Shown: piece by piece, positions 1-64,000 of the stretch
Layout of the letters: every line of letters begins with the position of its first letter
Numbering within the stretch: position 1 is the stretch's first letter
Source: Desulfosediminicola ganghwensis
GTDB lineage: Bacteria; Desulfobacterota; Desulfobulbia; Desulfobulbales; Desulfocapsaceae
Reading direction: 5' to 3'
Length of the DNA stretch: 64,000 nucleotides
NCBI RefSeq assembly: GCF_005116675.2
Contig: NZ_CP050699.1
Location: 1,511,001-1,575,000 of the forward strand
Made by a program: the position numbers and the translations under genes
Notes under the pieces: model-generated
What the model was told of the DNA's origin: nothing
The model's database searches: none
Seen by the model: the letters and a program-made list of their open reading frames with translations, nothing else

Positions 1-1123
1 TGGCCGCTTCGGGCACGCCCAGCAATTCCAGCAGCGGAATGAACGGCATACCCAGCCAGGTAAAGATCGGCGTCGTTTCTGCAATGACCAGAGCCACAGT
101 ACCTACCGCCATGATCACCGGCAGCACCCCGATCCATAGATCGGCCACGTTTTTCAGTCCCTGTTGCAGTACCAGACCAGGTTTACTGGCACGTTGCGCC
201 TGTTGCAGGGCCTGGTGCCAGCCCCAACTCAGTACAGTATGTCCTTTCGGAATCAGGTCTTCATTGCCTTGCCGTTTCTTGCCGTTAATGTATTTGTCGG
301 TAAAAAGCGATAGTGGTGGGATACGCGGGGTGATAACGGCTGCGGCAAAACCAGCAGCGCAGACGGCAGCATAAAATTGCAGAAACATATGCTCCAGGCG
401 AACCTGGGCCAGAACCACCAGTGAAAACGTGATAGAGACGGTTGAGAAGGTTGTTGCCATGACCACACCCTCTCTCTGGGTGTAGTGGCAGTCCTCATAT
501 TGTTTGGTGGTCAGCATGATGCCTACGCTGCCATCACCGAGCCATGAGGCAAGGGAGTCAACTGCGCCACGGCCAGGCAGGGTAAAGAGCGGACGCATGA
601 TTGTGCTCATCAGGGTGCCCACCAGTTCCAGCAGACCGAAGTAGAGCAAGAGCGGCAGCAACATGCCGGCAAAAAGGAACACACCGAGAAGGGTAGGCAG
701 CAGATCGAAGAGGATGAGCCCGCCGGTGTCTTCAGACCTGATAACTTCAGGACCGAAGCCAGATACGATGGCGAGCACCATCGCGGCACCTGCCATTCGG
801 ACCGCATACCAGCCGGGCGAAAGTTTGAACAATGCAGTCAATAAGGGGCTTTTACCCAACCAACTGGGCTTGGCAAACAGCACGTAGCTGCTCATCAGCG
901 CACTGCTGCATATCAGAGCCGTGATAAGCCACTTTGCCCACTCCCCAATGCCGGTGGTAAAGAGTTTGGCCAGAATGGCAACGGGAATGGTTACAGAGCC
1001 ATTATATGGAATAGGAGTCATAAACAAAAAGACTCCCAGTAAAGATGGCAGCAAGAAGCTGATTACCTTAGGCGAAGTTGTATCTATTTTGCCGGCCAGG
1101 TCGGCTACTTCGGAATTCTGCAT
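1..1123 (-). CDS. YjiH-family nucleoside-recognition (Gate) membrane protein, 3' truncated by window edge
   Basis: Reading the minus strand from the ATG at 1123 gives an open frame of 374 codons that runs off the left edge, so the C-terminus is missing. The protein begins MQNSEVADLAGKID and then shows many hydrophobic segments, such as VISFLLPSLLGVFLFM and MVLAIVSGFGPEVI. The stretch PGRGAVDSLASWLGDGSVG followed by MLTTKQY is typical of the Gate/nucleoside-recognition domain of the YjiH and spore-maturation SpmA/B-like families, which are inner-membrane proteins of uncertain transport function. A GGGAG ribosome site lies about 12 nt before the ATG. It is followed upstream by about 1 kb without genes, so it is probably the first gene of its transcript. 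Family assignment is by remembered pattern; the substrate is unknown. Confidence 0.75.
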   Translation of the reverse strand, partial: MQNSEVADLAGKIDTTSPKVISFLLPSLLGVFLFMTPIPYNGSVTIPVAILAKLFTTGIGEWAKWLITALICSSALMSSYVLFAKPSWLGKSPLLTALFKLSPGWYAVRMAGAAMVLAIVSGFGPEVIRSEDTGGLILFDLLPTLLGVFLFAGMLLPLLLYFGLLELVGTLMSTIMRPLFTLPGRGAVDSLASWLGDGSVGIMLTTKQYEDCHYTQREGVVMATTFSTVSITFSLVVLAQVRLEHMFLQFYAAVCAAGFAAAVITPRIPPLSLFTDKYINGKKRQGNEDLIPKGHTVLSWGWHQALQQAQRASKPGLVLQQGLKNVADLWIGVLPVIMAVGTVALVIAETTPIFTWLGMPFIPLLELLGVPEAA

Positions 1124-2141
1124 AACTACAAACTGCTCCCTTCGTAAAACTGATAGGTTCAATGCCTACTGAAAAAAAAGCGGGAGAATAGCGTATATAT
1201 GTAGGCAAGGCAACGACTAAATGGGCAGGTTGTTGTGGTGAAGTAGCCTCTGCGAAGTTCAACAAAATTGGGCATTGCAGCAAAGTTTGGTTATATTCGA
1301 TTGTTATGAAAGTCAGTTTCTATGAGGGGCTTGTGGCGTCTGGGAAAGAATTTTTTTGAGTGTGAAAGGAAGGTATCCGGAGAGGGGAGCTGCGGAGAAT
1401 CATAACCCCTCTGATATACCGGAGGCTGTTGGAGACTCCCTTCCTTGAACTGGGGTAAGGTGGAGGAAAAAGACACCAATGTTAAGAAAACGAGGACAAG
1501 GAGGTGTCCCTATGACCAATTAAACCAACATTCAAGGAACATACATGGCTTTTTGCTCCCTCAGAAGTGTGGCGGAAAAGTGTTGCATTACCTGATTCAG
1601 CTCAGTGCCGCGTACTTCAGAGTCTCGCGAGCTCGCTTACCTGCCAAGGAGTTGCTGCACGGTACGCGATGATCAGAAAGTTTTGATCTGGGCATAGGGT
1701 GCCTTTTCTCTGTTGGGTTCTGGATGTTTCGACAAGTGGTTATTAGGCATAGCCGAAACGTCCTGATTCACCACGTCAAAAAGAAGATAAACGACTTGCC
1801 GGTGAGATCAAAGCGGCTCACCAAAGAAGCCGGGAAACATATGGGCCAGAAAGGTTACAAGGCGACCTGGCTGAGCATGGTATGCATGTATAGAGCCTTT
1901 GATGGATGTCATTTCGTTGCTCCCCATGAGAGGTGATGTTTGCATTACATAATTTTAGGAGGTTAGATACTTCGGCAGGATTTGCTGAAATACTGCGATG
2001 CTGCAGCCAATTCGGGAGAATTTGTAATATGTTGTAGGATCGGTGTTGATCGTTTACTGTGAAATGTTTAATGAAAAAGAAATTTCTTGCATCATTACAA
2101 TAACGTGCGATTGAAGCCTAACTCTCTTTTGGGGGGGTGTC
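1124..2141. other. Intergenic region with no supported gene
   Basis: About 1 kb between two divergently transcribed genes. The short frames in both directions lack a convincing ribosome site and resemble no family I recognise. A small hairpin (GGTGAG at 1801-1806 pairing with CTCACC at 1817-1822) is visible but has no T-run. The divergent promoters for the flanking genes should lie here; I could not pick them with confidence. Confidence 0.5.
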
Positions 2142-5100
2142 GTGAACGTCCAAGGTCAGGTAGTTTGCCTACTGCTGGCTGCTATGTTGATTTTCGCAGG
2201 AACAGCCAATTCCGCCGGTAACAGTTCTCCGAAAGCTCAGAACGGCCTGCTCGATCTTTCTGGCTGGGATTTTCAGCGTGACGGCAACATCAATCTCAAC
2301 GGAGAGTGGGAATGGTACTGGCAGCAATTGCTTGACCCTTCTGATTTCAGCGTTGTCCCCCCTCCCCAGCCAACCGGGCTGGCAACCCTGCCCGGCGCCT
2401 GGAACGGAAAGGAAGTAGACGGCCAGACGCTTACAGGGAACGGCTTCTCAACTTACCGTTTAACTACACTTGTTCCGCGAGATGGGCGTATAAAGGCTAT
2501 CAGTATCAAAAACCAGTCTTCCGCTTACGTTCTTTATATCAATGGACAGATCGTCGCCCGCAACGGTGAAGTGGGGACGGAACGTGACACAGTAACCCCC
2601 CGGTACCGGCTTGAGCAAAAACCTTTTCATGACAATAGCGGATCTCTCGAAATCATCCTGCAGGTGGCCAATTTCAATCACCGAAAAGGCGGGATTTGGA
2701 ATCCCATCAAGCTTGGCAATGCTGACACCCTTCGTTCCGAACTAAACCTCCAGTGGATTTTCGATCTCAGCCTATTCGGCTGCCTCATGGTGATGGGGAT
2801 CTATTATATTAGCCTGTATGTACTCTATCAGGATGATCGCTCCCCCCTGTACCTTGCCATTTTCACCCTCTTCATAGCTGCAAGGATTCTCGTTACCGGC
2901 AACTACTATCTAACCCAGATCTTTCCACACATACCGTGGGAACCGGCATACAAGTTTGAATTTGGTACGATCATTGTTGGCCCTGCAGGTCTGCTACTCT
3001 TTGTTGTCAGCGTGTTCGGTAAGAAGAAAAGAGACATGCCCGCATCAATCCTGCTAGGTTGCATGGCCATAATCGGTTGCATCACTCTCATAACACCCGC
3101 CCGGATCGCCAGCTGGCTCGTTGTTCCCTGTCAGCTGTTCATCCTGGGCATCTTCGTCTACATCCTCTATGTATTGGTCCGAGCCCTGTTTCAGGGTGAC
3201 CAAAAAGCCGCTATTCTACTAGGCGGCATGCTGCTTTTAACGGTTACCGTCGTCATTGATATTCTCAGCGCCAATAAGCTCATCTACCTTAGCTACCTAA
3301 CTCATTTCGGCATTTTCTTCCTCATTCTGTCCCAGTCGTTCGTTCTGTCTGTTCGTAGTTCAGATAGTTTTAGGCAGGTCAACATGCTATCCGGTGAACT
3401 AGCCAAAAAAAATCTCGCCTTGGAGCGACTGGACATGCTCAAGGATGAATTTCTTGTCAACACCACCCATGAGCTGCGCACACCACTGAACGGGATCGTG
3501 GGCATGGCTGAAAGCCTGCTTCAGCAAAATGGCGATCCTGCTTCATCAATGGCGCAGACCAGCCTGAAAACCATCATTGCCAGTGGAAGAAGACTGAACG
3601 GGTTAATCAATGATGTTCTCGATTTCGCTCGGCTGAAAAATCATGATGTAACGCTCAACCCCACGGCTGTCGATCTGAAAAGCCTCACGGACAGTGTTAT
3701 TTACGGGCTGCAGCCACTGGCCGACAGGAAAGCGCTTCTGCTGATCAATGAGATTAGCGAGGACATACCAGCCATTCATGGAGATGAAGACCGTCTTCAG
3801 CAAATTCTCTACAACCTGATCGGCAATGGCATCAAGTTTACGGAAAAGGGGGTGGTGCGGGTTCATGCAGTTTTACAAGACAGTTGGGTGCGGGTATCGG
3901 TTTCCGATACCGGTATCGGCATTCCCCCGTCCCGCCTCGGGACGATCTTTTCCCCCTATGAGCAGGGAGACGCCGAGACGATTCACAAATATGGTGGCAC
4001 CGGCCTCGGTCTGCCCATCGCGGCAAAACTCGTAACACTCCATGGCGGCACGTTAGAGGTTGATTCAGACGTACCCCGTGGCTCTGATTTCAGTTTCACC
4101 GTTCCAGCCAGCCAGCAATCATCTACCGTTGATCATGACCGGCGGGCGGTTCCATCGTTATCTCCCAACCACATACCCCACTGGCCGAAGGGGCGAGCTG
4201 TGGTTCCTGGTGAATCGATACTTGTCGTCGACGACGATCCAGTGAATCTACAGGTGGTTGGCCATCATCTCCAGGCAAAATCCATCCCCTTTGACCTTGC
4301 CGCCGATGGGGTTGAAGCCTTGGAAAAGGTTCAAGCTGGTCATATACCGGCCGTGATTCTGCTGGATATTATGATGCCGAAACTCGACGGTTATGCAGTC
4401 TGCCGGCAGCTACGGGAGAAATATTCCGCCGCCGAGCTACCAATCATCCTGCTTACCGCCCGCAGTGGTCTGGATAATCTGGTACGGGGGTTTAAGGCTG
4501 GCGCCAACGATTACATTACCAAACCTTTTGCCAGAGATGAACTGCTTGTCCGCGTGCAGACTCAGCTGGATCTACAAAAGGCCTATAAGACGTTGGAAGA
4601 GAACCTGCTGCTGAAAACGGAGATAAAGCGGCGAAAACGCACCGAGCTTGACCTGAAGGTCATGCAGCGGCGACTCGCTAGGATCCTTGATACGGTCAAC
4701 GATGCGGTGCTTGCCGTTAATGAGAGTTTAGAACTGGTATTCGTCAATTCCAAAGGGGCCGCACAATTGGAAAGCGATGCGCTGGCGTTGCTCGGCCTCC
4801 ACGTCGGGGAGGTGTTTACACCTGAAAGCAGGCGGGAATCCATGGAAGTTTTGGAGCAAATATTGAGTGATGGTGAAGGAGATGATCGAATCAGGGAAAA
4901 GCGATTCACCATTATGCGGCAGCAGAGCCCACCGCTTGCCTGTGCAATTCAGTTTGTCCGGCTGGAGATTGATGCCGAGCAATTGGTCGTACTCATCTTT
5001 ACTCCTCAGGATCAATGGAACGGTGGCAACTATCCGGCTGACCAAATGTCGGTCCTGAAGCTGATTGAAGGGCTCAACACTACTCGACAACGTATGCTCT

Positions 5101-5528
5101 GCATGGAGGAATCTCTGCAACACCAATCGCCGGACGAACTGCAGCAGGTACAGAACAACTTTAAGCTCGTCCGGACTGCCCTGACGGAAATGGAATCGCG
5201 CCTGGCCGGGAATTCGAATGATATGATCAGAAAAAGCCTGGCCATCGAGGCCATGAATCTGTCCCTTGAATACTGGCAACAGTCAACTGGGTTGACCAAA
5301 GCCGACCTGGCGGAACAATCCGGCATCTGGAAAGTCTACACCAATCCGGATGGGTTTTCCCGCACCCAGACCCTGGATAAATACCTCGATGCGACTACCT
5401 TGCCCAACTATCCAAAATGGCATAATATCCTCGCCACTATTGAATTTGTTCTCGTTGCCTGCGACACCCCTTCGCCTGCAAGGGACTTGCTTGAGGAGCG
5501 GGCATTGCAGCTACGGTTGGCACCCTGA
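2142..5528 (+). CDS. Hybrid sensor histidine kinase / response regulator with 7TMR-DISM-type sensor
   Basis: An 1128-aa inner-membrane signalling protein. An N-terminal signal-like segment (about 7-24) precedes an extracytoplasmic beta-rich domain (about 40-180; LNGEWEWYW near its start) of the 7TMR-DISM extracellular type. About seven membrane segments follow (200-400), then a HisKA domain with the phospho-acceptor H443 in THELRTPLNG. The HATPase domain carries DTGIGIP and GGTGLGLPIA. A receiver domain (about 690-810) has phospho-acceptor D742 in LLDIMMPKLDG, and a PAS-like domain spans about 850-960. The last 130 residues form a predicted helical domain I do not recognise. The start is GTG, directly after a G7 tract that can act as the ribosome site. 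The gene converges with the protease gene at 5636. The ligand is unknown; small carboxylates or sugars are typical for this sensor type. Confidence 0.85.
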   Translation: MNVQGQVVCLLLAAMLIFAGTANSAGNSSPKAQNGLLDLSGWDFQRDGNINLNGEWEWYWQQLLDPSDFSVVPPPQPTGLATLPGAWNGKEVDGQTLTGNGFSTYRLTTLVPRDGRIKAISIKNQSSAYVLYINGQIVARNGEVGTERDTVTPRYRLEQKPFHDNSGSLEIILQVANFNHRKGGIWNPIKLGNADTLRSELNLQWIFDLSLFGCLMVMGIYYISLYVLYQDDRSPLYLAIFTLFIAARILVTGNYYLTQIFPHIPWEPAYKFEFGTIIVGPAGLLLFVVSVFGKKKRDMPASILLGCMAIIGCITLITPARIASWLVVPCQLFILGIFVYILYVLVRALFQGDQKAAILLGGMLLLTVTVVIDILSANKLIYLSYLTHFGIFFLILSQSFVLSVRSSDSFRQVNMLSGELAKKNLALERLDMLKDEFLVNTTHELRTPLNGIVGMAESLLQQNGDPASSMAQTSLKTIIASGRRLNGLINDVLDFARLKNHDVTLNPTAVDLKSLTDSVIYGLQPLADRKALLLINEISEDIPAIHGDEDRLQQILYNLIGNGIKFTEKGVVRVHAVLQDSWVRVSVSDTGIGIPPSRLGTIFSPYEQGDAETIHKYGGTGLGLPIAAKLVTLHGGTLEVDSDVPRGSDFSFTVPASQQSSTVDHDRRAVPSLSPNHIPHWPKGRAVVPGESILVVDDDPVNLQVVGHHLQAKSIPFDLAADGVEALEKVQAGHIPAVILLDIMMPKLDGYAVCRQLREKYSAAELPIILLTARSGLDNLVRGFKAGANDYITKPFARDELLVRVQTQLDLQKAYKTLEENLLLKTEIKRRKRTELDLKVMQRRLARILDTVNDAVLAVNESLELVFVNSKGAAQLESDALALLGLHVGEVFTPESRRESMEVLEQILSDGEGDDRIREKRFTIMRQQSPPLACAIQFVRLEIDAEQLVVLIFTPQDQWNGGNYPADQMSVLKLIEGLNTTRQRMLCMEESLQHQSPDELQQVQNNFKLVRTALTEMESRLAGNSNDMIRKSLAIEAMNLSLEYWQQSTGLTKADLAEQSGIWKVYTNPDGFSRTQTLDKYLDATTLPNYPKWHNILATIEFVLVACDTPSPARDLLEERALQLRLAP

Positions 5529-5635
5529 TTGGCTTACCTATTGCCCCCCCTGCCGGACTGAATACCCGACAGGCAGGAACCTGCTTTATTGAATAAGTGG
5601 TTAGCACAATGTGCTTTCTTGCTAAGTAGAACCAA

Positions 5636-8323
5636 TCATGGGATATGGGTAGAGTCAGAACTTTCAGCATTGTCCGCAGGTATATAGGTCATCCCATCAA
5701 GGGTGAGGTTTTCAACTGCAAAGGCCAGGGTGTCTCCAGAATTTACCGATATCTTTCTGGATTCTAGGACAGCAACACCGTTTTTGTCGGTCCCTTTCGT
5801 TACGACCATAAGTAACGAGGCGTTGAGCTCCCAGCGTCCGGAAACCGATACACCCTTCAATGGCATGCCGTTCCCGTCAGTAACAGTAACGAGGGACTTG
5901 CCGAGATAGCTGGAACCCCTTTTCATCAGAAGCAGATCCATATCAGCAATGTGCATCCTTGCATCTGGGGCTATGGAGGCGTCATTCACCGTCACGATGA
6001 ACGTATCGGCTCCTGTTGCCCCGCCATTATCTTCGACGGTCAGGGTAATAACATGTTCACCGATTGAAAGAGGCACAGCCAACGTCGCGGCTGTGCCGAG
6101 TATTGTTTCACCGTCCTGCCAGAGATAGGAGATGATTTGCCCATCAGGATCCGATGAAGCGGAGCCGTTAAGCAGTACGGTTTCCGCTCCATCACCATCC
6201 TCATCGTCAATGCTCCGATCATTACCACCATCCACCACCGGTGGTTGATTGGCGACAACGGTCACTGTTACTTCATCCGTAGCACTCATGCCTTCATTGT
6301 CCGTAACCGTCAAGGTGATCGAATGCTCCCCTATTGAAAAACTGCCGGTGAAGACTTCTGCTGTTCCAAGGACACGTTGATCTTCGGTCCATAGGTAAGA
6401 AAGAGGAAAGCCTTCGGGGTCCATCGAGGCCGACCCGTCGAGTGTATACAACTCAAAACTATCTCCATCAGCGTCCGAGAGCGTGTCACCGGTCCCGGCA
6501 TCGGCCGTCGGAGGCAGGCTCGGCAAAGGTGCGGCTGGCTGGCCGATGACGGAGACATCGTCTATGTACCAACCTTCGAAATCGTTATACATCTTGTCAA
6601 CGGTGTCGAACGAAAACCGGAGACGGATTATTTCGCCATCGTATGCTGCGATGTCCAGTGTTTCCTGAGCCATGATGTTATCGGTGCTCCTGCTGGTAAA
6701 TATCTCAGTAAATGAAGCTCCGTCGTCTGTACTGATGGCTACAAAGGCCTTGTCGAAATTCGGATCATCTTCCGTTTCAAGGTAGTGGTTGAACAGGAGT
6801 GTTGAAAAGGTGACCGTGGTCAGGTCAATCGGGGGCGAGATGAGATAGCCCTCGTTGGCAGCTCCGGTATCGTAGTTGAGAGTATTGTCAATTCCATAGT
6901 GCCATGATGTGGAAATGCTTGAGTACCGGGTGCCGGAGAGGTGCCAGAGGGCTGTCTCGCCCTGGACAGTCCATGGATCATTTTCCTGCTCAAAATCATC
7001 GTAAAAGATTGTTGTCAACTCCGGCTGCTCCAATGATACCTTGCCGAGCAGAGCATCATATCCGTTGAGTCTTCCGCCTGTTGCAACCCTGCCCCTGAGG
7101 CCGATTGCAGGTGATACGGCGTTGAGTATACGGTCTTTCACTGTGATGATTGTCGATGCTGGGAATTCGGCCATAAGCAGCGCTGCGACACCGGTGACGT
7201 GTGGTGCCGCCATTGAGGTTCCGCTCATGTGTTCATATGACTCATTTGGGGTGGTTGACAGGATATCCACTCCCGGTGCGCCCAGATGTACTGTGGAAGG
7301 GCCATAGTTCGAAAAAGCTGCAAGGTTGTCATTGTGGTCCGTTGCGGCAGTTGAAATGATGTTCGGTAAATCGTATGCGGCGGGATAAAAAGGGGTTATA
7401 TCAGTGAAGGAGCTACTGTTGCCTGCTGCAGCAATGACAAGATGATCTGCAGCTCCGATAGCCTCCTTGAGCGCTTGTGAAAAGCCTTCGCTTCCCCAGC
7501 TGTTATTTGACAACTGGGCCCCCTTCTGTACTGCGTACTGGATGGCTTCGATTGCATCGGTCACGGTTCCGTTGCCGGTGGCATCCAGAAATTTCAGAGG
7601 CATAATGCTGGCCGACCAGCATACCCCCGCACTGCCTGTACCATTGTTGCCTGCGGCTGCAATGATCCCAGCGACATGAGTTCCATGGGAATGATCGTCG
7701 TAAGGATCATTATCACCATTGGCAAAATCCCAGCCCCGGATATCGTCGACAAACCCGTTATTGTCATCGTCAATACCGTTGCCTGCTATTTCGCCATCGT
7801 TTGTCCACATGTTAGGAGCAAGATCAGGGTGAGTATAGTCCACACCGGAATCGATCACCGCCACAATCACGGCGGAGGCATCGGATCGAACATCCCAGGA
7901 TTCGGGGGCGAAAATGTCGGCTTCTGTCGTTCCCCCAGTCTGCCCGTTGTTAAATAGACCCCAAGATTCATGGAAATAGGGGTCATTTGGAAACATCGCC
8001 GCGTGAACTATGTAATTCGGTTCGGCATATTCTACCCTGCGGTCACGGCGGTATTGTTGTACGAGTTTATCTATAGATCGCCCTTGGCCGTGAACCTTCA
8101 GTTTCATGAAGCGACCTTTCCGATTTTCAGATAGTACGGAGGTCTGATGAAGCTGGTTGATGCTGTTGATCTCATTCCGACTGGTTCCGGATGTATATTT
8201 TACTATAATTTCATCCTGTACAAATCTTAAGTTCTGGTGACCGGCCTGAATCGAGGCTGAAGCTGTTGATGTCATACAAAGTAAAACGAGCACACCATAC
8301 ATGAGTTGAAATGAAGGCCGCAT
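5636..8323 (-). CDS. Secreted subtilisin-like (S8) serine protease with two PKD domains
   Basis: An 895-aa exported protease. Residues 1-24 form a signal peptide ending in STASASI. Residues about 30-110 resemble the propeptide of fervidolysin/thermitase-type subtilases (DEIIVKYTSGTS, VEYAEPNYIV). The catalytic domain (about 115-430) has the full triad: D158 in AVIDSGVDYTHPDL, H213 in HSHGTHVAGI and S370 in MSGTSMAAPHVTG, with oxyanion N302 in AAAGN. Next comes a beta-sandwich region (about 437-595) with an immune-inhibitor/MAM-like look. Two PKD repeats follow (about 604-690 and 694-780; LDGSASMDPEG, LNGSASSDPDG), then a C-terminal beta domain (785-895). It is probably released or surface-attached and degrades external protein. 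The next gene upstream on the same strand (8452-9852) encodes another secreted protein, separated by a strong hairpin. Confidence 0.92.
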   Translation of the reverse strand: MRPSFQLMYGVLVLLCMTSTASASIQAGHQNLRFVQDEIIVKYTSGTSRNEINSINQLHQTSVLSENRKGRFMKLKVHGQGRSIDKLVQQYRRDRRVEYAEPNYIVHAAMFPNDPYFHESWGLFNNGQTGGTTEADIFAPESWDVRSDASAVIVAVIDSGVDYTHPDLAPNMWTNDGEIAGNGIDDDNNGFVDDIRGWDFANGDNDPYDDHSHGTHVAGIIAAAGNNGTGSAGVCWSASIMPLKFLDATGNGTVTDAIEAIQYAVQKGAQLSNNSWGSEGFSQALKEAIGAADHLVIAAAGNSSSFTDITPFYPAAYDLPNIISTAATDHNDNLAAFSNYGPSTVHLGAPGVDILSTTPNESYEHMSGTSMAAPHVTGVAALLMAEFPASTIITVKDRILNAVSPAIGLRGRVATGGRLNGYDALLGKVSLEQPELTTIFYDDFEQENDPWTVQGETALWHLSGTRYSSISTSWHYGIDNTLNYDTGAANEGYLISPPIDLTTVTFSTLLFNHYLETEDDPNFDKAFVAISTDDGASFTEIFTSRSTDNIMAQETLDIAAYDGEIIRLRFSFDTVDKMYNDFEGWYIDDVSVIGQPAAPLPSLPPTADAGTGDTLSDADGDSFELYTLDGSASMDPEGFPLSYLWTEDQRVLGTAEVFTGSFSIGEHSITLTVTDNEGMSATDEVTVTVVANQPPVVDGGNDRSIDDEDGDGAETVLLNGSASSDPDGQIISYLWQDGETILGTAATLAVPLSIGEHVITLTVEDNGGATGADTFIVTVNDASIAPDARMHIADMDLLLMKRGSSYLGKSLVTVTDGNGMPLKGVSVSGRWELNASLLMVVTKGTDKNGVAVLESRKISVNSGDTLAFAVENLTLDGMTYIPADNAESSDSTHIP

Positions 8324-8362
8324 TTTTCTTACCTTTGCTTTTGATGTCGAACAGGTTGATAA

Positions 8363-8397
8363 CAGCCGGGACCGATCTGGCAGACCGGTCCCGGCTG
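8363..8397 (-). terminator. Strong GC-rich hairpin between the Cys-rich secreted protein and the protease
   Basis: CAGCCGGGACCG (8363-8374) pairs perfectly with CGGTCCCGGCTG (8386-8397) around an 11-nt loop. It lies just after the stop of the 8452-9852 gene and 40 bp before the protease start. No T-run follows on the minus strand, so it may be an attenuator or mRNA-stability element rather than a classic intrinsic terminator. Confidence 0.55.
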
Positions 8398-8451
8398 CAC
8401 CCAGCCACAGGAGCGGCCATTGCCTGGGGAGCCTCTCCTGTAAATCTTATC

Positions 8452-9852
8452 TTATTGATCAAAAACAATTTTACTGCGCTGACCCTCAGGCACCAGGAGG
8501 AGTGTGCGATTATCCTCCATATACTTCTTGATTGCCGCAAGCTGGTCTTCCAGGTCCAGAAGTTGTGTGTTGGTATTGCCTGAACTTGTCCTGAGCTCGC
8601 TGATATCACTTTTGAGGAGGTTTACATCCTCCTGCAAGACCACGACCTTGCCTTTCTTGCCTTCCGAGGTGTTGAACTGGTTCCAAATCTGCTTGCTGCA
8701 GGCTTTGGAGTCGTCTGCTTGATAGGACTTAGCCATTTCCCCACTGAGGGCGGTTATTTCCTTTGCATCACTCAATATGGTGATCACCCCTTTGAATACA
8801 TCATTGAGTCCCTTAGCGACATGGAATGCGATTGTCATCGGAGAACATGCTGCCCTGGCATTGAATCCCATAGCATCCTGAGCGCAGGTGTCATGGGCTA
8901 CATCTGATATAGTTTCTAGCACTTCAATCCCGACATTGGTGACAATGACCACTGCATCTAGGGAGGTGATGGTAATTTGAAGAACCTGTTCAGCGATTAG
9001 GTGGTCGCTTACCGGATCGGTCGTGACGTTGTCGCAGGGGTCGTCTGCTGGGGCTGGGGGTTGGTAGTCATCCTGGGTTACCGGCATGGCGGCAAGCATG
9101 GCTCCCAGTTCGGAGATCATTGCGCGCTGCTGGGCAAGCACCACATTTGCAGCACGTTTAGACGATATGGCATCCTTCAAACTCCCAACGAAACGCTCTT
9201 TATTCTGGCCTTTTCGTGAAACCCCGTTGCCATCAGTTTTGTCGTTACAGACCTGATCGCACATGTTCGCTTCGCGCTCATTTACCCAGACATCTTCCCC
9301 GTACAGATCTGTAGCGGAAAAGACATCACATTTTCCATTGCCGAACTTGTCTTTACCATTTCCTGTATCCACCCAGGAATAACCAGGTGGCAAGTAATTG
9401 TCATCTACTAGGGACTCGTAGTAGAGCAGGTCAGAATCCTTGCAGTTTTTCCCCTGCTCCTTGTCGGCTTTTGACAGCATCTCGTCATAATCCTCGTCGG
9501 TGGCCGTGGCATTCATCTCACGGGCCCGACGGTTGTCGTTACGTAGTGTTTCAATCCTGTCAATGAGTTCGGGTTGAGGATTAACCCCGGTCTGCACCCT
9601 GATAACTGCAAAAATCCCGGCTGATTCCATTTCCTTAAGCATATCATCAGCCTGGTCGATCATTTCGTCCTCCTGGTCGAGGATATCTGACATGCAGGCA
9701 GAAACAGAGCCATTTTCACAGCTTTCCTGTGATTCGGCTAGAGCAACCGCGGCTCCGAACAGAAAAAAATGCAGACTGCAAAAGAGCATCACTAAAAAAG
9801 GCATCATATTGTCGTTAGGCGTGGTATGCCTTCTGCGTCCTGGAGTACTCAT
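8452..9852 (-). CDS. Secreted cysteine-rich protein of unknown function with C-terminal coiled coil
   Basis: The start is taken at the ATG at 9852 because GGGAGG sits 6 nt upstream and the product then begins with a signal peptide (MMPFLVMLFCSLHFFLFGAA, cleavage near ALAES). An in-frame upstream extension lacks such a site. The mature part is about 440 aa, acidic and largely helical, with ten cysteines in the exported part (for example SCENG, NMCDQVCND, DPCDNV), an even number compatible with disulfides. The last 70 residues look like a coiled coil (VVVLQEDVNLLKSDISELR, LLDLEDQLAAIKKYME). No family is recognised. It could be a surface or periplasmic structural protein, or a partner or substrate of the secreted protease encoded just downstream; the latter is inference from proximity only. 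Confidence 0.7.
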   Translation of the reverse strand: MSTPGRRRHTTPNDNMMPFLVMLFCSLHFFLFGAAVALAESQESCENGSVSACMSDILDQEDEMIDQADDMLKEMESAGIFAVIRVQTGVNPQPELIDRIETLRNDNRRAREMNATATDEDYDEMLSKADKEQGKNCKDSDLLYYESLVDDNYLPPGYSWVDTGNGKDKFGNGKCDVFSATDLYGEDVWVNEREANMCDQVCNDKTDGNGVSRKGQNKERFVGSLKDAISSKRAANVVLAQQRAMISELGAMLAAMPVTQDDYQPPAPADDPCDNVTTDPVSDHLIAEQVLQITITSLDAVVIVTNVGIEVLETISDVAHDTCAQDAMGFNARAACSPMTIAFHVAKGLNDVFKGVITILSDAKEITALSGEMAKSYQADDSKACSKQIWNQFNTSEGKKGKVVVLQEDVNLLKSDISELRTSSGNTNTQLLDLEDQLAAIKKYMEDNRTLLLVPEGQRSKIVFDQ

Positions 9853-10927
9853 TTTAGCCTCCCTGATTTGAAATTGTACGCTGTTTGATTGCGCATGCGG
9901 ACGTGAAAGCCTGTTGCAATGGCAACCCGTCCGACAATTTACCTGTTTGTTTTGGATCACTGGATACGCTTACAACATTCGAGCTGGCCTGGGCGAAGGA
10001 AAAAATTTACGTGACGGCCGGAAGAACAGGAGTGCGATTACTGCCGGATCAATTCCCCCCAAAAAAAGACAATGTCCTTTAACGAAGCAAAATCACCTGT
10101 GTTCCCTATCCCCTTCATCGCGCTAAAGAAGATGTGCTGACTGAATTTTGGTGCAGATTCTCAGATACAAAGAAAATGGCGGTGTCTGCAAGAAGAGACC
10201 GTGTTAAAATTGTTAAAATAACAACATGTATATGAATTTATTTAACTTTTCTTTGTGGGTTCGATCTGGGTTTGTTCATTTCAAGAAACGTTAGCCGAAT
10301 ATCTCCAGCTCATGAAAACGTGTATCACACAGCTCTGGGGAAGCAGGGCAGTTTCAGGCTGAGCCAGAAATCGCCGAACTAGAATTTTAGATAAAGACGA
10401 ACGGTAAAATATAGATGATAGAGAAGGTAAGAGAGATAAATAAGTGCCTTTTCAACTGATTGTCCCCATGGCAAAATCTGACGGCCGTATCCTCTTGTGC
10501 CGGTTTTCCCACGAAGTTCTTTGGAATCGCAATGTCGTATTCACAGGGGGTAGACTCCCAGTGGCATCAGGATGACAATCCTCAGGGCATGCGACAGGCG
10601 AGAAAGGGACTGATTTAATTTCTGATGCAAGAGAATACCCGCCACCTCTCCTGAAAGATGACTGACAATCATATGTCATCAAACTCTCGATAGCCCAGAA
10701 GAGAATAGCATTACTGGGAGATTTCAAGGTGGGGCGCCGAAACCGAGGTTAAGGTTCCTTCTGTGAATTTTTCCGCGGCTATATGAAAACGATGGGAGAT
10801 CGTCAGATTTGATTGCGCTACAGTTGTAGGGAGTGTGTTATCGGATCTTTTTTTCAGTTTATAGCTCGTAATAATAGCTTCTCAGGGGTGCTGTTGCGCA
10901 AAAAAAGCATAATTTTTAAAACAGTTC
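9853..10927. other. Intergenic region with no supported gene
   Basis: About 1.07 kb between two minus-strand genes. The only frame of any length (91 codons near 10452-10727, minus) has no ribosome site and no family resemblance. The promoter of the Cys-rich secreted protein is expected near its high-coordinate side but no clear -35/-10 or sigma-54 site was found. The stretch from 10200 to 10450 is AT-rich. Confidence 0.45.
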
Positions 10928-12319
10928 CTAGCGGAATTTACCCGGGTCAAGGCTCAGGCGCTGACACAGTTTTTGAATGGCAACTCTGGACAGTCCGCTT
11001 ATCCTGGCAGCCTCCGAGACATTGCCTGACGTCTCCTTGAAGAGTTGTTCAAAATAATTTTTGGTAAACCTGTCGGCGACCGCAGCTTTCATCATTTTGT
11101 ACGGGCCAAGTTCGCCATCGATGCTGGGCACGGCCTGGCCTGGATTTTCGATACGTCCCACAGTGGCCATGGTGATATTGGCTCCCCCGGAGAAAATAAC
11201 CAGTCTTCGTATATAATTCTGCAACTCCCGAACATTGCCGGGCCAATCCTTGGTGCTGAGGTAGGAGAGTACATCGGGCTCCAGGCCGGTTTGTTCGATA
11301 CGCATCTCCTTGCAGGTCTGGTCGAGGAAAAACCGGGTGAGCAGGGCGATATCCTCAACACGTTCCCTGAGCGGCGGCAAATGTATTGTCACCACATTCA
11401 AGCGGTAATAGAGATCTGCCCTGAAGGTGTTTTGGTTGACCTTCTCCTCAAGTTGCTGGTTGGTGGAGGCGATGATGCGTACGTCTGTTTTATAGGTTTT
11501 GGTGGAACCTACCGGGCGAACCTCTCCTTCCTGTAGAAAGCGCAGAAGTTTCAACTGCATGGCGTGGGAAATGTCACCGATTTCATCCAGATGCAGGGTG
11601 CCCAGGTTGGCGGATTGGATCAGACCATCCCTGTCCTTGTCCGCCCCTGTGAAGGCGCCCTTGGTATAACCGAACAGCTCGCTCTCCATCAGCGAGTCGG
11701 GAATTGCCGGGCAGTTCACAGCGATAAATGGTTTATCGCTACGGTTGCTGAGCTGGTGCACCATGCGGGAGGCGAGTTCCTTGCCTGTACCTGATTCACC
11801 GAAGATGAGCACGGGATAATCGGAAACTGCAACCATCTGCAGGGATTTCTGAACCTCGAGCATTGCCGGGCTCTGACCGAGCAATATATCGCTCTTGTTA
11901 CCCTCCAGCATTTTTTTAAGCCGGCTGTTCTCCTGCTCGAGCCGGATATATTCTCTTACCTTATTCAGCGTGCTATAGAGCTGATCCGATGCAACCGGTT
12001 TGGTGAGAAAATCGAAGGCGCCCAGGCGCACAGCCTCTACAGCCTTTTCAATGGTGCCATAGCCTGTCAGGAGCACAACCTTGATACCGGGTTGGATCTC
12101 CAATAGTTTTTTGGACAGGGTAATACCGTCCATGCCTGGCATACGGAGATCGGTGATGACCAGATCTACCTGGTTACCGGCAACTGCGGCCAGAGCCTCT
12201 TCACCGCTTGAGGCAGTACTGATTTGTATCTCAGGGTATTCCACCGAAATCAGCCTGGAAAGACCACGGCTGAAGTCGGGCTCGTCATCGACGAGAAGTA
12301 TATGCATTTCAACCTTCAT
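10928..12319 (-). CDS. NtrC-family sigma-54-dependent response regulator
   Basis: A 463-aa cytoplasmic transcription activator. The receiver domain (1-120) has acidic pocket DDE at 11-13, phospho-acceptor D57 in VITDLRMPGMDG, and K107 in FLTKPVA. The AAA+ domain (about 145-380) contains Walker A GESGTGKE (174-181) and the sigma-54 contact loop GAFTGA (221-226). A Fis-type helix-turn-helix closes the protein (NVSEAARISGLSRVAIQKL). It starts 12 bp after the kinase gene with an AAGGA site, so the two are co-transcribed and form a two-component pair. The two YeiH exporter modules upstream on the same strand each carry a good sigma-54 promoter, making them likely targets; this link is inference. 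Confidence 0.93.
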   Translation of the reverse strand: MKVEMHILLVDDEPDFSRGLSRLISVEYPEIQISTASSGEEALAAVAGNQVDLVITDLRMPGMDGITLSKKLLEIQPGIKVVLLTGYGTIEKAVEAVRLGAFDFLTKPVASDQLYSTLNKVREYIRLEQENSRLKKMLEGNKSDILLGQSPAMLEVQKSLQMVAVSDYPVLIFGESGTGKELASRMVHQLSNRSDKPFIAVNCPAIPDSLMESELFGYTKGAFTGADKDRDGLIQSANLGTLHLDEIGDISHAMQLKLLRFLQEGEVRPVGSTKTYKTDVRIIASTNQQLEEKVNQNTFRADLYYRLNVVTIHLPPLRERVEDIALLTRFFLDQTCKEMRIEQTGLEPDVLSYLSTKDWPGNVRELQNYIRRLVIFSGGANITMATVGRIENPGQAVPSIDGELGPYKMMKAAVADRFTKNYFEQLFKETSGNVSEAARISGLSRVAIQKLCQRLSLDPGKFR

Positions 12320-12330
12320 GGTTGTGTTCC

Positions 12331-14808
12331 TTAACTATCGCTGGCGGGGAAATTCAATTCAAAGACAGCACCGCCTTTTGGCAAAGAACGGGCTTCAATA
12401 GTGCCACCTAACTCTTCCATGGAACGGTAGATGATCGCCAGTCCCAGGCCTGTTCCTTTGTTCACGTCCTTGGTGGTGAAAAACGGGTCGAATATGTAGG
12501 GGTGGATGGCAGGGTCAATGCCGGTGCCACTATCTTCGACCCTCAATTGTACCACATTTGTTTCTTTAAGGTAATCAATGTAAACATCTATGGTACCGTT
12601 TGCCTCCGAAACCGCGTCAAGTGCGTTAAGGAGTAAATTGAGTACGATGTGTTCAATAACACTTGGTTCGACCAATACCCTGCGATGAGCATCGGAGCGG
12701 TGACAGCGAAGGGTTACATTTTCTTTAGCCGCCTTCACTTTGAACACATTGGTTACCCCCTCGGTGATATCGCCAATTACAGTGTGGCTGGACATGGAAA
12801 CTTTGGGTCGGGAAAAGTTCAGCAGATCGAGCAGCACCGCCTGAGCCTGCTGGGTATGTTTGAGAACCACATTGATATCTTCCTGCAATTCAGGGTCGGA
12901 GACCGATTTTTTCAGCAGCTCGGCATAACAGAGAATTACGCCGAGCGGGTTGTTCAACTCATGGGCCAGGCCGGCAGCAAGCTCACCCACCGTGGCCATT
13001 TTCTCCGATTGAACCATCTGCTGGAGAACTCGTTTGTGTTCGGTATTCTCCTGAATTGACAGAATAAGACGAGGAGGCTGGTCACCTGCGGGTATCAGCG
13101 GGAAGGTGGAAAGCAGGAAGCTTCTGCCGCCATCGATAGTAATCTCTTTTGATTTTGAGCTGTATGGTGGATTTTCCGGCAAAAGTTCGGAAACCTCTAT
13201 GCCGCCGAGGGACACAAGGCATTGAGTTATGGTCTGCTTCCTGTCGTTAAAGGCAAGTGATTCAAGCAGGTTGTTCGCTGCGTCATTGGCCATGATAATC
13301 GCCCCCGGGTGTTCTATCAGCATCAACGGATCTGTGATACCCTCAAAAATCGCCTGGAGGTTGTTGGTCTGGCGCAATACGGAATCAAGTGCCGCAAGGT
13401 TCTCTGCAGCGATACCAAGTTGCCGGCCAACGGCATTAAACATCTCTACTTCATCGTCGCTGAAGCTTTTACCGGGAGGGCGCTGTAGATACAATAATCC
13501 TTCGATATTATCATCACTGCTGCCAATGGGAATGAATACAGTGTTATACTGGGCAACTATCCGTGGTCGAGTGAGAAGATCTACGTGATTTGCAGGCAAT
13601 GCCGGGGCCATGGCGCCTGGCGGCCAGCTATAGCTGCGGTTACTGGAAAATGTGCAGATGTATGATGCAGACTGCAGACCAAGTGTCCTGGTGAGTACAG
13701 GCAACACTGATTGCCAGAGATCGGACTGTTTCTGACTTGCTTTCAGTGACCTGAGAATATCGACGAAGAGCTCGAAATCCCGGCGCCTGCGTAAGTTTTC
13801 TAAAGAGAGCTGCTCTGTTCTGCGTGCTACTTCTGCTTCGAGATTGGCTGTGTGACTCTTAAGTTGTTTGTCTGTCTCATAGAGATGCTGGCCCAGTCCC
13901 TCCATGGCTTCTATCATCTCTTCAACTTCATCGCCGTGTTCCACTTTCTTGAGCAACTCGCTGCCTTTCTGGTCTTTAAAACTATTACGGAACTGGCTGG
14001 TGAGAGTGCGCAGGTTAACAATGACAACCCTTTGAAATGCCTGATAAATAAGAAATAGAACCAGGCATGAAATTGTCAGGTAGATAACAACATAGAGCAG
14101 GAACTCACTGTCATTTTTGGCAGCATACTCTTTGGTGGGGATGCCAACCAGATCTATGCCGTCGATGGAATCAAGAGTGTGATAAAATCCCGAATCCGGA
14201 TAAAGATCTGCCAATTCTTTGGGGGAGTCGGCTGGGTCACCATGGCAGAGCAGGCAACTCTGACCGTAGCGAACAGGGCGGGCCATGATGTAAACGTCCT
14301 GCTCCCTGATCTTCTTTGTACCCGTCCAGAGCTCCTGATCCTGGTTGTCCCGAAAATATTGAACCAACTCCTTTTCAACCTTATTTGCCTCAAATTCGGG
14401 ATTTCTTGCCCCGATAGCTACCCGTCGGAAAATATAGTTCAGGCTAGCGGAATGATTCTGCTCCATGACGCTGCGGGTGATGAAGGAGGAGGACATCGCT
14501 TCTCTTATAAACTTGTCGGGAACCTCTTCAAACATCTTTGGGCGCAGGGATAGCTGTACATATTTTTTAACAGAATCGACCTGGTCGAGAACGATCTCCG
14601 CTCTGGTGCTTACCTCATCCTGCAGGGTTTTCTGCATGAAAAACCAGAGGCCGGTGATATTGATGACACTGATGATCATTATGATGAAAATCAGGCCTAG
14701 GATAAATTTGCTTTGCAGTGAATATAGTCGGGGAATTCTCATGATACCTTTTCGTTGCTCTGGTACTTCGATTGATGCCGGTTTTTTGATTTGAGAGTTT
14801 TCGGGCAT
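12331..14808 (-). CDS. Membrane sensor histidine kinase with CxxCH (Tll0287-like) periplasmic sensor domain
   Basis: An 825-aa inner-membrane kinase paired with the adjacent NtrC-type regulator. TM1 is at about 34-57 and TM2 at about 238-257. The periplasmic loop between them matches the DUF3365/Tll0287-like type and contains one heme-binding motif, CLLCH at 185-189, so it probably binds a c-type heme and senses redox state or a small ligand. A HAMP-like linker and coiled segment follow, then a GAF-like domain (about 350-470), a PAS-like domain (about 480-600), HisKA with H616 in AHELNNPLG, and an HATPase with GTGLGLAI near the C-terminus. It is separated by 129 bp from the small membrane-protein gene upstream and probably belongs to the same transcription direction and regulon as the exporters. 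Confidence 0.9.
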   Translation of the reverse strand: MPENSQIKKPASIEVPEQRKGIMRIPRLYSLQSKFILGLIFIIMIISVINITGLWFFMQKTLQDEVSTRAEIVLDQVDSVKKYVQLSLRPKMFEEVPDKFIREAMSSSFITRSVMEQNHSASLNYIFRRVAIGARNPEFEANKVEKELVQYFRDNQDQELWTGTKKIREQDVYIMARPVRYGQSCLLCHGDPADSPKELADLYPDSGFYHTLDSIDGIDLVGIPTKEYAAKNDSEFLLYVVIYLTISCLVLFLIYQAFQRVVIVNLRTLTSQFRNSFKDQKGSELLKKVEHGDEVEEMIEAMEGLGQHLYETDKQLKSHTANLEAEVARRTEQLSLENLRRRRDFELFVDILRSLKASQKQSDLWQSVLPVLTRTLGLQSASYICTFSSNRSYSWPPGAMAPALPANHVDLLTRPRIVAQYNTVFIPIGSSDDNIEGLLYLQRPPGKSFSDDEVEMFNAVGRQLGIAAENLAALDSVLRQTNNLQAIFEGITDPLMLIEHPGAIIMANDAANNLLESLAFNDRKQTITQCLVSLGGIEVSELLPENPPYSSKSKEITIDGGRSFLLSTFPLIPAGDQPPRLILSIQENTEHKRVLQQMVQSEKMATVGELAAGLAHELNNPLGVILCYAELLKKSVSDPELQEDINVVLKHTQQAQAVLLDLLNFSRPKVSMSSHTVIGDITEGVTNVFKVKAAKENVTLRCHRSDAHRRVLVEPSVIEHIVLNLLLNALDAVSEANGTIDVYIDYLKETNVVQLRVEDSGTGIDPAIHPYIFDPFFTTKDVNKGTGLGLAIIYRSMEELGGTIEARSLPKGGAVFELNFPASDS

Positions 14809-14937
14809 CGGTTCAGTCGAAATGTACCTTATTTTTCAGAGCAGCGAAAGATATCGAGTTGTGCGCAGGATTTTGAGGGTCCTGCCGGGTGAGACCTTTT
14901 TGGGGTGCAGCAAAAGAGCAAAGGGGCTCTTGCCGGT

Positions 14938-15237
14938 TTATTCACCCACAATGGCACTGTTTTTTTGGATTGCCGCGATGCGTTTTGGTCGGTCGGCAAA
15001 ATACTCGATGGTAGATCTGGCATTCATGTCGGCATGTGAAACAATCTCCACGCTGGTGTAGTAGAAATTGCCAGTCTCGATGCCGGTTTCGTCTATGTAA
15101 TCTGCAAGCCCCTGGATAGAGTCGCTGGAACTGGTGATTGCAGGCAAAACGTAGAAGGTAACACCCCAGACTGCGATAAGGCTGGCTGCAAGTTGGCTAA
15201 TACCTTTTACTTTTGATTTTTTCAATTCCTTGCTCAT
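14938..15237 (-). CDS. Small single-TM protein paired with YeiH-family exporter (copy 1)
   Basis: A 99-aa protein starting at the ATG at 15237, with GGAGG 5 nt upstream. A longer in-frame extension to 15423 would overlap the end of the exporter gene and has no such site. There is one N-terminal membrane segment (SQLAASLIAVWGVTFYVLPA), then a short soluble part (DYIDETGIETGNFYYTSVEI, ARSTIEYFADRPKRIA). It is clearly paralogous to the 83-aa protein at 17887-18138: both have V.GVTFYVLPA/VWATTFHVLPA, ADIN.RSTIEYFA and TGNFYYT/TGEFYYT. Both follow a YeiH-type gene by about 100 bp, so it is probably an accessory subunit of the exporter. I know of no named family. Confidence 0.8.
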   Translation of the reverse strand: MSKELKKSKVKGISQLAASLIAVWGVTFYVLPAITSSSDSIQGLADYIDETGIETGNFYYTSVEIVSHADMNARSTIEYFADRPKRIAAIQKNSAIVGE

Positions 15238-15332
15238 TTGTGCCTCCAATGAAGGGGCAGCGGAACCCGAAGGTTCCGCTGCCAGATGTACTTTTTTCAA
15301 CTGTACTACTTTACATTCCACGTATCCACGAA

Positions 15333-17087
15333 TCAGATTGCTGCGGTGATTTCCGGGAACACCAGGTAGAACATGATGTAGGCCATGGTAAGGGTAAGTA
15401 CCAGGTTGAGGGACTGACCGCATACGTAGAGAATGAACGGCTTACCACCCTTGAAGTAGGGAGCCAGCTCACGGAAGTTGGTAGCCAGACCGATCGCTGC
15501 AAAGGAGAAGCAGAAGAACCAGTCACGGCAGATGCGGGTGAAACCTCTCAGTACACCGTTGTCGATCATGGTGAAACCAGCGTCCGGACCGATCTTGGTG
15601 TAAAGGAAAGAGAAGAATACGGAAGCCGCGAGGAAGCCGAGTACGAACTTCGGAAAGCGGTGCCAGATTTCCATCCAGCCAACCTTGTTGCCGGTCTCTT
15701 TCGGCTCTACCTTCATGGTCCAGTACACCGCGATACCAAAAGCGGTAACACCGATCAGAACGTTCTGGATCATCTTGATGGTTGCAGCAACATAGAGTGC
15801 TTTCTCGGAGAGGAATGCTCCAGCTGCGGCAACAGCACCGGTTGCATCGATGGTACCACCCATCCAGGCACCACCAAGGATGTACGGCATACCGGTGGCT
15901 TTAATGATGGCCGGCATAACGATCATCATGATGGAGGTGAAAACCAGGGACAGGCCGATGGCGAGGGTCAGCTCTTCTTTCTTGGCGCGACATGCTGCGG
16001 CGGCTGCGATTGCGGCAGAGGTACCACATACGGACATGTCGGAAGAGATGACCATGTTCAGGGTCTTGGATTCAATCTTCAGCACTTTCTGGCCAAACCA
16101 GAAGGTAGTGATGAGTACAACAGGGGTAACGAACCATGCTACGAAGATACCAGGAACACCGATTGCTACGATCTTGTTAAAGAGGATCTCACCACCGAGC
16201 AGAACAAGACCGGTCTTGATGAAGAACTCAACCTGCAGGGCAGGCTTAACCCAGTCGGGAGTGCCGACGGTGTTAGCTATCAGCATACCGAGGAAGATTG
16301 CCCAGGCTGCGTAACCGAAACCATAATGTTTAGCGGTGGCCTGACCGGCCATGAGATAGGCGAATACAGAGAGTGCAAAAACAGCGGTAAAACCGATAAG
16401 GAATTTCTTTACATCGCCACCCATGAAATGGATACCGATGGAGAAGAACAGACCTGAGACTACCATAAAGCCGAGCAAACCAGGAATGACATTATACGGT
16501 TTGGCGTTCGCCTTGGATTTGGCAGAAGAAGCCTTGGCGTTGGCGCGTCTCCACTGATCAATCTCTGTCTCAGCAGTTGCATTCAGAGAAGCATTGGCAA
16601 AACCTGCAGCAGCGGCGATATCCTGGGCGGCCAATGCGGTGGCGCGTGCTTCAACAGCGGCAGCGGCTGCTTTTTCGGCGGCAGGCGCTTTCTTTACGTT
16701 GATCGCGTCAGCCTGTGCCTGGGTTCGGTACAGTGCATCAAGTGGATTGCTGGTCCAGCCTTTAGGCTTGTCCATGAATCCTGCGATCTTTTTAGCAAAA
16801 CTCTGATTTCTTGCCCGAACTTTCTCTTTTGCGTCCTGAGCTTCAAAGAATTCTAAAGTCTTGAATGGTGCCTTTGCAGCTTCCTGCTCCATGATGGCAT
16901 TTGATTTATCAAATACCTCGTGCATGTTTGCCGGTGGCCGTGGCATAAAAATGATGAGACCTGCGATAAGCAGGGAAAAACCGAGCCAAATTGCCCAGTA
17001 ATCTTCCTTCAACCACAAATCGCTCCACTTGCTTTGTCCTGTGTCGACGACGATATTACTGTCGACTTGAGTCTTTGCTTCTGCCAT
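15333..17087 (-). CDS. YeiH-family putative sulfate exporter, long form (copy 1)
   Basis: A 584-aa inner-membrane transporter of the UPF0324/YeiH (Cons_hypoth698) family, whose usual length is about 340 aa. The conserved core (about 200-584) has around ten membrane segments and the family motifs [27 protein letters not shown] and [19 protein letters not shown]. The extra N-terminal 200 residues comprise one membrane segment (AIWLGFSLLIAGLIIFMP) and a charged, alanine-rich helical region. The start ATG has GGGAGAG 6 nt upstream. It is followed by a small TM protein gene. Its paralog at 18250-20001 is almost identical from about residue 390 on, also at DNA level, but diverged at the N-terminus. 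Family members are annotated as sulfate exporters; the real substrate (sulfite, sulfide or another sulfur species) is not shown by the sequence. Confidence 0.88.
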   Translation of the reverse strand: MAEAKTQVDSNIVVDTGQSKWSDLWLKEDYWAIWLGFSLLIAGLIIFMPRPPANMHEVFDKSNAIMEQEAAKAPFKTLEFFEAQDAKEKVRARNQSFAKKIAGFMDKPKGWTSNPLDALYRTQAQADAINVKKAPAAEKAAAAAVEARATALAAQDIAAAAGFANASLNATAETEIDQWRRANAKASSAKSKANAKPYNVIPGLLGFMVVSGLFFSIGIHFMGGDVKKFLIGFTAVFALSVFAYLMAGQATAKHYGFGYAAWAIFLGMLIANTVGTPDWVKPALQVEFFIKTGLVLLGGEILFNKIVAIGVPGIFVAWFVTPVVLITTFWFGQKVLKIESKTLNMVISSDMSVCGTSAAIAAAAACRAKKEELTLAIGLSLVFTSIMMIVMPAIIKATGMPYILGGAWMGGTIDATGAVAAAGAFLSEKALYVAATIKMIQNVLIGVTAFGIAVYWTMKVEPKETGNKVGWMEIWHRFPKFVLGFLAASVFFSFLYTKIGPDAGFTMIDNGVLRGFTRICRDWFFCFSFAAIGLATNFRELAPYFKGGKPFILYVCGQSLNLVLTLTMAYIMFYLVFPEITAAI

Positions 17088-17197
17088 GATTCTCTCCCGT
17101 GAGTTAAAATGCTCAAGTGTAATGCCTAAAAAATGTTCACCCGGATGCCCTGATTGAGACCAGGTGAAAACTGCTTTATATCAACACTGGTCATACC

Positions 17198-17213
17198 AGC
17201 AAATCTCATGCCA
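17198..17213 (-). promoter_or_regulatory. Sigma-54 (-24/-12) promoter upstream of YeiH copy 1
   Basis: On the minus strand the site reads TGGCATGAGATTTGCT, with GG and GC separated by 10 bases as required for sigma-54. It lies about 110 bp before the exporter start. A matching site precedes the second exporter, and a sigma-54 activator is encoded downstream. Confidence 0.75.
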
Positions 17214-17297
17214 TTATGTGAATTATTTCCTAACTATTTAATGTTAGGCACCGGGTGCGCAAATGCACAGAATGGCCACAATGTGGATGTGTAAACT

Positions 17298-17328
17298 CAG
17301 GTTTGCAGTTGTGGCTATCAGGTTTGCA
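17298..17328. repeat. Pair of 10-bp direct repeats 21 bp apart upstream of the sigma-54 promoter
   Basis: CAGGTTTGCA occurs at 17298-17307 and again at 17319-17328, a spacing of two helical turns and about 90-110 bp upstream of the -24 element. This geometry suits an enhancer site for the NtrC-type activator. A similar GTTTGCA core occurs near 20225 upstream of the second exporter promoter. Confidence 0.4.
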
Positions 17329-17780
17329 CTGCTGGGCGCGGGTGTGGTGGTTGTGAAAAGTCTCTAGCTCAAGGGCCTGATATTGCGTTTTTTGACTATA
17401 GCTTTTGCTGAAGAGTGAAACTGATGAAGGTGCAGGGGGAAGGGGTGCTTTGGGCATGCCTTTGGAGCAGGTGGTGCTGCTGGTCCGGATTGCTGATTGT
17501 TCAGGTGTTGCCAGATCCAAGATTTTGACAGTACGTCATGTTGTTCTAATTTACGGGCTGAAATACGGGAAAAGGTGTGAATCGTAAGGGCTGTACCCTG
17601 AGGGCATCTCTTAAATAGTATTGTTTGATATGGTGTGAAAAAACGCTTAGGGCAATTCGTACTGGATCTCTGCCATGTTGCCGTGTTTTGTAGCAAAAGT
17701 AGGTTGACTTCCTTTCGAGTTCTGAGGGGGGATTACCGGGCTGGGGCAGCCTTTTGCAGGCGGGAAAGACTGGTGGCATG

Positions 17781-17837
17781 AAAAAAGGCGGTAGGTGAGC
17801 AGATTGCCGTGAAGCAAGCTACTCACATACCGCCTTT
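17781..17837 (-). terminator. Intrinsic terminator after small TM protein copy 2
   Basis: On the minus strand an AAAGGCGGTATGTGAG arm (17837-17822) pairs with CTCACCTACCGCCTTT (17799-17784), one mismatch, and is followed by a run of T residues overlapping 17781-17786. It lies 50 bp after the stop of the 17887-18138 gene, so module 2 is terminated before module 1 begins from its own promoter. Confidence 0.75.
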
Positions 17838-17886
17838 AAATACGTGTGGGGTACGTTGGAATGAAAGGTCGTGAGGTCTGTTGTTG

Positions 17887-18138
17887 TTACTTATGGGCAA
17901 AATACTCGATGGTTGAACGGGTGTTGATATCGGCCTGAACGACAACTTCGACGCCTGTATAGTAGAATTCACCAGTATCGATTTCAGATTCATCAATAAA
18001 GTCAGCAAGTGTAAGGATGTCGGGGTGAGACTGGGTCAACGCAGGCAGAACATGAAATGTAGTGGCCCAGACGACAAAGCAGCAGGCAATGAGTTGGGCA
18101 AAGCCCCGAACCTGGCTTTTGGGTGATGCAGTTTCCAT
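17887..18138 (-). CDS. Small single-TM protein paired with YeiH-family exporter (copy 2)
   Basis: An 83-aa protein with an N-terminal membrane segment (LIACCFVVWATTFHVLPALT) and a short acidic soluble tail (LADFIDESEIDTGEFYYTG, INTRSTIEYFAHK). A GGAGA site precedes the ATG. It is paralogous to the 99-aa protein at 14938-15237 but lacks its last 15 residues. It lies 111 bp after the exporter gene at 18250, with a terminator behind it. The conserved pairing supports a role as an exporter subunit or regulator; no known family is recognised. Confidence 0.78.
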   Translation of the reverse strand: METASPKSQVRGFAQLIACCFVVWATTFHVLPALTQSHPDILTLADFIDESEIDTGEFYYTGVEVVVQADINTRSTIEYFAHK

Positions 18139-18249
18139 AGATTTCTCCTCGGTGAAGAATGCGGCGGAGCCTGTAAGGGCTCCGCCGCATTGTGTTCTAT
18201 CTGCCCGGGTTATCCCCGTGCAGTTTTACTGTTTAATTCCCCAATTGTA

Positions 18250-20001
18250 TTAGATCGCAGCAGTGATCTCCGGGAATACCAGATAGAACATGATATAGGC
18301 CATGCCAAGGGTAAGAACCAGGTTCAGAGACTGGCCGCATACATAGAGGATGAAAGGCTTGCCGCCTTTGAAGTAGTGAGCAAGCTCACGGAAGTTGGTA
18401 GCAAGACCGATTGCAGCAAAAGAGAAGCAGAAGAACCAGCCGCGGCAGGTCTTGGTGAAACCTCTCAATACTCCGTTGTCGATCATGGTGAAACCAGCGT
18501 CCGGTCCGATCTGGGTGTAGAGGAAAGAGAAGAAAACAGAAGCCGCGAGGAAGCCGAGTACGAACTTCGGAAAGCGGTGCCAGATTTCCATCCAGCCAAC
18601 TTTGTTGCCGGTCTCTTTGGGCTCTACCTTCATGGTCCAGTAAACGGCGATACCAAAAGCGGTAACACCGATCAGTACGTTCTGGATCATCTTGATGGTT
18701 GCAGCAACGTAGAGTGCTTTCTCGGAAAGGAAGGCACCGGCAGCGGCAACGGCACCAGTCGCATCAATGGTACCACCCATCCAGGCACCACCGAGGATAT
18801 ACGGCATACCGGTGGCTTTAATGACGGCCGGCATAACGATCATCATGATGGAGGTGAAAACCAGGGACAGGCCGATGGCGAGGGTAAGTTCTTCTTTCTT
18901 CGCGCGACATGCTGCGGCGGCAGCGATAGCTGCAGAGGTACCACACACGGACATGTCAGAGGCGATAACCATGTTCAGAGTCTTCGACTCCATCTTCAAT
19001 ACTTTCTGACCGAACCAGAACGTAGTGATAAGTACTGTAGGGGTTACGAACCATGCTACGAAGATACCAGGAACACCGATGGCAACGATCTTGTTGAACA
19101 GTACCTCGGCACCGAGCAGTACCAGGCCGGTTTTGATGAAGAATTCTACCTGTAGGGCAGGCTTGACCCAGTTAGGTGTGCCGACGGTGTTGGCGATAAT
19201 CATACCGATGGCGATGGCCCAGGCAGCGTAACCAATGCCGTAGTGTTTAGCGGTAGCCTGGCCGGCAAAGACGTAGGCAAGAAGGCTTACTGCAAAAACA
19301 GCGGTGAAACCTTTCATGAAGCCGGTAACAGAGCCACCCATAAAGTAGATACCGATAGAAAACAGCAGGCCGGTGGCAAGAAACATTCCAAAGAGGCTTG
19401 GAAAGAGGTTAAAAGGCTTGTTCTTGGTCTTTTTCTTGGCAGAAGATTCTTTGGCGTTGGCGCGTCTCCAGTCATCGATCTTCTTTTCAGTAACACTGTT
19501 CAGCTCGGTGTTGGCGAAACCTGCGGCAGCGGCAGCGGTCTCTGCTGTGACAGCAGCAGCCTTTGCAGTAACGGCAGTGGCTTTGGCAGCCTCATACTTC
19601 GGCATGGCCTTGGCATTCTTGGCGTCCGCCTGCTCCTGGGTCATGATGAAAGCGTCAAGCGGATTGGAGGTCCACTTCTTTGGCTTGCTCATGAATGCAG
19701 CAATATCCTTGGCAAAACCCTGGCTTCTTGCCTTGATCTTCTCTTTGGCGTCCTGGGCTTCGATAAAAGCTACAGTTTTAAATGGAGCTTTTGCTGCTTC
19801 TTGCTTCATGATTGCATTTGAAGTGTTGAACACTTCCTGCATGCCTTCCGGCTGACGTGGCATAAAAATAGCCAGGCCGGCAAGCAGCAGGGCAAAGCCG
19901 AGCCAGATTGCCCAGTAATCTTCCTTCTTCCATAAATCACTCAACGAACTTTTTGCTTCGTCGACGACAACGCTGTCCGTCTTGATCGTACTGCCTGCCA
20001 T
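18250..20001 (-). CDS. YeiH-family putative sulfate exporter, long form (copy 2)
   Basis: A 583-aa paralog of the transporter at 15333-17087. The start is set at the ATG at 20001, which has GGGAGGG about 6 nt upstream; an upstream in-frame ATG at 20052 has no site and would add 17 residues not found in copy 1. Architecture is the same: one N-terminal membrane segment ([18 protein letters not shown]), about 150 residues of charged Ala-rich helix ([20 protein letters not shown]), then the YeiH core with [14 protein letters not shown] and [20 protein letters not shown] sigma-54 promoter lies about 105 bp upstream. The C-terminal 200 residues differ from copy 1 at only a few positions, whereas the N-terminal helix is well diverged. 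Confidence 0.88.
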
Positions 20002-20107
20002 AATTCCCTCCCTGAGATTAAAGCAAAATTGTTTGCAACAGATACCGGCCAACTCCGGCCGGTATCGCTAATAAAAAAATGCCATGAAAATTGTTTGATT
20101 CAGGGAG

Positions 20108-20123
20108 AGCAAGGTCTGTGCCA
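20108..20123 (-). promoter_or_regulatory. Sigma-54 (-24/-12) promoter upstream of YeiH copy 2
   Basis: The minus strand reads TGGCACAGACCTTGCT, a near-consensus -24/-12 element (TGGCAC, five bases, TTGCT) with the required 10-base spacing between GG and GC. It lies about 105 bp before the exporter ATG. Confidence 0.82.
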
Positions 20124-20352
20124 TGTTGGTTCTGTATGTTTGAAATGACCCAATAACAGCAAGATATTCGGCGGAGCTGGGTGTGGCCGGGAAGATAGCT
20201 GCAGACAAAGTGTTAAGGTCTGTTTGCACACAGGAAAGACGCTATCATATGCATGGAGTGAAGCTTGGTGGAGGAGGTGAAGAAGCAGTTCGAGGCAGGA
20301 TAGGATTTGACGATCTGGTTCGGCTCCGATGGAGCAGGTCTGATTTTGTGAT

Positions 20353-21162
20353 TCAGTTATTGCGGAGCTGGTCTGATGTCCGTAGCTTAGCTGGGGACAG
20401 GACCGAGCCCTTTAAGGAAGACCGCTCTGCCTGATATGTGCTTTGCAATTTCTGCGCGCAGGCGACTATGGGAGAGCCCAGCAGCTGGGTGACACCAATC
20501 GCGGCGAATACATTTTCTGAAAACTGCGAGAAGTATCTGGAGTTTACGGCCCTGTGCACCACCATGGGAAGCATGAACTCAGGATCAAATTCCGTTACAA
20601 TCAAGCCGTTACGTTCAAACTCCTGAGAAATTTCTTTGCGGGTGAATAGAGTATAGTTTCTGGTGTTTTTTTCAAAGAGTTTCTTTATCGGGAAAAGCAT
20701 GGAGTAGAGGATGTTGGTACTGCGCCAATCGGGATAATCTATAATTACTGCTTTTTTGGCGACTCTACTCAGTTCTCGAATGAGAAGTCGCCAACGTTCG
20801 ACATGGGATATAAGCCTGAATGCGAGAACCACATCGAAACAGTTGTCTTTAAACGGCAGGTTGAGCATGTCGCAGGTATGGTAGCTGTAGCTTCCCTGTA
20901 AACCTGCGGCCAGCAACCTCTCTTCGCAACAATCGTCACTGCCGGTTATGGTTACATTGTAACCTTTCTGGATGAGGGGGATTGCCAGTTGGGCATGGCC
21001 TCCGCCCACGTCGAGAATTGTTGGCCTGTAGTAACCCGCCAGGTATTTCTCAACTTTTGCGAATTGCATCTCGAGAAAATACTCACCGGTCTTGCCATGA
21101 AATCTGCTGGCATAATCTTCAGAAGAAGTTGAAATGTCAGCCGTTTCTTCGTATTTATCCAT
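20353..21162 (-). CDS. Class I SAM-dependent methyltransferase
   Basis: A 269-aa cytoplasmic protein with the Rossmann methyltransferase pattern: motif I ILDVGGGHAQLAIPLI, motif II region YNVTITGSDDC, and a later VVLAFRLISHVERWRLLIRELSRV segment typical of UbiE/Methyltransf_11-type enzymes. The acceptor substrate cannot be read from the sequence. It stands alone on the minus strand between the exporter promoter region and the tolC-like gene, 62 bp downstream of the latter, so it may be transcribed with it. Confidence 0.85.
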   Translation of the reverse strand: MDKYEETADISTSSEDYASRFHGKTGEYFLEMQFAKVEKYLAGYYRPTILDVGGGHAQLAIPLIQKGYNVTITGSDDCCEERLLAAGLQGSYSYHTCDMLNLPFKDNCFDVVLAFRLISHVERWRLLIRELSRVAKKAVIIDYPDWRSTNILYSMLFPIKKLFEKNTRNYTLFTRKEISQEFERNGLIVTEFDPEFMLPMVVHRAVNSRYFSQFSENVFAAIGVTQLLGSPIVACAQKLQSTYQAERSSLKGSVLSPAKLRTSDQLRNN

Positions 21163-21223
21163 AAATCTTCCTTCAGTACGCTGAATGGTTGTTGGCTTGT
21201 TTTCGGTATATTTTTTCTCTGTG

Positions 21224-22549
21224 CTATCTGTATGTGCGGCCCTGCAGTTCGGGGATAACCCCGGTGGACCACTCGATTCGCGCCAGCGATCTCAAGTATG
21301 TGTAATACGTTACAACCAGATTAGTCTGGTTTTGGGTAAGAAGCAACTGGGCATCGTTAAATTCCAGCCAGTCCCCAAGACCTGTTTGATACCGTTTATC
21401 AGCCAGTTCCAGGTTCTCTTCGGCGAGCCCTAGGGACTGGCCGGCAATATCAACACCTTCTTTGTTTTCAACAGCACGCAGGTAGCTGTCAGTTACCTGT
21501 TGCGTCACTGACAGGTTGAATTGGCGATAACCTGCCGTAACTTCACGCAGGTTGGCCTTGGCCTCGGCAACCAGCCCCTCTGTCTCAAAGCCGGAGAAAA
21601 GCTCCCAGGTGGCACCGACGCCTACCTGCCAGGTGTCATTCAGGCTTGAGATATCGGTATCGTAACCTGTATATGAGCCGGTCACACCGATGGACGGCCA
21701 GTAATCGCCTTTGGCCGAGCGAAGATTTGCTTCAGCCGCTTCAATAAGGTAGCCGAATTCACTCAACCCGGGTCGGTTTTGGTCCGCGGTAACCAGAAGG
21801 TTATTCAGTGTATCGGGGATCGGTGGCTTATCTGTAACCAACTCCCCCAGGCCGGTCTCATCTATTACAACCTGATAGTCCCCGTTGTTGGGTGCACCAC
21901 CTAAAGTTTGCTCAAGCGCGACCCTGGCCGACTGTAAATCAGCTTTGGCCTGCACCAGGCCCAGCCGTTCGTTAGCCAGGTTGACTTCGGCGTTTGTCAC
22001 ATCGATTCTGGTTCGTATACCCGCTTCAAGATATTTTCTGGCTCGATAGAGTTGGCGCGTATAATTAGTTACAGCCTCTTCGGCTACGACTATGAGCTCC
22101 TGACTCTCCAGTACGTCGTAGAATTGATTTTTTACATCAAGGACCACATCGTGATAAACTTGTCTCAGATTTTCTTCCGACGCTGCAACATTGAAGGCGC
22201 TGGCGTCGATCAGACCGGTGGTTCTGCCGAAGTCATAGATGAGTTGGGAGAGTGTCAAAAGCAGGGAGGCGACGTTATCTTCATCCTCAGGACTTAGACC
22301 GTCTACATATACCCTGCCGTAGTCAGCAGTTGTGCCAAGACGCGGCAGGTAGCCGGATTTCGCCTGGGTCAGTATTCCCGCATCTCCGGCGAGCTGCTGT
22401 CTGGCAATTTCTATCTGCGGATTTTGCTGCAGGGCGATCTCGATCAGGTCATTGAGCCCGAGTTCTATCGTTTCCGATCGAAGCCGACCGGGGGCGATCA
22501 AGGTCAGGACAATCATCAGCAACGCAACCATGTTGGATTTATAGTGCAT
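21224..22549 (-). CDS. TolC-family outer-membrane efflux protein
   Basis: The start is placed at the ATG at 22549, with GGAGA 7 nt upstream, followed by a signal peptide (VALLMIVLTLIAPGRLRSET). The mature protein (about 415 aa) has the long alpha-helical and duplicated structure of OEP/TolC proteins: ALQQNPQIEIARQQL near the N-terminus, and the second repeat with LRSAKGDYWPSIGVTGSYTG and YQTGLGDWLEFNDAQLLLTQ. It forms the outer-membrane channel for a tripartite pump. It is divergent from the MFP and RND genes at 22768-27352, across a 218-bp intergenic promoter region, and is the natural partner of that pump. Confidence 0.92.
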   Translation of the reverse strand: MHYKSNMVALLMIVLTLIAPGRLRSETIELGLNDLIEIALQQNPQIEIARQQLAGDAGILTQAKSGYLPRLGTTADYGRVYVDGLSPEDEDNVASLLLTLSQLIYDFGRTTGLIDASAFNVAASEENLRQVYHDVVLDVKNQFYDVLESQELIVVAEEAVTNYTRQLYRARKYLEAGIRTRIDVTNAEVNLANERLGLVQAKADLQSARVALEQTLGGAPNNGDYQVVIDETGLGELVTDKPPIPDTLNNLLVTADQNRPGLSEFGYLIEAAEANLRSAKGDYWPSIGVTGSYTGYDTDISSLNDTWQVGVGATWELFSGFETEGLVAEAKANLREVTAGYRQFNLSVTQQVTDSYLRAVENKEGVDIAGQSLGLAEENLELADKRYQTGLGDWLEFNDAQLLLTQNQTNLVVTYYTYLRSLARIEWSTGVIPELQGRTYR

Positions 22550-22767
22550 AATATATCTCCAGACGAAAAATTGTTGAGCGTTCTTCAGGGCTCCAACCTC
22601 GTTGAAACCCAACAGGATCAGGGCCTGGTTGGCGAAACTCGTAAAACCGATCAAGAAATCGATCTGGTTAAATGTCTTTTATGGTAGAACAGAATTTAAA
22701 TTAGAGCAACAATGTGTTAGGTATAAGGAGGATCTTTCTTACGATTACACCTTAAAGGGGGATATAG

Positions 22768-23946
22768 ATGACCCATCTGAGTCCTATTATCTGGTTATTG
22801 ACAACCTTGGTCATGGTCCAGGGTTGCAGTGAGGAACAGCAGCAGGCTCCACCCCAGGAACCGCCGCCGCTGCCGGTGGAGGCGATCACTGTGCAGGATG
22901 AGCAGCTGCCCATCTGGATCGAATATGCCGGCAAGACCGAAGCCACCAAACGGGTTGAAGTACGAGCCAGGGTCGCCGGTCGGCTCGAGGAGGCGCTTTT
23001 TGCTGAAGGTGATTACGTCGAGGAAGGCGACGTCCTGTTTACCATAGAAAAAGATACCTATGAAGCTGCGCTCGACAGCGCCAAGGCCCGCCTGGAGCAG
23101 AATAAGGCGTCCCTGGCCCTGGCAAGAAGGGACGTGGCGCGCTACCAGCCGCTGGTGGCTGAAGAGCTGGCCCCCAGAGCCACCCTGGATCAGTATGAGG
23201 CACGGGTGGCAGAGCTGGAGGCCACCTTGAAGTCTGACCAGGCCGCCATCCGTGAAGCGGAACTCAGTTTAAGTTATACCGATGTACTTGCCCCAATATC
23301 CGGCAGGGTCAGCAGGAGGTTTGTCGATATCGGCAACATCGTCGGCTACGGAGATCAGACAGTCCTGACAACTATCGTCAGCGATGACCCTATGTATGTC
23401 TACTTCAACCCGACCGAACAGCAGTTCCAGATGATGCGGCAATACAAGTCGCAGGATAACATGGAGGCCAGGGTCAACGTGCCCGGCAACACAGGGGGAA
23501 TGCTTGAGCGGGGGCAGCTGGAGGGCCTGGTCGATTTCACTGATAATCGTGTTGACCGTACTACCGGTACCATTACCATGCGGGCCTCGGTTGCCAACCC
23601 CGATCATTCTGTGCTTGAGGGAACCTTTGTCTACATCGAGGTGATGGTGACCGACCAGGTCAGCTTTCTGGTGGTGCCCCCGGCAGCCGTCCATGAGGAT
23701 CAGCGCTCCAGCTTTCTCTATATTGTGGGAGAAGAGAGCAGGATCAAGCGGGTGGATGTGAGAAAAGGATATGAGAGCAGACATTACACCATTATCACCG
23801 AAGGGCTCCAGGGCGGGGAGCAGGTGATAGTTTCCGGCTTTGCCAAGCTTCAGCCGAATCGTAAGGTCGAGGTGACGGACGCCACCGACACAAAGGGGAT
23901 ACAGGCGTATCTCAAAGAGCAGAATATGCTGCCGTCAACGCAGTAG
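22768..23946 (+). CDS. RND efflux periplasmic adaptor (membrane fusion) lipoprotein
   Basis: A 392-aa AcrA/MexA-type adaptor. The N-terminal signal ends in the lipobox VQGC, so the mature protein is probably lipid-anchored in the inner membrane. The typical order is visible: beta-barrel/lipoyl segment (VEVRARVAGRLEEALFAEGD), coiled hairpin (ALDSAKARLEQNKASLALA), lipoyl return (LSYTDVLAPISGRVSRRFV), then the C-terminal beta domain. It lies 256 bp before the RND permease gene and is divergent from the tolC-like gene. The drug or metabolite spectrum is unknown. Confidence 0.93.
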   Translation: MTHLSPIIWLLTTLVMVQGCSEEQQQAPPQEPPPLPVEAITVQDEQLPIWIEYAGKTEATKRVEVRARVAGRLEEALFAEGDYVEEGDVLFTIEKDTYEAALDSAKARLEQNKASLALARRDVARYQPLVAEELAPRATLDQYEARVAELEATLKSDQAAIREAELSLSYTDVLAPISGRVSRRFVDIGNIVGYGDQTVLTTIVSDDPMYVYFNPTEQQFQMMRQYKSQDNMEARVNVPGNTGGMLERGQLEGLVDFTDNRVDRTTGTITMRASVANPDHSVLEGTFVYIEVMVTDQVSFLVVPPAAVHEDQRSSFLYIVGEESRIKRVDVRKGYESRHYTIITEGLQGGEQVIVSGFAKLQPNRKVEVTDATDTKGIQAYLKEQNMLPSTQ

Positions 23947-24202
23947 GCCGGTAGAGTACTTCAAATTGCACGCCAAACGGGCTACTCCTGGTCTTAAGGG
24001 AGCCATCCTTTGGACGCAGCGTGCAGCTGCTTTGCCGGATATCTATATCAACAAAGAGAAACTGATAACAATTTCACCCTTGGGCGCGAGTCGATCCGGC
24101 CCCCAGCAGGCGCAGTTCTCACGATTTGCAGGGCAGAATGTGGAAATTGCCTGACGTTGCCTGTGAAGGTTCAGTTCAGCTCGTGAAATAAGCGGGGTAG
24201 CC

Positions 24203-27200
24203 ATGTTTTCTATATTTTTTATCAAGCGGCCCATCTTTGCGATGGTTATCTCTCTGCTGATTGTCCTGTCCGGGCTGGTCTCCATCTTTATCCTGCCGGT
24301 GCAGGAGTACCCAGATGTCTCTCCGCCCACCGTTGTTGTGTCCGCAACCTATGTCGGTGCCAATGCTTTCACGGTGGAGGAGGCGGTAACACGCCCCCTC
24401 GAGGATCGCATTAACGGGGTCAAGGGCATGATCTATATGCAGTCCTCCAGTACCAGTTCGGGCAATTCCAGCATCAGCGTCTATTTTGAACCTGGCTATG
24501 ATATTGATATTGCTGCGGTGGATGTGCAGAACAAGGTCTCAATCGCCACTCCGCAACTGCCGTCGGAAGTGCGGCAGCAGGGCGTGGTGGTTGATAAGAA
24601 GTCGCCTGCCATCGTCTGTCTGTTTTCTCTCACTGGTGATGAGCGGTATGACGAGAGCTTTTTAAGTAATTTTGTCACCATAAATATCCTTGACGAATTG
24701 CGCCGTATTCCCGGGGTCGGCTCAGTGGAAAACCTCGGTGAGAAAAAGTACTCCATGCGGGTCTGGCTGGACCCGGACCGGATAAAATCGATGGGCATCA
24801 GCCCCGGTGATGTGGTGGCGGCGATACAGTCCCAGAACCGGCAGGCGGCCCTGGGAAGGCTTGGTTCACCTCCGACCTTTGACGATCAGCAGCTGCAGTT
24901 TGTGCTCACCACCGAGGGCCAGCTGGAGGATGTGAAACAATTTGAGAATATCATTATCAAGTACCTGGATGACGGCACCTTGGTGTATCTGGCTGATGTG
25001 GCAGATATCGAGCTCGGTGCGGAAAACTATGACTGGAACGCCAGGGTGAATAGCAAGCCGGCCGCCTCCATCGCCATCTATCAGCTGCCGGAGGCCAATG
25101 CCCTTTCGATAAAGAAGCTGGCGGTGGCCAAGATGGAGGAGCTGAAACGGCGCTTTCCGGAGGGTGTCACCTATTCAATCCCCTATGACACCACCCTGTT
25201 CGTTGAAGTGGCCATCCAGAACGTGGTGGTCAACCTCTTCATCGCGGTGGCCCTGGTTATCCTGATCGTCTTTATTTTTCTGGGTTCCTGGCGGCCGACC
25301 ATTATTGCCTCGGTGGCGATCCCTGTTTCTCTGGTCGGCACCTTCGCGGCCATGCTGGCAGCGGGTTTTTCCATTAATTTCCTGACACTTTTTGGCCTGA
25401 TCCTGGCCATCGGCATTGTGGTTGACGACGTCATCCTGGTGGTGGAAAATGTTGAGCGAATCATGAATGAGGAGCCGGCGCTGACCATCCCCCAAGTGGT
25501 GAAAAAGGCCATGCTGCAGCTTATCGGCCCGATCATCGCAACCACCCTGGTGCTGGTAGCTGTGTTCGTACCGGTTTCCATGATGCCGGGCCTGGTTGGG
25601 TCGGTGTACCGGCAGTTTGCCTTGACCATCTCCTTTGCGGTGTTGATCTCCTCGCTCAACGCCATGACCCTGTCGCCGGCCTTATCGGCCATCGTCGTCA
25701 GGAGGCTGCCGGAAGGCCAGGGAAAGTTCATTTTCTTTCAGCTGTTCGACAAGTTCTTTGCCTGGCTTACCCGTTGGTATATCCGGCTGGTGGAACTGCT
25801 GATTAAGCTTCGTTACCTGGTGGTGCTGGTTTTTATCGGACTGTTGGTATTGACCGGATGGGTGCTGAAAACCACCCCGACCGGCTTTGTTCCGGAAGAG
25901 GATAAAGGGGTGCTAGTCATTATGTTCAACCTCAAGCCAGGTATGGCGCTGAACCGCACCAGCGAGGTGCGCGAGGAACTGGAGGAGATTCTGCAGGATA
26001 TTGAAGGGGTTAAGGATATGGTGATGATCGATGGCTACAACATGCTCTCTGCCACCCTTGACACCAGTGCGGGAGCAGGCTTCGTGTCACTGGACTCCTG
26101 GGGTGATCGCAAGAAAGTGCAGAGGGATATCGAGACCATCCTGGCCGAGACGAACATAAAGGCCCAGGGAATCACCGAAGCGAACGTGGTGGCGTTTAAT
26201 ATCCCGGGCATCCCCGGCATCGGCACGGTGGGTGGCTTCGACTTTCGTCTCCAGGATTATCTGTCGGGGGACCTGAACAACTTTGTCAGCTATGCCTATA
26301 CACTGATAGCAGAAGCGAATAAGGATCCTCGCATAGGGGTGGCCTATACCACCTACGCGCCCAATTATCCTTTTGTCAGCATTGATATAGACCGCAACAA
26401 GACGGCGGCGCTGGGGGTCGATCTGGCCGAACTCTTCACCACCCTGCAGACCTATCTTGGCTCCTTGTATATCAACGATTTTACTAAGTTCGGCAAGGTC
26501 TTCAGGGTGTATGTCCAGGCCGAGATGGAGTATCGCAGTGAGATAAGGGATATCAATGAGCTGTTTGTCCGCAACCGGGAAGGCAAAATGGTGCCGGTGG
26601 CCTCTCTGGTCAGCCTGAACCAGACCATAGGCCCTTCCGATCTGCCCCATTACAACATGTACCGCACCATCACCATCAACGGCTCGGCCGCCCCCGGTTA
26701 CAGTTCCGGCCAGGCCATGGAGGCCCTGGAGGAGATCGCCCAGCGGGTGCTGCCGACCGACGGCAGCTATGGTTTCGACTGGTCGGGAATGTCCTATCAG
26801 GAACGGTTGGCGGGCAATGCCCAGATCTATGTCTTCACCTTCGCCCTGATCGTGGTCTACCTGGTACTTGCCGCCCAGTATGAGAGCTGGGTTTTGCCGA
26901 TCATGATCATGGTTTCGGTGCCGCTGGTTATGCTGGGGGCACTGTTTGCCCAGAACCTTGCCGGGCTCGACAACAACCTGTTCGCCCAGATAGGCTTGGT
27001 GTTGCTGATCGGTCTTTCCTCCAAAAACGCTATCCTCATTGTTGAGGTGGCCAAGGAGAGCCGAGAAAGCGGCATGTCCATCATCGAATCGGCGGTGAAT
27101 GCAGCACAGCTTCGTTTCCGGGCCATCATGATGACCATTCTCTCATTTGTGTTCGGTGTTTTTCCCTTAGCTGTGGCCACCGGTGCCGGAGCGATGACCA

Positions 27201-27352
27201 TGAAATCGATTGGCGTAGTGGTGCTCGGCGGTATGGGAGCCGCCACACTGATCTCCACCATGCTGGTGCCATGTGTTTACGTGCTGCTTGAAAGCATGCG
27301 GGAGCTGGTGGTGGATGTGCAGGAGGAAGTCCGTAATCGGGAGATGATCTAA
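24203..27352 (+). CDS. RND-family efflux permease (HAE1/AcrB-like)
   Basis: A 1049-aa inner-membrane proton-driven pump with the usual AcrB length. It begins FFIKRPIFAMVISLLIVLSG (TM1), followed by the porter loop (PVQEYPDVSPPTVVVSA). TM4 carries IGIVVDDVILVVENVER, with the paired aspartates of the proton relay. The second half has GLSSKNAILIVEVAKE, the family motif containing the essential lysine. The second large periplasmic loop and a terminal TM block with GVVVLGGMGAATLISTMLVP complete the fold. Together with the adaptor and the divergent TolC-like protein it forms a tripartite pump spanning the envelope. Substrate cannot be inferred. Confidence 0.95.
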   Translation: MFSIFFIKRPIFAMVISLLIVLSGLVSIFILPVQEYPDVSPPTVVVSATYVGANAFTVEEAVTRPLEDRINGVKGMIYMQSSSTSSGNSSISVYFEPGYDIDIAAVDVQNKVSIATPQLPSEVRQQGVVVDKKSPAIVCLFSLTGDERYDESFLSNFVTINILDELRRIPGVGSVENLGEKKYSMRVWLDPDRIKSMGISPGDVVAAIQSQNRQAALGRLGSPPTFDDQQLQFVLTTEGQLEDVKQFENIIIKYLDDGTLVYLADVADIELGAENYDWNARVNSKPAASIAIYQLPEANALSIKKLAVAKMEELKRRFPEGVTYSIPYDTTLFVEVAIQNVVVNLFIAVALVILIVFIFLGSWRPTIIASVAIPVSLVGTFAAMLAAGFSINFLTLFGLILAIGIVVDDVILVVENVERIMNEEPALTIPQVVKKAMLQLIGPIIATTLVLVAVFVPVSMMPGLVGSVYRQFALTISFAVLISSLNAMTLSPALSAIVVRRLPEGQGKFIFFQLFDKFFAWLTRWYIRLVELLIKLRYLVVLVFIGLLVLTGWVLKTTPTGFVPEEDKGVLVIMFNLKPGMALNRTSEVREELEEILQDIEGVKDMVMIDGYNMLSATLDTSAGAGFVSLDSWGDRKKVQRDIETILAETNIKAQGITEANVVAFNIPGIPGIGTVGGFDFRLQDYLSGDLNNFVSYAYTLIAEANKDPRIGVAYTTYAPNYPFVSIDIDRNKTAALGVDLAELFTTLQTYLGSLYINDFTKFGKVFRVYVQAEMEYRSEIRDINELFVRNREGKMVPVASLVSLNQTIGPSDLPHYNMYRTITINGSAAPGYSSGQAMEALEEIAQRVLPTDGSYGFDWSGMSYQERLAGNAQIYVFTFALIVVYLVLAAQYESWVLPIMIMVSVPLVMLGALFAQNLAGLDNNLFAQIGLVLLIGLSSKNAILIVEVAKESRESGMSIIESAVNAAQLRFRAIMMTILSFVFGVFPLAVATGAGAMTMKSIGVVVLGGMGAATLISTMLVPCVYVLLESMRELVVDVQEEVRNREMI

Positions 27353-27355
27353 TAG

Positions 27356-27391
27356 CTAATCAGTCCACGCGATGCCACCTGAACTGATTAG
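27356..27391. repeat. Inverted repeat just after the RND permease gene
   Basis: CTAATCAGT (27356-27364) and ACTGATTAG (27383-27391) are perfect inverted repeats with an 18-nt loop, beginning four bases after the permease stop. It has no T-run, so it may be a stability hairpin or weak terminator. Confidence 0.35.
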
Positions 27392-27555
27392 AGTACTAGA
27401 TGAGCAGAAAGGCATTTGGTTATTACACCCTGTTTATTGATAATTTTGATTCAATATTTGCAGCATTTCCAAGAGATAAAGCATTTGACGGAGAGAAGCT
27501 GTAGCGGGGCTTTGGCCCTTGATGCGAGATAAAACGTTTGCACATTGGAGGCTCT

Positions 27556-28836
27556 ATGAAAGGTTTTCATGGCTTTTCCTTGCTTTGTGTTCTGTTATTT
27601 TTACTGTTCATGCCGGTACTCGCCATAGGTGGGCCCTACTCTTTTGACGACAATCTTTCCGGCGACTGGAAAGGGTATCGTAACAGTCTGCATGAGGCGG
27701 GGGTTGATGTGGGCTTGAGTTACACGGCAGAACCGGCGGCGCTTCTTGGTGGCGGTATAGATACCGACTCCACCTATATCCATAACATAAATGCAGAGTT
27801 GAAGATGGATCTGGATAAGGTGGTGGGTATTCCCAGGACCACTTTCCTGATGAAGGTCTCAAGTCGTGAAGGTGATAACCTCGGAGAGGAGTATATAGCC
27901 CCTGCCGCATCCCCGGATGGCCGTTATATTTACGGTGAGTATTTTAACAAACCCCAGGAAGCCTTTGGCGGACAGACAACCAAGCTGACCAACTTTCAGT
28001 TCACCACCCGGATTACCGATGAATGGTCGGTGGATATCGGGCGACTGGTTATGAACGACCTCTTCCTCCGCTCAGATCTCTATTGCAACTTCATGAATAA
28101 CGGCATCTGCGGTAGCCCCAAAGGTGTCTTTACCCCGTATGCCCTGAATGCCTATCCCGATGCTACTGCGGGCATTCATACCAGGTACAGGGTGTCGGAT
28201 ATGGTCGATGCGAAGTTCGGTATCTTTGACGGTGGCTGGACGAAGCAGAACAGTAACGGCCTGGACTGGGAACTTGGTTTGAATGGTGCGGCATTCACCG
28301 GTGAGGTGCACCTCTTTTTTGATCGGGCCGAGCAGGGCGGAACGCAGAATGTGATCAAGGTGGGAGCGAATTACCATACCGGAGATTTTACCAACTTCAA
28401 GACCGGCGGTGAATCGGATGGCAATCTCTCACTGTGGCTGCTGCTTGACTGGATGTTGACCAGAGAGCAGCACGATCCGGCGCAGGGGCTGGCGTTTTTT
28501 GGTTCGCTGGTGGTCAACACGGATGAAGAGATTGCGGCCCTGCCTGTCTCTTCCACTCTTGGCTTTCTTTACGAAGGGTTGTTCCCCGGGCGGGACAGGG
28601 ACAAGCTTGGCCTGATATTCATCCACTCTGACCATTCAAAATACAATACCTATACCCACGATTTCGTCTCCGACCATAAACGGGGCAATGAGCTTGTGGT
28701 GGAGCTTACCTATAATTTTGTGTTGAGATACGGGGTGCAACTGATGCCCACTTTCCAGTATATCATCAACCCGAACGGTTCCGAAGATATCTCTGATGCG
28801 ACCGTACTTGGTTTGAAGTTCAACTTGAATATATGA
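27556..28836 (+). CDS. OprB-like carbohydrate-selective porin
   Basis: The start is set at the ATG at 27556, with GGAGG 5 nt upstream, giving a 426-aa precursor with signal peptide GFSLLCVLLFLLFMPVLAIG. The mature part has the OprB pattern: LSGDWKGYRNSLHEAGVDVG, alternating amphipathic strands, VDIGRLVMNDLFLRSDLYCN, and a C-terminal beta strand segment (YGVQLMPTFQYIINPNGSED). Such outer-membrane porins admit sugars or small anions. It is monocistronic here, 200 bp after the RND gene, with no sugar catabolic genes nearby, so the substrate remains open. Confidence 0.85.
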   Translation: MKGFHGFSLLCVLLFLLFMPVLAIGGPYSFDDNLSGDWKGYRNSLHEAGVDVGLSYTAEPAALLGGGIDTDSTYIHNINAELKMDLDKVVGIPRTTFLMKVSSREGDNLGEEYIAPAASPDGRYIYGEYFNKPQEAFGGQTTKLTNFQFTTRITDEWSVDIGRLVMNDLFLRSDLYCNFMNNGICGSPKGVFTPYALNAYPDATAGIHTRYRVSDMVDAKFGIFDGGWTKQNSNGLDWELGLNGAAFTGEVHLFFDRAEQGGTQNVIKVGANYHTGDFTNFKTGGESDGNLSLWLLLDWMLTREQHDPAQGLAFFGSLVVNTDEEIAALPVSSTLGFLYEGLFPGRDRDKLGLIFIHSDHSKYNTYTHDFVSDHKRGNELVVELTYNFVLRYGVQLMPTFQYIINPNGSEDISDATVLGLKFNLNI

Positions 28837-28912
28837 GCATTGCTGAGTTTATGGCTGCCTTGCCGGGACCTGCGGTATTGGAGTGAGGAAGGATCAGGGG
28901 CCGGGCAACGAT

Positions 28913-28960
28913 AGGTCTTTTCTATGTTGTGGTTAAAACGTCACAACGTAGAAAAGACCT
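28913..28960. repeat. Long 19-bp inverted repeat downstream of the porin
   Basis: AGGTCTTTTCTATGTTGTG (28913-28931) pairs with CACAACGTAGAAAAGACCT (28942-28960) with one G-T pair and a 10-nt loop. It lies 77 bp after the porin stop. There is no T-run directly after, but the stem is long enough to terminate or protect the transcript. Confidence 0.6.
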
Positions 28961-29040
28961 GACGCGTTTAGGGGTTGAGTCTTAATCAAATCTGACAGCT
29001 GTGAGACTTTTTTTGTCGAGCAGGTAATGATTTACAGAAT

Positions 29041-29112
29041 AGGTTTATCAATAGTTGCGCTCTGGCAGTCCTTGAATTCACAACAAAACATGCTGCAATT
29101 ATTGATAAACCT
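29041..29112. repeat. 18-bp inverted repeat near the IS91-like element edge
   Basis: AGGTTTATCAATAGTTGC (29041-29058) and GCAATTATTGATAAACCT (29095-29112) are inverted repeats with one mismatch, separated by 36 bp. It sits about 290 bp beyond the 3' end of the IS91-type transposase gene and could be part of that element's end, an old insertion footprint, or a regulatory structure. Confidence 0.45.
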
Positions 29113-29399
29113 TGAGAACTGAACTGCGGGGGAGTTGTGGCCGGAAACGTTATGCTATGGGGATTAATTGCGGTTCCTGATTACTGTTTATCGGTCGTGG
29201 TGCAATATTGAGAAGCGGGTCTTTCGAGCATAACCGGCGAAACTGGTCTTTGATGACGCTGGCTATGCGACAAAATGTATATTTTTTCATGGCACCCACG
29301 TATTTGCTCGCAATCTTCACCTGTGCAAGACGCAGCTATCCTGTTGAATCCAACATCGGTATATCTGGAAATTAGATAAATCCTGATACAGAAACCTGA

Positions 29400-30584
29400 T
29401 CAGGAGCTATCATCATAAGCCAGGTCGGTAATCGGCCTGAGATAGACCAGCTTTCCCTTGCCGCACTGCGGGCAGCAGCAGATGTCGATGCCGGTCAAGC
29501 GCAGCATCATCTCCTGAACGGTCTCCACTGTTTTCTGTGTATATTTGACGTCTGAACCGATCAGGGTGCGGATTAAAGCGATGCAGGTTTTCTTGTTAGC
29601 ATGAGCCAGGAAGCCGTAATAGCGGATTTTGGTAAAGCCGCTCGGCAGCACGTGCAGGAGAAATCGCCTGATAAATTCTTCAGCACTGAGGGTAAGTTCT
29701 TTTTCCTTATTGTCGTCGCTGCGGTCCCGATACCTGAAGCTAACCTTGCCATCATCGATAGCAATGATCCGGTTGTTGGTTATTGCCACCCGGTGGGTAT
29801 AGCGACCGAGATATTCGAGTACCTGTTCCGGTCCACCAAAGGGCTGTTTGGCATAAGTGATCCACTGCTTGCCACGCAACGTTTCTATGAACGTCAGGAA
29901 CTGTTTTTTCTCTTGCAGCCCTGCAACCTTGCCAGGGAAAGAAAGGAGGTTTTTCTTATGTGCCCTTTCTAGCTTGTCCAGATAGCGTTTTTTGAACTCC
30001 TTCGCCAATGACTGAACCCGGAATAAATATTTTCTTCTGGTGCCGGTCCAGCTTGTACGATCAAATGAAAGAACTCCTGCCGGGATGATGCAGTGCAGGT
30101 GGTAGTGGTCCATGAGTTTCTGATTCCATGTGTGAAGCACGGAAATGAAGCCGAGTTGGCCCCCAAGGCGCCACTGCGGATCACGGGCGAAGACCTGCAA
30201 TGTTTCTTTGACTGCGGTAAACAGCAGAGTCAGCATAATGTGTTTATTGCCCATAACCAGGGGATTAAGCTCATGCGGCAAAGTGAAAACGTTGTGAAAA
30301 TAGGGGCAAGGCAGCAGTTCTGTCCTTCTGTCACTGAGCCATTTCTCCTTGACCATGGTCTGGCATTTCGGACAGTGTCTGTCCCGGCAGGAGTTATATG
30401 CGTTGCGGCTATAACCGCAATGATTACAAGCTTCGACATGGCCTCCAAGGGCAACGGTCCGACATATTTCGATGCGTCTCATGACCTTATATTGCTGAGA
30501 TCCCACCACATGCATATCCCGGTATTTCTCACCATATCTGCGAAAGATATCGGCAATCTCCGGTGTGTTGCCATTATCTTTCAT
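29400..30584 (-). CDS. IS91-family transposase
   Basis: The start is set at the ATG at 30584, with GGAGG 8 nt upstream (from the sequence around 30590), giving 394 aa. The N-terminal zinc-finger region has HVEACNHCGYSRNAYNSCRD followed by HCPKCQ, then the Y2-transposase region (PHELNPLVMGNK, LHTWNQKLMDHYHLHCIIPA with the HxH metal site, YLGRYTHRVAITNNRI with the nucleophile tyrosine region). The C-terminal CCPQCGKGKL is also present. All are hallmarks of IS91/IS801 rolling-circle-type transposases. The integrase frame ends ten bases inside this gene, so the two were translationally coupled. The frame is intact, so this protein may still be active. Confidence 0.93.
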   Translation of the reverse strand: MKDNGNTPEIADIFRRYGEKYRDMHVVGSQQYKVMRRIEICRTVALGGHVEACNHCGYSRNAYNSCRDRHCPKCQTMVKEKWLSDRRTELLPCPYFHNVFTLPHELNPLVMGNKHIMLTLLFTAVKETLQVFARDPQWRLGGQLGFISVLHTWNQKLMDHYHLHCIIPAGVLSFDRTSWTGTRRKYLFRVQSLAKEFKKRYLDKLERAHKKNLLSFPGKVAGLQEKKQFLTFIETLRGKQWITYAKQPFGGPEQVLEYLGRYTHRVAITNNRIIAIDDGKVSFRYRDRSDDNKEKELTLSAEEFIRRFLLHVLPSGFTKIRYYGFLAHANKKTCIALIRTLIGSDVKYTQKTVETVQEMMLRLTGIDICCCPQCGKGKLVYLRPITDLAYDDSS

Positions 30585-31367
30585 CTGCTCCCTCCTTCGT
30601 CTCGTCCAGCAGATCAAGCGGACTCTTGAGTTGGACATACCTGGCTGGAACCAGATGCAGATAGATCGTCGTTGTTTCTATGTTGCTGTGGCCGAGCAGT
30701 TGGCTGATGGTATAAATCATAGCCTTTATAGAGGAGGTGGGTGGCAAAGCTGTGTCTGAGAGTATGGAGACTGCATTCCCTGGTTAAGCCGATTTTTTTT
30801 TAGCTGCGTAGAGCATCATCGAGACGGAAGCACTTCTGATATGGGTTCCGGGCTTCTGGCCGGGAAACAACCACAGCTTGGGCTTGTACTCCTGCCAATA
30901 GGTCCGCAGTTCAGGGAGCAACTGTCTGGACAGAACCGTATAGCGATCCTTGCGTCCCTTGCCCTGTTGGACCCTGATTACCATCCTGGACGGATCGCTT
31001 TCAATATGCTCCGGCTTGAGGCGAATAGCTTCCCCGACACTAAGCCCTGCGCTGTAGATGGTCTTGAGCAGAACCCGGTGTTTAAGGTTATCAATGCAGC
31101 CCAGAAGACGGCCTACCTCTTCCATTGACAGTACGGCCGGTAGTTTCTTGCTCCGTGGTTTCGACGGCAGGCCAAAGCGGTCATCAACCTCCCGGTCGCA
31201 AATATGACGGTAGAAATAGGTGATGCCTGAGAGATAGGTCTTGCATGAACTCCATGCCAGTTTTTTCTCCAGCAGCAGATGGCGGAAATAGCCCCGCACC
31301 TGGTCATTGCTCAGCTTCTCCGGGGACTGATTGTAGTACTTTGTCAGGCATCTGACTCCACTGATGT

Positions 31368-31376
31368 ACCCACGCT
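31368..31376. repeat. Left 9-bp target-site duplication of IS copy 1
   Basis: ACCCACGCT directly precedes the left IS end CACTGCTGTCTCA and is repeated at 32641-32649 after the right end. Confidence 0.93.
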
Positions 31377-32640
31377 CACTGCTGTCTCACAAATAATAAC
31401 GTGATTACGGATAAATAAAGGCTCGGAGAGCTTCTTGTGTTATAGTGAATTTGCGAAAAACAATATAATAACAAGGAGATCCGAGCCATGGCTCATTCTA
31501 GCACAATCCTAAATCAGATTGCTTCATTTTTCCCAAGACATGATTTTGAGAAACTGGCAAGAAAGCATCATCATGGACAAAAGTTTCGCTCCTTCAACAG
31601 ATGGAGCCAGTTTCTCGCCATGACTATAGCCCAACTCACTTCCAGAAAGAGCCTTCGTGACTTAGTCAGCAACCTGGCCGTTCAAAAGTCTCGTTTGTAT
31701 CATTTGGGTATGAGGCCAACTAGTCGGGCCACCTTGGCTCGTGTCAATGAGCAACAGCCTTATGAGACTTTCAAAGCCATGTTCTTTCAGCTTTTGCATA
31801 AGTGCCAGGCGAATGCTCCGAAGCATAGGTTCAAGTTCAAGGGTAAAATTTATTTACTCGATGCAACGATGGTCAATCTCTGTCTCTCAGTGTTTCCGTG
31901 GGCTAACTACCGCAAAACCAAGGGTGCCATGAAATTGCATTTTGGCCTTGATGCAAGTGGCTATCTTCCAGTCTTCATGGATATGACGGAGGGCAAAAAA
32001 CATGAAATCGAATGGGCACGATCTCTTAACCTGCCTGCCGGTTCTTGTGTAGTTTTTGACCGAGGGTTCACCGATTACACTTGGTACGAGACCCTCGACA
32101 AACGCAAAATAACGTTCGTAACACGGCTTAAAAGTAATGCAAAAGTCTATCGCTACGGCAACCGACGTAAACCCGATTCTCCTGATGTTCTTGAAGACCA
32201 AAAGATAAAAATTCCAGGATATCAGTTCACTTTTCGACGGATTATCTATGTTGATCCAGAAACGGGCATTGAGTATCAGTTTGTGACAAATTCGAGGAAA
32301 CTCAAAGCATCAGAGGTTGCTGCAATTTATAAAGAACGCTGGCAAATCGAACTGTTCTTTAAGTGGATCAAGCAACAACTAAAAGTGAAGACGTTTCTTG
32401 GAACATCTGAAAACGCAGTACTTACACAGCTATGGATTGCCCTCTGTGTCTATCTAATGCTGTCGTATTTTAAATTCATGGCCAAATTCAAAGGATCGCT
32501 CACGCAACTGCTCAGGCTATTGCAATTGAACATTTTTGAAAGAAGACCGTTGGCTGACTTGTTAAAGCCGCCTGACAAACCAGGAAAAACACAATTTTCG
32601 CCACAACTTGCATTGTGGAATTAACTATGAGACAGCAGTG
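31377..32640 (+). mobile_element. IS4-family insertion sequence (DUF4372 subgroup), copy 1, 1264 bp
   Basis: Ends are the perfect 13-bp inverted repeats CACTGCTGTCTCA and TGAGACAGCAGTG, flanked by the 9-bp duplication ACCCACGCT. It carries one transposase gene in the forward direction. It is inserted in the integrase gene of the IS91-like element. A near-identical copy of the same length lies at 40336-41599 in the same orientation. Confidence 0.95.
31488..32624 (+). CDS. IS4-family transposase with DUF4372 N-terminal domain (intact copy)
   Basis: A 378-aa DDE transposase. The N-terminus (about 1-75; ILNQIASFFPRHDFEKLARK, FNRWSQFLAMTIAQLTSRKS) is the DUF4372 domain. The DDE_Tnp_1 core follows, with YLLDATMVNLCLSVFPWA (first D), VVFDRGFTDYTWYE (second D) and the Y-2-R-3-E-6-K signature in AIYKERWQIELFFKWIKQQL carrying the catalytic E. 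An AAGGAG site precedes the ATG. The frame is complete, so this copy could be active and could supply transposase to the defective copy 2. Confidence 0.95.
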   Translation: MAHSSTILNQIASFFPRHDFEKLARKHHHGQKFRSFNRWSQFLAMTIAQLTSRKSLRDLVSNLAVQKSRLYHLGMRPTSRATLARVNEQQPYETFKAMFFQLLHKCQANAPKHRFKFKGKIYLLDATMVNLCLSVFPWANYRKTKGAMKLHFGLDASGYLPVFMDMTEGKKHEIEWARSLNLPAGSCVVFDRGFTDYTWYETLDKRKITFVTRLKSNAKVYRYGNRRKPDSPDVLEDQKIKIPGYQFTFRRIIYVDPETGIEYQFVTNSRKLKASEVAAIYKERWQIELFFKWIKQQLKVKTFLGTSENAVLTQLWIALCVYLMLSYFKFMAKFKGSLTQLLRLLQLNIFERRPLADLLKPPDKPGKTQFSPQLALWN

Positions 32641-32649
32641 ACCCACGCT
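32641..32649. repeat. Right 9-bp target-site duplication of IS copy 1
   Basis: ACCCACGCT, identical to 31368-31376, immediately after the right IS terminus. Confidence 0.93.
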
Positions 32650-32937
32650 GGGTCTCATGGGTGAGACCGTGAAAATTCATGTGTTCGACGAACTCGTCTC
32701 GGATCGGACTACTCATGACGCACCTCCTTGGTTGAGTTGATAAGGACGCTACTACAGTATCTTATCAATCAGAGAAGTAATGGTAGAAATGAATTTCATG
32801 CTGGAAGAGGTGGGACAAAAGGGAGGCTGGTTGGTCGGTTTTTCTGCGTAGCGGTTCAGTTCACTTTGGTAATCAACTTAAGTAGTCTTCCAATGAAGTC
32901 TTCGCTGATCTGTAATAACTATGTATCAGAAGCTACT

Positions 32938-34326
32938 CTATTTCACTGTATTACCAGAAGGTTTAATGTTCTTAAAGCTCCCCGAACCATCTTGAGCAGG
33001 ATCGAAACGAAATACATTTTTATCGACAAACCTATGTAATCTGACATCCACGTAAGTGGTTTGGTTTGGGCTTAAAATAGATTCAACAGGAATACCATTT
33101 GAACGGAACTCACCAGCACAATAATACGAAAATCCTTTCGAAGGACGAGCAACAATGCGGAGTCCAAACTGACCATCTTTAATTTCTTTCATTTTTTCAT
33201 AATTCAAGTAGTAGATTAATCTGCCGGTGGCATCGTTCATCTGTCTATCTTTAAAGAAACCCTTCGGTAACAGTTCAGGCTTGTATTGTTTTCCGGCTAG
33301 CAAGAAAAGATCATAGTTACCTTTCCCAATCTGCTCTCCGTGATCATCTTGTATATTAAAAATTAGCATGCAATATTTATCTTCTCCTGCTTGCTGCTGC
33401 TCAGTTAGTTTGTCCAGCTCCTTAGCTCTTTCTTCATATGTTTTTGGGCTTTCTACTTTTAAACATTTTAGGATACCAGTTACAATTGGGGAATTAATAT
33501 CATCACTCTCTACACTCCGCATAATACCCATTCTGGTTCCAGAATGGCTATACTCATTATATACACCAATAGACATCTTCTCAGGAATTCTCACATTACC
33601 TTCAGGCAATAGAGCAAAGGTAATTGGTCTTTTGCGTATAATTTGATCTCTACTCTGCGCTAGGGATAAATATCGATAATTCATATTTGCTCCAGCAACT
33701 CGAACGACACCGTCAGACCCATTTTCAACTAAATAGCTATTAACAAAATCATAGAACTTTTCATCAATACCCTGCCCAGTTAAAACAAATGGATAGAAAC
33801 CACTATTGATATAGTCATAATCAAGATACTTTTGGTTAAGAGACCACTGACCATCGCTACCTAAACTTAGCCAGTCCAAAATCCTTTGCCCTGGTTCAAC
33901 ACCTTGAAACCAGGCTTTTATTCGACCTACTCTAGTTTTACCTAATTTAGCTAGCGCAGATCCATGATTAGCAGGTGCAAGCATGACAAGATGCTTTAGA
34001 GGCAAGAACTCTAAACCTTTTTCACTGTAATACTTATCAATCCAATATCTGACTACAGGCCCGCCTGTAGAATGAGTGATACACGAAAAAGGAGCAATAC
34101 TATGTTTACCATTATTTTCAGGGAGATCGCGTAGAGCTTGGTCCAAAGCTCTTGCGAGATCATCTACTGTAACTTCATCCCTAAAACTAATGTATCTTCC
34201 GAGGTAAAGATGCTGAATATTTAGATCAAGATCAAATGATATCGCAGCACTTGAAAGTGCTTGGGGTAATTCTCCGTAGGTTTTGGTATTGGTCACACTC
34301 CACCCATGAATAAAAAGAAGTCTCAT
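32938..34326 (-). CDS. Alpha/beta-hydrolase (lipase/esterase-like), last gene of the AT-rich cassette
   Basis: A 462-aa protein. The N-terminal half is an alpha/beta hydrolase: LLFIHGWSVTNTKTYGELPQ supplies the oxyanion HG region, and the nucleophile elbow is CITHSTGGPVVRYWIDKYY (HSTGG, serine nucleophile). LVMLAPANHGSALAKLG is typical of lipase/PGAP1-like enzymes. The C-terminal 200 residues form a beta-rich region of unknown type (KGNYDLFLLAGKQYKPELL). There is no signal peptide. It is the most distal gene of the seven-gene minus-strand cluster, about 70 bp after the NUDIX gene. Such lipases occur as effectors in several bacterial defence and toxin systems; that role here is inference. Low GC, unlike the flanking genome. 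Confidence 0.7.
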   Translation of the reverse strand: MRLLFIHGWSVTNTKTYGELPQALSSAAISFDLDLNIQHLYLGRYISFRDEVTVDDLARALDQALRDLPENNGKHSIAPFSCITHSTGGPVVRYWIDKYYSEKGLEFLPLKHLVMLAPANHGSALAKLGKTRVGRIKAWFQGVEPGQRILDWLSLGSDGQWSLNQKYLDYDYINSGFYPFVLTGQGIDEKFYDFVNSYLVENGSDGVVRVAGANMNYRYLSLAQSRDQIIRKRPITFALLPEGNVRIPEKMSIGVYNEYSHSGTRMGIMRSVESDDINSPIVTGILKCLKVESPKTYEERAKELDKLTEQQQAGEDKYCMLIFNIQDDHGEQIGKGNYDLFLLAGKQYKPELLPKGFFKDRQMNDATGRLIYYLNYEKMKEIKDGQFGLRIVARPSKGFSYYCAGEFRSNGIPVESILSPNQTTYVDVRLHRFVDKNVFRFDPAQDGSGSFKNIKPSGNTVK

Positions 34327-34395
34327 CTTTCCCCCATAATGTCATTTTCATATAATAACTACTACTTAAATTGTTAGACTAACAACAGTGTACTA

Positions 34396-34824
34396 TTAAC
34401 TAATATCAGTTACTTCTTCATTGATATATTGTTCAAGTATTGATTGGGCAGATGGATCAATACCTGTAGAGTCTTTAATTGAAGAAAGTGGGTACCAAAC
34501 AAAATCTTGATGCTCCTCATTCAAAAGCACCTTCTGCTTTTTTGACCTACAAGTATAATAAAAAAAGATAAAATGCTTTTCTTTCCAAAAGGACTTGCCA
34601 TAAATAAATTCGACGAATTTGTAAAGTTTAAAATTCTTCGGAGTTAAACCTGTCTCCTCGTAAACTTCTCGCTTGACCCCACTTATTAAGCTTTCACCTA
34701 GCTCAAGATGTCCGCCTGGAAGTGTTAGTTTGTTAAATGTTTTGAATGAGTTAAGCAATAGAACTTCATGATTATCATTCAATATAATCGCAGAGACAAT
34801 TATTTCAGGGTATGATTTAGGCAT
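34396..34824 (-). CDS. NUDIX hydrolase
   Basis: A 142-aa protein with a complete Nudix box, GHLELGESLISGVKREVYEE followed by TGL, fitting GX5EX7REUXEEXGU. NUDIX enzymes cleave nucleoside diphosphates linked to another moiety, for example damaged or modified NTPs, ADP-ribose or NAD. It lies 35 bp after the viperin-like radical SAM gene on the same strand in the AT-rich cassette. Possible substrates suggested by context are modified nucleotides or products of SIR2 action on NAD; this is inference only. Confidence 0.88.
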   Translation of the reverse strand: MPKSYPEIIVSAIILNDNHEVLLLNSFKTFNKLTLPGGHLELGESLISGVKREVYEETGLTPKNFKLYKFVEFIYGKSFWKEKHFIFFYYTCRSKKQKVLLNEEHQDFVWYPLSSIKDSTGIDPSAQSILEQYINEEVTDIS

Positions 34825-34859
34825 TTAAACCACCATTTCAATTATAACAAATGATTAGG

Positions 34860-35708
34860 CTATTTCTCTCTCCAATGTCGTATCTGGTGGCCATCAAAGT
34901 TAAAGTCTTCCCTAAGAAGAACCTTTGATATATCGTTCAATTGTAAAATCCGACCAAATGATTTATATGATGAACCACATATCATGGAAATTTCACCATT
35001 TGGAGTGATATTGATATATGACCTCATAGTTCTAGCATTACTGTTCCTAATATCCACCTGAATGCTATCGTCAGAACTTTTTAAAAATAAAGTATTTTTA
35101 AGGAATTCATCTTCGGTAAGAAAAAATTCCTTGGAATTAACATAACCTCTTCCAAGAGGATAAAATCTAAAGACTTTCCACTTATAGACACTATGTTTCT
35201 TTAGTATTAGGAATATATCTTTTAATTTAGACACATTTTTTTTTGTAACAACAGTAGAAATATCTGTCTTGATGTTATAACTCTTAACTATCTCCAACAA
35301 ACTCAAAATTTCTTCATAATGTTTATTATCACTCCTATGCAATGCATGTTGTTCTGCATAAGCACCATCAAGTGGAATTGATAATTCGTCTAGGATATTA
35401 TTTAAACGTTGTAATTTCTCACGACCCAACAACTTTCCATTAGTATGCAGTGCAACTTTTAAACCTTTCAACTTAGCATATTGAATTAATTCGAATATAT
35501 CCTTAGTTAACAAAGGCTCCCCACCCCCAAAGGATATCTTTTTCAACTCAAATTCATCAACAAGCCTATCTATGATCAAAAACTTTTCTTTAGTTGAGAT
35601 TATGGGATTAATATCTTTATTATTGTAATATGCGTAACATATTGGGCATTTCATATTACAATCGACAGTCGTTGTCCAACACACGCCAGAAACTTTTAAG
35701 TTATTCAT
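34860..35708 (-). CDS. Radical SAM protein with viperin-like features
   Basis: A 282-aa radical SAM enzyme. The [4Fe-4S] motif is CNMKCPIC (CxxxCxxC) and the SAM-binding GGE motif lies in KISFGGGEPLL. Several places resemble viperin/pVip (ddhNTP synthase): KISFGGGEPLL against KINFSGGEPFL; YKWKVFRFYPLGRG against VRWKVFQCLLIEGE; the N...SY segment NSNARTMRSYINITPNGE against SNQKMKDSYLILDEY; and a C-terminus ILQLNDISKVLLREDFNFDG followed by a tryptophan. The length also fits pVips (about 290 aa). Viperins make chain-terminating ddh-nucleotides that block viral RNA synthesis. The comparison is from memory, so a MoaA/SPASM-like peptide or nucleotide enzyme remains possible. It starts 6 bp after the SIR2 gene stop. 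Confidence 0.6.
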   Translation of the reverse strand: MNNLKVSGVCWTTTVDCNMKCPICYAYYNNKDINPIISTKEKFLIIDRLVDEFELKKISFGGGEPLLTKDIFELIQYAKLKGLKVALHTNGKLLGREKLQRLNNILDELSIPLDGAYAEQHALHRSDNKHYEEILSLLEIVKSYNIKTDISTVVTKKNVSKLKDIFLILKKHSVYKWKVFRFYPLGRGYVNSKEFFLTEDEFLKNTLFLKSSDDSIQVDIRNSNARTMRSYINITPNGEISMICGSSYKSFGRILQLNDISKVLLREDFNFDGHQIRHWREK

Positions 35709-35714
35709 TTCAAT

Positions 35715-37157
35715 CTAATCTGCTAATAATATTAATTCTACTTTTCTTTCAATCAACTTATCAAGCATCTCACTTTCAGAACCTGCAAAGCCATATTTTT
35801 CAGCTTCCTTTAAATTCGCATTTTTAACTTGTTCAAATTGGGCATCAAATTCAGATATACTTTGAGCGACTACTGGCAGCTCCCGATGTACTACCACTTT
35901 ATCATACGATACTTGTTGGTGCCAAATTCTTTTACTCTCTAAGCAAACCTCATTGCCCAATATATTAATATTATTTGCTGTTGGAATACCAATATCAACC
36001 AAACTGATTGACCCTGAATACTTTCTGTATTGAGATAAAAATCTCTTAAACCGCTCCTGCCTTTTATCTATATCTGGGTAACGAGAGAGGGCCCAGTATA
36101 AGTCCAAGCATACTAAGCATTTAGCAAATGCGCCATTCTCTAGTAGTTGACACCATGATTTAGCACATTCGCTTTCAAGATCAGTAAGATTTCTAGTTGA
36201 AAAAAGCAATTCATCCTCTGCCTCAAACGGAGTGCCAAGCGGACCGATATTAGAATGATTCCTGATTATTTGACCTTCTGCCTTCTTATAAAAGTAAGAA
36301 TTTTCTCTGTTTAATATATTTAATCGATCCTCTGAATCTAATGCAGACACAGATACGTTACCAGACAGTTCATCAATAAAACATTCAGTTGCCTCTTGAT
36401 GCGTAGAGGCCATAAACACAATGGGCTTTAATCCTCGTTTGTTGAGATAACTTACTTCTGCATCACTCGGATTAGGGAGAAAAATATATGACGAATTCGA
36501 CAATTTTTGAAGTTTATCACGCACATAATCAAACAATATCTTAAAATTAAAATCATTAAAACTATAACCAATAAATACTATAGTATTAGTAGCTAATACA
36601 GTAGATATATACTCCTTAACTAGAGTCTGATTCCTCATAAAATCATAATAGTCGTCTTCTGAAAACACAATTGAATCTGAATAATTTATCGTCCCATGCA
36701 TTTTAAGCAGTACCCGCCCGTTTCTTATGCTGGACATCTGTTTATCTTCCCAAATAACACTTATCACCTCACTTGAACCTTCTTTAGCTGCCTCCTCCAA
36801 CAAGTCATCCCAGTTAGTTGTAATTATTGTTTTTACAGGAAATGACATTAACCTTTTATGTAATCTGGTTCTCTTAACAGACCTCTCAAAAATTGCTTTA
36901 ACCTCAGCAATAACATCTGATTTACCCACGCAATCATATAAATACTGAGCTTTTTGAATTGGAGATAGTTTCTCATAAAATTTTTTTTGATCGTCATTTA
37001 AAGAGTCACCAATTAGTGAGTGCTCTAATTGACCTATCAAATCGTCCCATAATGGTAGATTTGCATTATTTGAAAAACCACTACCTATAAAAAATGTGAT
37101 ATTATTATATTTAAAACTATTTATTAATGACGGCGGTATCTTGTTCATAATTATCAC
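35715..37157 (-). CDS. SIR2-domain protein
   Basis: A 480-aa protein. The N-terminal about 260 residues are a SIR2-like Rossmann domain: FFIGSGFSNNANLPLWDDL (nucleotide-binding GSG), IITTNWDDLLEEA (TTNxD), LLKMHGTIN (catalytic-type histidine), and FIGYSFNDFNFKILFDYV. The C-terminal 220 residues contain charged helices and no domain I recognise. Stand-alone SIR2 domains with extra C-terminal regions are common NAD-depleting effectors in prokaryotic defence (Thoeris ThsA, DSR, SIR2-pAgo, Sir2-HerA), so an abortive-infection role is a reasonable inference. It lies 24 bp after the SPASM-type radical SAM gene and 6 bp before the viperin-like gene, so they are certainly co-transcribed. Confidence 0.85.
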   Translation of the reverse strand: MIIMNKIPPSLINSFKYNNITFFIGSGFSNNANLPLWDDLIGQLEHSLIGDSLNDDQKKFYEKLSPIQKAQYLYDCVGKSDVIAEVKAIFERSVKRTRLHKRLMSFPVKTIITTNWDDLLEEAAKEGSSEVISVIWEDKQMSSIRNGRVLLKMHGTINYSDSIVFSEDDYYDFMRNQTLVKEYISTVLATNTIVFIGYSFNDFNFKILFDYVRDKLQKLSNSSYIFLPNPSDAEVSYLNKRGLKPIVFMASTHQEATECFIDELSGNVSVSALDSEDRLNILNRENSYFYKKAEGQIIRNHSNIGPLGTPFEAEDELLFSTRNLTDLESECAKSWCQLLENGAFAKCLVCLDLYWALSRYPDIDKRQERFKRFLSQYRKYSGSISLVDIGIPTANNINILGNEVCLESKRIWHQQVSYDKVVVHRELPVVAQSISEFDAQFEQVKNANLKEAEKYGFAGSESEMLDKLIERKVELILLAD

Positions 37158-37181
37158 TGATAATAAACTATTAACAAACTA

Positions 37182-38228
37182 TTACATGCTATCATAGCTT
37201 TCATTATTCCATACATACTCATCCTGATGAGGCTTGTAAGAAATGCAAAGTGGGACTGTACCATTAAAGTTTTTCTGTTGACTCATACATGGCTTCTTTT
37301 TTAGTCGAGATGGAAATATTTCACTAAGATTGCCTTCTTGAAAATTAATATAATTTTCATCATAAGTAGCAATGCTCATCTTTGTCCCGATACATAGAGC
37401 ACATATCCTTATATTTCCATCCGGGTGTACAAGTACTCTCTCCCCAATTCTTACGGGGCAATAGTTATAAGCTTTAGGCTCCTTATCATACTCCGGCCTT
37501 GACACATATCGGTTTGGAATTCGGACCTTTATAGGGAGACTCTCGTTCTCAACCTCTCTCCTCATTTCACTATAAATATTAATCCATGTTTGAGGATCAA
37601 TATGGGAAAAACCTGTAAACTTATCTCTTTCTATGCCCATTTCCAATAAGGGGTGAAAATTTACGACCGGAACACCTATATCTGCCAAGAAATATACAAA
37701 TTCAGACAAATGACTTGAATTAGATTTATTGACACAACATGTAACAGATGTAGGATATCCTATTTGAATAGCCTGTTTAATCCTACTTACACACCTTTTA
37801 TAAGATCCATTACCTCTATATTTGTCGTTTACATTTTCTATGTGACTATCAAGGCTAAATGCAAAATCTGATACATCTTTCAGTGATGATGTTAATAAAA
37901 AATTCGAATCGAGTTGACCATTAGTATCAAGACGAATATATTCATATCCAATCTCAGCACTATATTTTATTAATGACATCAATTTCTTATTGTCATTTTC
38001 AACATCGTATAATGTCGGTTCTCCACCAATTAGGGTTAGCTTTTTCGCACCATATTCTTTGAATATTTTTAACATTTTGCATGCAGTAGAATATTCAATT
38101 GAACGATCTGCAATCGTCGTTTTATACAGGCAATAATCGCAACTTAAGTTGCAAAGATCTGTAATATACAAAAAAACCTGCTTCAGGTTACCATCAAAAT
38201 AATCAATGAATTCTTTATCTATTTTCAT
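37182..38228 (-). CDS. Radical SAM protein with C-terminal SPASM-like cysteines
   Basis: A 348-aa radical SAM enzyme: FLYITDLCNLSCDYCLYKT (CxxxCxxC), LTLIGGEPTLYD (GGE), and IRLDTNGQ. Residues about 270-335 have extra cysteines around CPVRIGERVLVHPDGNIRIC, ALC, PCMSQQ and LCISYK, resembling SPASM/twitch auxiliary cluster sites. Such enzymes modify peptides (RiPPs), sugars or nucleotides. No short precursor-peptide gene is evident next to it, though a very small one could be missed. It lies 31 bp after the CYTH gene in the AT-rich cassette. Confidence 0.82.
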   Translation of the reverse strand: MKIDKEFIDYFDGNLKQVFLYITDLCNLSCDYCLYKTTIADRSIEYSTACKMLKIFKEYGAKKLTLIGGEPTLYDVENDNKKLMSLIKYSAEIGYEYIRLDTNGQLDSNFLLTSSLKDVSDFAFSLDSHIENVNDKYRGNGSYKRCVSRIKQAIQIGYPTSVTCCVNKSNSSHLSEFVYFLADIGVPVVNFHPLLEMGIERDKFTGFSHIDPQTWINIYSEMRREVENESLPIKVRIPNRYVSRPEYDKEPKAYNYCPVRIGERVLVHPDGNIRICALCIGTKMSIATYDENYINFQEGNLSEIFPSRLKKKPCMSQQKNFNGTVPLCISYKPHQDEYVWNNESYDSM

Positions 38229-38259
38229 AGCACATTAGTTGTTCAGCTAGTAGATTTAT

Positions 38260-38820
38260 TCATTTCTCTAGAAGTTGAAATGGGTATCCTCGATAATCGA
38301 CACGACTACTATCAAGTTTCAGCAAAAGGACAACATCCATTATTTTCTCCCTTGTTTTGTCAACCCCACCATGGTCTTTTGTAGCTTCAATTTCGACAAA
38401 ACATCCTAAATTTTCAACCCTATCAAGGGATATTTCAAAATCATTCTTATATAAATATACAATTCTATTCTTTGAAACGGTTACCAATTTAACTATATTT
38501 AATTCCTTCAATATATTTTTTAATGCGGACGGTGACGATATCTCAGTTTCATACTCATCACAGTGAGAGTGTTTTTCCCCTCCTTCTGGGTAAAAATGCT
38601 TGAAATTCAGTATATTTCTCCCACCCCTTTCTCTAACACTCAACCATTTATAGGGGTACTCTTCGTCCATATATCCCTCATTACTTGGGGAGAAATAATG
38701 ATCTACTTGGTCTGTCTCACCAATATACTGTGCCATTTCGTCTAGCTCATTTTTAACCCTCTCATATTCACCTGGATCAACTACCAGCTTTATCTCTATT
38801 TCAGTATTGTTAAATGACAT
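38260..38820 (-). CDS. CYTH-domain protein (class IV adenylate cyclase / triphosphatase-like)
   Basis: A 186-aa protein; start chosen at 38820 because AGGTGAG precedes it, whereas the upstream in-frame ATG lies inside the previous gene. It carries the ExExK signature (EIEIKL), RERGG in the first half, LNFKHFYPEGG, an ETEI segment, VSKNRIVYLYKNDFEISLDR, and LGCFVEIEA near the C-terminus. This is close to canonical CyaB-type CYTH/TTM proteins. The family includes class IV adenylate cyclases and inorganic or thiamine triphosphatases: all act on triphosphates inside a beta-barrel tunnel with divalent metal. Being in an operon with SIR2 and viperin-like genes makes a nucleotide-signal or NTP-processing role attractive, but this is inference. 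Confidence 0.85.
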   Translation of the reverse strand: MSFNNTEIEIKLVVDPGEYERVKNELDEMAQYIGETDQVDHYFSPSNEGYMDEEYPYKWLSVRERGGRNILNFKHFYPEGGEKHSHCDEYETEISSPSALKNILKELNIVKLVTVSKNRIVYLYKNDFEISLDRVENLGCFVEIEATKDHGGVDKTREKIMDVVLLLKLDSSRVDYRGYPFQLLEK

Positions 38821-38824
38821 AATC

Positions 38825-39649
38825 TCACCTAATGATTGACAAAAAGCGATCAATCTTTTCTATTATTTTCCTTCTATCCTCGTCTACACCATTCTCCACA
38901 CATTGATCAATTAGCAAACTATTATTTTCCATATCAATGGCACTTTTAATACTCATTGCCTCACGGTAACAACCTCCGTAATGGAATATTTCACAATCCA
39001 TATAATTATTTTGAAAATTACCTTGAACCTCAGAAGAGACTGGAACTAAAGATAGTCCTTCCTGCAAGACAGATATAGAAAACGCAATTTCCTCTCGAAA
39101 ACGAAAATCAATGACATCCTTAATATCTAAATATACTTTTCTCCATTTTTCAGTAATATTTACCCACTCTTTATACTTTCCGATGATTAAAGATGTATTG
39201 TAATGATTATCAACACCAAGATATCCGACTGAATCTAAAGCTACTCGATCCTTTTCACTTAATTTTTCAACCTCAGAGCTTATAAGAAATGCTTTTTCTT
39301 GTGATCGGATTGACATTGATTTAAAAGCAACATGGTCAGGGTCAGCATATACAATAGTATCAAATTCATGACCGATATCTTCAATAAAAGAAGAAATTAA
39401 AAATTTAACTCCATATGGATCATCTTTAAAAACCCTTCTATACCCTCGACACTTCACCCCAAGATTAGATAAAGTAACAATGAATGATTCCGGTAAATTA
39501 ATATGATTTGGATATAAAACTAATATTTCGTTGAATATGTCAACAGACCGTCGTTTCATACTTTTTACTAGCACAATAAAGGCCTTATGATTGACTGTTT
39601 TTTCATCTACGACAGTTAGAAGCACCTGCCTTTCTTGCATCTTCATCAT
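38825..39649 (-). CDS. Glycosyltransferase-like protein (GT-A fold, GT8-like), first gene of the cassette
   Basis: A 274-aa protein beginning QVLLTVVDEKTVNHKAFIVL and containing DTIVYADPDHVAF, an acidic metal-binding-type motif, followed by NTSLIIGKYKEW and later IFHYGGCYREA. This order (donor-binding start, DxD, N-S region, H-x-G) resembles family-8-like glycosyltransferases, though similarity is modest. No membrane segment or signal. It is promoter-proximal in the seven-gene cluster, with AGGA before the ATG, and its stop is 4 bp before the CYTH start. Its acceptor could be a small molecule or nucleotide; not determinable. Confidence 0.6.
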   Translation of the reverse strand: MMKMQERQVLLTVVDEKTVNHKAFIVLVKSMKRRSVDIFNEILVLYPNHINLPESFIVTLSNLGVKCRGYRRVFKDDPYGVKFLISSFIEDIGHEFDTIVYADPDHVAFKSMSIRSQEKAFLISSEVEKLSEKDRVALDSVGYLGVDNHYNTSLIIGKYKEWVNITEKWRKVYLDIKDVIDFRFREEIAFSISVLQEGLSLVPVSSEVQGNFQNNYMDCEIFHYGGCYREAMSIKSAIDMENNSLLIDQCVENGVDEDRRKIIEKIDRFLSIIR

Positions 39650-39664
39650 GTCTTTCCTAAACTC

Positions 39665-39694
39665 ACTATATATTTACCAACAGTTCATACTCAA
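39665..39694 (-). promoter_or_regulatory. Candidate sigma-70-type promoter of the seven-gene cassette
   Basis: On the minus strand TTGAGT (39694-39689), 18 bases, then TATAGT (39670-39665), 15 bp before the first ATG of the cassette. The region is AT-rich, so chance matches are possible, and the short distance to the start implies a very short leader. Confidence 0.4.
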
Positions 39695-40326
39695 CATGCT
39701 ACCTTGTGGTATCCGATAAAAATTGACCGGTACTAGATAGTTTCCATCCTAAAACTGTCATTTTGCCCAATCTCAGCGTTGCATCTGAAATTTTAATCCC
39801 TGGAATATCAAACACATGCCTGTGGTTTAAATTCCAGCCGCGCCTCGATATAGAACGAAATGCCGAGTTTTAGGATGAAAACTAGATAAAAAACGGTCGT
39901 TTTGTGCTAGAAAGTATCCACACAAAACATCGTAACATTTTCCTAAAAAGATTAGATACATAAAAGCAACAAGAGACTTTTATGTCAATCGGTAAAAACG
40001 AAGGGGTTTTAGAGCACTAGAGTTGGGGGCCTTATCAGGTAAATATGCATCTACATGAGGCCAAGGCTTAGGCTAGCATTACCAACCTCAAATAGCTGAC
40101 AACCTATTCAAAATAAACTTCCCAAACAAATAACTCTGAACGATAAGTGAGAATTCTCCAGAAATGGAGTAACCGCAAACAAGAGATTTCCAAAGAACAT
40201 CTCTTAGGTGTGCAACAAGGGGTCAAACTGAAGATATCTACTGTTAATCTGCAGAGCCACACGCTATAGCAACGATAGAGGTTATCGTTGGCAATGTTAA
40301 CCATGTAAGAAAACCTGCAAGTTAAT
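39695..40326. other. AT-rich intergenic region between cassette and IS copy 2
   Basis: About 630 bp with no supported gene; the frames present are short, without ribosome sites or family resemblance. It probably holds upstream control sequence of the cassette and remnants of the original insertion junction. No clear attachment site or tRNA fragment was found. Confidence 0.4.
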
Positions 40327-40335
40327 ACCTTTCCT
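40327..40335. repeat. Left 9-bp target-site duplication of IS copy 2
   Basis: ACCTTTCCT directly before the left IS end and repeated at 41600-41608. Confidence 0.93.
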
Positions 40336-41599
40336 CACTGCTGTCTCACAAGTAATAACGTGATTACGGATAAATAAAGGCTCGGAGAGCTTCTTGTGTT
40401 ATAGTGAATTTGCGAAAAACAATATAATAACAAGGAGATCCGAGCCATGGCTCATTCTAGCACAATCCTAAATCAGATTGCTTCATTTTTCCCAAGACAT
40501 GATTTTGAGAAACTGGCAAGAAAGCATCATCATGGACAATAGTTTCGCTCCTTCAACAGATGGAGCCAGTTTCTCGCCATGACTATAGCCCAACTCACTT
40601 CCAGAAAGAGCCTTCGTGACTTAGTCAGCAACCTGGCCGTTCAAAAGTCTCGTTTGTATCATTTGGGTATGAGGCCAACTAGTCGGGCCACCTTGGCTCG
40701 TGTCAATGAGCAACAGCCTTATGAGACTTTCAAAGCCATGTTCTTTCAGCTTTTGCATAAGTGCCAGGCGAATGCTCCGAAACATAGGTTCAAGTTCAAG
40801 GGTAAAATTTATTTACTCGATGCAACGATGGTCAATCTCTGTCTCTCAGTGTTTCCGTGGGCTAACTACCGCAAAACCAAGGGTGCCATGAAATTGCATT
40901 TTGGCCTTGATGCAAGTGGCTATCTTCCAGTCTTCATGGATATGACGGAGGGCAAAAAACATGAAATCGAATGGGCACGATCTCTTAACCTGCCTACCGG
41001 TTCTTGTGTAGTTTTTGACCGAGGGTTCACCGATTACACTTGGTACGAGACCCTCGACAAACGCAAAATAACGTTCGTAACACGGCTTAAAAGTAATGCA
41101 AAAGTCTATCGTTACGGCAACCGACGTAAACCCGATTCTCCTGATGTTCTTGAAGACCAAAAGATAAAAATTCCAGGATATCAGTTCACTTTTCGACGGA
41201 TTATCTATGTTGATCCAGAAACGGGCATTGAGTATCAGTTTGTGACAAATTCGAGGAAACTCAAAGCCTCAGAGGTTGCTGCAATTTATAAAGAACGCTG
41301 GCAAATCGAACTGTTCTTTAAGTGGATCAAGCAACAACTAAAAGTGAAGACGTTTCTTGGAACATCTGAAAACGCAGTACTTACACAGCTATGGATTGCC
41401 CTCTGTGTCTATCTAATGCTGTCGTATTTTAAATTCATGGCCAAATTCAAAGGATCGCTCACGCAACTGCTCAGGCTATTGCAATTGAACATTTTTGAAA
41501 GAAGACCGTTGGCTGACTTGTTAAAGCCGCCTGACAAACCAGGAAAAACACAATTTTCGCCACAACTTGCATTGTGGAATTAACTATGAGACAGCAGTG
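40336..41599 (+). mobile_element. IS4-family insertion sequence, copy 2, 1264 bp
   Basis: Same length, orientation and 13-bp inverted ends (CACTGCTGTCTCA / TGAGACAGCAGTG) as copy 1, with only scattered single-base differences. Flanked by its own 9-bp duplication ACCTTTCCT, showing a separate insertion event from copy 1. Confidence 0.95.
40447..41583 (+). pseudogene. IS4-family transposase of copy 2, broken by a TAG at codon 32
   Basis: Aligned codon by codon with the intact copy at 31488-32624, lysine codon 32 (AAG) has become TAG at 40540-40542. The rest of the frame is intact and nearly identical, including both aspartates and the YKERWQIELFFKWIK signature. An internal ATG at 40579 would give a 334-aa product lacking most of the N-terminal DUF4372 domain, probably inactive alone. 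The element could still be mobilised in trans by copy 1. Confidence 0.9.
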
Positions 41600-41608
41600 A
41601 CCTTTCCT
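41600..41608. repeat. Right 9-bp target-site duplication of IS copy 2
   Basis: ACCTTTCCT, identical to 40327-40335, immediately after the right IS terminus. Confidence 0.93.
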
Positions 41609-41698
41609 GTAAATTTTGCTGACTAATTTCGAGTAACCTGTCAAAGAAAATAGAACTTTTCAGCAGGTGAGTGTCAGATCGAATTTCGATTTCTCAAG

Positions 41699-42706
41699 TT
41701 AAAGCGCGATATCCCAGCAGGCGTGTGAGACCTGGGAGACTACAAAGCGAGTGGCGAGAAATGTTTCGATTACCGCGATATTGGTCAGGGTGTGGTTGGT
41801 CGGTTGCAGGGTTCTGACATGACCGGTGCCCGCCAGCGCCATTGGCAGCAGCAGCTGGTCGGCCAGATTGGGCCCTACCGGCGCGCCGCTCTTCAGGTAT
41901 CTTTTCACCTGGCTGACGGTTCGCTGCGCCACCTTTTCCGCACTCAGGTGTTTTTCGCCAAAGCCCGTAAAGGTCTCGGTCAGCTGGTCGGAGTGGACAA
42001 ACACCGAGAGCACATTGCCGGGACCATATCGTTCATCCTGAATATGTTTTGTGTTTGCCCTGTCGATATGCAGTGTGCCGCAGACAACCCGCAACTCCCT
42101 GCGGCCGATGTGCTCAGGTAACTGGGCGCAGTACGAGCGGGCAGACAGGGACACCTCTCCCCTGGTCACCAGCTCAAGCGGCGTTAAGGAGCGGGCGGGG
42201 ATAATCTCCACCTCTATCCGGCCACCGCCAACGGGGAAAAATCCAGGCCGGACCAGTCTTGCCCGAATCTCGACTCCCATCCTGTTTAGCAGTGGCAGAT
42301 AGCTCTGTTGCAGGAACTCAAATGGGGGAGCCATGGGGTTGTGGGTGCCCCCCTCGATAGTTACGCGGCAGGGGTGGCTGCCAGCCAGTAGCCCGGGAAG
42401 GATGGCCTGCAGCACCAGGGTGCAGCTGCCGGCTGTGCCGACTTGAAACAGGTAGCTGCCTGCCTGAACCGCGCCGGGTTCAAAATAGAGCGTCTCGGAA
42501 CCAAGCGCTGCTCCCTGGACCTGGGCGGAGCTGATCTGGGCGGCAGCGCGAACGGCAGTCAGATGCTGGCGCAACAGTCCTGGCTTTTTCCTTTTTGCCC
42601 GTATGTTTCGTATGGTGAACGACCGACCGGTGACCAGGGACAGGCCGAGTGCCGAGCGAACGATCTGTCCGCCCCCCTCACCGTATGCCCCGTCAATCTC
42701 GATCAT
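41699..42706 (-). CDS. rtcA: RNA 3'-terminal phosphate cyclase
   Basis: A 335-aa cytoplasmic enzyme that converts RNA 3'-phosphate to 2',3'-cyclic phosphate using ATP. It starts with the family hallmark IDGAYGEGGGQIVRSALGLS, followed by IRAKRKKPGLLRQHLTAV, and later GTAGSCTLVLQAILP, GGGRIEVEI and SARSYCAQLPEHIGRREL. The catalytic-type histidine lies toward the C-terminus (LADQLLLPMALAGTGHVR). The length matches the E. coli enzyme. No rtcB or rtcR is adjacent. It is divergent from nrfH with about 480 bp between. The second IS lies only 90 bp downstream of its stop. Confidence 0.95.
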   Translation of the reverse strand: MIEIDGAYGEGGGQIVRSALGLSLVTGRSFTIRNIRAKRKKPGLLRQHLTAVRAAAQISSAQVQGAALGSETLYFEPGAVQAGSYLFQVGTAGSCTLVLQAILPGLLAGSHPCRVTIEGGTHNPMAPPFEFLQQSYLPLLNRMGVEIRARLVRPGFFPVGGGRIEVEIIPARSLTPLELVTRGEVSLSARSYCAQLPEHIGRRELRVVCGTLHIDRANTKHIQDERYGPGNVLSVFVHSDQLTETFTGFGEKHLSAEKVAQRTVSQVKRYLKSGAPVGPNLADQLLLPMALAGTGHVRTLQPTNHTLTNIAVIETFLATRFVVSQVSHACWDIAL

Positions 42707-42933
42707 GGCTCTTACCTTGTGCAGCCCACAGGATCATTGTGCTTCTTGGGATGATGCCTGCCACCTCCGTAAGCGAGGGAGCAAACAATGTCGTTGGTTT
42801 CTCCTAGCCAGTATAGTCCAGAGAACCCGCCAGTATCAATCACCCTTTCTGTTAGAACTCCTCCTGTCTGTATAACAAATCACTTCTTTTCCATGGCTGC
42901 CTGATCTTTGCCGACAAGAAATATTATCAGAAT

Positions 42934-42947
42934 TTGACCTAAGTCAA
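42934..42947. promoter_or_regulatory. FNR/CRP-family-type palindrome upstream of nrfHA
   Basis: TTGACCTAAGTCAA is a perfect 5-4-5 palindrome (TTGAC, GTCAA) about 240 bp upstream of nrfH. It resembles FNR-type boxes and, as I recall, HcpR sites described for nitrogen-oxide genes in delta-proteobacteria. Good location for control of nitrite reduction; the regulator identity is inference. Confidence 0.5.
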
Positions 42948-43183
42948 GGAATGTGGGTGCCACCTTGTGGAATGATCAAGTAGCGTAATATCGAAACTTT
43001 AAGGGTGCAACGATTGTACGCCAGTGACTGGGGAGGAAAATGAACGGACAACCAAGATTAAACCAAGAGGAGGGATGTATATGTACTTCATGCTGGCAAC
43101 AGCACGAGCTTCGGGGGAGTCTCAGGACATAAGGGATTCCGGGTGCCCACGGGACCTTCTATAACAGGGAGAGGAATTCTCAT

Positions 43184-43711
43184 ATGAAAACAAGTTGTTG
43201 GATAAAGTATTGCTCGCTGACTGCGTTTGTAGCTGCGTTGGCGTTTTTCGTCTACCTGGTAGACGCTTCCAAAGCGCTTTCGTATCTCTCCAAAGACCCG
43301 CTGGCATGCATCAACTGCCATGTAATGAACCCGCAGTACGCAACCTGGCAGCACAGTTCACACAAAAACGTCGCAAGCTGTGTGGATTGCCATCTGCCGA
43401 CAGACTCGATGGTTGATAAGTATCTGGCCAAGGCTAGAGACGGCTGGAATCACTCCGTTGCGTTTACCTTGAACACCTATGGGCAGAATATTCAAATCAG
43501 TGATGATGGTGCCAAAAGGGTTCAGGCAAATTGTATCGCATGTCATGCAGGGCTAACAGAGACAATCAGAAGCAACCAGGACAGGTACCACGATTTCAGC
43601 GGAGCCCCTGCTGCAGACAGAAAATGCTGGGAGTGTCACCGGGAGGTTCCCCATGGCAGGGTACGGAGTCTCTCATCGACTCCGGATAATCTTGGTGTTC
43701 GCGAACTTTAA
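43184..43711 (+). CDS. nrfH: Cytochrome c nitrite reductase small subunit NrfH
   Basis: A 175-aa membrane-anchored tetraheme quinol dehydrogenase of the NapC/NirT family. One N-terminal membrane anchor (YCSLTAFVAALAFFVYLVDA) is followed by four CxxCH heme sites: CINCH, CVDCH, CIACH and CWECH, with the NrfH-type CINCHVMNPQYATWQHSSH region. It passes electrons from menaquinol to NrfA at the periplasmic face. A GAGAGGAAT site precedes the ATG. The gene lies 16 bp before nrfA. Confidence 0.95.
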   Translation: MKTSCWIKYCSLTAFVAALAFFVYLVDASKALSYLSKDPLACINCHVMNPQYATWQHSSHKNVASCVDCHLPTDSMVDKYLAKARDGWNHSVAFTLNTYGQNIQISDDGAKRVQANCIACHAGLTETIRSNQDRYHDFSGAPAADRKCWECHREVPHGRVRSLSSTPDNLGVREL

Positions 43712-43727
43712 TTTTGGGGAGGATAGA

Positions 43728-45236
43728 GTGAATAAATATGGATTTTTGATGATTGGGTCGGCGGTAGCCCTGGCAGGTATGGGCTTGATGGCAAATTCAA
43801 TTAATGGCAAACAGGTGGAGCGGGAGGTTCTGACCACACTCCCCGTAGTAAAGGCTGATGGTGTGGAGAGTCGAAATGATGAATGGGCACGTTATTACCC
43901 TCGTCAGTATGACTCATGGAAACAGACGAAAAAGAACGACAAGATAAAAGATATGCTCGAAGAGAAGCCGCAGCTGGCAATTCTCTGGGCAGGTTACGGT
44001 TTTGCCAAAGACTATAATGCGCCCCGCGGTCATTTCTATGCACTGCAGTCCAATATCAATACCTTGAGAACCGGTGCTCCGGTCGGCCCCGTGGATGGTC
44101 CCATGCCCACAGCCTGCTGGACTTGTAAATCTCCGGATGTGGTGCGGGTGATGGAAGAGCAGGGCGAAAATGAATACTTCACCGGTAAATGGGCACGCCT
44201 GGGGGAAGAGATCGTCAACCCCATCGGCTGTGCCGACTGCCATGATTCGTCCACCGGCGACCTGACCCTTACCCGGCCGTATCTTGAGCGTGCACTTGAA
44301 GCAAGTGGCACCAATCTCGATGAGATAACCCACCAGGAGATGCGTTCACTGGTCTGTGCCCAGTGCCATTCGGAGTATTATTTCAAAAACACCGAATATA
44401 CCGATAAAGAGGGTACGGAGCAGGTTGCCAAGGTGGTCACCTTCCCATGGAGTGAGGGCTTGGGCGCCGAGGACATGGAGCGGTATTATAACAACTACGG
44501 TTTCAAAGATTGGACCCACAAGATCAGTAAGGCTCCAATGTTGAAAGCACAGCATCCGGGTTACGAAATTTACAAGACCGGCATCCACGCACAACGCGGT
44601 GTATCCTGTGCTGATTGCCATATGCCGTACAAGCAGGAAGGCAGCGTCAAGTTCTCCGATCACCACATTGCCAGCCCGTTGGAGAATGTGGAAAATACCT
44701 GTCTCACCTGTCATCGTGAGACCGAAGAAGAGTTCAAGCAACTGGTGAAAACCAAGCTCGACAGAAAAGAGCAGCTGATGGAAATCACCATGGATAACCT
44801 GGCAAAGGCGCATCTTACCGCCGGTAAAGCCTGGGAGTCCGGCGCCACCGAAGAGCAGATGGCAGGGGTGTTGGAGTCAATCCGTTCAGGCCAGTGGATC
44901 TGGGATTACTCTATCGCCAGTCATGGTTCATTCTTCCATGCACCGGAAGAGACCCTTCGTCTGCTCGGTGTAGCCAATGAAAAAGCGCAGCAGGCACGCC
45001 TTGAACTGGCAGGTATTCTGGCCACTCTGGGGGTAACCGATTACCAGATTCCGGATTTCTCCACTAAAGAGAAGGCACAGAAGCTGGCAGGGGTGAACCT
45101 CGAAAAGCTGGTGGACGAGAAAAATGAATTCCGTGAACTGTTGCTCAAGGAGTGGAGTGAAAAAGCAGTTGAGGCCGGGCGTCTGAATCCGGCAACCAGG
45201 GAAGGAATGAGCGATAAGACTTCGTATAACCAGTAA
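43728..45236 (+). CDS. nrfA: Cytochrome c552 nitrite reductase catalytic subunit NrfA
   Basis: A 502-aa periplasmic pentaheme enzyme reducing nitrite to ammonium. The start is taken as GTG at 43728, since GGGGAGG lies 6 nt upstream and the protein then starts with a signal/anchor segment (YGFLMIGSAVALAGMGLMAN). A longer frame from 43653 would overlap nrfH. The special active-site heme is CWTCK; the other four are CxxCH (CADCH, CAQCH, CADCH, CLTCH). HAQRGVSCADCHMPY and SDHHIASP fit the conserved catalytic histidine region. Some sulfate reducers use NrfHA for nitrite detoxification or respiration. An intrinsic terminator follows. Confidence 0.96.
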   Translation: MNKYGFLMIGSAVALAGMGLMANSINGKQVEREVLTTLPVVKADGVESRNDEWARYYPRQYDSWKQTKKNDKIKDMLEEKPQLAILWAGYGFAKDYNAPRGHFYALQSNINTLRTGAPVGPVDGPMPTACWTCKSPDVVRVMEEQGENEYFTGKWARLGEEIVNPIGCADCHDSSTGDLTLTRPYLERALEASGTNLDEITHQEMRSLVCAQCHSEYYFKNTEYTDKEGTEQVAKVVTFPWSEGLGAEDMERYYNNYGFKDWTHKISKAPMLKAQHPGYEIYKTGIHAQRGVSCADCHMPYKQEGSVKFSDHHIASPLENVENTCLTCHRETEEEFKQLVKTKLDRKEQLMEITMDNLAKAHLTAGKAWESGATEEQMAGVLESIRSGQWIWDYSIASHGSFFHAPEETLRLLGVANEKAQQARLELAGILATLGVTDYQIPDFSTKEKAQKLAGVNLEKLVDEKNEFRELLLKEWSEKAVEAGRLNPATREGMSDKTSYNQ

Positions 45237-45265
45237 TCCCAGTGGTTGAGACGCAATTATAACGA

Positions 45266-45310
45266 TCCGACTTGATTGGATGTTGTCCGATCAAGTCGGA
45301 ATTGTTTTTA
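45266..45310 (+). terminator. Intrinsic terminator after nrfHA
   Basis: TCCGACTTGAT (45266-45276) pairs with ATCAAGTCGGA (45290-45300), followed by ATTGTTTTT. It lies 30 bp after the nrfA stop and just before the 3' end of the convergent cupin gene. Confidence 0.88.
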
Positions 45311-45315
45311 ATGAG

Positions 45316-45693
45316 TTATATTTTTTCGATTTCACGAACAGTTTTTTCATTTACGATATTGCCGGTGTTGAGAACAGACCCAGGTTCAAAAAGCATCACG
45401 TGACATTCTTCCAGGGCTACGGGCAGGTGCTCTACCCCTTTGGGAATGATAAAGAACTGTCCTTCCTGCAGTTGAACATCCCGCTCTCGTAACTTGATGG
45501 TGAGCTTACCTTGGATCACCATGAATAATTCGTCTTCACTGGCGTGATGATGCCAGACAAATTCTCCTTTCAATTTTGCCAGTTTCATGAGCTGCCCGTT
45601 AAGCTCACCCACAATTTTCGGGCTCCAATATTCGTCGAATTGGCCAAGTTTTTCTTTTATATCTACCGGGATCATTGTGTTTTTATAATTCAA
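45316..45693 (-). CDS. Small cupin-domain protein
   Basis: A 125-aa single-domain cupin. The motif FVWHHHASEDELFMVIQGKL supplies the metal-binding histidines and glutamate, and later FFIIPKGVEHLPVALEE gives the second cupin motif. Such small cupins are often mannose-6-phosphate-isomerase-like and bind a metal and a small ligand; the reaction cannot be assigned. It lies 25 bp after the GNAT gene on the same strand, so the two are probably co-transcribed. Confidence 0.85.
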   Translation of the reverse strand: MNYKNTMIPVDIKEKLGQFDEYWSPKIVGELNGQLMKLAKLKGEFVWHHHASEDELFMVIQGKLTIKLRERDVQLQEGQFFIIPKGVEHLPVALEECHVMLFEPGSVLNTGNIVNEKTVREIEKI

Positions 45694-45718
45694 TTATTAT
45701 CTGTTCAAAGTGTTGAGG

Positions 45719-46306
45719 TTATCGCTGCGCTGCTCTTGACATGTATCGACTATCCACCTGGAAAATCTTTGATCTGGCCACAATTTCAAACCCAAACCTT
45801 TGGTAAAAGGTGACATTTTCATCTGTGTCCGTTTCCAGGTAGGCTGGTGCTGAACAGTTATCCACCTCCTGGCAAAACCGTTGCATAAGTTTGGAGCCAA
45901 TTCCCATTTTTCGATGAGATGGCAGTACACCGATTGGTCCGAGATGCCAGTGCTGTTCCAGGGGATCTCGTATTGCCCATTCCCGGAGCCAAAAAGACTT
46001 CCTGAAATTGAAATCATTCTCATCTGGAAGAATTTGTGTTTCATCCTGATCTTTCTTACCGGCGCATGAGTTCATCCTCATAACACCGATGACTTTACAA
46101 TCTTGCCTGGCAAGAAAAACTATTCCGGGGCGGGTATGAAACAGTTCAACGAACATCGTTTCAATCTTCAAACGTTCGTTCTCTCCATTACCCTGAAAGA
46201 CGGCAATATGGAGTGGATTGTTCAGCATAGCGATGCTGAGAACCTTTGTGGCCTCCTCGATGTCGCTACGCTGCATAAATGAGATATGAACACGGCTCAT
46301 ATGCAT
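45719..46306 (-). CDS. GNAT-family N-acetyltransferase
   Basis: A 195-aa acetyltransferase. The acetyl-CoA binding region is HLGPIGVLPSHRKMGIGSKL followed by MQRF, and the C-terminal AYLETDTDENVTFYQRFGFE is the usual second GNAT segment. Starts at the ATG at 46306, with another in-frame ATG two codons later that is equally possible. The acceptor is unknown. Probably in an operon with the downstream cupin gene. Confidence 0.88.
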   Translation of the reverse strand: MHMSRVHISFMQRSDIEEATKVLSIAMLNNPLHIAVFQGNGENERLKIETMFVELFHTRPGIVFLARQDCKVIGVMRMNSCAGKKDQDETQILPDENDFNFRKSFWLREWAIRDPLEQHWHLGPIGVLPSHRKMGIGSKLMQRFCQEVDNCSAPAYLETDTDENVTFYQRFGFEIVARSKIFQVDSRYMSRAAQR

Positions 46307-46491
46307 GCTTTATAAAGTTTGAAATTGTTCTTGCACGAGTAAGATATCTAATTGTTATTCATGGAATCTTCACCAGTTTTTTTGGCTGTACCCGCAAGAA
46401 GATCGGGAACTGAAATATCCCATGGAGTCCAGAAGAACGGCGATTGCTGCATATGAGATTCGTTTTTGTTGCTTTTGTTGCAGCAGGCTGG

Positions 46492-47274
46492 CTAGTCTTC
46501 AATGAGTCGAAATTGAATCCCTTTTTGTAAAAGAAGATTGGGCAACCCGGAGGTTCCTACGCAATGCAGTGCGCCAACAACAATGAGTACAGGTTGGTTA
46601 AGTTTTATTACGTCGAGTAATTTCGGCAGCCAGTTACGATTTCTCTCAATAACTAAGTTGTTGAATAATGTGGGATATAGCTTCAGGTTATTTTCGAGGT
46701 AAGATCTCAACCATTCAATGTTTGAGTGTATTATGCACTGAATCATGGTCTCCAGTTCACGGAACTGATCTTTGAGTTTGCAGGTGACTGTTTCAAGGTA
46801 TTGAATTTGTTCTTCTTTGCTGGCCGTGTCAAATGCTCTCAGCGGAGCGTTGATATCTTCGAGTTGAATGAGATTTTTTGAGTCGATTTTTTTGGCTCTG
46901 GTTAAGAGTGCCTGGTCGATACCGTTCGCTTCATTATATCCTCGTTTCTCTGCGTAATTTAAAAACATCCAAGTTGCGGCAGTGCATGGCTTTAACAGGT
47001 CGAACTCAATACCTATTATTCCATAGAGATCCCAAAGTTGTTTTGCCTTTTTGTAAAGCTCGTTTGGGATATCATTTTGAATCCTTATGCCGCTGGGATA
47101 GTAAAGCAATGTGTTATCAATTAGAGATGATTGAGTCAGGTCTGTTTCGAAAGCTATGTGTTCTGCGGAGCGTAAATAGTTCTCATATCTCTCGATCAAT
47201 TTTTTTTGTTTTTTGTGAAGAATATGGACAGAACCACAAATGTGAACTGGATAAGAATCCGCTTTCCAAATCAT
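46492..47274 (-). CDS. TraB/GumN-family protein
   Basis: A 260-aa protein. The N-terminal GSVHILHKKQKKLIERYENY and IAFETDLTQSS, with C-terminal PVLIVVGALHCVGTSGLPNL followed by LLQKGIQF, match the two conserved GxH motifs of the TraB/GumN (Tiki-like) family of putative metal-dependent proteases. No clear signal peptide is present, so the location is uncertain. It stands alone, with no obvious partner gene. Confidence 0.82.
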   Translation of the reverse strand: MIWKADSYPVHICGSVHILHKKQKKLIERYENYLRSAEHIAFETDLTQSSLIDNTLLYYPSGIRIQNDIPNELYKKAKQLWDLYGIIGIEFDLLKPCTAATWMFLNYAEKRGYNEANGIDQALLTRAKKIDSKNLIQLEDINAPLRAFDTASKEEQIQYLETVTCKLKDQFRELETMIQCIIHSNIEWLRSYLENNLKLYPTLFNNLVIERNRNWLPKLLDVIKLNQPVLIVVGALHCVGTSGLPNLLLQKGIQFRLIED

Positions 47275-47664
47275 CTGAGTTCCTCGCTAATATGAAGATG
47301 CAATCAGCTGATTCCCACTCACCCGGTTTTGGGAGAAAATTGCCCATTGATCGGAATGTGTAGCCTGGATGATGGTGGGAGAGTTTGCCATCGACGTTCT
47401 CTCTTAGAGAAAAAGTTAAAAGTAGCAATGTGTTGAAGGGTATTTTATACAATTTTATCGTGCTTTGTTTAGTATTGCAACGCAGGCAGAATGGTGGTTT
47501 CGTCAGGAAATGTACAGTACGATTCTGCAAGCTGCGACTGTCTTGAACTCATATACAGGCCAGTGGATTTTCCCTGAAATGCATGGTGAATAGTCTTGGT
47601 TTCAGCCATTCGGGATAAAACTGAAGTTCAGAAAACCTTACTACTTGTTACTTCGGAGGATTGA

Positions 47665-48087
47665 ATGAATTTTGAAGTGCGATTTGATTGTGAAGAAGTC
47701 GATTGGCAGAACGTCTCAGACATTTTGAAATCTGTAGGCATGGCTCACCACGGAGCCGAAAAGCATGAAGCTGCCTTCAGGGGGAGCTACACCACAGTTT
47801 TCATCTACCAGGGAAAACAACTGGCGGGATTTGGCCGGGCCATATCGGATGGAGTCTATCAGGCCGGGGTCTATGATGTGGCCGTGGCAACAGACTTTCA
47901 GGGGCAGGGATTGGGCAGGCTGATTATGGAAAAGATCCTCTCGAAAATATCGAACTGCAACATCATCCTCTACGCTTCACCGGGCAAAGAAGGTTTTTAT
48001 GAAAAACTGCAGTTCAGGAAGATGAAGACCGGTATGGCACGATTCATGAACAGCGAGGCAATGCAGGCTAAAGGCTTTACCGAATAG
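47665..48087 (+). CDS. GNAT-family N-acetyltransferase
   Basis: A 140-aa compact GNAT protein with VYDVAVATDFQGQGLGRLIM as the acetyl-CoA binding motif and IILYASPGKEGFYEKLQFRK as the terminal segment. The ATG follows TCGGAGGATTGA. The acceptor is unknown and the gene appears monocistronic. Confidence 0.88.
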   Translation: MNFEVRFDCEEVDWQNVSDILKSVGMAHHGAEKHEAAFRGSYTTVFIYQGKQLAGFGRAISDGVYQAGVYDVAVATDFQGQGLGRLIMEKILSKISNCNIILYASPGKEGFYEKLQFRKMKTGMARFMNSEAMQAKGFTE

Positions 48088-48168
48088 GGGAGAGCCGAGA
48101 GGTCTCCCCTGTGAGGTGTCGGTGGATCTATATGTAAACGTTACTTGGAATGACAGGCGTGCAGGACA

Positions 48169-48468
48169 TCAGCCTTTTTCCAGAACGGTTTTTCTTGAGA
48201 TATACTCATCTTCAGAAATATCACCTGCAGCAAAGCGATTGTGCAGGATATCCATAGCTGATTGTGTTGCGCCGCTATTGGACTTCGAGGCAAAATATCT
48301 GAAAATGCTGACAAGGGCGTAAAGAACAATTCCCCAAAAAAGTAACGGTACAAGCCAGTTAAAAAGAAAAGGACCATGTGGATGTGGCCAGATTGAGAAC
48401 CAGGAACTTCCTCCCTGCCACCAATGTCCCATGTTACCTCCCCAGCTTCCGTGATGTGCGCTCCACAT
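48169..48468 (-). CDS. Small membrane protein with C-terminal SHOCT domain
   Basis: The start is set at the ATG at 48468, with AGAGGA 6 nt upstream, giving 99 aa. The N-terminal part is rich in Trp, His and Gly (MWSAHHGSWGGNMGHWWQGG), followed by one membrane segment (FLFNWLVPLLFWGIVLYALV). The C-terminus is a SHOCT motif (AMDILHNRFAAGDISEDEYI), a short oligomerisation domain common in small bacterial membrane proteins. Function unknown; the His-rich N-terminus might bind metal. Confidence 0.75.
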   Translation of the reverse strand: MWSAHHGSWGGNMGHWWQGGSSWFSIWPHPHGPFLFNWLVPLLFWGIVLYALVSIFRYFASKSNSGATQSAMDILHNRFAAGDISEDEYISRKTVLEKG

Positions 48469-48947
48469 AAAAAATCCTCTGTCTGAAATTATTGCAAATG
48501 CGGGTTTCGTTTCTAAAGTAAATTTAAGCAAAAGTCATACCGTTTCGGAATGGATTGCTAAAATCTAATAAAATCAAGTTCTTAATATGTTTAGAGAGCT
48601 GTTTGATATAGCGGGACTTACTGGGGGCTGTATAAAAAGTACCCATCAAGGAACGGTAGGTGGGCAAAAACGTACCAGATTTGTTGTAGTTGCCTGAGTA
48701 CATTCTGGATAATCTGTTTACGGGAAAAAGAGAAATGCCCGTAATTCTAGACTATTTTTGCCTTGCTGCCGGTGCTGGTTTGCGGTGCCCCTGGCACCAT
48801 CGGGGGGAGTATCACAGATTATCCGGGGGGCAGCAGTATCTGGAGTAACCTGCACGCTTATCCTGGTTGGCTACTCGGTTTCGGCCTGGTGGAATGCCTG
48901 GCGACCAGTATGACTATCGCCGGGTTTACTGCGTTGAGATTAAGAGA
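48469..48947. other. Intergenic region with no supported gene
   Basis: About 480 bp. A short plus-strand frame (48763-49077) encodes a hydrophobic peptide with YPGWLLGFGLVECLATSM but overlaps the DinB-like gene on the other strand and lacks a ribosome site. It could be a remnant of a membrane-protein gene; support is weak. Confidence 0.35.
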
Positions 48948-49589
48948 TTATCCCAAATTTCTCTTCAGTTCAGGGAGCTGGTCGATAATCTTTTGGGCCT
49001 GCTTAAGGTGGATGCGCAGATGGAACGCGAACATACAGTTCCACCTGTGGGCGTCAAAGGTTCCAAAGAGAGGGTGAGGTGCGGTCGCTGTGTTTCGCAA
49101 CTGATCGAGTGCATCTATTACGCTCAGATGCTCATCCACCGACCTGTTAAAGCCTTCCACAGCTTCAATGCCAATATCATCAGCGGGCAACACATCGGTT
49201 GCCGGGTTTATTTTTGCTTTTCCTGAAAGAGGCTGGTTCTTTGCCAGTTGTTCTGTCGAGGCTGTTATCGCCTCGTTGACCAGTCTGTTATGTTCCAGCA
49301 ACTGGTAATATGACCAGTTGCGCATATTCTCATCAACACCGGGCATGGGTGGCACCAACACCTGGGTTGCGCCTGCTGCGGCTGTTAGTTCTTTTGCCAT
49401 GTTGTTATAGCGAGCCTGGAACTCAATGGTCTGCTCCCGTACTTTTTTTCTGCTCGTTAAAAAGAACAGGGTCTGAATCACCGTTTTGAGAAGTAGGTTG
49501 CCCATTGTCAACTTTGCACCGGTCAGAATTTTTTCATAGCCTGCTGTGTGAGTTCTTTCCAGGATATTGCCGATACGGGTTGACATCAA
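48948..49589 (-). CDS. DinB-superfamily-like protein
   Basis: A 213-aa helical protein. YYQLLEHNRLVNEAITASTE and the C-terminal HPLFGTFDAHRWNCMFAFHL followed by RIHLKQAQKII match the four-helix DinB/DUF1569-type pattern, in which spaced histidines bind a metal. Members are thiol S-transferases or metal-dependent hydrolases, but for this branch the reaction is unknown. It is divergent from the kamA-like gene, with 64 bp between the starts. Confidence 0.72.
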   Translation of the reverse strand: MMSTRIGNILERTHTAGYEKILTGAKLTMGNLLLKTVIQTLFFLTSRKKVREQTIEFQARYNNMAKELTAAAGATQVLVPPMPGVDENMRNWSYYQLLEHNRLVNEAITASTEQLAKNQPLSGKAKINPATDVLPADDIGIEAVEGFNRSVDEHLSVIDALDQLRNTATAPHPLFGTFDAHRWNCMFAFHLRIHLKQAQKIIDQLPELKRNLG

Positions 49590-49653
49590 GAGTCGCGCAT
49601 CTGTTTGCCGAGTTCAGGTAGTCACGGTACACTAAAACTATAGGAGGTGCGCC

Positions 49654-50937
49654 ATGGAAACCCGTCTGTTCGGTACTCATCAGCTTAGTCAGATTTCTCA
49701 ACTCGAACGTTTATCCGAGGAACAACGTTTCGCCATTCGGGTGGTTGCTACAGTGCTGCCGTTTCGAGTGAACCACTATGTGATCGACCAACTCATCGAC
49801 TGGGATAAAATCCCTCAGGATCCGATGTTCCAGCTCTGTTTTCCCCAGGCAGAAATGTTGTCACCAGCGCATTTCAATCGAATTGCTGATTTGTTGCGGC
49901 AACAGGCGTCGACGGAGCAGATAAAGCATGCTGCCCAGGAGATTCATAAGGAACTGAACCCCCACCCGGCCAACCAGCAGACGCTCAATGTGCCCAGGCT
50001 GGATGAGGTCCCGATAACCGGGATGCAGCATAAATACCGGGAGACAGTGCTCTATTTCCCCAGTCAGGGGCAATTCTGTTTTTCGTACTGTACTTTTTGC
50101 TTTCGCTGGCCTCAGTTTGTCGGTGAAAAAGAATTACGAATAGCCGCAACTGACCCAGAGGTACTTTTTGCTTATCTGCGTCGTCATCCTGAAGTTACCG
50201 ATCTGCTTATTACTGGTGGAGACCCTCTGGTGATGAGCGCGCGGCGGCTGGAAAAAATAGTAATGCCCCTCTTGAAGGAAGAATTCAGCCAGTTGAGGAA
50301 TATTCGTATAGGCAGTAAAGCTCTTTCTTACTGGCCATATCGTTTTCTGACCGATCATGACAGTGACGACCTGTTGCGTCTTTTTGAGTGCGTGACCAAA
50401 GCCGGGAAACATATGGCGCTGATGGTGCATTTCAACCATTGGCGGGAAATGCAGCCCGAACCAGTGCGCAAGGCGATTTCGCGAATTCAGGGGACTGGTG
50501 CAGTTCTCCGTACGCAGTCACCGCTACTCAGACATATCAATGCTGCCTCGGATATCTGGCAGAGGATGTGGCAGGAGCAGGTACAGCTGGGGTTGATTCC
50601 CTACTATATGTTCATAGTCAGGGATACGGGGCCGCGAAGCTATTTTGAGGTGCCGCTGGTTGAGGCCTGGCATATCTATCGCCGGGCGGTTCGCAAAGTT
50701 TCAGGGCTGGCCCGTACTGTTCGCGGACCTTCGATGAGCGCTGGTCCGGGTAAGGTCGAGATTCAGGGTGTTGTGGAGTTGACTGGCGAGAAAGCGCTGG
50801 TACTGCGATTCATTCAGGGCCGCAACCCCAACTGGGTGCAGAAACCATTTTTTGCCCGATACGATGAGGCAGCCACCTGGCTTGATCAGCTTAAGCCTGC
50901 ATTTGGGGAGGAACGATTCTTTTATGAGGAAGAATAG
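49654..50937 (+). CDS. KamA-family radical SAM protein (lysine 2,3-aminomutase-like)
   Basis: A 427-aa radical SAM enzyme. The cluster motif is GQFCFSYCTFCFRWPQFVGE (CxxxCxxC), the SAM motif DLLITGGDPLVMSARRLEKI, and RIGSKALSYWPYRF follows. The C-terminus includes YYMFIVRDTGPRSYFEVPL and LARTVRGPSMSAGPGKVEI, as in lysine 2,3-aminomutase and EpmB relatives. An AGGAGG site precedes the ATG. No EpmA or lysine-fermentation genes are adjacent, so the substrate (lysine, beta-lysine as osmolyte, or another amino acid) is uncertain. Confidence 0.85.
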   Translation: METRLFGTHQLSQISQLERLSEEQRFAIRVVATVLPFRVNHYVIDQLIDWDKIPQDPMFQLCFPQAEMLSPAHFNRIADLLRQQASTEQIKHAAQEIHKELNPHPANQQTLNVPRLDEVPITGMQHKYRETVLYFPSQGQFCFSYCTFCFRWPQFVGEKELRIAATDPEVLFAYLRRHPEVTDLLITGGDPLVMSARRLEKIVMPLLKEEFSQLRNIRIGSKALSYWPYRFLTDHDSDDLLRLFECVTKAGKHMALMVHFNHWREMQPEPVRKAISRIQGTGAVLRTQSPLLRHINAASDIWQRMWQEQVQLGLIPYYMFIVRDTGPRSYFEVPLVEAWHIYRRAVRKVSGLARTVRGPSMSAGPGKVEIQGVVELTGEKALVLRFIQGRNPNWVQKPFFARYDEAATWLDQLKPAFGEERFFYEEE

Positions 50938-51678
50938 TTTGTTGAAAATAGAATTTGAATTTTAGGTATTGCCGGGCGGTTATCAGCACCTGAGTATGAA
51001 TTAAATCTGCACTATTCTGTAAATATTTTCCCCCTTGTTTTCCGAAGTGCGAGGAAATGTAAGGGGTGATCATGGTCTATCCTTTTCTTCGGGCAATGTA
51101 CTGTTCAGCCTATCCCGTTTCTACATTCTCTGCCGCCGCAACCATCGGACAACGTTCATCGTCGATGAGATGGAGACCGGCTCGATCAGCTCAAACCTGA
51201 TGACGGTTTCCTGTCAGGATTTTGCTGTCCAACCCCTGGGGCTGGCCGCGCTTAACCTGTTGGCCTGTCGTGTTTGCGCGGTGAGTGTCACTTGGTTAAA
51301 GACGATATTTTCCCCGGCAGGATTCATCGGGAAGGGGGAGGTGCAGTCTTCAGAGTTGGTCGAAAAAGTCATTGTAACATGAAATTTTTATGGATATACA
51401 TTGCTGCGTGTCAACACGATTCTTTTGGAAATTTTACCAAATCCTAAAGGAAGGTTGGCTAGATTGTAACGCGTCCATTGACTGGTGCATTACAGATGCC
51501 CGGTCCTGTCGAAGAGAGCGAGTGAGGTTTGGTCGAAAGAGGGTTTTATCCCGGTGTCGAGGGGGGCACCGCTTTCAGCCGGATCTCTCGGGGGGAGTTC
51601 TTTTCAAAAGACAGAGGACGTGAGGGAAATTGAGATTCGTGGCAAGCTTTTCCTTTTACAATCTTAAGGAGTATACGT
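50938..51678. other. Intergenic region: kamA 3' remnant and hydrogenase leader
   Basis: About 740 bp. At 51161-51200 a stretch (GATGAG...ACCGGCTCGATCAGCTC) resembles the 3' end of kamA at 50860-50899 with one base deleted, suggesting a remnant of a duplicated end. From about 51490 the sequence resembles the leader of the second hydrogenase copy (about 54545-54740), sharing TCCTGTCGAAGAGA, a G-rich block and AAGGAGTAT before the ATG, so the promoter was duplicated along with the genes. Confidence 0.45.
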
Positions 51679-52578
51679 ATGAAACCGAAATTACGATCCC
51701 TGTCTAACCATTCCGGAACAGGCATTCATCGTCGGGATTTTCTCAAGTTTTGTGGTGCCGTGGCTGGTGCACTCAGTCTGGACGCCACTTTTATTCCCAA
51801 AATTGCCGAGGCGCTGACCACCGGCAACCGTCCGCCGGTTCTCTGGCTGCATTTTTCCGAATGTACCGGTTGCACTGAGTCCTTGCTGCGGAGCTCCGCA
51901 CCGTGGATGGACGAGCTGCTGTTCGATACCATCTCTCTCGAGTATCATGAGACCCTGATGGCAGCGGCCGGGCACACTGTCGAGACTTTGCTCACAGACG
52001 CCGCAAACGCCTATGAGGGGCAGTTTTTCTGTGTAGTTGAGGGATCTATTCCCACTGCGGATAACGGCATTTACGGCACCATCGGTGGCCGTACCATGCT
52101 GAGTATCGCCAATGAAATTATCCCCAAGGCCCAGGCTGTCATAGCCTGCGGTACCTGTGCGGCCTATGGCGGATTGGCTGCAGCATCACCCAACCCGACC
52201 GGCGCTAAAGGTGTTCTTGATGCCTTACCTGACCTGAATGTACCGGTAATCAATCTTCCGGGTTGCCCACCCAACCCTGTCAATTTTGTGGCAGTACTTA
52301 CCAACTATCTGCTCAACGGTTCCCTGCCGGCGCTGGACAGCAACCAAAGGCCGCTTTTTGCCCATGGCAAGAGGATTCATCAGCAATGCCCATACAGGCG
52401 GGAGAAATCGAAATGCCAGAAAAATTTTGGCTGTAAAGGACAGTGGACTTCAAGCAATTGTCCGAATGTGAAATTCAATGATGGTACCAGCTTTCCCATG
52501 CAGGTGGGGCATCCATGTATCGGCTGCTGCGAACCTGACTTCTGGGACACCATGACTCCGTTGTATACCGCTTCCTAG
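51679..52578 (+). CDS. Periplasmic [NiFe] hydrogenase small subunit (copy 1)
   Basis: A 299-aa iron-sulfur subunit with Tat signal HRRDFLKFCGAVAGALSLDA. Proximal cluster residues lie in HFSECTGCTESLLR and GTCAAYGGLAAASPNPTG, with PGCPPNPVNF. The distal cluster has HQQCP and KCQKNFGC, and the medial cluster SSNC and GHPCIGCCEPDFWD. All expected ligands are present, so the protein should fold. It ends just after the last motif, without the C-terminal tail of copy 2. The downstream large-subunit gene is broken by a TAG. No cytochrome b gene is present, as in cytochrome c3-linked periplasmic hydrogenases of sulfate reducers. Confidence 0.92.
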   Translation: MKPKLRSLSNHSGTGIHRRDFLKFCGAVAGALSLDATFIPKIAEALTTGNRPPVLWLHFSECTGCTESLLRSSAPWMDELLFDTISLEYHETLMAAAGHTVETLLTDAANAYEGQFFCVVEGSIPTADNGIYGTIGGRTMLSIANEIIPKAQAVIACGTCAAYGGLAAASPNPTGAKGVLDALPDLNVPVINLPGCPPNPVNFVAVLTNYLLNGSLPALDSNQRPLFAHGKRIHQQCPYRREKSKCQKNFGCKGQWTSSNCPNVKFNDGTSFPMQVGHPCIGCCEPDFWDTMTPLYTAS

Positions 52579-52644
52579 CGGCCGGAGCAATGATGGCTGA
52601 GTTGTGTGCCGTTCACTGAAAATTTCACATGAGGAGACAAAATC

Positions 52645-54264
52645 ATGTCTGAGCGAATAGTTATTGATCCGGTGACTCGAATCGAAGGTCACCTGAAAAT
52701 CGAAGTGGAAATTAACAACGGTGTTGTCACCGATGCCTGGAGCTCGGGAACGCTGTTCCGCGGGGTCGAGACCATCCTGTAGGGCCGCGAGCCGGAAGAA
52801 GCGTGGTTGATTACCCAGCGTCTCTGCGGGGTATGCACCTATATTCATGGCGTAACTTCAGTGCGTTCGGTAGAGGACGCCTTAAACATCACTGTGCCTG
52901 AGAATGCCCGACATATACGTAATCTTTTAACCGGTGGCCTGTACGTGCATGACCATCCGGTACATTTTTATCATCTGAGTGCCCTTGACTGGGTTGATAT
53001 CGTCAGCGCACTCTCTGCCAGTGTTTCCGCTACCGAGTCACTGGCCAAGTCACTTTCAGCCAATGCACCAGCTATAGATTTCGCTGCTACACAGGAAAGT
53101 CTGCAGAATTTCGTAAACAGTGGAAAGCTCGGCCCCTTTGCCGGAGGTTACTGGGGCCACTCAGCCTACACCCTGTCACCTGAAGAGAACCTGCTCTTTG
53201 CAGCGCATTATCTTTATGCCCTGCGTCAACAGGTGAAGGCGGGCCGCATGCACGCTATCTTTGGTGGCAAGAACCCGCATATCCAGAGTTTACGAGTAGG
53301 TGGCGTTACCTGTGCAGATGAGATCAATACCACCCGTATAGGTGAATTCCGCAGTCTCTTAAATGAGATGCGTGATTTTATCGACAATGTCTACCTGCCG
53401 GATGTCCAGCATCTTGCCTCCGCTTACCCTGAGTGGGGTACAATCGGTGGTTTCAGGAATTACCTGGCCTTTGGTGAGTTCCAGATGAGCAATAGTGATC
53501 AGGGTGATCTGTTCCTGCCTGCTGGTGTAATCATGGATAAGAATATCGGCCAGGTGAATGACGTTATGCTTGCTGAGATTAACGAGCATGTACGCCATAG
53601 CTGGTATGAAGGCTCCACTGCCAGGTATCCGCAATATGGAGAGACCGTGCCGAACTACACTGGCTACAACACTGATGATCGGTACAGCTGGCTGAAAGCT
53701 CCTCGTTATAAAGGTGAGCCGATGGAGGTTGGTCCTCTGGCACGTATGTTGGTTGCTTACGGTATGGGACACCCCAATGTGGTGAGTGCTGTAGACGGTT
53801 TTCTCGCCAAGGCAGGCCTTGGTGTTGATGCCCTGCATTCCACCCTGGGCCGTTCTGCCGCCAGGGCCATTGAGACCAAGATCATCGCCGATGAGATGGG
53901 GTACTGGCTCGATCAGCTCCAGCCGGGCAGCAGCGCAAGAGTTTCCGCTTCCATGCCGAATCAGGCAGCCGGAATAGGTCTCAATGAGGCACCACGCGGA
54001 GCGCTGGGCCACTGGATCAACATCGAGAACCAGAAGATCGGTAACTACCAGATGGTGGTTCCTTCTACCTGGAACCTGGGCCCGCGCTGCGCTTCGGGAT
54101 CACGTGGACCTGTCGAGGAAGCACTTATCGGTACCCCGGTGGCCAACCCGGAGCAGCCGGTTGAGATCCTGCGTATCGTTCACTCCTACGACCCATGCAT
54201 CGCTTGCGCGGTGCACGTGACCGACAACGATCAGGACAGCCATTACCAAATTAAGGTTCTCTAA
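52645..54264 (+). pseudogene. [NiFe] hydrogenase large subunit copy 1, with in-frame TAG at codon 46
   Basis: From the ATG at 52645 (AGGAG upstream) the frame aligns with copy 2 throughout (539 codons plus stop). Codon 46, CAG in copy 2, is TAG at 52780-52782. Downstream the frame is open to 54264 with both nickel-binding motifs intact: RLCGVCTYIHG and DPCIACAVH. Restart at a TTG/GTG near 52800 would lose the conserved RIEGHLKIEVE region, whose glutamate is part of the proton path, so such a product is unlikely to be active. Options are a recent pseudogene, a read-through codon, or a sequence error. Apart from this codon no damage is visible, so any loss is recent. Confidence 0.85.
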
Positions 54265-54328
54265 CTGTAATTTCCGCAACTGGTCTCTCATCTTTCCGGT
54301 TGCCGAAAGGCGGCCGGGAAAAATGAGT

Positions 54329-54358
54329 AAAAAAAAGGCTTGGAAATGCCTTTTTTTT
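54329..54358 (+). terminator. Intrinsic terminator between the two hydrogenase units
   Basis: AAAAAAAAGGC (54329-54339) pairs with GCCTTTTTTTT (54348-54358) around an 8-nt loop, 65 bp after the large-subunit copy 1 stop. A/T-flanked stem with T8 is a typical bidirectional intrinsic terminator. Confidence 0.85.
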
Positions 54359-54740
54359 ATCTGCTGCAAGCATTTGAAACAAATTGGATTTCTGCCACAT
54401 TGTGGGTGTTTTGGTGCGGCTAAGTGTTGTTACTTTCGTAAAAAAAATAGTTGTATTGCTACCGCTTCTAGGCTATTGCTGTGTTGCAGGCTTGATCCTG
54501 GCAGGTGATAGATGTATGCCTATAATATTGTTAGGTTTACCTTTGCAGTAGATGCATTCCTGTCGAAGAGATTTGGTTGAGCTGAAAAGAAATGACACAG
54601 CCGCTTTGCTGCCGTGGACTGTTTCTTAGTGTAGGCAACCCATGGGGGGGGAGTCTCTCTATTAACGACAGAGAATGATGTTGGGAAATTGAGTCTCAGA
54701 GCTGTAGGTTTTCCCAAAATTCTGTGCAAGGAGTATGTGT

Positions 54741-55820
54741 ATGAAACCGAAATTCAGGTTAGAACAGGCCCAGACGACAAAGGGCGTTCATCGTAGGGAC
54801 TTTATGAAATTCTGTGGAGTTGTCGCTACAGCGCTCAGTCTCGACATCACTTTCATTCCCAAAATTGCCGAGGCCTTGACCTCCGACAACAGACCTCCCG
54901 TCCTATGGCTGCATTTTGCCGAGTGTACCGGCTGCACCGAGTCTATCCTCAGGACTTCAAGCCCATGGATGGACGAGCTGCTGTTCGATACCATTTCCCT
55001 GGAGTATCATGAAACTCTCATGGCCGCAGCTGGGCATACTGTTGAGGCCCTGCTTGCTGAGGCCGCAGCTGTCCATCAGGGTGAGTTTTTCTGTGTTGTG
55101 GAAGGTGCCATCCCCACCGCCGACAACGGTATCTACGGCACCATTGGGGGGCGTACCATGCTGAGCATAGCGGAAGAGATCCTGCCCAAGGCCAAAGCGG
55201 TGATTGCCTGCGGCACCTGTGCAGCCTATGGAGGCCTGGCAGCCGCTTCTCCAAACCCGACGGGTGCCAAAGGTGTCCAGGACGCGCTCCCGAGCCTCAA
55301 CGTGCCAGTCATCAACCTGCCGGGTTGTCCGCCAAATCCTGTCAATTTCGTCGCAGTTATCACGAGCTATTTGCTGAACGGGCAGCTTCCTGCCCTGGAT
55401 TCACTCGGCCGTCCAACTTTTGCCCATGGTCGTACAGTGCATGATCGCTGCCCCTATGATGAGGACAGCCTGGAGAGGTTCTGCCTGGAACATCAAGGTT
55501 GTAAAGGTCCGCGCACCCGCAACAACTGTTCGACCATCAAGTTCAACGACGGGACCAGCTTCCCCATGCAGGTCGGCCACCCGTGTATCGGCTGCAGTGA
55601 ACCCAATTTCTGGGACACCATGAGCCCAGTCTATTCCGGAAGTGTGGAGGAATCAGGTGGGTCGGATGACTACCCTTCAGGTGGCGGCAGTGATATCCCG
55701 ACTGATGGTGGCGATATCCCTACCGATGGCACCGGTGATATTCCGACTGATGGTTCCACCAAAGGGAATGGGCGTGTGAAGAACGCTGACCGGGGCAACA
55801 AGAAAAGCAGCAGTAATTAA
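54741..55820 (+). CDS. Periplasmic [NiFe] hydrogenase small subunit with repeat-rich C-terminal tail (copy 2)
   Basis: A 359-aa subunit; the ATG at 54741 aligns with copy 1 and has AAGGAG upstream. Tat signal: HRRDFMKFCGVVATALSLDI. Cluster motifs: HFAECTGCTESILR, GTCAAYGGLAAASPNPTG, PGCPPNPVNF, HDRCP, FCLEHQGCKGPRTRNNC, GHPCIGCSEPNFWD. All ligands for three iron-sulfur clusters are present. After the last motif there is an unusual tail of about 60 residues, Gly/Asp/Ser-rich with repeats of IPTDG (DIPTDGGDIPTDGTGDIPTD) and a basic end. No transmembrane helix follows, so the enzyme is probably soluble periplasmic. It lies 17 bp before the intact large-subunit gene. Confidence 0.94.
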   Translation: MKPKFRLEQAQTTKGVHRRDFMKFCGVVATALSLDITFIPKIAEALTSDNRPPVLWLHFAECTGCTESILRTSSPWMDELLFDTISLEYHETLMAAAGHTVEALLAEAAAVHQGEFFCVVEGAIPTADNGIYGTIGGRTMLSIAEEILPKAKAVIACGTCAAYGGLAAASPNPTGAKGVQDALPSLNVPVINLPGCPPNPVNFVAVITSYLLNGQLPALDSLGRPTFAHGRTVHDRCPYDEDSLERFCLEHQGCKGPRTRNNCSTIKFNDGTSFPMQVGHPCIGCSEPNFWDTMSPVYSGSVEESGGSDDYPSGGGSDIPTDGGDIPTDGTGDIPTDGSTKGNGRVKNADRGNKKSSSN

Positions 55821-55837
55821 CGAGGGAGTATTGAATC

Positions 55838-57457
55838 ATGGTTGAACGTTTAGTTATAGATCCGGTGACCCGAATCGAAGGTCACCTGAAAATAGAAGTA
55901 GAGATCAACAACGGTGTGGTAACTGATGCTTGGAGTTCAGGTACTCTGTTCCGCGGCATCGAGACCATCCTCCAGGGCCGCGATCCGGATGAAGCCTGGC
56001 TGATCACCCAGCGCCTCTGCGGCGTCTGCACCTATATTCACGGCGTCACCTCGGTGCGTTCGGTTGAGGATGCGGTAAATGTCACTGTGCCGGAGAATGC
56101 CCGTCATATCCGCAATCTGTTGACCGGCGGACTCTTTGTTCATGACCACCCGGTACATTTTTACCACCTGAGTGCACTGGACTGGGTTGATATCGTCAGC
56201 GCACTCTCGGCCAACGTTGCCGCCACCGAGTCGATGGCCAACTCGTTGTCACCCAACGCACCGGCCATCGACTTCGCCGCCACCCAGCTGAGCCTGCAGA
56301 ATTTTGTAGACAGCGGCAAGCTCGGCCCGTTTGCCGGTGGCTACTGGGGACACTCCGCCTACACCCTGTCGCCGGAGGAGAACCTGCTCTTTGCCGCTCA
56401 TTACCTCTACGCGCTGCGCCAGCAGGTGAAGGCGGGCCGCATGCACGCAATCTTCGGCGGCAAGAATCCGCATGTGCAGAGTCTCAGGGTCGGAGGTGTA
56501 ACCTGTCAAAACGAGATCAACAGTACCCGGATCAACGAGTTCAGAAGCCTTTTGAACGAGATGCGTGATTTCATAGACAATGTCTACCTGCCGGATGTCC
56601 AGCACCTTGCCTCCGCTTATCCTGAGTGGGGTGCCATCGGCGGCTTCAAGAACTACCTGGCCTTCGGTGAGTTCCAGATGAGCAACACCAATCAGGGCGA
56701 CCTGTTCCTGCCCGCCGGTGTGATCATGGATCAGAACATTGGCCAGGTGAACGATGTCATGCTGGGCGAGATCAACGAGCACGTCCAGCACAGCTGGTAT
56801 GAGGGCTCCACCGCCCGCTATCCGCAAAACGGTGAAACGGTACCCGGCTATACTGGTTATGATACCGCTGACCGCTACAGCTGGATGAAGGCTCCCCGCT
56901 ATCAGGGTGAGCCGATGGAAGTTGGCCCGCTGGCCCGTGTGCTGGTCGCTTATGGTATGGGCCATTCAGCTTTCGTGAATGCCGTGGACAGTTTCCTGGC
57001 CAAGGCAGGTCTGACCATCGAGGCCATGCATTCCACCTTGGGCCGTTCAGCGGCCAGAGCCATCGAAACCAAGGTCATCGCCGATGAGATGGGCTCCTGG
57101 CTCGATCAGCTCCAGCCGGGGGCCATTGCCAGGGTATCCGTCTCCCTGCCGAACCAGGCCTCCGGTATCGGCCTCAACGAGGCGCCGCGAGGAGCGCTTG
57201 GTCACTGGATCAACATTGAGAACCAGAAGATCGGCAACTACCAGATGGTGGTTCCTTCCACCTGGAACCTGGGCCCGCGCTGCGCTTCCGGATCACGTGG
57301 ACCTGTCGAGGAAGCACTTATCGGAACCCCGGTGGCGAACCCCGAGCAGCCGGTTGAGATCCTGCGTATCGTACATTCTTACGATCCATGTATCGCTTGC
57401 GCGGTCCATGTGACTGATAACGACCAGCAAACCCATTATGAAGTTAAAGTTTTGTAA
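55838..57457 (+). CDS. Periplasmic [NiFe] hydrogenase large subunit (copy 2, intact)
   Basis: A 539-aa catalytic subunit oxidising H2 (or evolving it). The N-terminal motif is IDPVTRIEGHLKIEVEIN; L1 nickel ligands lie in RLCGVCTYIHG and L2 in DPCIACAVHVTD near the C-terminus. The residues after DPCxxCAVH are removed by the maturation protease encoded immediately downstream. Both proximal and distal Ni ligands are cysteine, not selenocysteine. It pairs with the small subunit at 54741 and probably donates electrons to a periplasmic cytochrome c3. Export occurs with the Tat signal of the small subunit. Confidence 0.96.
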   Translation: MVERLVIDPVTRIEGHLKIEVEINNGVVTDAWSSGTLFRGIETILQGRDPDEAWLITQRLCGVCTYIHGVTSVRSVEDAVNVTVPENARHIRNLLTGGLFVHDHPVHFYHLSALDWVDIVSALSANVAATESMANSLSPNAPAIDFAATQLSLQNFVDSGKLGPFAGGYWGHSAYTLSPEENLLFAAHYLYALRQQVKAGRMHAIFGGKNPHVQSLRVGGVTCQNEINSTRINEFRSLLNEMRDFIDNVYLPDVQHLASAYPEWGAIGGFKNYLAFGEFQMSNTNQGDLFLPAGVIMDQNIGQVNDVMLGEINEHVQHSWYEGSTARYPQNGETVPGYTGYDTADRYSWMKAPRYQGEPMEVGPLARVLVAYGMGHSAFVNAVDSFLAKAGLTIEAMHSTLGRSAARAIETKVIADEMGSWLDQLQPGAIARVSVSLPNQASGIGLNEAPRGALGHWINIENQKIGNYQMVVPSTWNLGPRCASGSRGPVEEALIGTPVANPEQPVEILRIVHSYDPCIACAVHVTDNDQQTHYEVKVL

Positions 57458-57471
57458 ATAAATCGAACGTT

Positions 57472-57500
57472 CCGAAGAGTAGGTTGGTTCTACTCTTCGG
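57472..57500 (+). terminator. Hairpin between large subunit and protease genes
   Basis: CCGAAGAGTAG (57472-57482) and CTACTCTTCGG (57490-57500) form a perfect 11-bp stem with a 7-nt loop. There is no T-run, and the protease gene follows 24 bp later, so it probably sets mRNA stability or partial attenuation rather than full termination. Confidence 0.55.
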
Positions 57501-57523
57501 TTGAACCTGCAAAAGAGATAGGT

Positions 57524-58018
57524 ATGCAGAAAAGAAAGAACATTCTGGTATTGGGAGTGGGCAATATCCTGCTGCATGATGAAGGAATAGGTGTTCACGT
57601 GGTGAGGGATCTGGAAGAGCAGTACTCTTTTTCCAAAGAGTTAACCCTCCTTGACGGGGGAACTCTCGGTATACGGCTGTTGGATGCTATGGGGCGGGCC
57701 GATTACATGATCGTGGCCGATACCTTGTGTTCAGGTAAAGCTCCCGGCACCATTACCAGATTGACCGGTAGCGAGTTACGTGGCCGGGTTGCGGCCAAAA
57801 ACTCACAGCACCAGGTGTCTTTCCTGGAGACCATCGCCTATGCCGACTTTCTGGGCATGCTGCCCGAGACAGTGATGATCGGCTGTGAACCCAAAGATCT
57901 CAGCGCCTGGGGCACGGAGTTAACCGAAGAGGTTGCTGCAGCCAGACCGCAGATGATTGCGAGAGTGATAGATGAGATTCGGGCGGCCGGTGGTGAGGTT
58001 ATGCAGGCTCAGATGTAA
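57524..58018 (+). CDS. hynD: Hydrogenase maturation protease
   Basis: A 164-aa cytoplasmic endopeptidase of the HyaD/HybD/HynD family that trims the large-subunit C-terminus after nickel insertion. It contains LGVGNILLHDEGIGVHVVRD (nickel-ligand acidic residue in DEG), LLDGGTLGIRLLDAMGRADY, VADTLCSGKAPGTI and SQHQVSFLETIAYADFLG, all in family order. The gene is 66 bp after the intact large subunit and serves both copies if the first is ever translated. Confidence 0.93.
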   Translation: MQKRKNILVLGVGNILLHDEGIGVHVVRDLEEQYSFSKELTLLDGGTLGIRLLDAMGRADYMIVADTLCSGKAPGTITRLTGSELRGRVAAKNSQHQVSFLETIAYADFLGMLPETVMIGCEPKDLSAWGTELTEEVAAARPQMIARVIDEIRAAGGEVMQAQM

Positions 58019-58042
58019 GAGATGAAGCAGGAGGAAAAGGGT

Positions 58043-58078
58043 ATGTCTGCCGGTAGTTGGGAGACTAACGGCAGACAT
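58043..58078. terminator. Inverted repeat between hynD and the convergent TupA-like gene
   Basis: ATGTCTGCCG (58043-58052) pairs with CGGCAGACAT (58069-58078), perfect 10-bp arms, loop 16 nt; a T5 run follows at about 58089 near the end of the convergent gene. Probably terminates one or both transcripts. Confidence 0.6.
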
Positions 58079-58092
58079 GCCAGATGACGTTT

Positions 58093-58953
58093 TTAATGAT
58101 CGTACTGCGTTGCATACTCTGCGTCGTTATACATCGGTTCACCGTAAAGATCCTTGCCGAAGCTGCCGATAATAGCCTGGCCTTCTGCTGAAGCGACAAA
58201 GTCGATGAACTGAGAAGCCAGCGGTTGAGCTGCGGTGGCACCTTCCGGCTGGCAAAGACCGTGGTAGGTGTTGATCAGCACAGGATCACCTTTAAAGAGT
58301 ACCTTAAGGTTACCCATCTCTTTTTTACCGGCAACCCAGGTGGAAGAATCAGTCATGAAATAGCCGTTGGTCTGGTTGGCCTGTTTCAGGGAGGCCATCA
58401 TGAATTCCCTGGTGATTACGTACCAGTCACCAGCCGGTGCAACTCCAGCGGTTTTCCAGATTGCCAGCTCTTTCTTGTTGGTGCCTGAGTTGTCTCCACG
58501 GGAGAGAAACGGGGCTTTTACCGCGGCAATTTTGGCATACGCGTCAGCAGCGCTGGTGGCACCAGCAATTCCTGCAGGGTCATTTTCCGGGCCGACGATG
58601 TAAAACTCGTTGGAACCGATCAGGGAGCGCTTGATAGCCCAGCCGTCAGCTATAGCCTGCTTTTCTGCAGCCGGGGCGTGCACCAGAACCAGATCAACTT
58701 TCTTGTCTTTCAAGAGCGCAAGAGACTTGCCGGAACCCGCTTTTTGCCAACACATTGTGGAGCCGTGCTTGTCGTTGAAGGTATTGGCCAGCTCTTCAAG
58801 CAGGCCGAGTTCACCGGGGCTGCCGGTGGCGAGAGTGTAGGTGTTTTCGCCGTTGCCATAGATGGCTTTGCAGTTGTTTGCGGCCTGGGCTACGGTTGCC
58901 CCGGCGATGGCCAGGGCCATTGAGGCACCAAATACGAGCTTCCTGATATTCAT
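58093..58953 (-). CDS. TupA-like tungstate/molybdate-type periplasmic binding protein
   Basis: A start at 58953 gives 286 aa with an AGGA site and a signal peptide (LVFGASMALAIAGATVAQAA). The mature part begins NNCKAIYGNGENTYTLATGS and contains KAGSGKSLALLKDKKVDLVL followed by VHAPAAEKQAIADGW, EFYIVGPENDPAGI and SRGDNSGTNKKELAIW, the pattern of TupA-type tungstate-binding proteins. Tungsten or molybdenum is needed by enzymes such as formate dehydrogenase. No TupB/TupC permease or ATPase is adjacent; the neighbouring ABC genes belong to another family with their own binding protein. The ligand could also be another oxyanion. Confidence 0.82.
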   Translation of the reverse strand: MNIRKLVFGASMALAIAGATVAQAANNCKAIYGNGENTYTLATGSPGELGLLEELANTFNDKHGSTMCWQKAGSGKSLALLKDKKVDLVLVHAPAAEKQAIADGWAIKRSLIGSNEFYIVGPENDPAGIAGATSAADAYAKIAAVKAPFLSRGDNSGTNKKELAIWKTAGVAPAGDWYVITREFMMASLKQANQTNGYFMTDSSTWVAGKKEMGNLKVLFKGDPVLINTYHGLCQPEGATAAQPLASQFIDFVASAEGQAIIGSFGKDLYGEPMYNDAEYATQYDH

Positions 58954-59154
58954 GATTGTTCCTCGGAGGTTGTTGTTCTGGACGTGTTCAGCTGGTCGAG
59001 AATGGAACACGCATCTCTACGAGGAGGGCAGATACCCTTTTATGGCCGGAGCTGTCAATGTTGTCAGCATGGATGACCAAAACGGACAAAGATGAACAGT
59101 GGAGAACGGGCAGTGCGCTGCAATTGCCAAGGGCCTGGTAGCCCTGTTTCAATA

Positions 59155-59943
59155 TCAGCCAACAGTTCCCATGGTCTTCAGAGTCTCTTCACGAATGGAC
59201 TCAATCAGCCCTTTTTTGGCCTCCATAAAGAGTGGTTCTGTCATTATCTCGTAGCTGCGGGGACGGGAGATGCCGATACGCTTGTCCTGCTTGAGTCGGC
59301 CGGGCCGCGATGACATCACGATAACCCGATCGGAGAGGAATATTGCCTCATCAACGTCGTGGGTGATAAAGAGCACTGTGGTTTTGTGCTCTCCCCACAC
59401 CTTCAGCAGCAACTCCTGCATCATGCCGCGGGTCTGGGAGTCAAGTGCCCCGAACGGCTCGTCCATCAATAGCACCGATGGTTTATAAACCAGTGCCCGG
59501 GCAATGGCCACCCGTTGTTTCATGCCGCCTGAAAGCTCGTTTGGGTAGGCCTTTTCAAAGCCGACCAGTCCCACCGATTCGATGTAGTGCTGCACCAGTT
59601 CACGCTTTTCACTCTCCCCCATGTCAGTTCCTTTCAGGGCAAAGAGAATATTGTCGGTGACTGTCAGCCATTCAAAAAGGCTATAGGACTGGAACACGAA
59701 GCCGCGATCCCTGCCGGGGCCGGAGATGGGCATACCATCTATCTGGACCTGGCCTTCGGTGGGGTCGACCAGGCCGCCGACGATATTGAGCAGGGTCGAT
59801 TTCCCGCAGCCCGAGGTGCCGACCACGGTCACGAATTCATTTTGGGCAATCTCTAAATTGAAGTTATCGAGCACTACGAAAGCCGTGCCGTTCTTATTAT
59901 AGATTTGCGAGACATTGTCGATTTTGATTTTCGGAATTGTCAT
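59155..59943 (-). CDS. ABC transporter ATP-binding protein (SsuB/TauB/NrtD-like)
   Basis: A 262-aa ATPase with Walker A VGTSGCGKSTLLNIVGG, Q-loop FVFQSYSLFEWLTV, signature ELSGGMKQRVAIARAL, Walker B VLLMDEPFGALD and H-loop LFITHDVDEAI. It belongs to the nitrate/sulfonate/taurine group by sequence. It starts 14 bp after the permease gene and is the last gene of a three-gene operon (binding protein, permease, ATPase). Confidence 0.95.
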   Translation of the reverse strand: MTIPKIKIDNVSQIYNKNGTAFVVLDNFNLEIAQNEFVTVVGTSGCGKSTLLNIVGGLVDPTEGQVQIDGMPISGPGRDRGFVFQSYSLFEWLTVTDNILFALKGTDMGESEKRELVQHYIESVGLVGFEKAYPNELSGGMKQRVAIARALVYKPSVLLMDEPFGALDSQTRGMMQELLLKVWGEHKTTVLFITHDVDEAIFLSDRVIVMSSRPGRLKQDKRIGISRPRSYEIMTEPLFMEAKKGLIESIREETLKTMGTVG

Positions 59944-59957
59944 TGCTGCGTGTCCCT

Positions 59958-60803
59958 TTATTGCCCTTTATTCCACTTAAACAGTACTTTGCCGGAAAGT
60001 TTGAAAATATAGTCGGTAATCAGCCCTAAAAAGCCGATGAAGAGGATGCCGAAGATGATGGTATCGGTGGCCAGATAGCGTTGGGCGTCCATGATGCGTC
60101 GTCCCAGGCCGTTATTGGCGGCCACCAGTTCGGCTACAACCAGATAGGTCCAGGTCCAGCCCATGGTGATCCTGAAGGTGTCCCAGATCTTGGGCATGGC
60201 GGCGGGCAGAACTATGGATTTCAGGATTTCAAAACGTGAAAGCCCAAGGGTTTGCCCGACTTTGATAAGACTGATCGGCACCGACTTGACGTTATCCATC
60301 ACCATCAGTACCTGCTGGAAGAAGGTGCCGATAAAGAGGATCAGGAATTTCTGAAAATCACCTATACCGGCCCAGAGGATAGTGAGTGGTATCAGGGCGA
60401 CCACTGGCATATAGCGGACGATATCGATAAAGGGTTCGAACAGTCCCTCGAAGAACTTGAAATTGCCCATTAATATACCGATGGGAACAGCAAACAGTGT
60501 AGCGAAGCCCCAGCCCATGACGATACGATAGATGGAGGCGGAGGCATCTGCCCAGAGTATGCCCTCGTTTATCTGCCGTAATCCTTCCGTGGCAATGTTT
60601 GCTGGCGGCGGCAGAAAGAGGGGGCGTATCAGACCACTGCTGGTGACAATTTGCCAGGCAACAAGAAGCAGCAGGATAAAACCTGCTCCTAAGGCGATAT
60701 AGACATTTTTGGGGATATCTTCTCGTAGGGCAAGGTAGCGGGTCGGTTTCTTGTGCTGGCGTGTGGTGTTGCTGTCAGGTGATGGTTTTTGTGGGTCGGT
60801 CAT
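59958..60803 (-). CDS. ABC transporter permease (SsuC/TauC-like)
   Basis: A start at 60803 gives 281 aa beginning MTDPQKPSPDSN; an upstream in-frame ATG at 60848 lacks a ribosome site. About six membrane segments, the first being VYIALGAGFILLLLVAWQIV. The permease motif is VGQTLGLSRFEILKSIVLPA followed by AMPKIWDTF, the EAA loop of the BPD_transp_1 family. It partners the ATPase and binding protein on either side. Confidence 0.93.
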   Translation of the reverse strand: MTDPQKPSPDSNTTRQHKKPTRYLALREDIPKNVYIALGAGFILLLLVAWQIVTSSGLIRPLFLPPPANIATEGLRQINEGILWADASASIYRIVMGWGFATLFAVPIGILMGNFKFFEGLFEPFIDIVRYMPVVALIPLTILWAGIGDFQKFLILFIGTFFQQVLMVMDNVKSVPISLIKVGQTLGLSRFEILKSIVLPAAMPKIWDTFRITMGWTWTYLVVAELVAANNGLGRRIMDAQRYLATDTIIFGILFIGFLGLITDYIFKLSGKVLFKWNKGQ

Positions 60804-60884
60804 TGGGGCAATCCTGCAGGGAATGTAGGAGCAGGGGTAATCCGCCAAACGGCTACCCCTGCGTTCTTACAGAGCGGTCGGCAG

Positions 60885-61862
60885 CTATTTGGCCATGTTC
60901 TTGATGACGTCTATGCCAAGTGCGTCAGCCGGGTCGGCGACAGTTTTGATAACGTCCGGAGTGGTCTCTTTCATGATAGTGTTGATATCGACCATGGTTT
61001 TCTGGAACTCTCCAGCCAGAATTTCCTGGTTTCCCTTGAGGTCGTAAACATGTACTCCCTCCATGGCGAGCTTGTACTCATCCATCGGGCTTTTTACCGC
61101 ATCGGCAATGATTTTGCCGCCTTCTTCAGGATTCTCGTTGAGGAATCGAACGGCTTCATCCCAGGCTTTGATCAGCGCCTGAATAGTTTCAGGATTGTCC
61201 TTGATGAATGTAGCGTCGGAAATGGCAACATCACTGATGAGACCGGGCTTCTCGGCACCTGTGTAGAGAACCTTATAATCATCGCCTTGCCGTAACGCGG
61301 CAGAGATGTACGGTTCGTAGGTGACTGCGATATCGACTCTACCGGCTATAAGCGCCAGGCCTGCATCGGCGGCAGCCATATTCACTGGCTCGATATCTCT
61401 GATGGTCATGCCATTTTCTTTGAGCGCGTAGTTGATCAGCAGATCACTGGTTGCACCCGCTTCATAGGCGACTTTTTTACCTTTGAGGTCAGCAATGGTT
61501 TGTACTGATTTCGGTGCCAGAATGGCATCTGCCTCATAGGCGGAATCGAGTATCAGGAATGCCTGCAGATCGATGCCCTGGTTACGTACTGTGATCAGGG
61601 TATTGGTCGCCGCGGCGATAACCTGAACTCGGCCGCTGGCGACAGCGGCACTCATGTCGGCATCCCAGGTGAAATTAACGATCTCGGCATCAAGGCCATG
61701 TTTGGCGAAGAAGCCTTTCTGGTCGGCAATCCACCAGGGGCCGTAACCGAGCCAGGGTTGAACACCGACTTTTACAGTTTTTGCAGCAACCGGGGTAGCT
61801 GGAACCAGAAAACCTGTGGTGAGGCAGATGGCAAACATTGCCAGGGCCAATAACTTTTTCAT
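60885..61862 (-). CDS. ABC transporter substrate-binding protein (NrtA/SsuA/TauA-like)
   Basis: A start at 61862 (GGAGA upstream) gives 325 aa with a signal peptide (LALAMFAICLTTGFLVPATP). The mature protein begins KTVKVGVQPWLGYGPWWIAD and shows GLDAEIVNFTWDADMSAAVA, KGKKVAYEAGATSDLLI and GLALIAGRVDIAVTYEPYIS, typical of the NMT1/SsuA-like group. The ligand is not determinable: aliphatic sulfonates, taurine, nitrate, or thiamine precursors are all family substrates. It is the first gene of the operon and is divergent from the gene at 62280. Confidence 0.9.
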   Translation of the reverse strand: MKKLLALAMFAICLTTGFLVPATPVAAKTVKVGVQPWLGYGPWWIADQKGFFAKHGLDAEIVNFTWDADMSAAVASGRVQVIAAATNTLITVRNQGIDLQAFLILDSAYEADAILAPKSVQTIADLKGKKVAYEAGATSDLLINYALKENGMTIRDIEPVNMAAADAGLALIAGRVDIAVTYEPYISAALRQGDDYKVLYTGAEKPGLISDVAISDATFIKDNPETIQALIKAWDEAVRFLNENPEEGGKIIADAVKSPMDEYKLAMEGVHVYDLKGNQEILAGEFQKTMVDINTIMKETTPDVIKTVADPADALGIDVIKNMAK

Positions 61863-62103
61863 AACAACTCTCCTCAATTCATTTTTATTCAGGAATAATG
61901 GGGGAATATGACCCTGGTTCGGTCAAGGCACATGCTCTGGTGATTCCGGCAGGGTCGGGAAGTACGTACACTGAAAACTGCGGATGTGTTGTAACTGCAC
62001 AATAAGTTGAACCAAAGGATTCTTAACCTTTTCGAACCACAGAGTAAAGAAAATAAAGCATAAATGACGTTTTCCTTATCTATGTGAGGGTCGAGTTTCG
62101 GTT

Positions 62104-62115
62104 ATTGCCGGCAAT
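62104..62115. promoter_or_regulatory. 12-bp palindrome in a divergent promoter region
   Basis: ATTGCCGGCAAT is a perfect palindrome midway between the divergent genes at 61862 and 62280, a plausible operator. No regulator gene is adjacent to support it. Confidence 0.3.
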
Positions 62116-62279
62116 ATCGGCGATAGCTGGCGAATCAATTGGTAACATTAATGGAAATGGAGCTTGAGCGGCAACTCTATTGTTTGATAGAATGATACTG
62201 ATATCTATCGTATTTATCTCTTTGATTTTCTGACATTTCAAAAGATCGTCTTTGGCCGATCAGTACCAGGGGGTGAAAA

Positions 62280-63401
62280 GTGATAGTGCGTCTCAGCAAG
62301 TCCCTGTGTGTATGGCTCATCATGATACTCCTCATGTCTGTACTCGTTCTCCAGAGCCGTGCCCGGGCAGATCTCGCTTTGTCCAGGCAAGTAGCCGAAA
62401 CAGCGATGGAGGATACCAGTGGTTGGCCTCTACCTCCTGCTGGACCCGCCGCTGCAAAAAACAAACTGATTGTTTATGTCGCTGAAGACCTCAGAAACGG
62501 TGGGGTCTTGGGAGTGGGCTCCGGTGTCTGTGAGGCAGCGGAAAGCATTGGCTGGCAGTGTCGAGTATTTGATCTCGGCAGCCTTGACGTGAAGAGGGAG
62601 GCGATTTTTTCAGAGGTTTTTGAGCTGGAACCGGACGGAGTGGTACTCGGTGGTTTGGATGCCCATGCCAGCCTGAGATATCTGGAGCGGTTTAAAGACG
62701 CGGCAATTCCGATTGTGGGTTGGCATGTTGCGCCATTTCCTGGCGTGGTGGAGGGGACACCTATTGCAGTCAATATTGCCACGGACTCAAAAGATGTGGC
62801 CAGGGTGGCGGCGCATTACGTGATAGCAGACTCCGGGGGCAAAGCGTCGGTCATACTATTTACGGACAGCCGATTTGCCATCGCCCTGAAGAAATCGGAC
62901 ATCATGGCGGAGATTATTCAGAGTTGTGAAGGATGTGAAGTTCTCGAAATTCTGGATGTCAGCCTGGATAGTGTGAATGTACAAATGCCTGATGTCATAA
63001 ATGCTTTAATTGGGAAATACGGCGAGCGCTGGAATTACTCTCTCGGCATAAACGATTTATATTACGATAGTTCTGTAACTTCACTGGTGCTGGCTGGTAA
63101 CGATCCCGGTGGGCCGCCGTTCAATATTTCGGCCGGGGATGGCAGCCCATCCGCTTTTTTGCGAATTCGCAGCGACAGTTATCAGAAGGCAACGGTTCCG
63201 GAACCATTGCTTTTTCATGGTTGGCAGCTCGTAGATGAACTGAACAGGATCTTCAGTAACAAACCGCCAAGCGGTTATGTGACCCCGCCGCATATCGTGA
63301 CCAGAAAAAATATATGGCCGAAGGATGAAGGTCTGAACCTGTTTGATATAAAAAATAATTACAGGGAACATTACAGCAGAAGCTGGTCCGGGAACCAATA
63401 A
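62280..63401 (+). CDS. Periplasmic sugar-binding-like (Peripla_BP_4) protein, probable kinase-associated sensor
   Basis: A 373-aa protein starting at GTG (a second GTG two codons on is possible) after a GGGGGT site. The signal peptide is VWLIMILLMSVLVLQSRARA. The fold is RbsB/TorT-like: IVYVAEDLRNGGVLGVGSGV, a GVVLGGLDAH segment, IPIVGWHVAPFP, VARVAAHYVIADSGGKASVI, and LGINDLYYDSSVTSL. It contains few residues that would identify the ligand. It is followed after 130 bp by the start of a membrane sensor gene in the same direction, so it is probably a periplasmic sensor partner like TorT or LuxP rather than an ABC component. Confidence 0.78.
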   Translation: MIVRLSKSLCVWLIMILLMSVLVLQSRARADLALSRQVAETAMEDTSGWPLPPAGPAAAKNKLIVYVAEDLRNGGVLGVGSGVCEAAESIGWQCRVFDLGSLDVKREAIFSEVFELEPDGVVLGGLDAHASLRYLERFKDAAIPIVGWHVAPFPGVVEGTPIAVNIATDSKDVARVAAHYVIADSGGKASVILFTDSRFAIALKKSDIMAEIIQSCEGCEVLEILDVSLDSVNVQMPDVINALIGKYGERWNYSLGINDLYYDSSVTSLVLAGNDPGGPPFNISAGDGSPSAFLRIRSDSYQKATVPEPLLFHGWQLVDELNRIFSNKPPSGYVTPPHIVTRKNIWPKDEGLNLFDIKNNYREHYSRSWSGNQ

Positions 63402-63531
63402 CCTGAATATTTTTTAGGGATTAACAACCGAACCTCATCTTTCAGTATAGTTTTTGAATCCCTGGCGATCGTTGCAATTCGCTGGATTGGCAATACCTTA
63501 TTTCCTATTATGGAAATATTCGGGCAAACTG

Positions 63532-64000
63532 ATGAGAAAATGGTTTTACAGTATTCAATCAAGATTGACGGCGACCCTGGTTATTGCAGTGCTGGTTATT
63601 CTGCTGGGAGGCTGTCTGTATTTTTACTATTCAAACCAGCTGCTATCGGCCACAGAGATCTTCGTTGAGAATACCCTTCCCAGTATAGAGACGGCAAATG
63701 CACTTGAGCATACGGTTACCGAAATCGGCAATTTCAGCCGGGACCTGACAGAGAGCGATACTGTCGATGACCTGAGCCTGATCTATGGGCGGCTCGAGGT
63801 ACTGCTCTACAGACTGGAAGACACCACAGCGAGAATATCACAGAAGGAGGGGGGGTTCGATCTCCTGAAACTCAATTACCTGAGTCAGGCGATTCACACT
63901 CTAGTGCTGCAGATTTTCCAGCTTGAGGCCCATAAGCTGGAGATCGAACACCAGAGAGAGAGTCTGCTTGGTGATATCGGCAGTCAGCTGCTGGCGGAGG
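63532..64000 (+). CDS. Membrane sensor protein (probable histidine kinase), 5' part only
   Basis: From the ATG at 63532 an open frame of 156 codons runs off the right edge. It begins MRKWFYSIQSRLTATLVIAV with a membrane segment (VIAVLVILLGGCLYFYY), then a helical periplasmic region (ATEIFVENTLPSIETANALE, LSLIYGRLEVLLYRLEDTTA) like that of TorS/LuxQ-type hybrid kinases. The kinase domain is not in the window, so a chemoreceptor or diguanylate cyclase is also possible. Its proximity to the binding protein at 62280 suggests the two act together. Confidence 0.7.
   Translation, partial: MRKWFYSIQSRLTATLVIAVLVILLGGCLYFYYSNQLLSATEIFVENTLPSIETANALEHTVTEIGNFSRDLTESDTVDDLSLIYGRLEVLLYRLEDTTARISQKEGGFDLLKLNYLSQAIHTLVLQIFQLEAHKLEIEHQRESLLGDIGSQLLAE

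Follow-up and report, generated by a model that had tools for sequence, protein, structure and literature searches.

Two tandem transporter modules and their surroundings

The DNA analysed here, a stretch of 64,000 nucleotides from Desulfosediminicola ganghwensis (the window), carries on its reverse strand two tandem two-gene modules, each with a promoter-like site and an intergenic hairpin, and next to them the genes for a sensor kinase and a response regulator:

10928..12319 (-): response regulator of the NtrC-like type, an activator of sigma-54 whose translation shows GAFTGA
12331..14808 (-): sensor histidine kinase with a Tll0287/sCache_heme domain (PF11845) and a CLLCH motif
14938..15237 (-): small one-TM partner protein 1, 99 aa, FYYTSVE motif
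15256..15283 (-): G+C-rich hairpin between transporter 1 and small gene 1, 12-bp stem, TTCG loop (read, then folded, as L119)
15333..17087 (-): transporter 1 (PSE family, PF03601), 584 aa
17198..17213 (-): sigma-54 -24/-12 promoter-like site, TGGCATGAGATTTGCT, 110 nt before the transporter 1 start codon
17887..18138 (-): small one-TM partner protein 2, 83 aa, FYYTGVE motif
18158..18191 (-): G+C-rich hairpin between transporter 2 and small gene 2 (read by eye)
18250..20001 (-): transporter 2 (PSE family, PF03601), 583 aa
20108..20123 (-): sigma-54 -24/-12 promoter-like site, TGGCACAGACCTTGCT, 106 nt before the transporter 2 start codon

The first-pass annotation had described a duplicated two-gene module with homologous small membrane proteins, and both points were confirmed: the transporter gene precedes the small gene in each module, with gaps of 111 nt (module 2) and 95 nt (module 1), and the small proteins of 83 and 99 aa are 55% identical to each other. 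Modules doubled as pairs also occur in G573, G490 and other genomes. In the transporter tree and in the small-protein tree alike, the window pair are sisters and the other members listed around them belong to another class, so that the module seems, as far as the sequences indicate, to have been transferred as one unit.

The transporter: family, fold and extension

Both transporters match PF03601 (Cons_hypoth698) with 155.1 and 158.6 bits, far above the Pfam gathering cut-off of 24.5. They had initially been named YeiH exporters; since they score 63.5 and 64.4 bits against the NCBIfam model TIGR00698 (YeiH), whose curated cut-off is 232.6, that name is loose, and they are better placed in the wider PSE family (PF03601 / TC 2.A.98, YeiH and relatives). 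With this family they share the PF03601 match, and they may also have the topology of the PSE_2 form, described in passages of PMC8396727 as having 11 TM helices and two re-entrant helices. What sets the window's branch apart is an extension, helical and ordered, of about 150 aa and a regular small partner gene, which 28 other PF03601 genes of the phylum lack.

The AlphaFold2 model of the transporter (pLDDT 90, pTM 0.86) has a helix order and loop charges that fit PSE_2 with its N-in orientation, the membrane placement being our own reading of the model. In transporter 2, TM1 (residues 27 to 46) is followed by the extension (about 52 to 198) and by an elevator-like core (223 to 583). Helix parity and loop charges of the model would put the extension in the periplasm; the extension itself is rich in Lys and Arg, which alone would favour the cytoplasmic side. 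Superposition of the core model on carriers of the CPA/AT type (SbtA, NapA, NhaP, ASBT) gave VIA Z scores of 10 to 12 and rmsd values of 3.6 to 4.5 Å, a range common for helical models. Foldseek returned nothing for the transporter model at E 0.001 (best, CitS, E 0.014), the PDB sequence search gave no match for the transporter, and no plasmid copies were found at E 1e-50.

The small protein: an unnamed family with a conserved aromatic motif

The small protein had been reported as belonging to no recognised family, which holds for Pfam and NCBIfam: none of 71 members matches any model of either collection at E 0.001. For the two window proteins, Pfam gave sub-threshold matches only (DUF4179, E 0.026; DUF2189, E 0.094) and NCBIfam none. 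The PDB sequence search with the family returned only 9ivk_A, an entry named as a membrane protein binder (E 0.022), which we disregarded, and Foldseek with the small-protein model gave a single match at E 8.2. Searches of one open-access library gave no account of the family, an unnamed family being hard to find by word search.

The motifs proposed at first were only partly retained. The FYYT-type motif is family-wide, with the corrected consensus G-I-D-x-[GST]-x-[YLFI]-Y-Y-[TS]-D-[VI]-[EP], and follows the single TM helix; RSTIEYFA is not, as only the Arg of RSTIEY is widespread (68% of its column), the remainder being common in the window's sub-branch and its nearest relatives. Besides a proline at the end of the TM helix, the motif after the helix is the best conserved part of the protein, which suggests a specific contact outside the membrane. 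Lys and Arg residues are more numerous before the TM helix in 126 of 154 proteins, equal in 20 and fewer in 8, and a second TM helix was seen in 12 of the 154. The predicted topology, based on sequence, is thus a single TM helix, N-in and C-out, with a short periplasmic tail bearing the conserved aromatic motif. We also considered a coding artefact as the origin of the small reading frame and rejected it, because conservation spans the whole family.

AcrZ and KdpF are small single-TM subunits of other transporters, and the small protein resembles them in size, in its one TM helix and in its tie to a large transporter. Unlike them, the family has a conserved aromatic motif after the helix, and neither Pfam nor NCBIfam has a model that it matches. 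The two proteins were not found fused in nature, the longest read-on beyond the match being 21 nt.

Pairing of the two genes across genomes

To be counted in the transporter's branch, a sequence had to share at least 45% tblastn identity with transporter 2 near its C-terminal end. The genome searches covered one phylum, with overlapping genome sets. Among 156 branch transporters in loci found by the transporter alone (30 loci among the matches listed and 80 further places, picked blind to the small gene), the small gene lies directly 3' on the same strand in 151. This is the fair count, since the other searches located loci via the small protein; among these, the transporter was directly upstream in all 25 named loci, which partly repeat unnamed ones. 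When all branch members were gathered, loci found by the small protein included, 161 of 166 were paired. The final profile had been trained on matches among the same loci; a profile built from just 17 sequences of the window's own family, not so trained except for that family, still placed the small gene with 147 of the 156. By comparison, none of 28 PF03601 genes of mixed length from other branches in the same phylum had a small gene (best E 0.61). These controls include L091 and L092 (52 and 50% identity, core-only match), moved there by hand; if they are counted in the branch, the figure becomes 151 of 158. L089 and L123, which are without their 3' end, were left unscored.

Of the five unpaired transporters, one ends at the contig end and four are real gaps (L149, L150, L203 and L217). 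The sequence after the transporter extends for 533 nt in L217 and 688 nt in L203, the farthest small-gene start in the family being at 372 nt. The gaps in G672 and G680 concern second copies, the other copy in each genome having its small gene, while in G606 and G800, with no complete module among the matches listed, the small gene is located elsewhere in the genome. Conversely, G128 carries a small gene although the transporter query matches nothing there at E 1e-10. As regards specificity, the final profile matched 4 of 8831 other reading frames at E 0.01, and the first profile 3. Two of the 4 are true members (L003/L046 and L023), the match in L041 is a fluke, and the last has an E value of 0.0078. 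The weak small-protein matches L039 to L041 (E 0.001 to 0.006) were counted as false; L039 and L040 show no transporter match.

Since 151 of 156 branch transporters are paired against 0 of 28 in other PF03601 branches, the pairing is not due to chance. A joint function of small protein and transporter had been proposed, to be given up if the small gene proved absent or randomly placed near such transporters in other genomes; with 151 of 156 the proposal stands in this branch, and it does not extend to the 28 genes outside it. An independent envelope-stress function, with merely a common operon and regulon, could account for the orphan gene in G128 and recalls the D. vulgaris operon, which also encodes universal stress proteins (passages of PMC10102598). 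We consider it improbable in view of the contrast between branches, of the doubling of modules as pairs and of the retention of the small gene in trans in both genomes that have neither a small neighbour nor, among the matches listed, a complete module. A functional partnership of the small protein with the transporter is, in our opinion, very probable.

Charge, covariation and the junction hairpin

Charge, topology and covariation were examined in 154 of 161 pairs, after dropping transporters that were partial or contained a stop; L223 was left out of A3 because its reading frame begins too far upstream. The small-protein tail is negative in 142 of the 154 and the transporter extension positive in 143. 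Distances between small proteins correlate most closely with distances between extensions (r 0.79, partial 0.36) and somewhat less with distances between cores (r 0.75, partial 0.18), correlations that are confounded by shared ancestry. Residue covariation gave no interface and does not point to the cap: the extension, with 123 of the 280 columns, accounts for 10 of the 40 strongest pairs, in a test whose shuffle control left relatedness in. A docking of the small tail at the transporter cap is put forward tentatively, at less than even odds.

Of 49 representatives, 46 have a gap between the two genes that folds into a hairpin with z below -2, versus 5 of 21 other same-strand gaps; the test covered 108 of 154 gaps (40 to 130 nt) and 49 of 72 representatives, with start codons assigned by a simple rule. 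A classic terminator was discarded as the main reading of the hairpin, since a run of at least four T residues occurs in only 7 of the 49; weak or read-through termination is possible. Rfam gave no match at gathering scores in 14700 to 20500.

The small protein could act outside the working carrier as a factor for its biogenesis, stability or turnover (an insertion chaperone or a protease shield), a role compatible with its small size, its single TM helix, a hairpin that may hold it below the level of the transporter, and the keeping of the gene even where it is displaced. Such a role would leave unexplained why conservation is strongest in the motif after the helix and why the gene is limited to one transporter branch, and we regard it as rather unlikely. 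Judging from the sequence evidence, the small protein is somewhat more likely than not a physical subunit of the transporter.

Sigma-54 promoter-like sites and the adjoining sensor kinase

Sites were called with what we take to be the sigma-54 -24/-12 consensus, against which both window sites score 11 of 11. Scores of at least 10 were found in 35 of 81 upstream regions, against 0.6 expected from shuffles, these 81 (out of 154) being mutually related. In the ten loci having both a module-adjacent kinase and enough upstream sequence, such a score occurs in only four. No clear regulator site is common to the upstream regions of the two window modules.

The window's kinase matches PF11845 with 109.4 bits (cut-off 24.1), and its CLLCH motif is of the CxxCH haem-c type. 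Binding of NO by a Tll0287/sCache_heme domain fused to a signalling module has been described for other proteins (passages of PMC12889525). A kinase with CxxCH, with an adjacent regulator, lies beside the module in 12 of 26 named or window loci. It is possible to imagine the small protein as a signalling link that reports the state of the transporter to this kinase, in the manner of carrier co-sensors: the kinase sensor domain and the small tail are both expected in the periplasm, and in D. vulgaris the regulators DVU0946 and DVU0539 bind such operons (passages of PMC3333781). Yet 14 of the 26 loci, some of them short contigs, are without such a kinase nearby, and the small gene tracks the transporter and not the kinase; we consider a signalling link quite unlikely.

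Comparison with published systems

In D. vulgaris, DVU0943-0946, DVU2133-2132 and DVU0542-0545 are described as sigma-54 operons and DVU0946 as a response regulator (passages of PMC3333781, PMC4641369 and PMC10102598); DVU2133-2132 are apparently paralogs of DVU0943-0944, and from the passages of PMC3333781 and PMC4641369 we infer that DVU0943 and DVU2133 are PSE genes. Disruption of DVU0543 (PSE), DVU0544 (133 aa, one TM) or DVU0545 gives a fitness gain in molybdate, as stated in part of PMC10102598. Likened by description only, these operons resemble the window modules in their sigma-54 control, predicted for the window, and in the coupling of a PSE protein with a 133-aa TM protein (DVU0543/DVU0544). 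Like operons of the DVU0946 regulon, the window has a -24/-12 site and an adjoining NtrC-like regulator. No description of the D. vulgaris small proteins as a family was found in the passages cited.

The molybdate phenotype also covers DVU0545, a universal stress protein, and a transposon inserted in one gene of an operon can have polar effects. The phenotype is compatible with uptake as well as with export. Neighbours resembling universal stress proteins, sought with a regular expression in loci of at least 2800 nt, amounted to one plausible (L087) and two doubtful cases, and none was flagged in eight larger regions; with so few, the DVU0542-0545 arrangement was not found among the loci examined.

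In Salmonella, YeiH is the main sulfite-resistance factor (passages of PMC12880088). For the window's transporters, an oxyanion is the substrate that we moderately favour, and the chances of export and of uptake appear about even; the term exporter applied to them at first is not supported.

Proposed mechanism and implications

The near-constant joint encoding of the two proteins suggests a two-part machine. With moderate confidence, we propose that each module forms an operon under sigma-54 control and encodes the two parts of an inner-membrane transporter for sulfur oxyanions, which would carry sulfite or sulfate and probably also the analogue molybdate. A PSE-type carrier would make up the large part, with 11 predicted TM helices, a core of elevator-like form and, on the periplasmic side, an additional helical cap; the small part would be an accessory subunit with one TM helix followed by a short periplasmic tail. 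The helix of the small protein may pack against the carrier, with its acidic tail at the basic cap, stabilising or gating the carrier; the junction hairpin would set the ratio of the two proteins, and the haem-c kinase would turn the operon on upon NO or redox/sulfur stress.

Little is known so far of how sulfate reducers transport sulfate, sulfite and their toxic analogues through the membrane; a term search of the text of a 2018 survey of their sulfate transporters showed no use of YeiH, DUF698, UPF0324 or PF03601. The modules offer a defined two-gene target and connect it with a regulatory circuit of sigma-54 and a haem-c sensor. It can be speculated, at rather long odds, that the unnamed family is the obligate second subunit of an oxyanion carrier of sulfate reducers, serving sulfite/sulfate (and molybdate) traffic under a haem-c NO/redox switch and possibly constituting an overlooked uptake or exchange route. 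If the proposal is true, a role would be assigned to a small protein which lies beyond all Pfam and NCBIfam models and is encoded behind 151 of the 156 transporters of this branch.

The two modules of the window

The coordinates claimed in the first-pass annotation for a pair of two-gene modules proved exact, each module consisting of a PF03601 (PSE-type) transporter gene and, directly 3' to it, a gene for a small protein with one transmembrane (TM) helix:

18250-20001, minus strand: transporter 2, PF03601 match
17887-18138, minus strand: small gene 2, 111 nt after transporter 2
15333-17087, minus strand: transporter 1, PF03601 match
14938-15237, minus strand: small gene 1, 95 nt after transporter 1

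Both transporters score far above the PF03601 cut-off but reach only slightly more than one-quarter of that of TIGR00698, the NCBIfam YeiH model; thus, the earlier label "YeiH" is loose, the proteins being PSE family members outside YeiH proper. The first module is immediately preceded, on its own strand, by a gene for a SAM-dependent methyltransferase (PF08241, 20353-21162), and near the modules, at 21224-27352, are reading frames that by eye look like an outer-membrane efflux protein, a membrane-fusion protein and a pump of 1049 aa. Two further PF03601 matches in the genome (G000:C1:2630815-2631735 and 1302392-1303336; four in all) fall in shorter open frames of 352 and 422 aa.

Association of the small gene with one transporter branch

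Of 93 genomes from the window's family, 14 gave matches when the small protein served as query, at 18 places in total, and a public genome collection yielded 25 named loci; a transporter of this kind adjoins in every case. Because these searches start from the small protein, the test was reversed to start from the transporter, in three overlapping genome sets drawn from the phylum (395), the family (91) and the class to which genome G132 belongs (348; inferred to be Desulfovibrionia). In the branch defined by tblastn identity of at least 45% to transporter 2 near its C-terminal end, the small gene was significant directly downstream at 151 of 156 distinct 3' ends (151 of 158 if two core-only matches, L091 and L092, had not been shifted by hand to the controls), and 147 of the 156 were already matched by a profile that drew on just 17 sequences, all from the family of the window. 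At 28 PF03601 loci outside this branch in the same phylum, no small gene was matched (best E 0.61). The idea that the small gene accompanies this transporter type across the phylum is thereby borne out for this branch, and the association is very strong and restricted to it.

Among the five exceptions, one contig ends 65 nt past the transporter, two loci (L149 and L150) are additional copies, each genome having a complete copy as well (L155 and L156), and genomes G800 and G606 keep the small gene far from the transporter, among unrelated genes, so that the association is retained in both genomes seen with a broken operon. The displaced genes are L246 (G800), adjoining a ribosomal-protein-S1-like gene by eye, and L242 (G606). 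The loci contain 8831 further reading frames, of which the profile matched four at E 0.01; two of these are true members, one is a fluke and the last is a weak match. A counter-case is genome G128, which carries the small gene without a transporter match; there the gene (L023/L238) lies between radical-SAM-like and CoA-transferase-like genes, named by eye.

The small protein and its possible contact with the transporter

The small protein, of median length 90 aa counted from the first possible start, was said to belong to no recognized family, which holds for Pfam and NCBIfam at E 0.001. Its single TM helix, which in 97% has a proline close to the outer end, is followed by a short helix, by the consensus motif G-I-D-x-[GST]-x-x-Y-Y-[TS]-D-[VI]-E and by a final helix. 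Positive charges are more numerous before the TM helix than after it in 126 of 154 sequences (equal in 20, fewer in 8), and the protein is therefore probably oriented N-in, C-out. A second, C-terminal hydrophobic segment occurs in 12 of the 154 (L084, L111-L116, L122, L185, L187, L192 and L193).

The AlphaFold2 model of the transporter (pLDDT 90, pTM 0.86), read by eye, presents 11 long core and N-terminal helices able to span the membrane and two broken, possibly re-entrant pairs. The core may resemble elevator-type carriers such as SbtA, NapA and NhaP, with a Z of about 11-12, a level common for helical models according to the tool. Between TM1 and TM2, residues 52-198 form an ordered helical domain (the extension), which we infer to be periplasmic from helix parity and short-loop charges, a placement kept conditional because the domain is itself K/R-rich; it would agree with the N-in, 11-TM PSE_2 form of PMC8396727. 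Of 154 pairs, 143 have a basic extension and 142 an acidic small-protein tail, so that an electrostatic contact between the two is an attractive possibility. Small-protein distances are in slightly closer step with those of the extension than with those of the core, and residue covariation between small protein and transporter does not single the extension out.

Tandem duplication and probable transfer of the module

Both trees group the two window copies as sisters, the listed surrounding members coming mainly from the class of G132, and transporter 2 is 74% identical to the best of these members versus 63-64% to matches in the window's own genus. It follows that the module was probably acquired as a unit and then duplicated in tandem. 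Protein identity between transporters 1 and 2 is 90% for the core and 65% for the N-terminal extension; between the small proteins it is 55-57%. At the DNA level, the transporter genes (15333-17087 and 18250-20001) have 84-96% identity over their second half and mostly 52-76% over their first, a gene conversion-like pattern which suggests that the core has been homogenized. Double modules also occur in G573, G490, G544, G495 and other genomes; G490 has the window's order, with two transporters, a small gene behind each, then kinase and regulator.

Expression

Sigma-54-like sites precede both window operons, 106 and 110 nt upstream of the start, with all 11 scored positions matched. Among 81 mutually related upstream regions, 35 reached a score of at least 10, against 0.6 in shuffles. 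A sensor kinase (Tll0287-type region, CxxCH) and an NtrC-like regulator adjoin the module at 12 of the 26 loci that are named or in the window; kinase and site are poorly coupled, the site occurring in 4 of 10 testable kinase loci. For Tll0287 domains fused to signalling modules, PMC12889525 reports NO-sensor properties.

The gap that separates transporter and small gene carries a conserved G+C-rich hairpin, with z < -2 in 46 of 49 representatives, versus other gaps between same-strand genes (5 of 21) and coding stretches (5 of 108). A T-run of at least 4 accompanies it in only 7 of 49. Our reading is that this hairpin would set the ratio of the two products, via mRNA processing or weak termination.

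Published systems and proposed role

In Desulfovibrio vulgaris, three operons (DVU0943-0946, DVU2133-2132 and DVU0542-0545) are targets to which the regulators DVU0946 and DVU0539 bind, the DVU2133-2132 genes being apparent paralogs of DVU0943-0944 (PMC3333781; PMC4641369). According to PMC4641369, two of the PSE transporters share their regulation with lactate genes. DVU0543 encodes a PSE transporter, and the product of DVU0544, a possible counterpart of the small protein, has 133 aa and a single TM; disruption of either, or of the stress protein gene DVU0545, is reported to give a fitness gain on molybdate (PMC10102598). By analogy, these data would be the best functional hint, to a common phenotype and an oxyanion substrate, with direction not fixed and a possible contribution of polarity. 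For Salmonella, PMC12880088 identifies YeiH as the factor that contributes most to sulfite resistance. In a survey from 2018 that covers the sulfate transporters of sulfate reducers (PMC5840216), a term search found the usual names of the family unused.

The most economical mechanism would be that the small protein acts as an accessory subunit of an oxyanion carrier.
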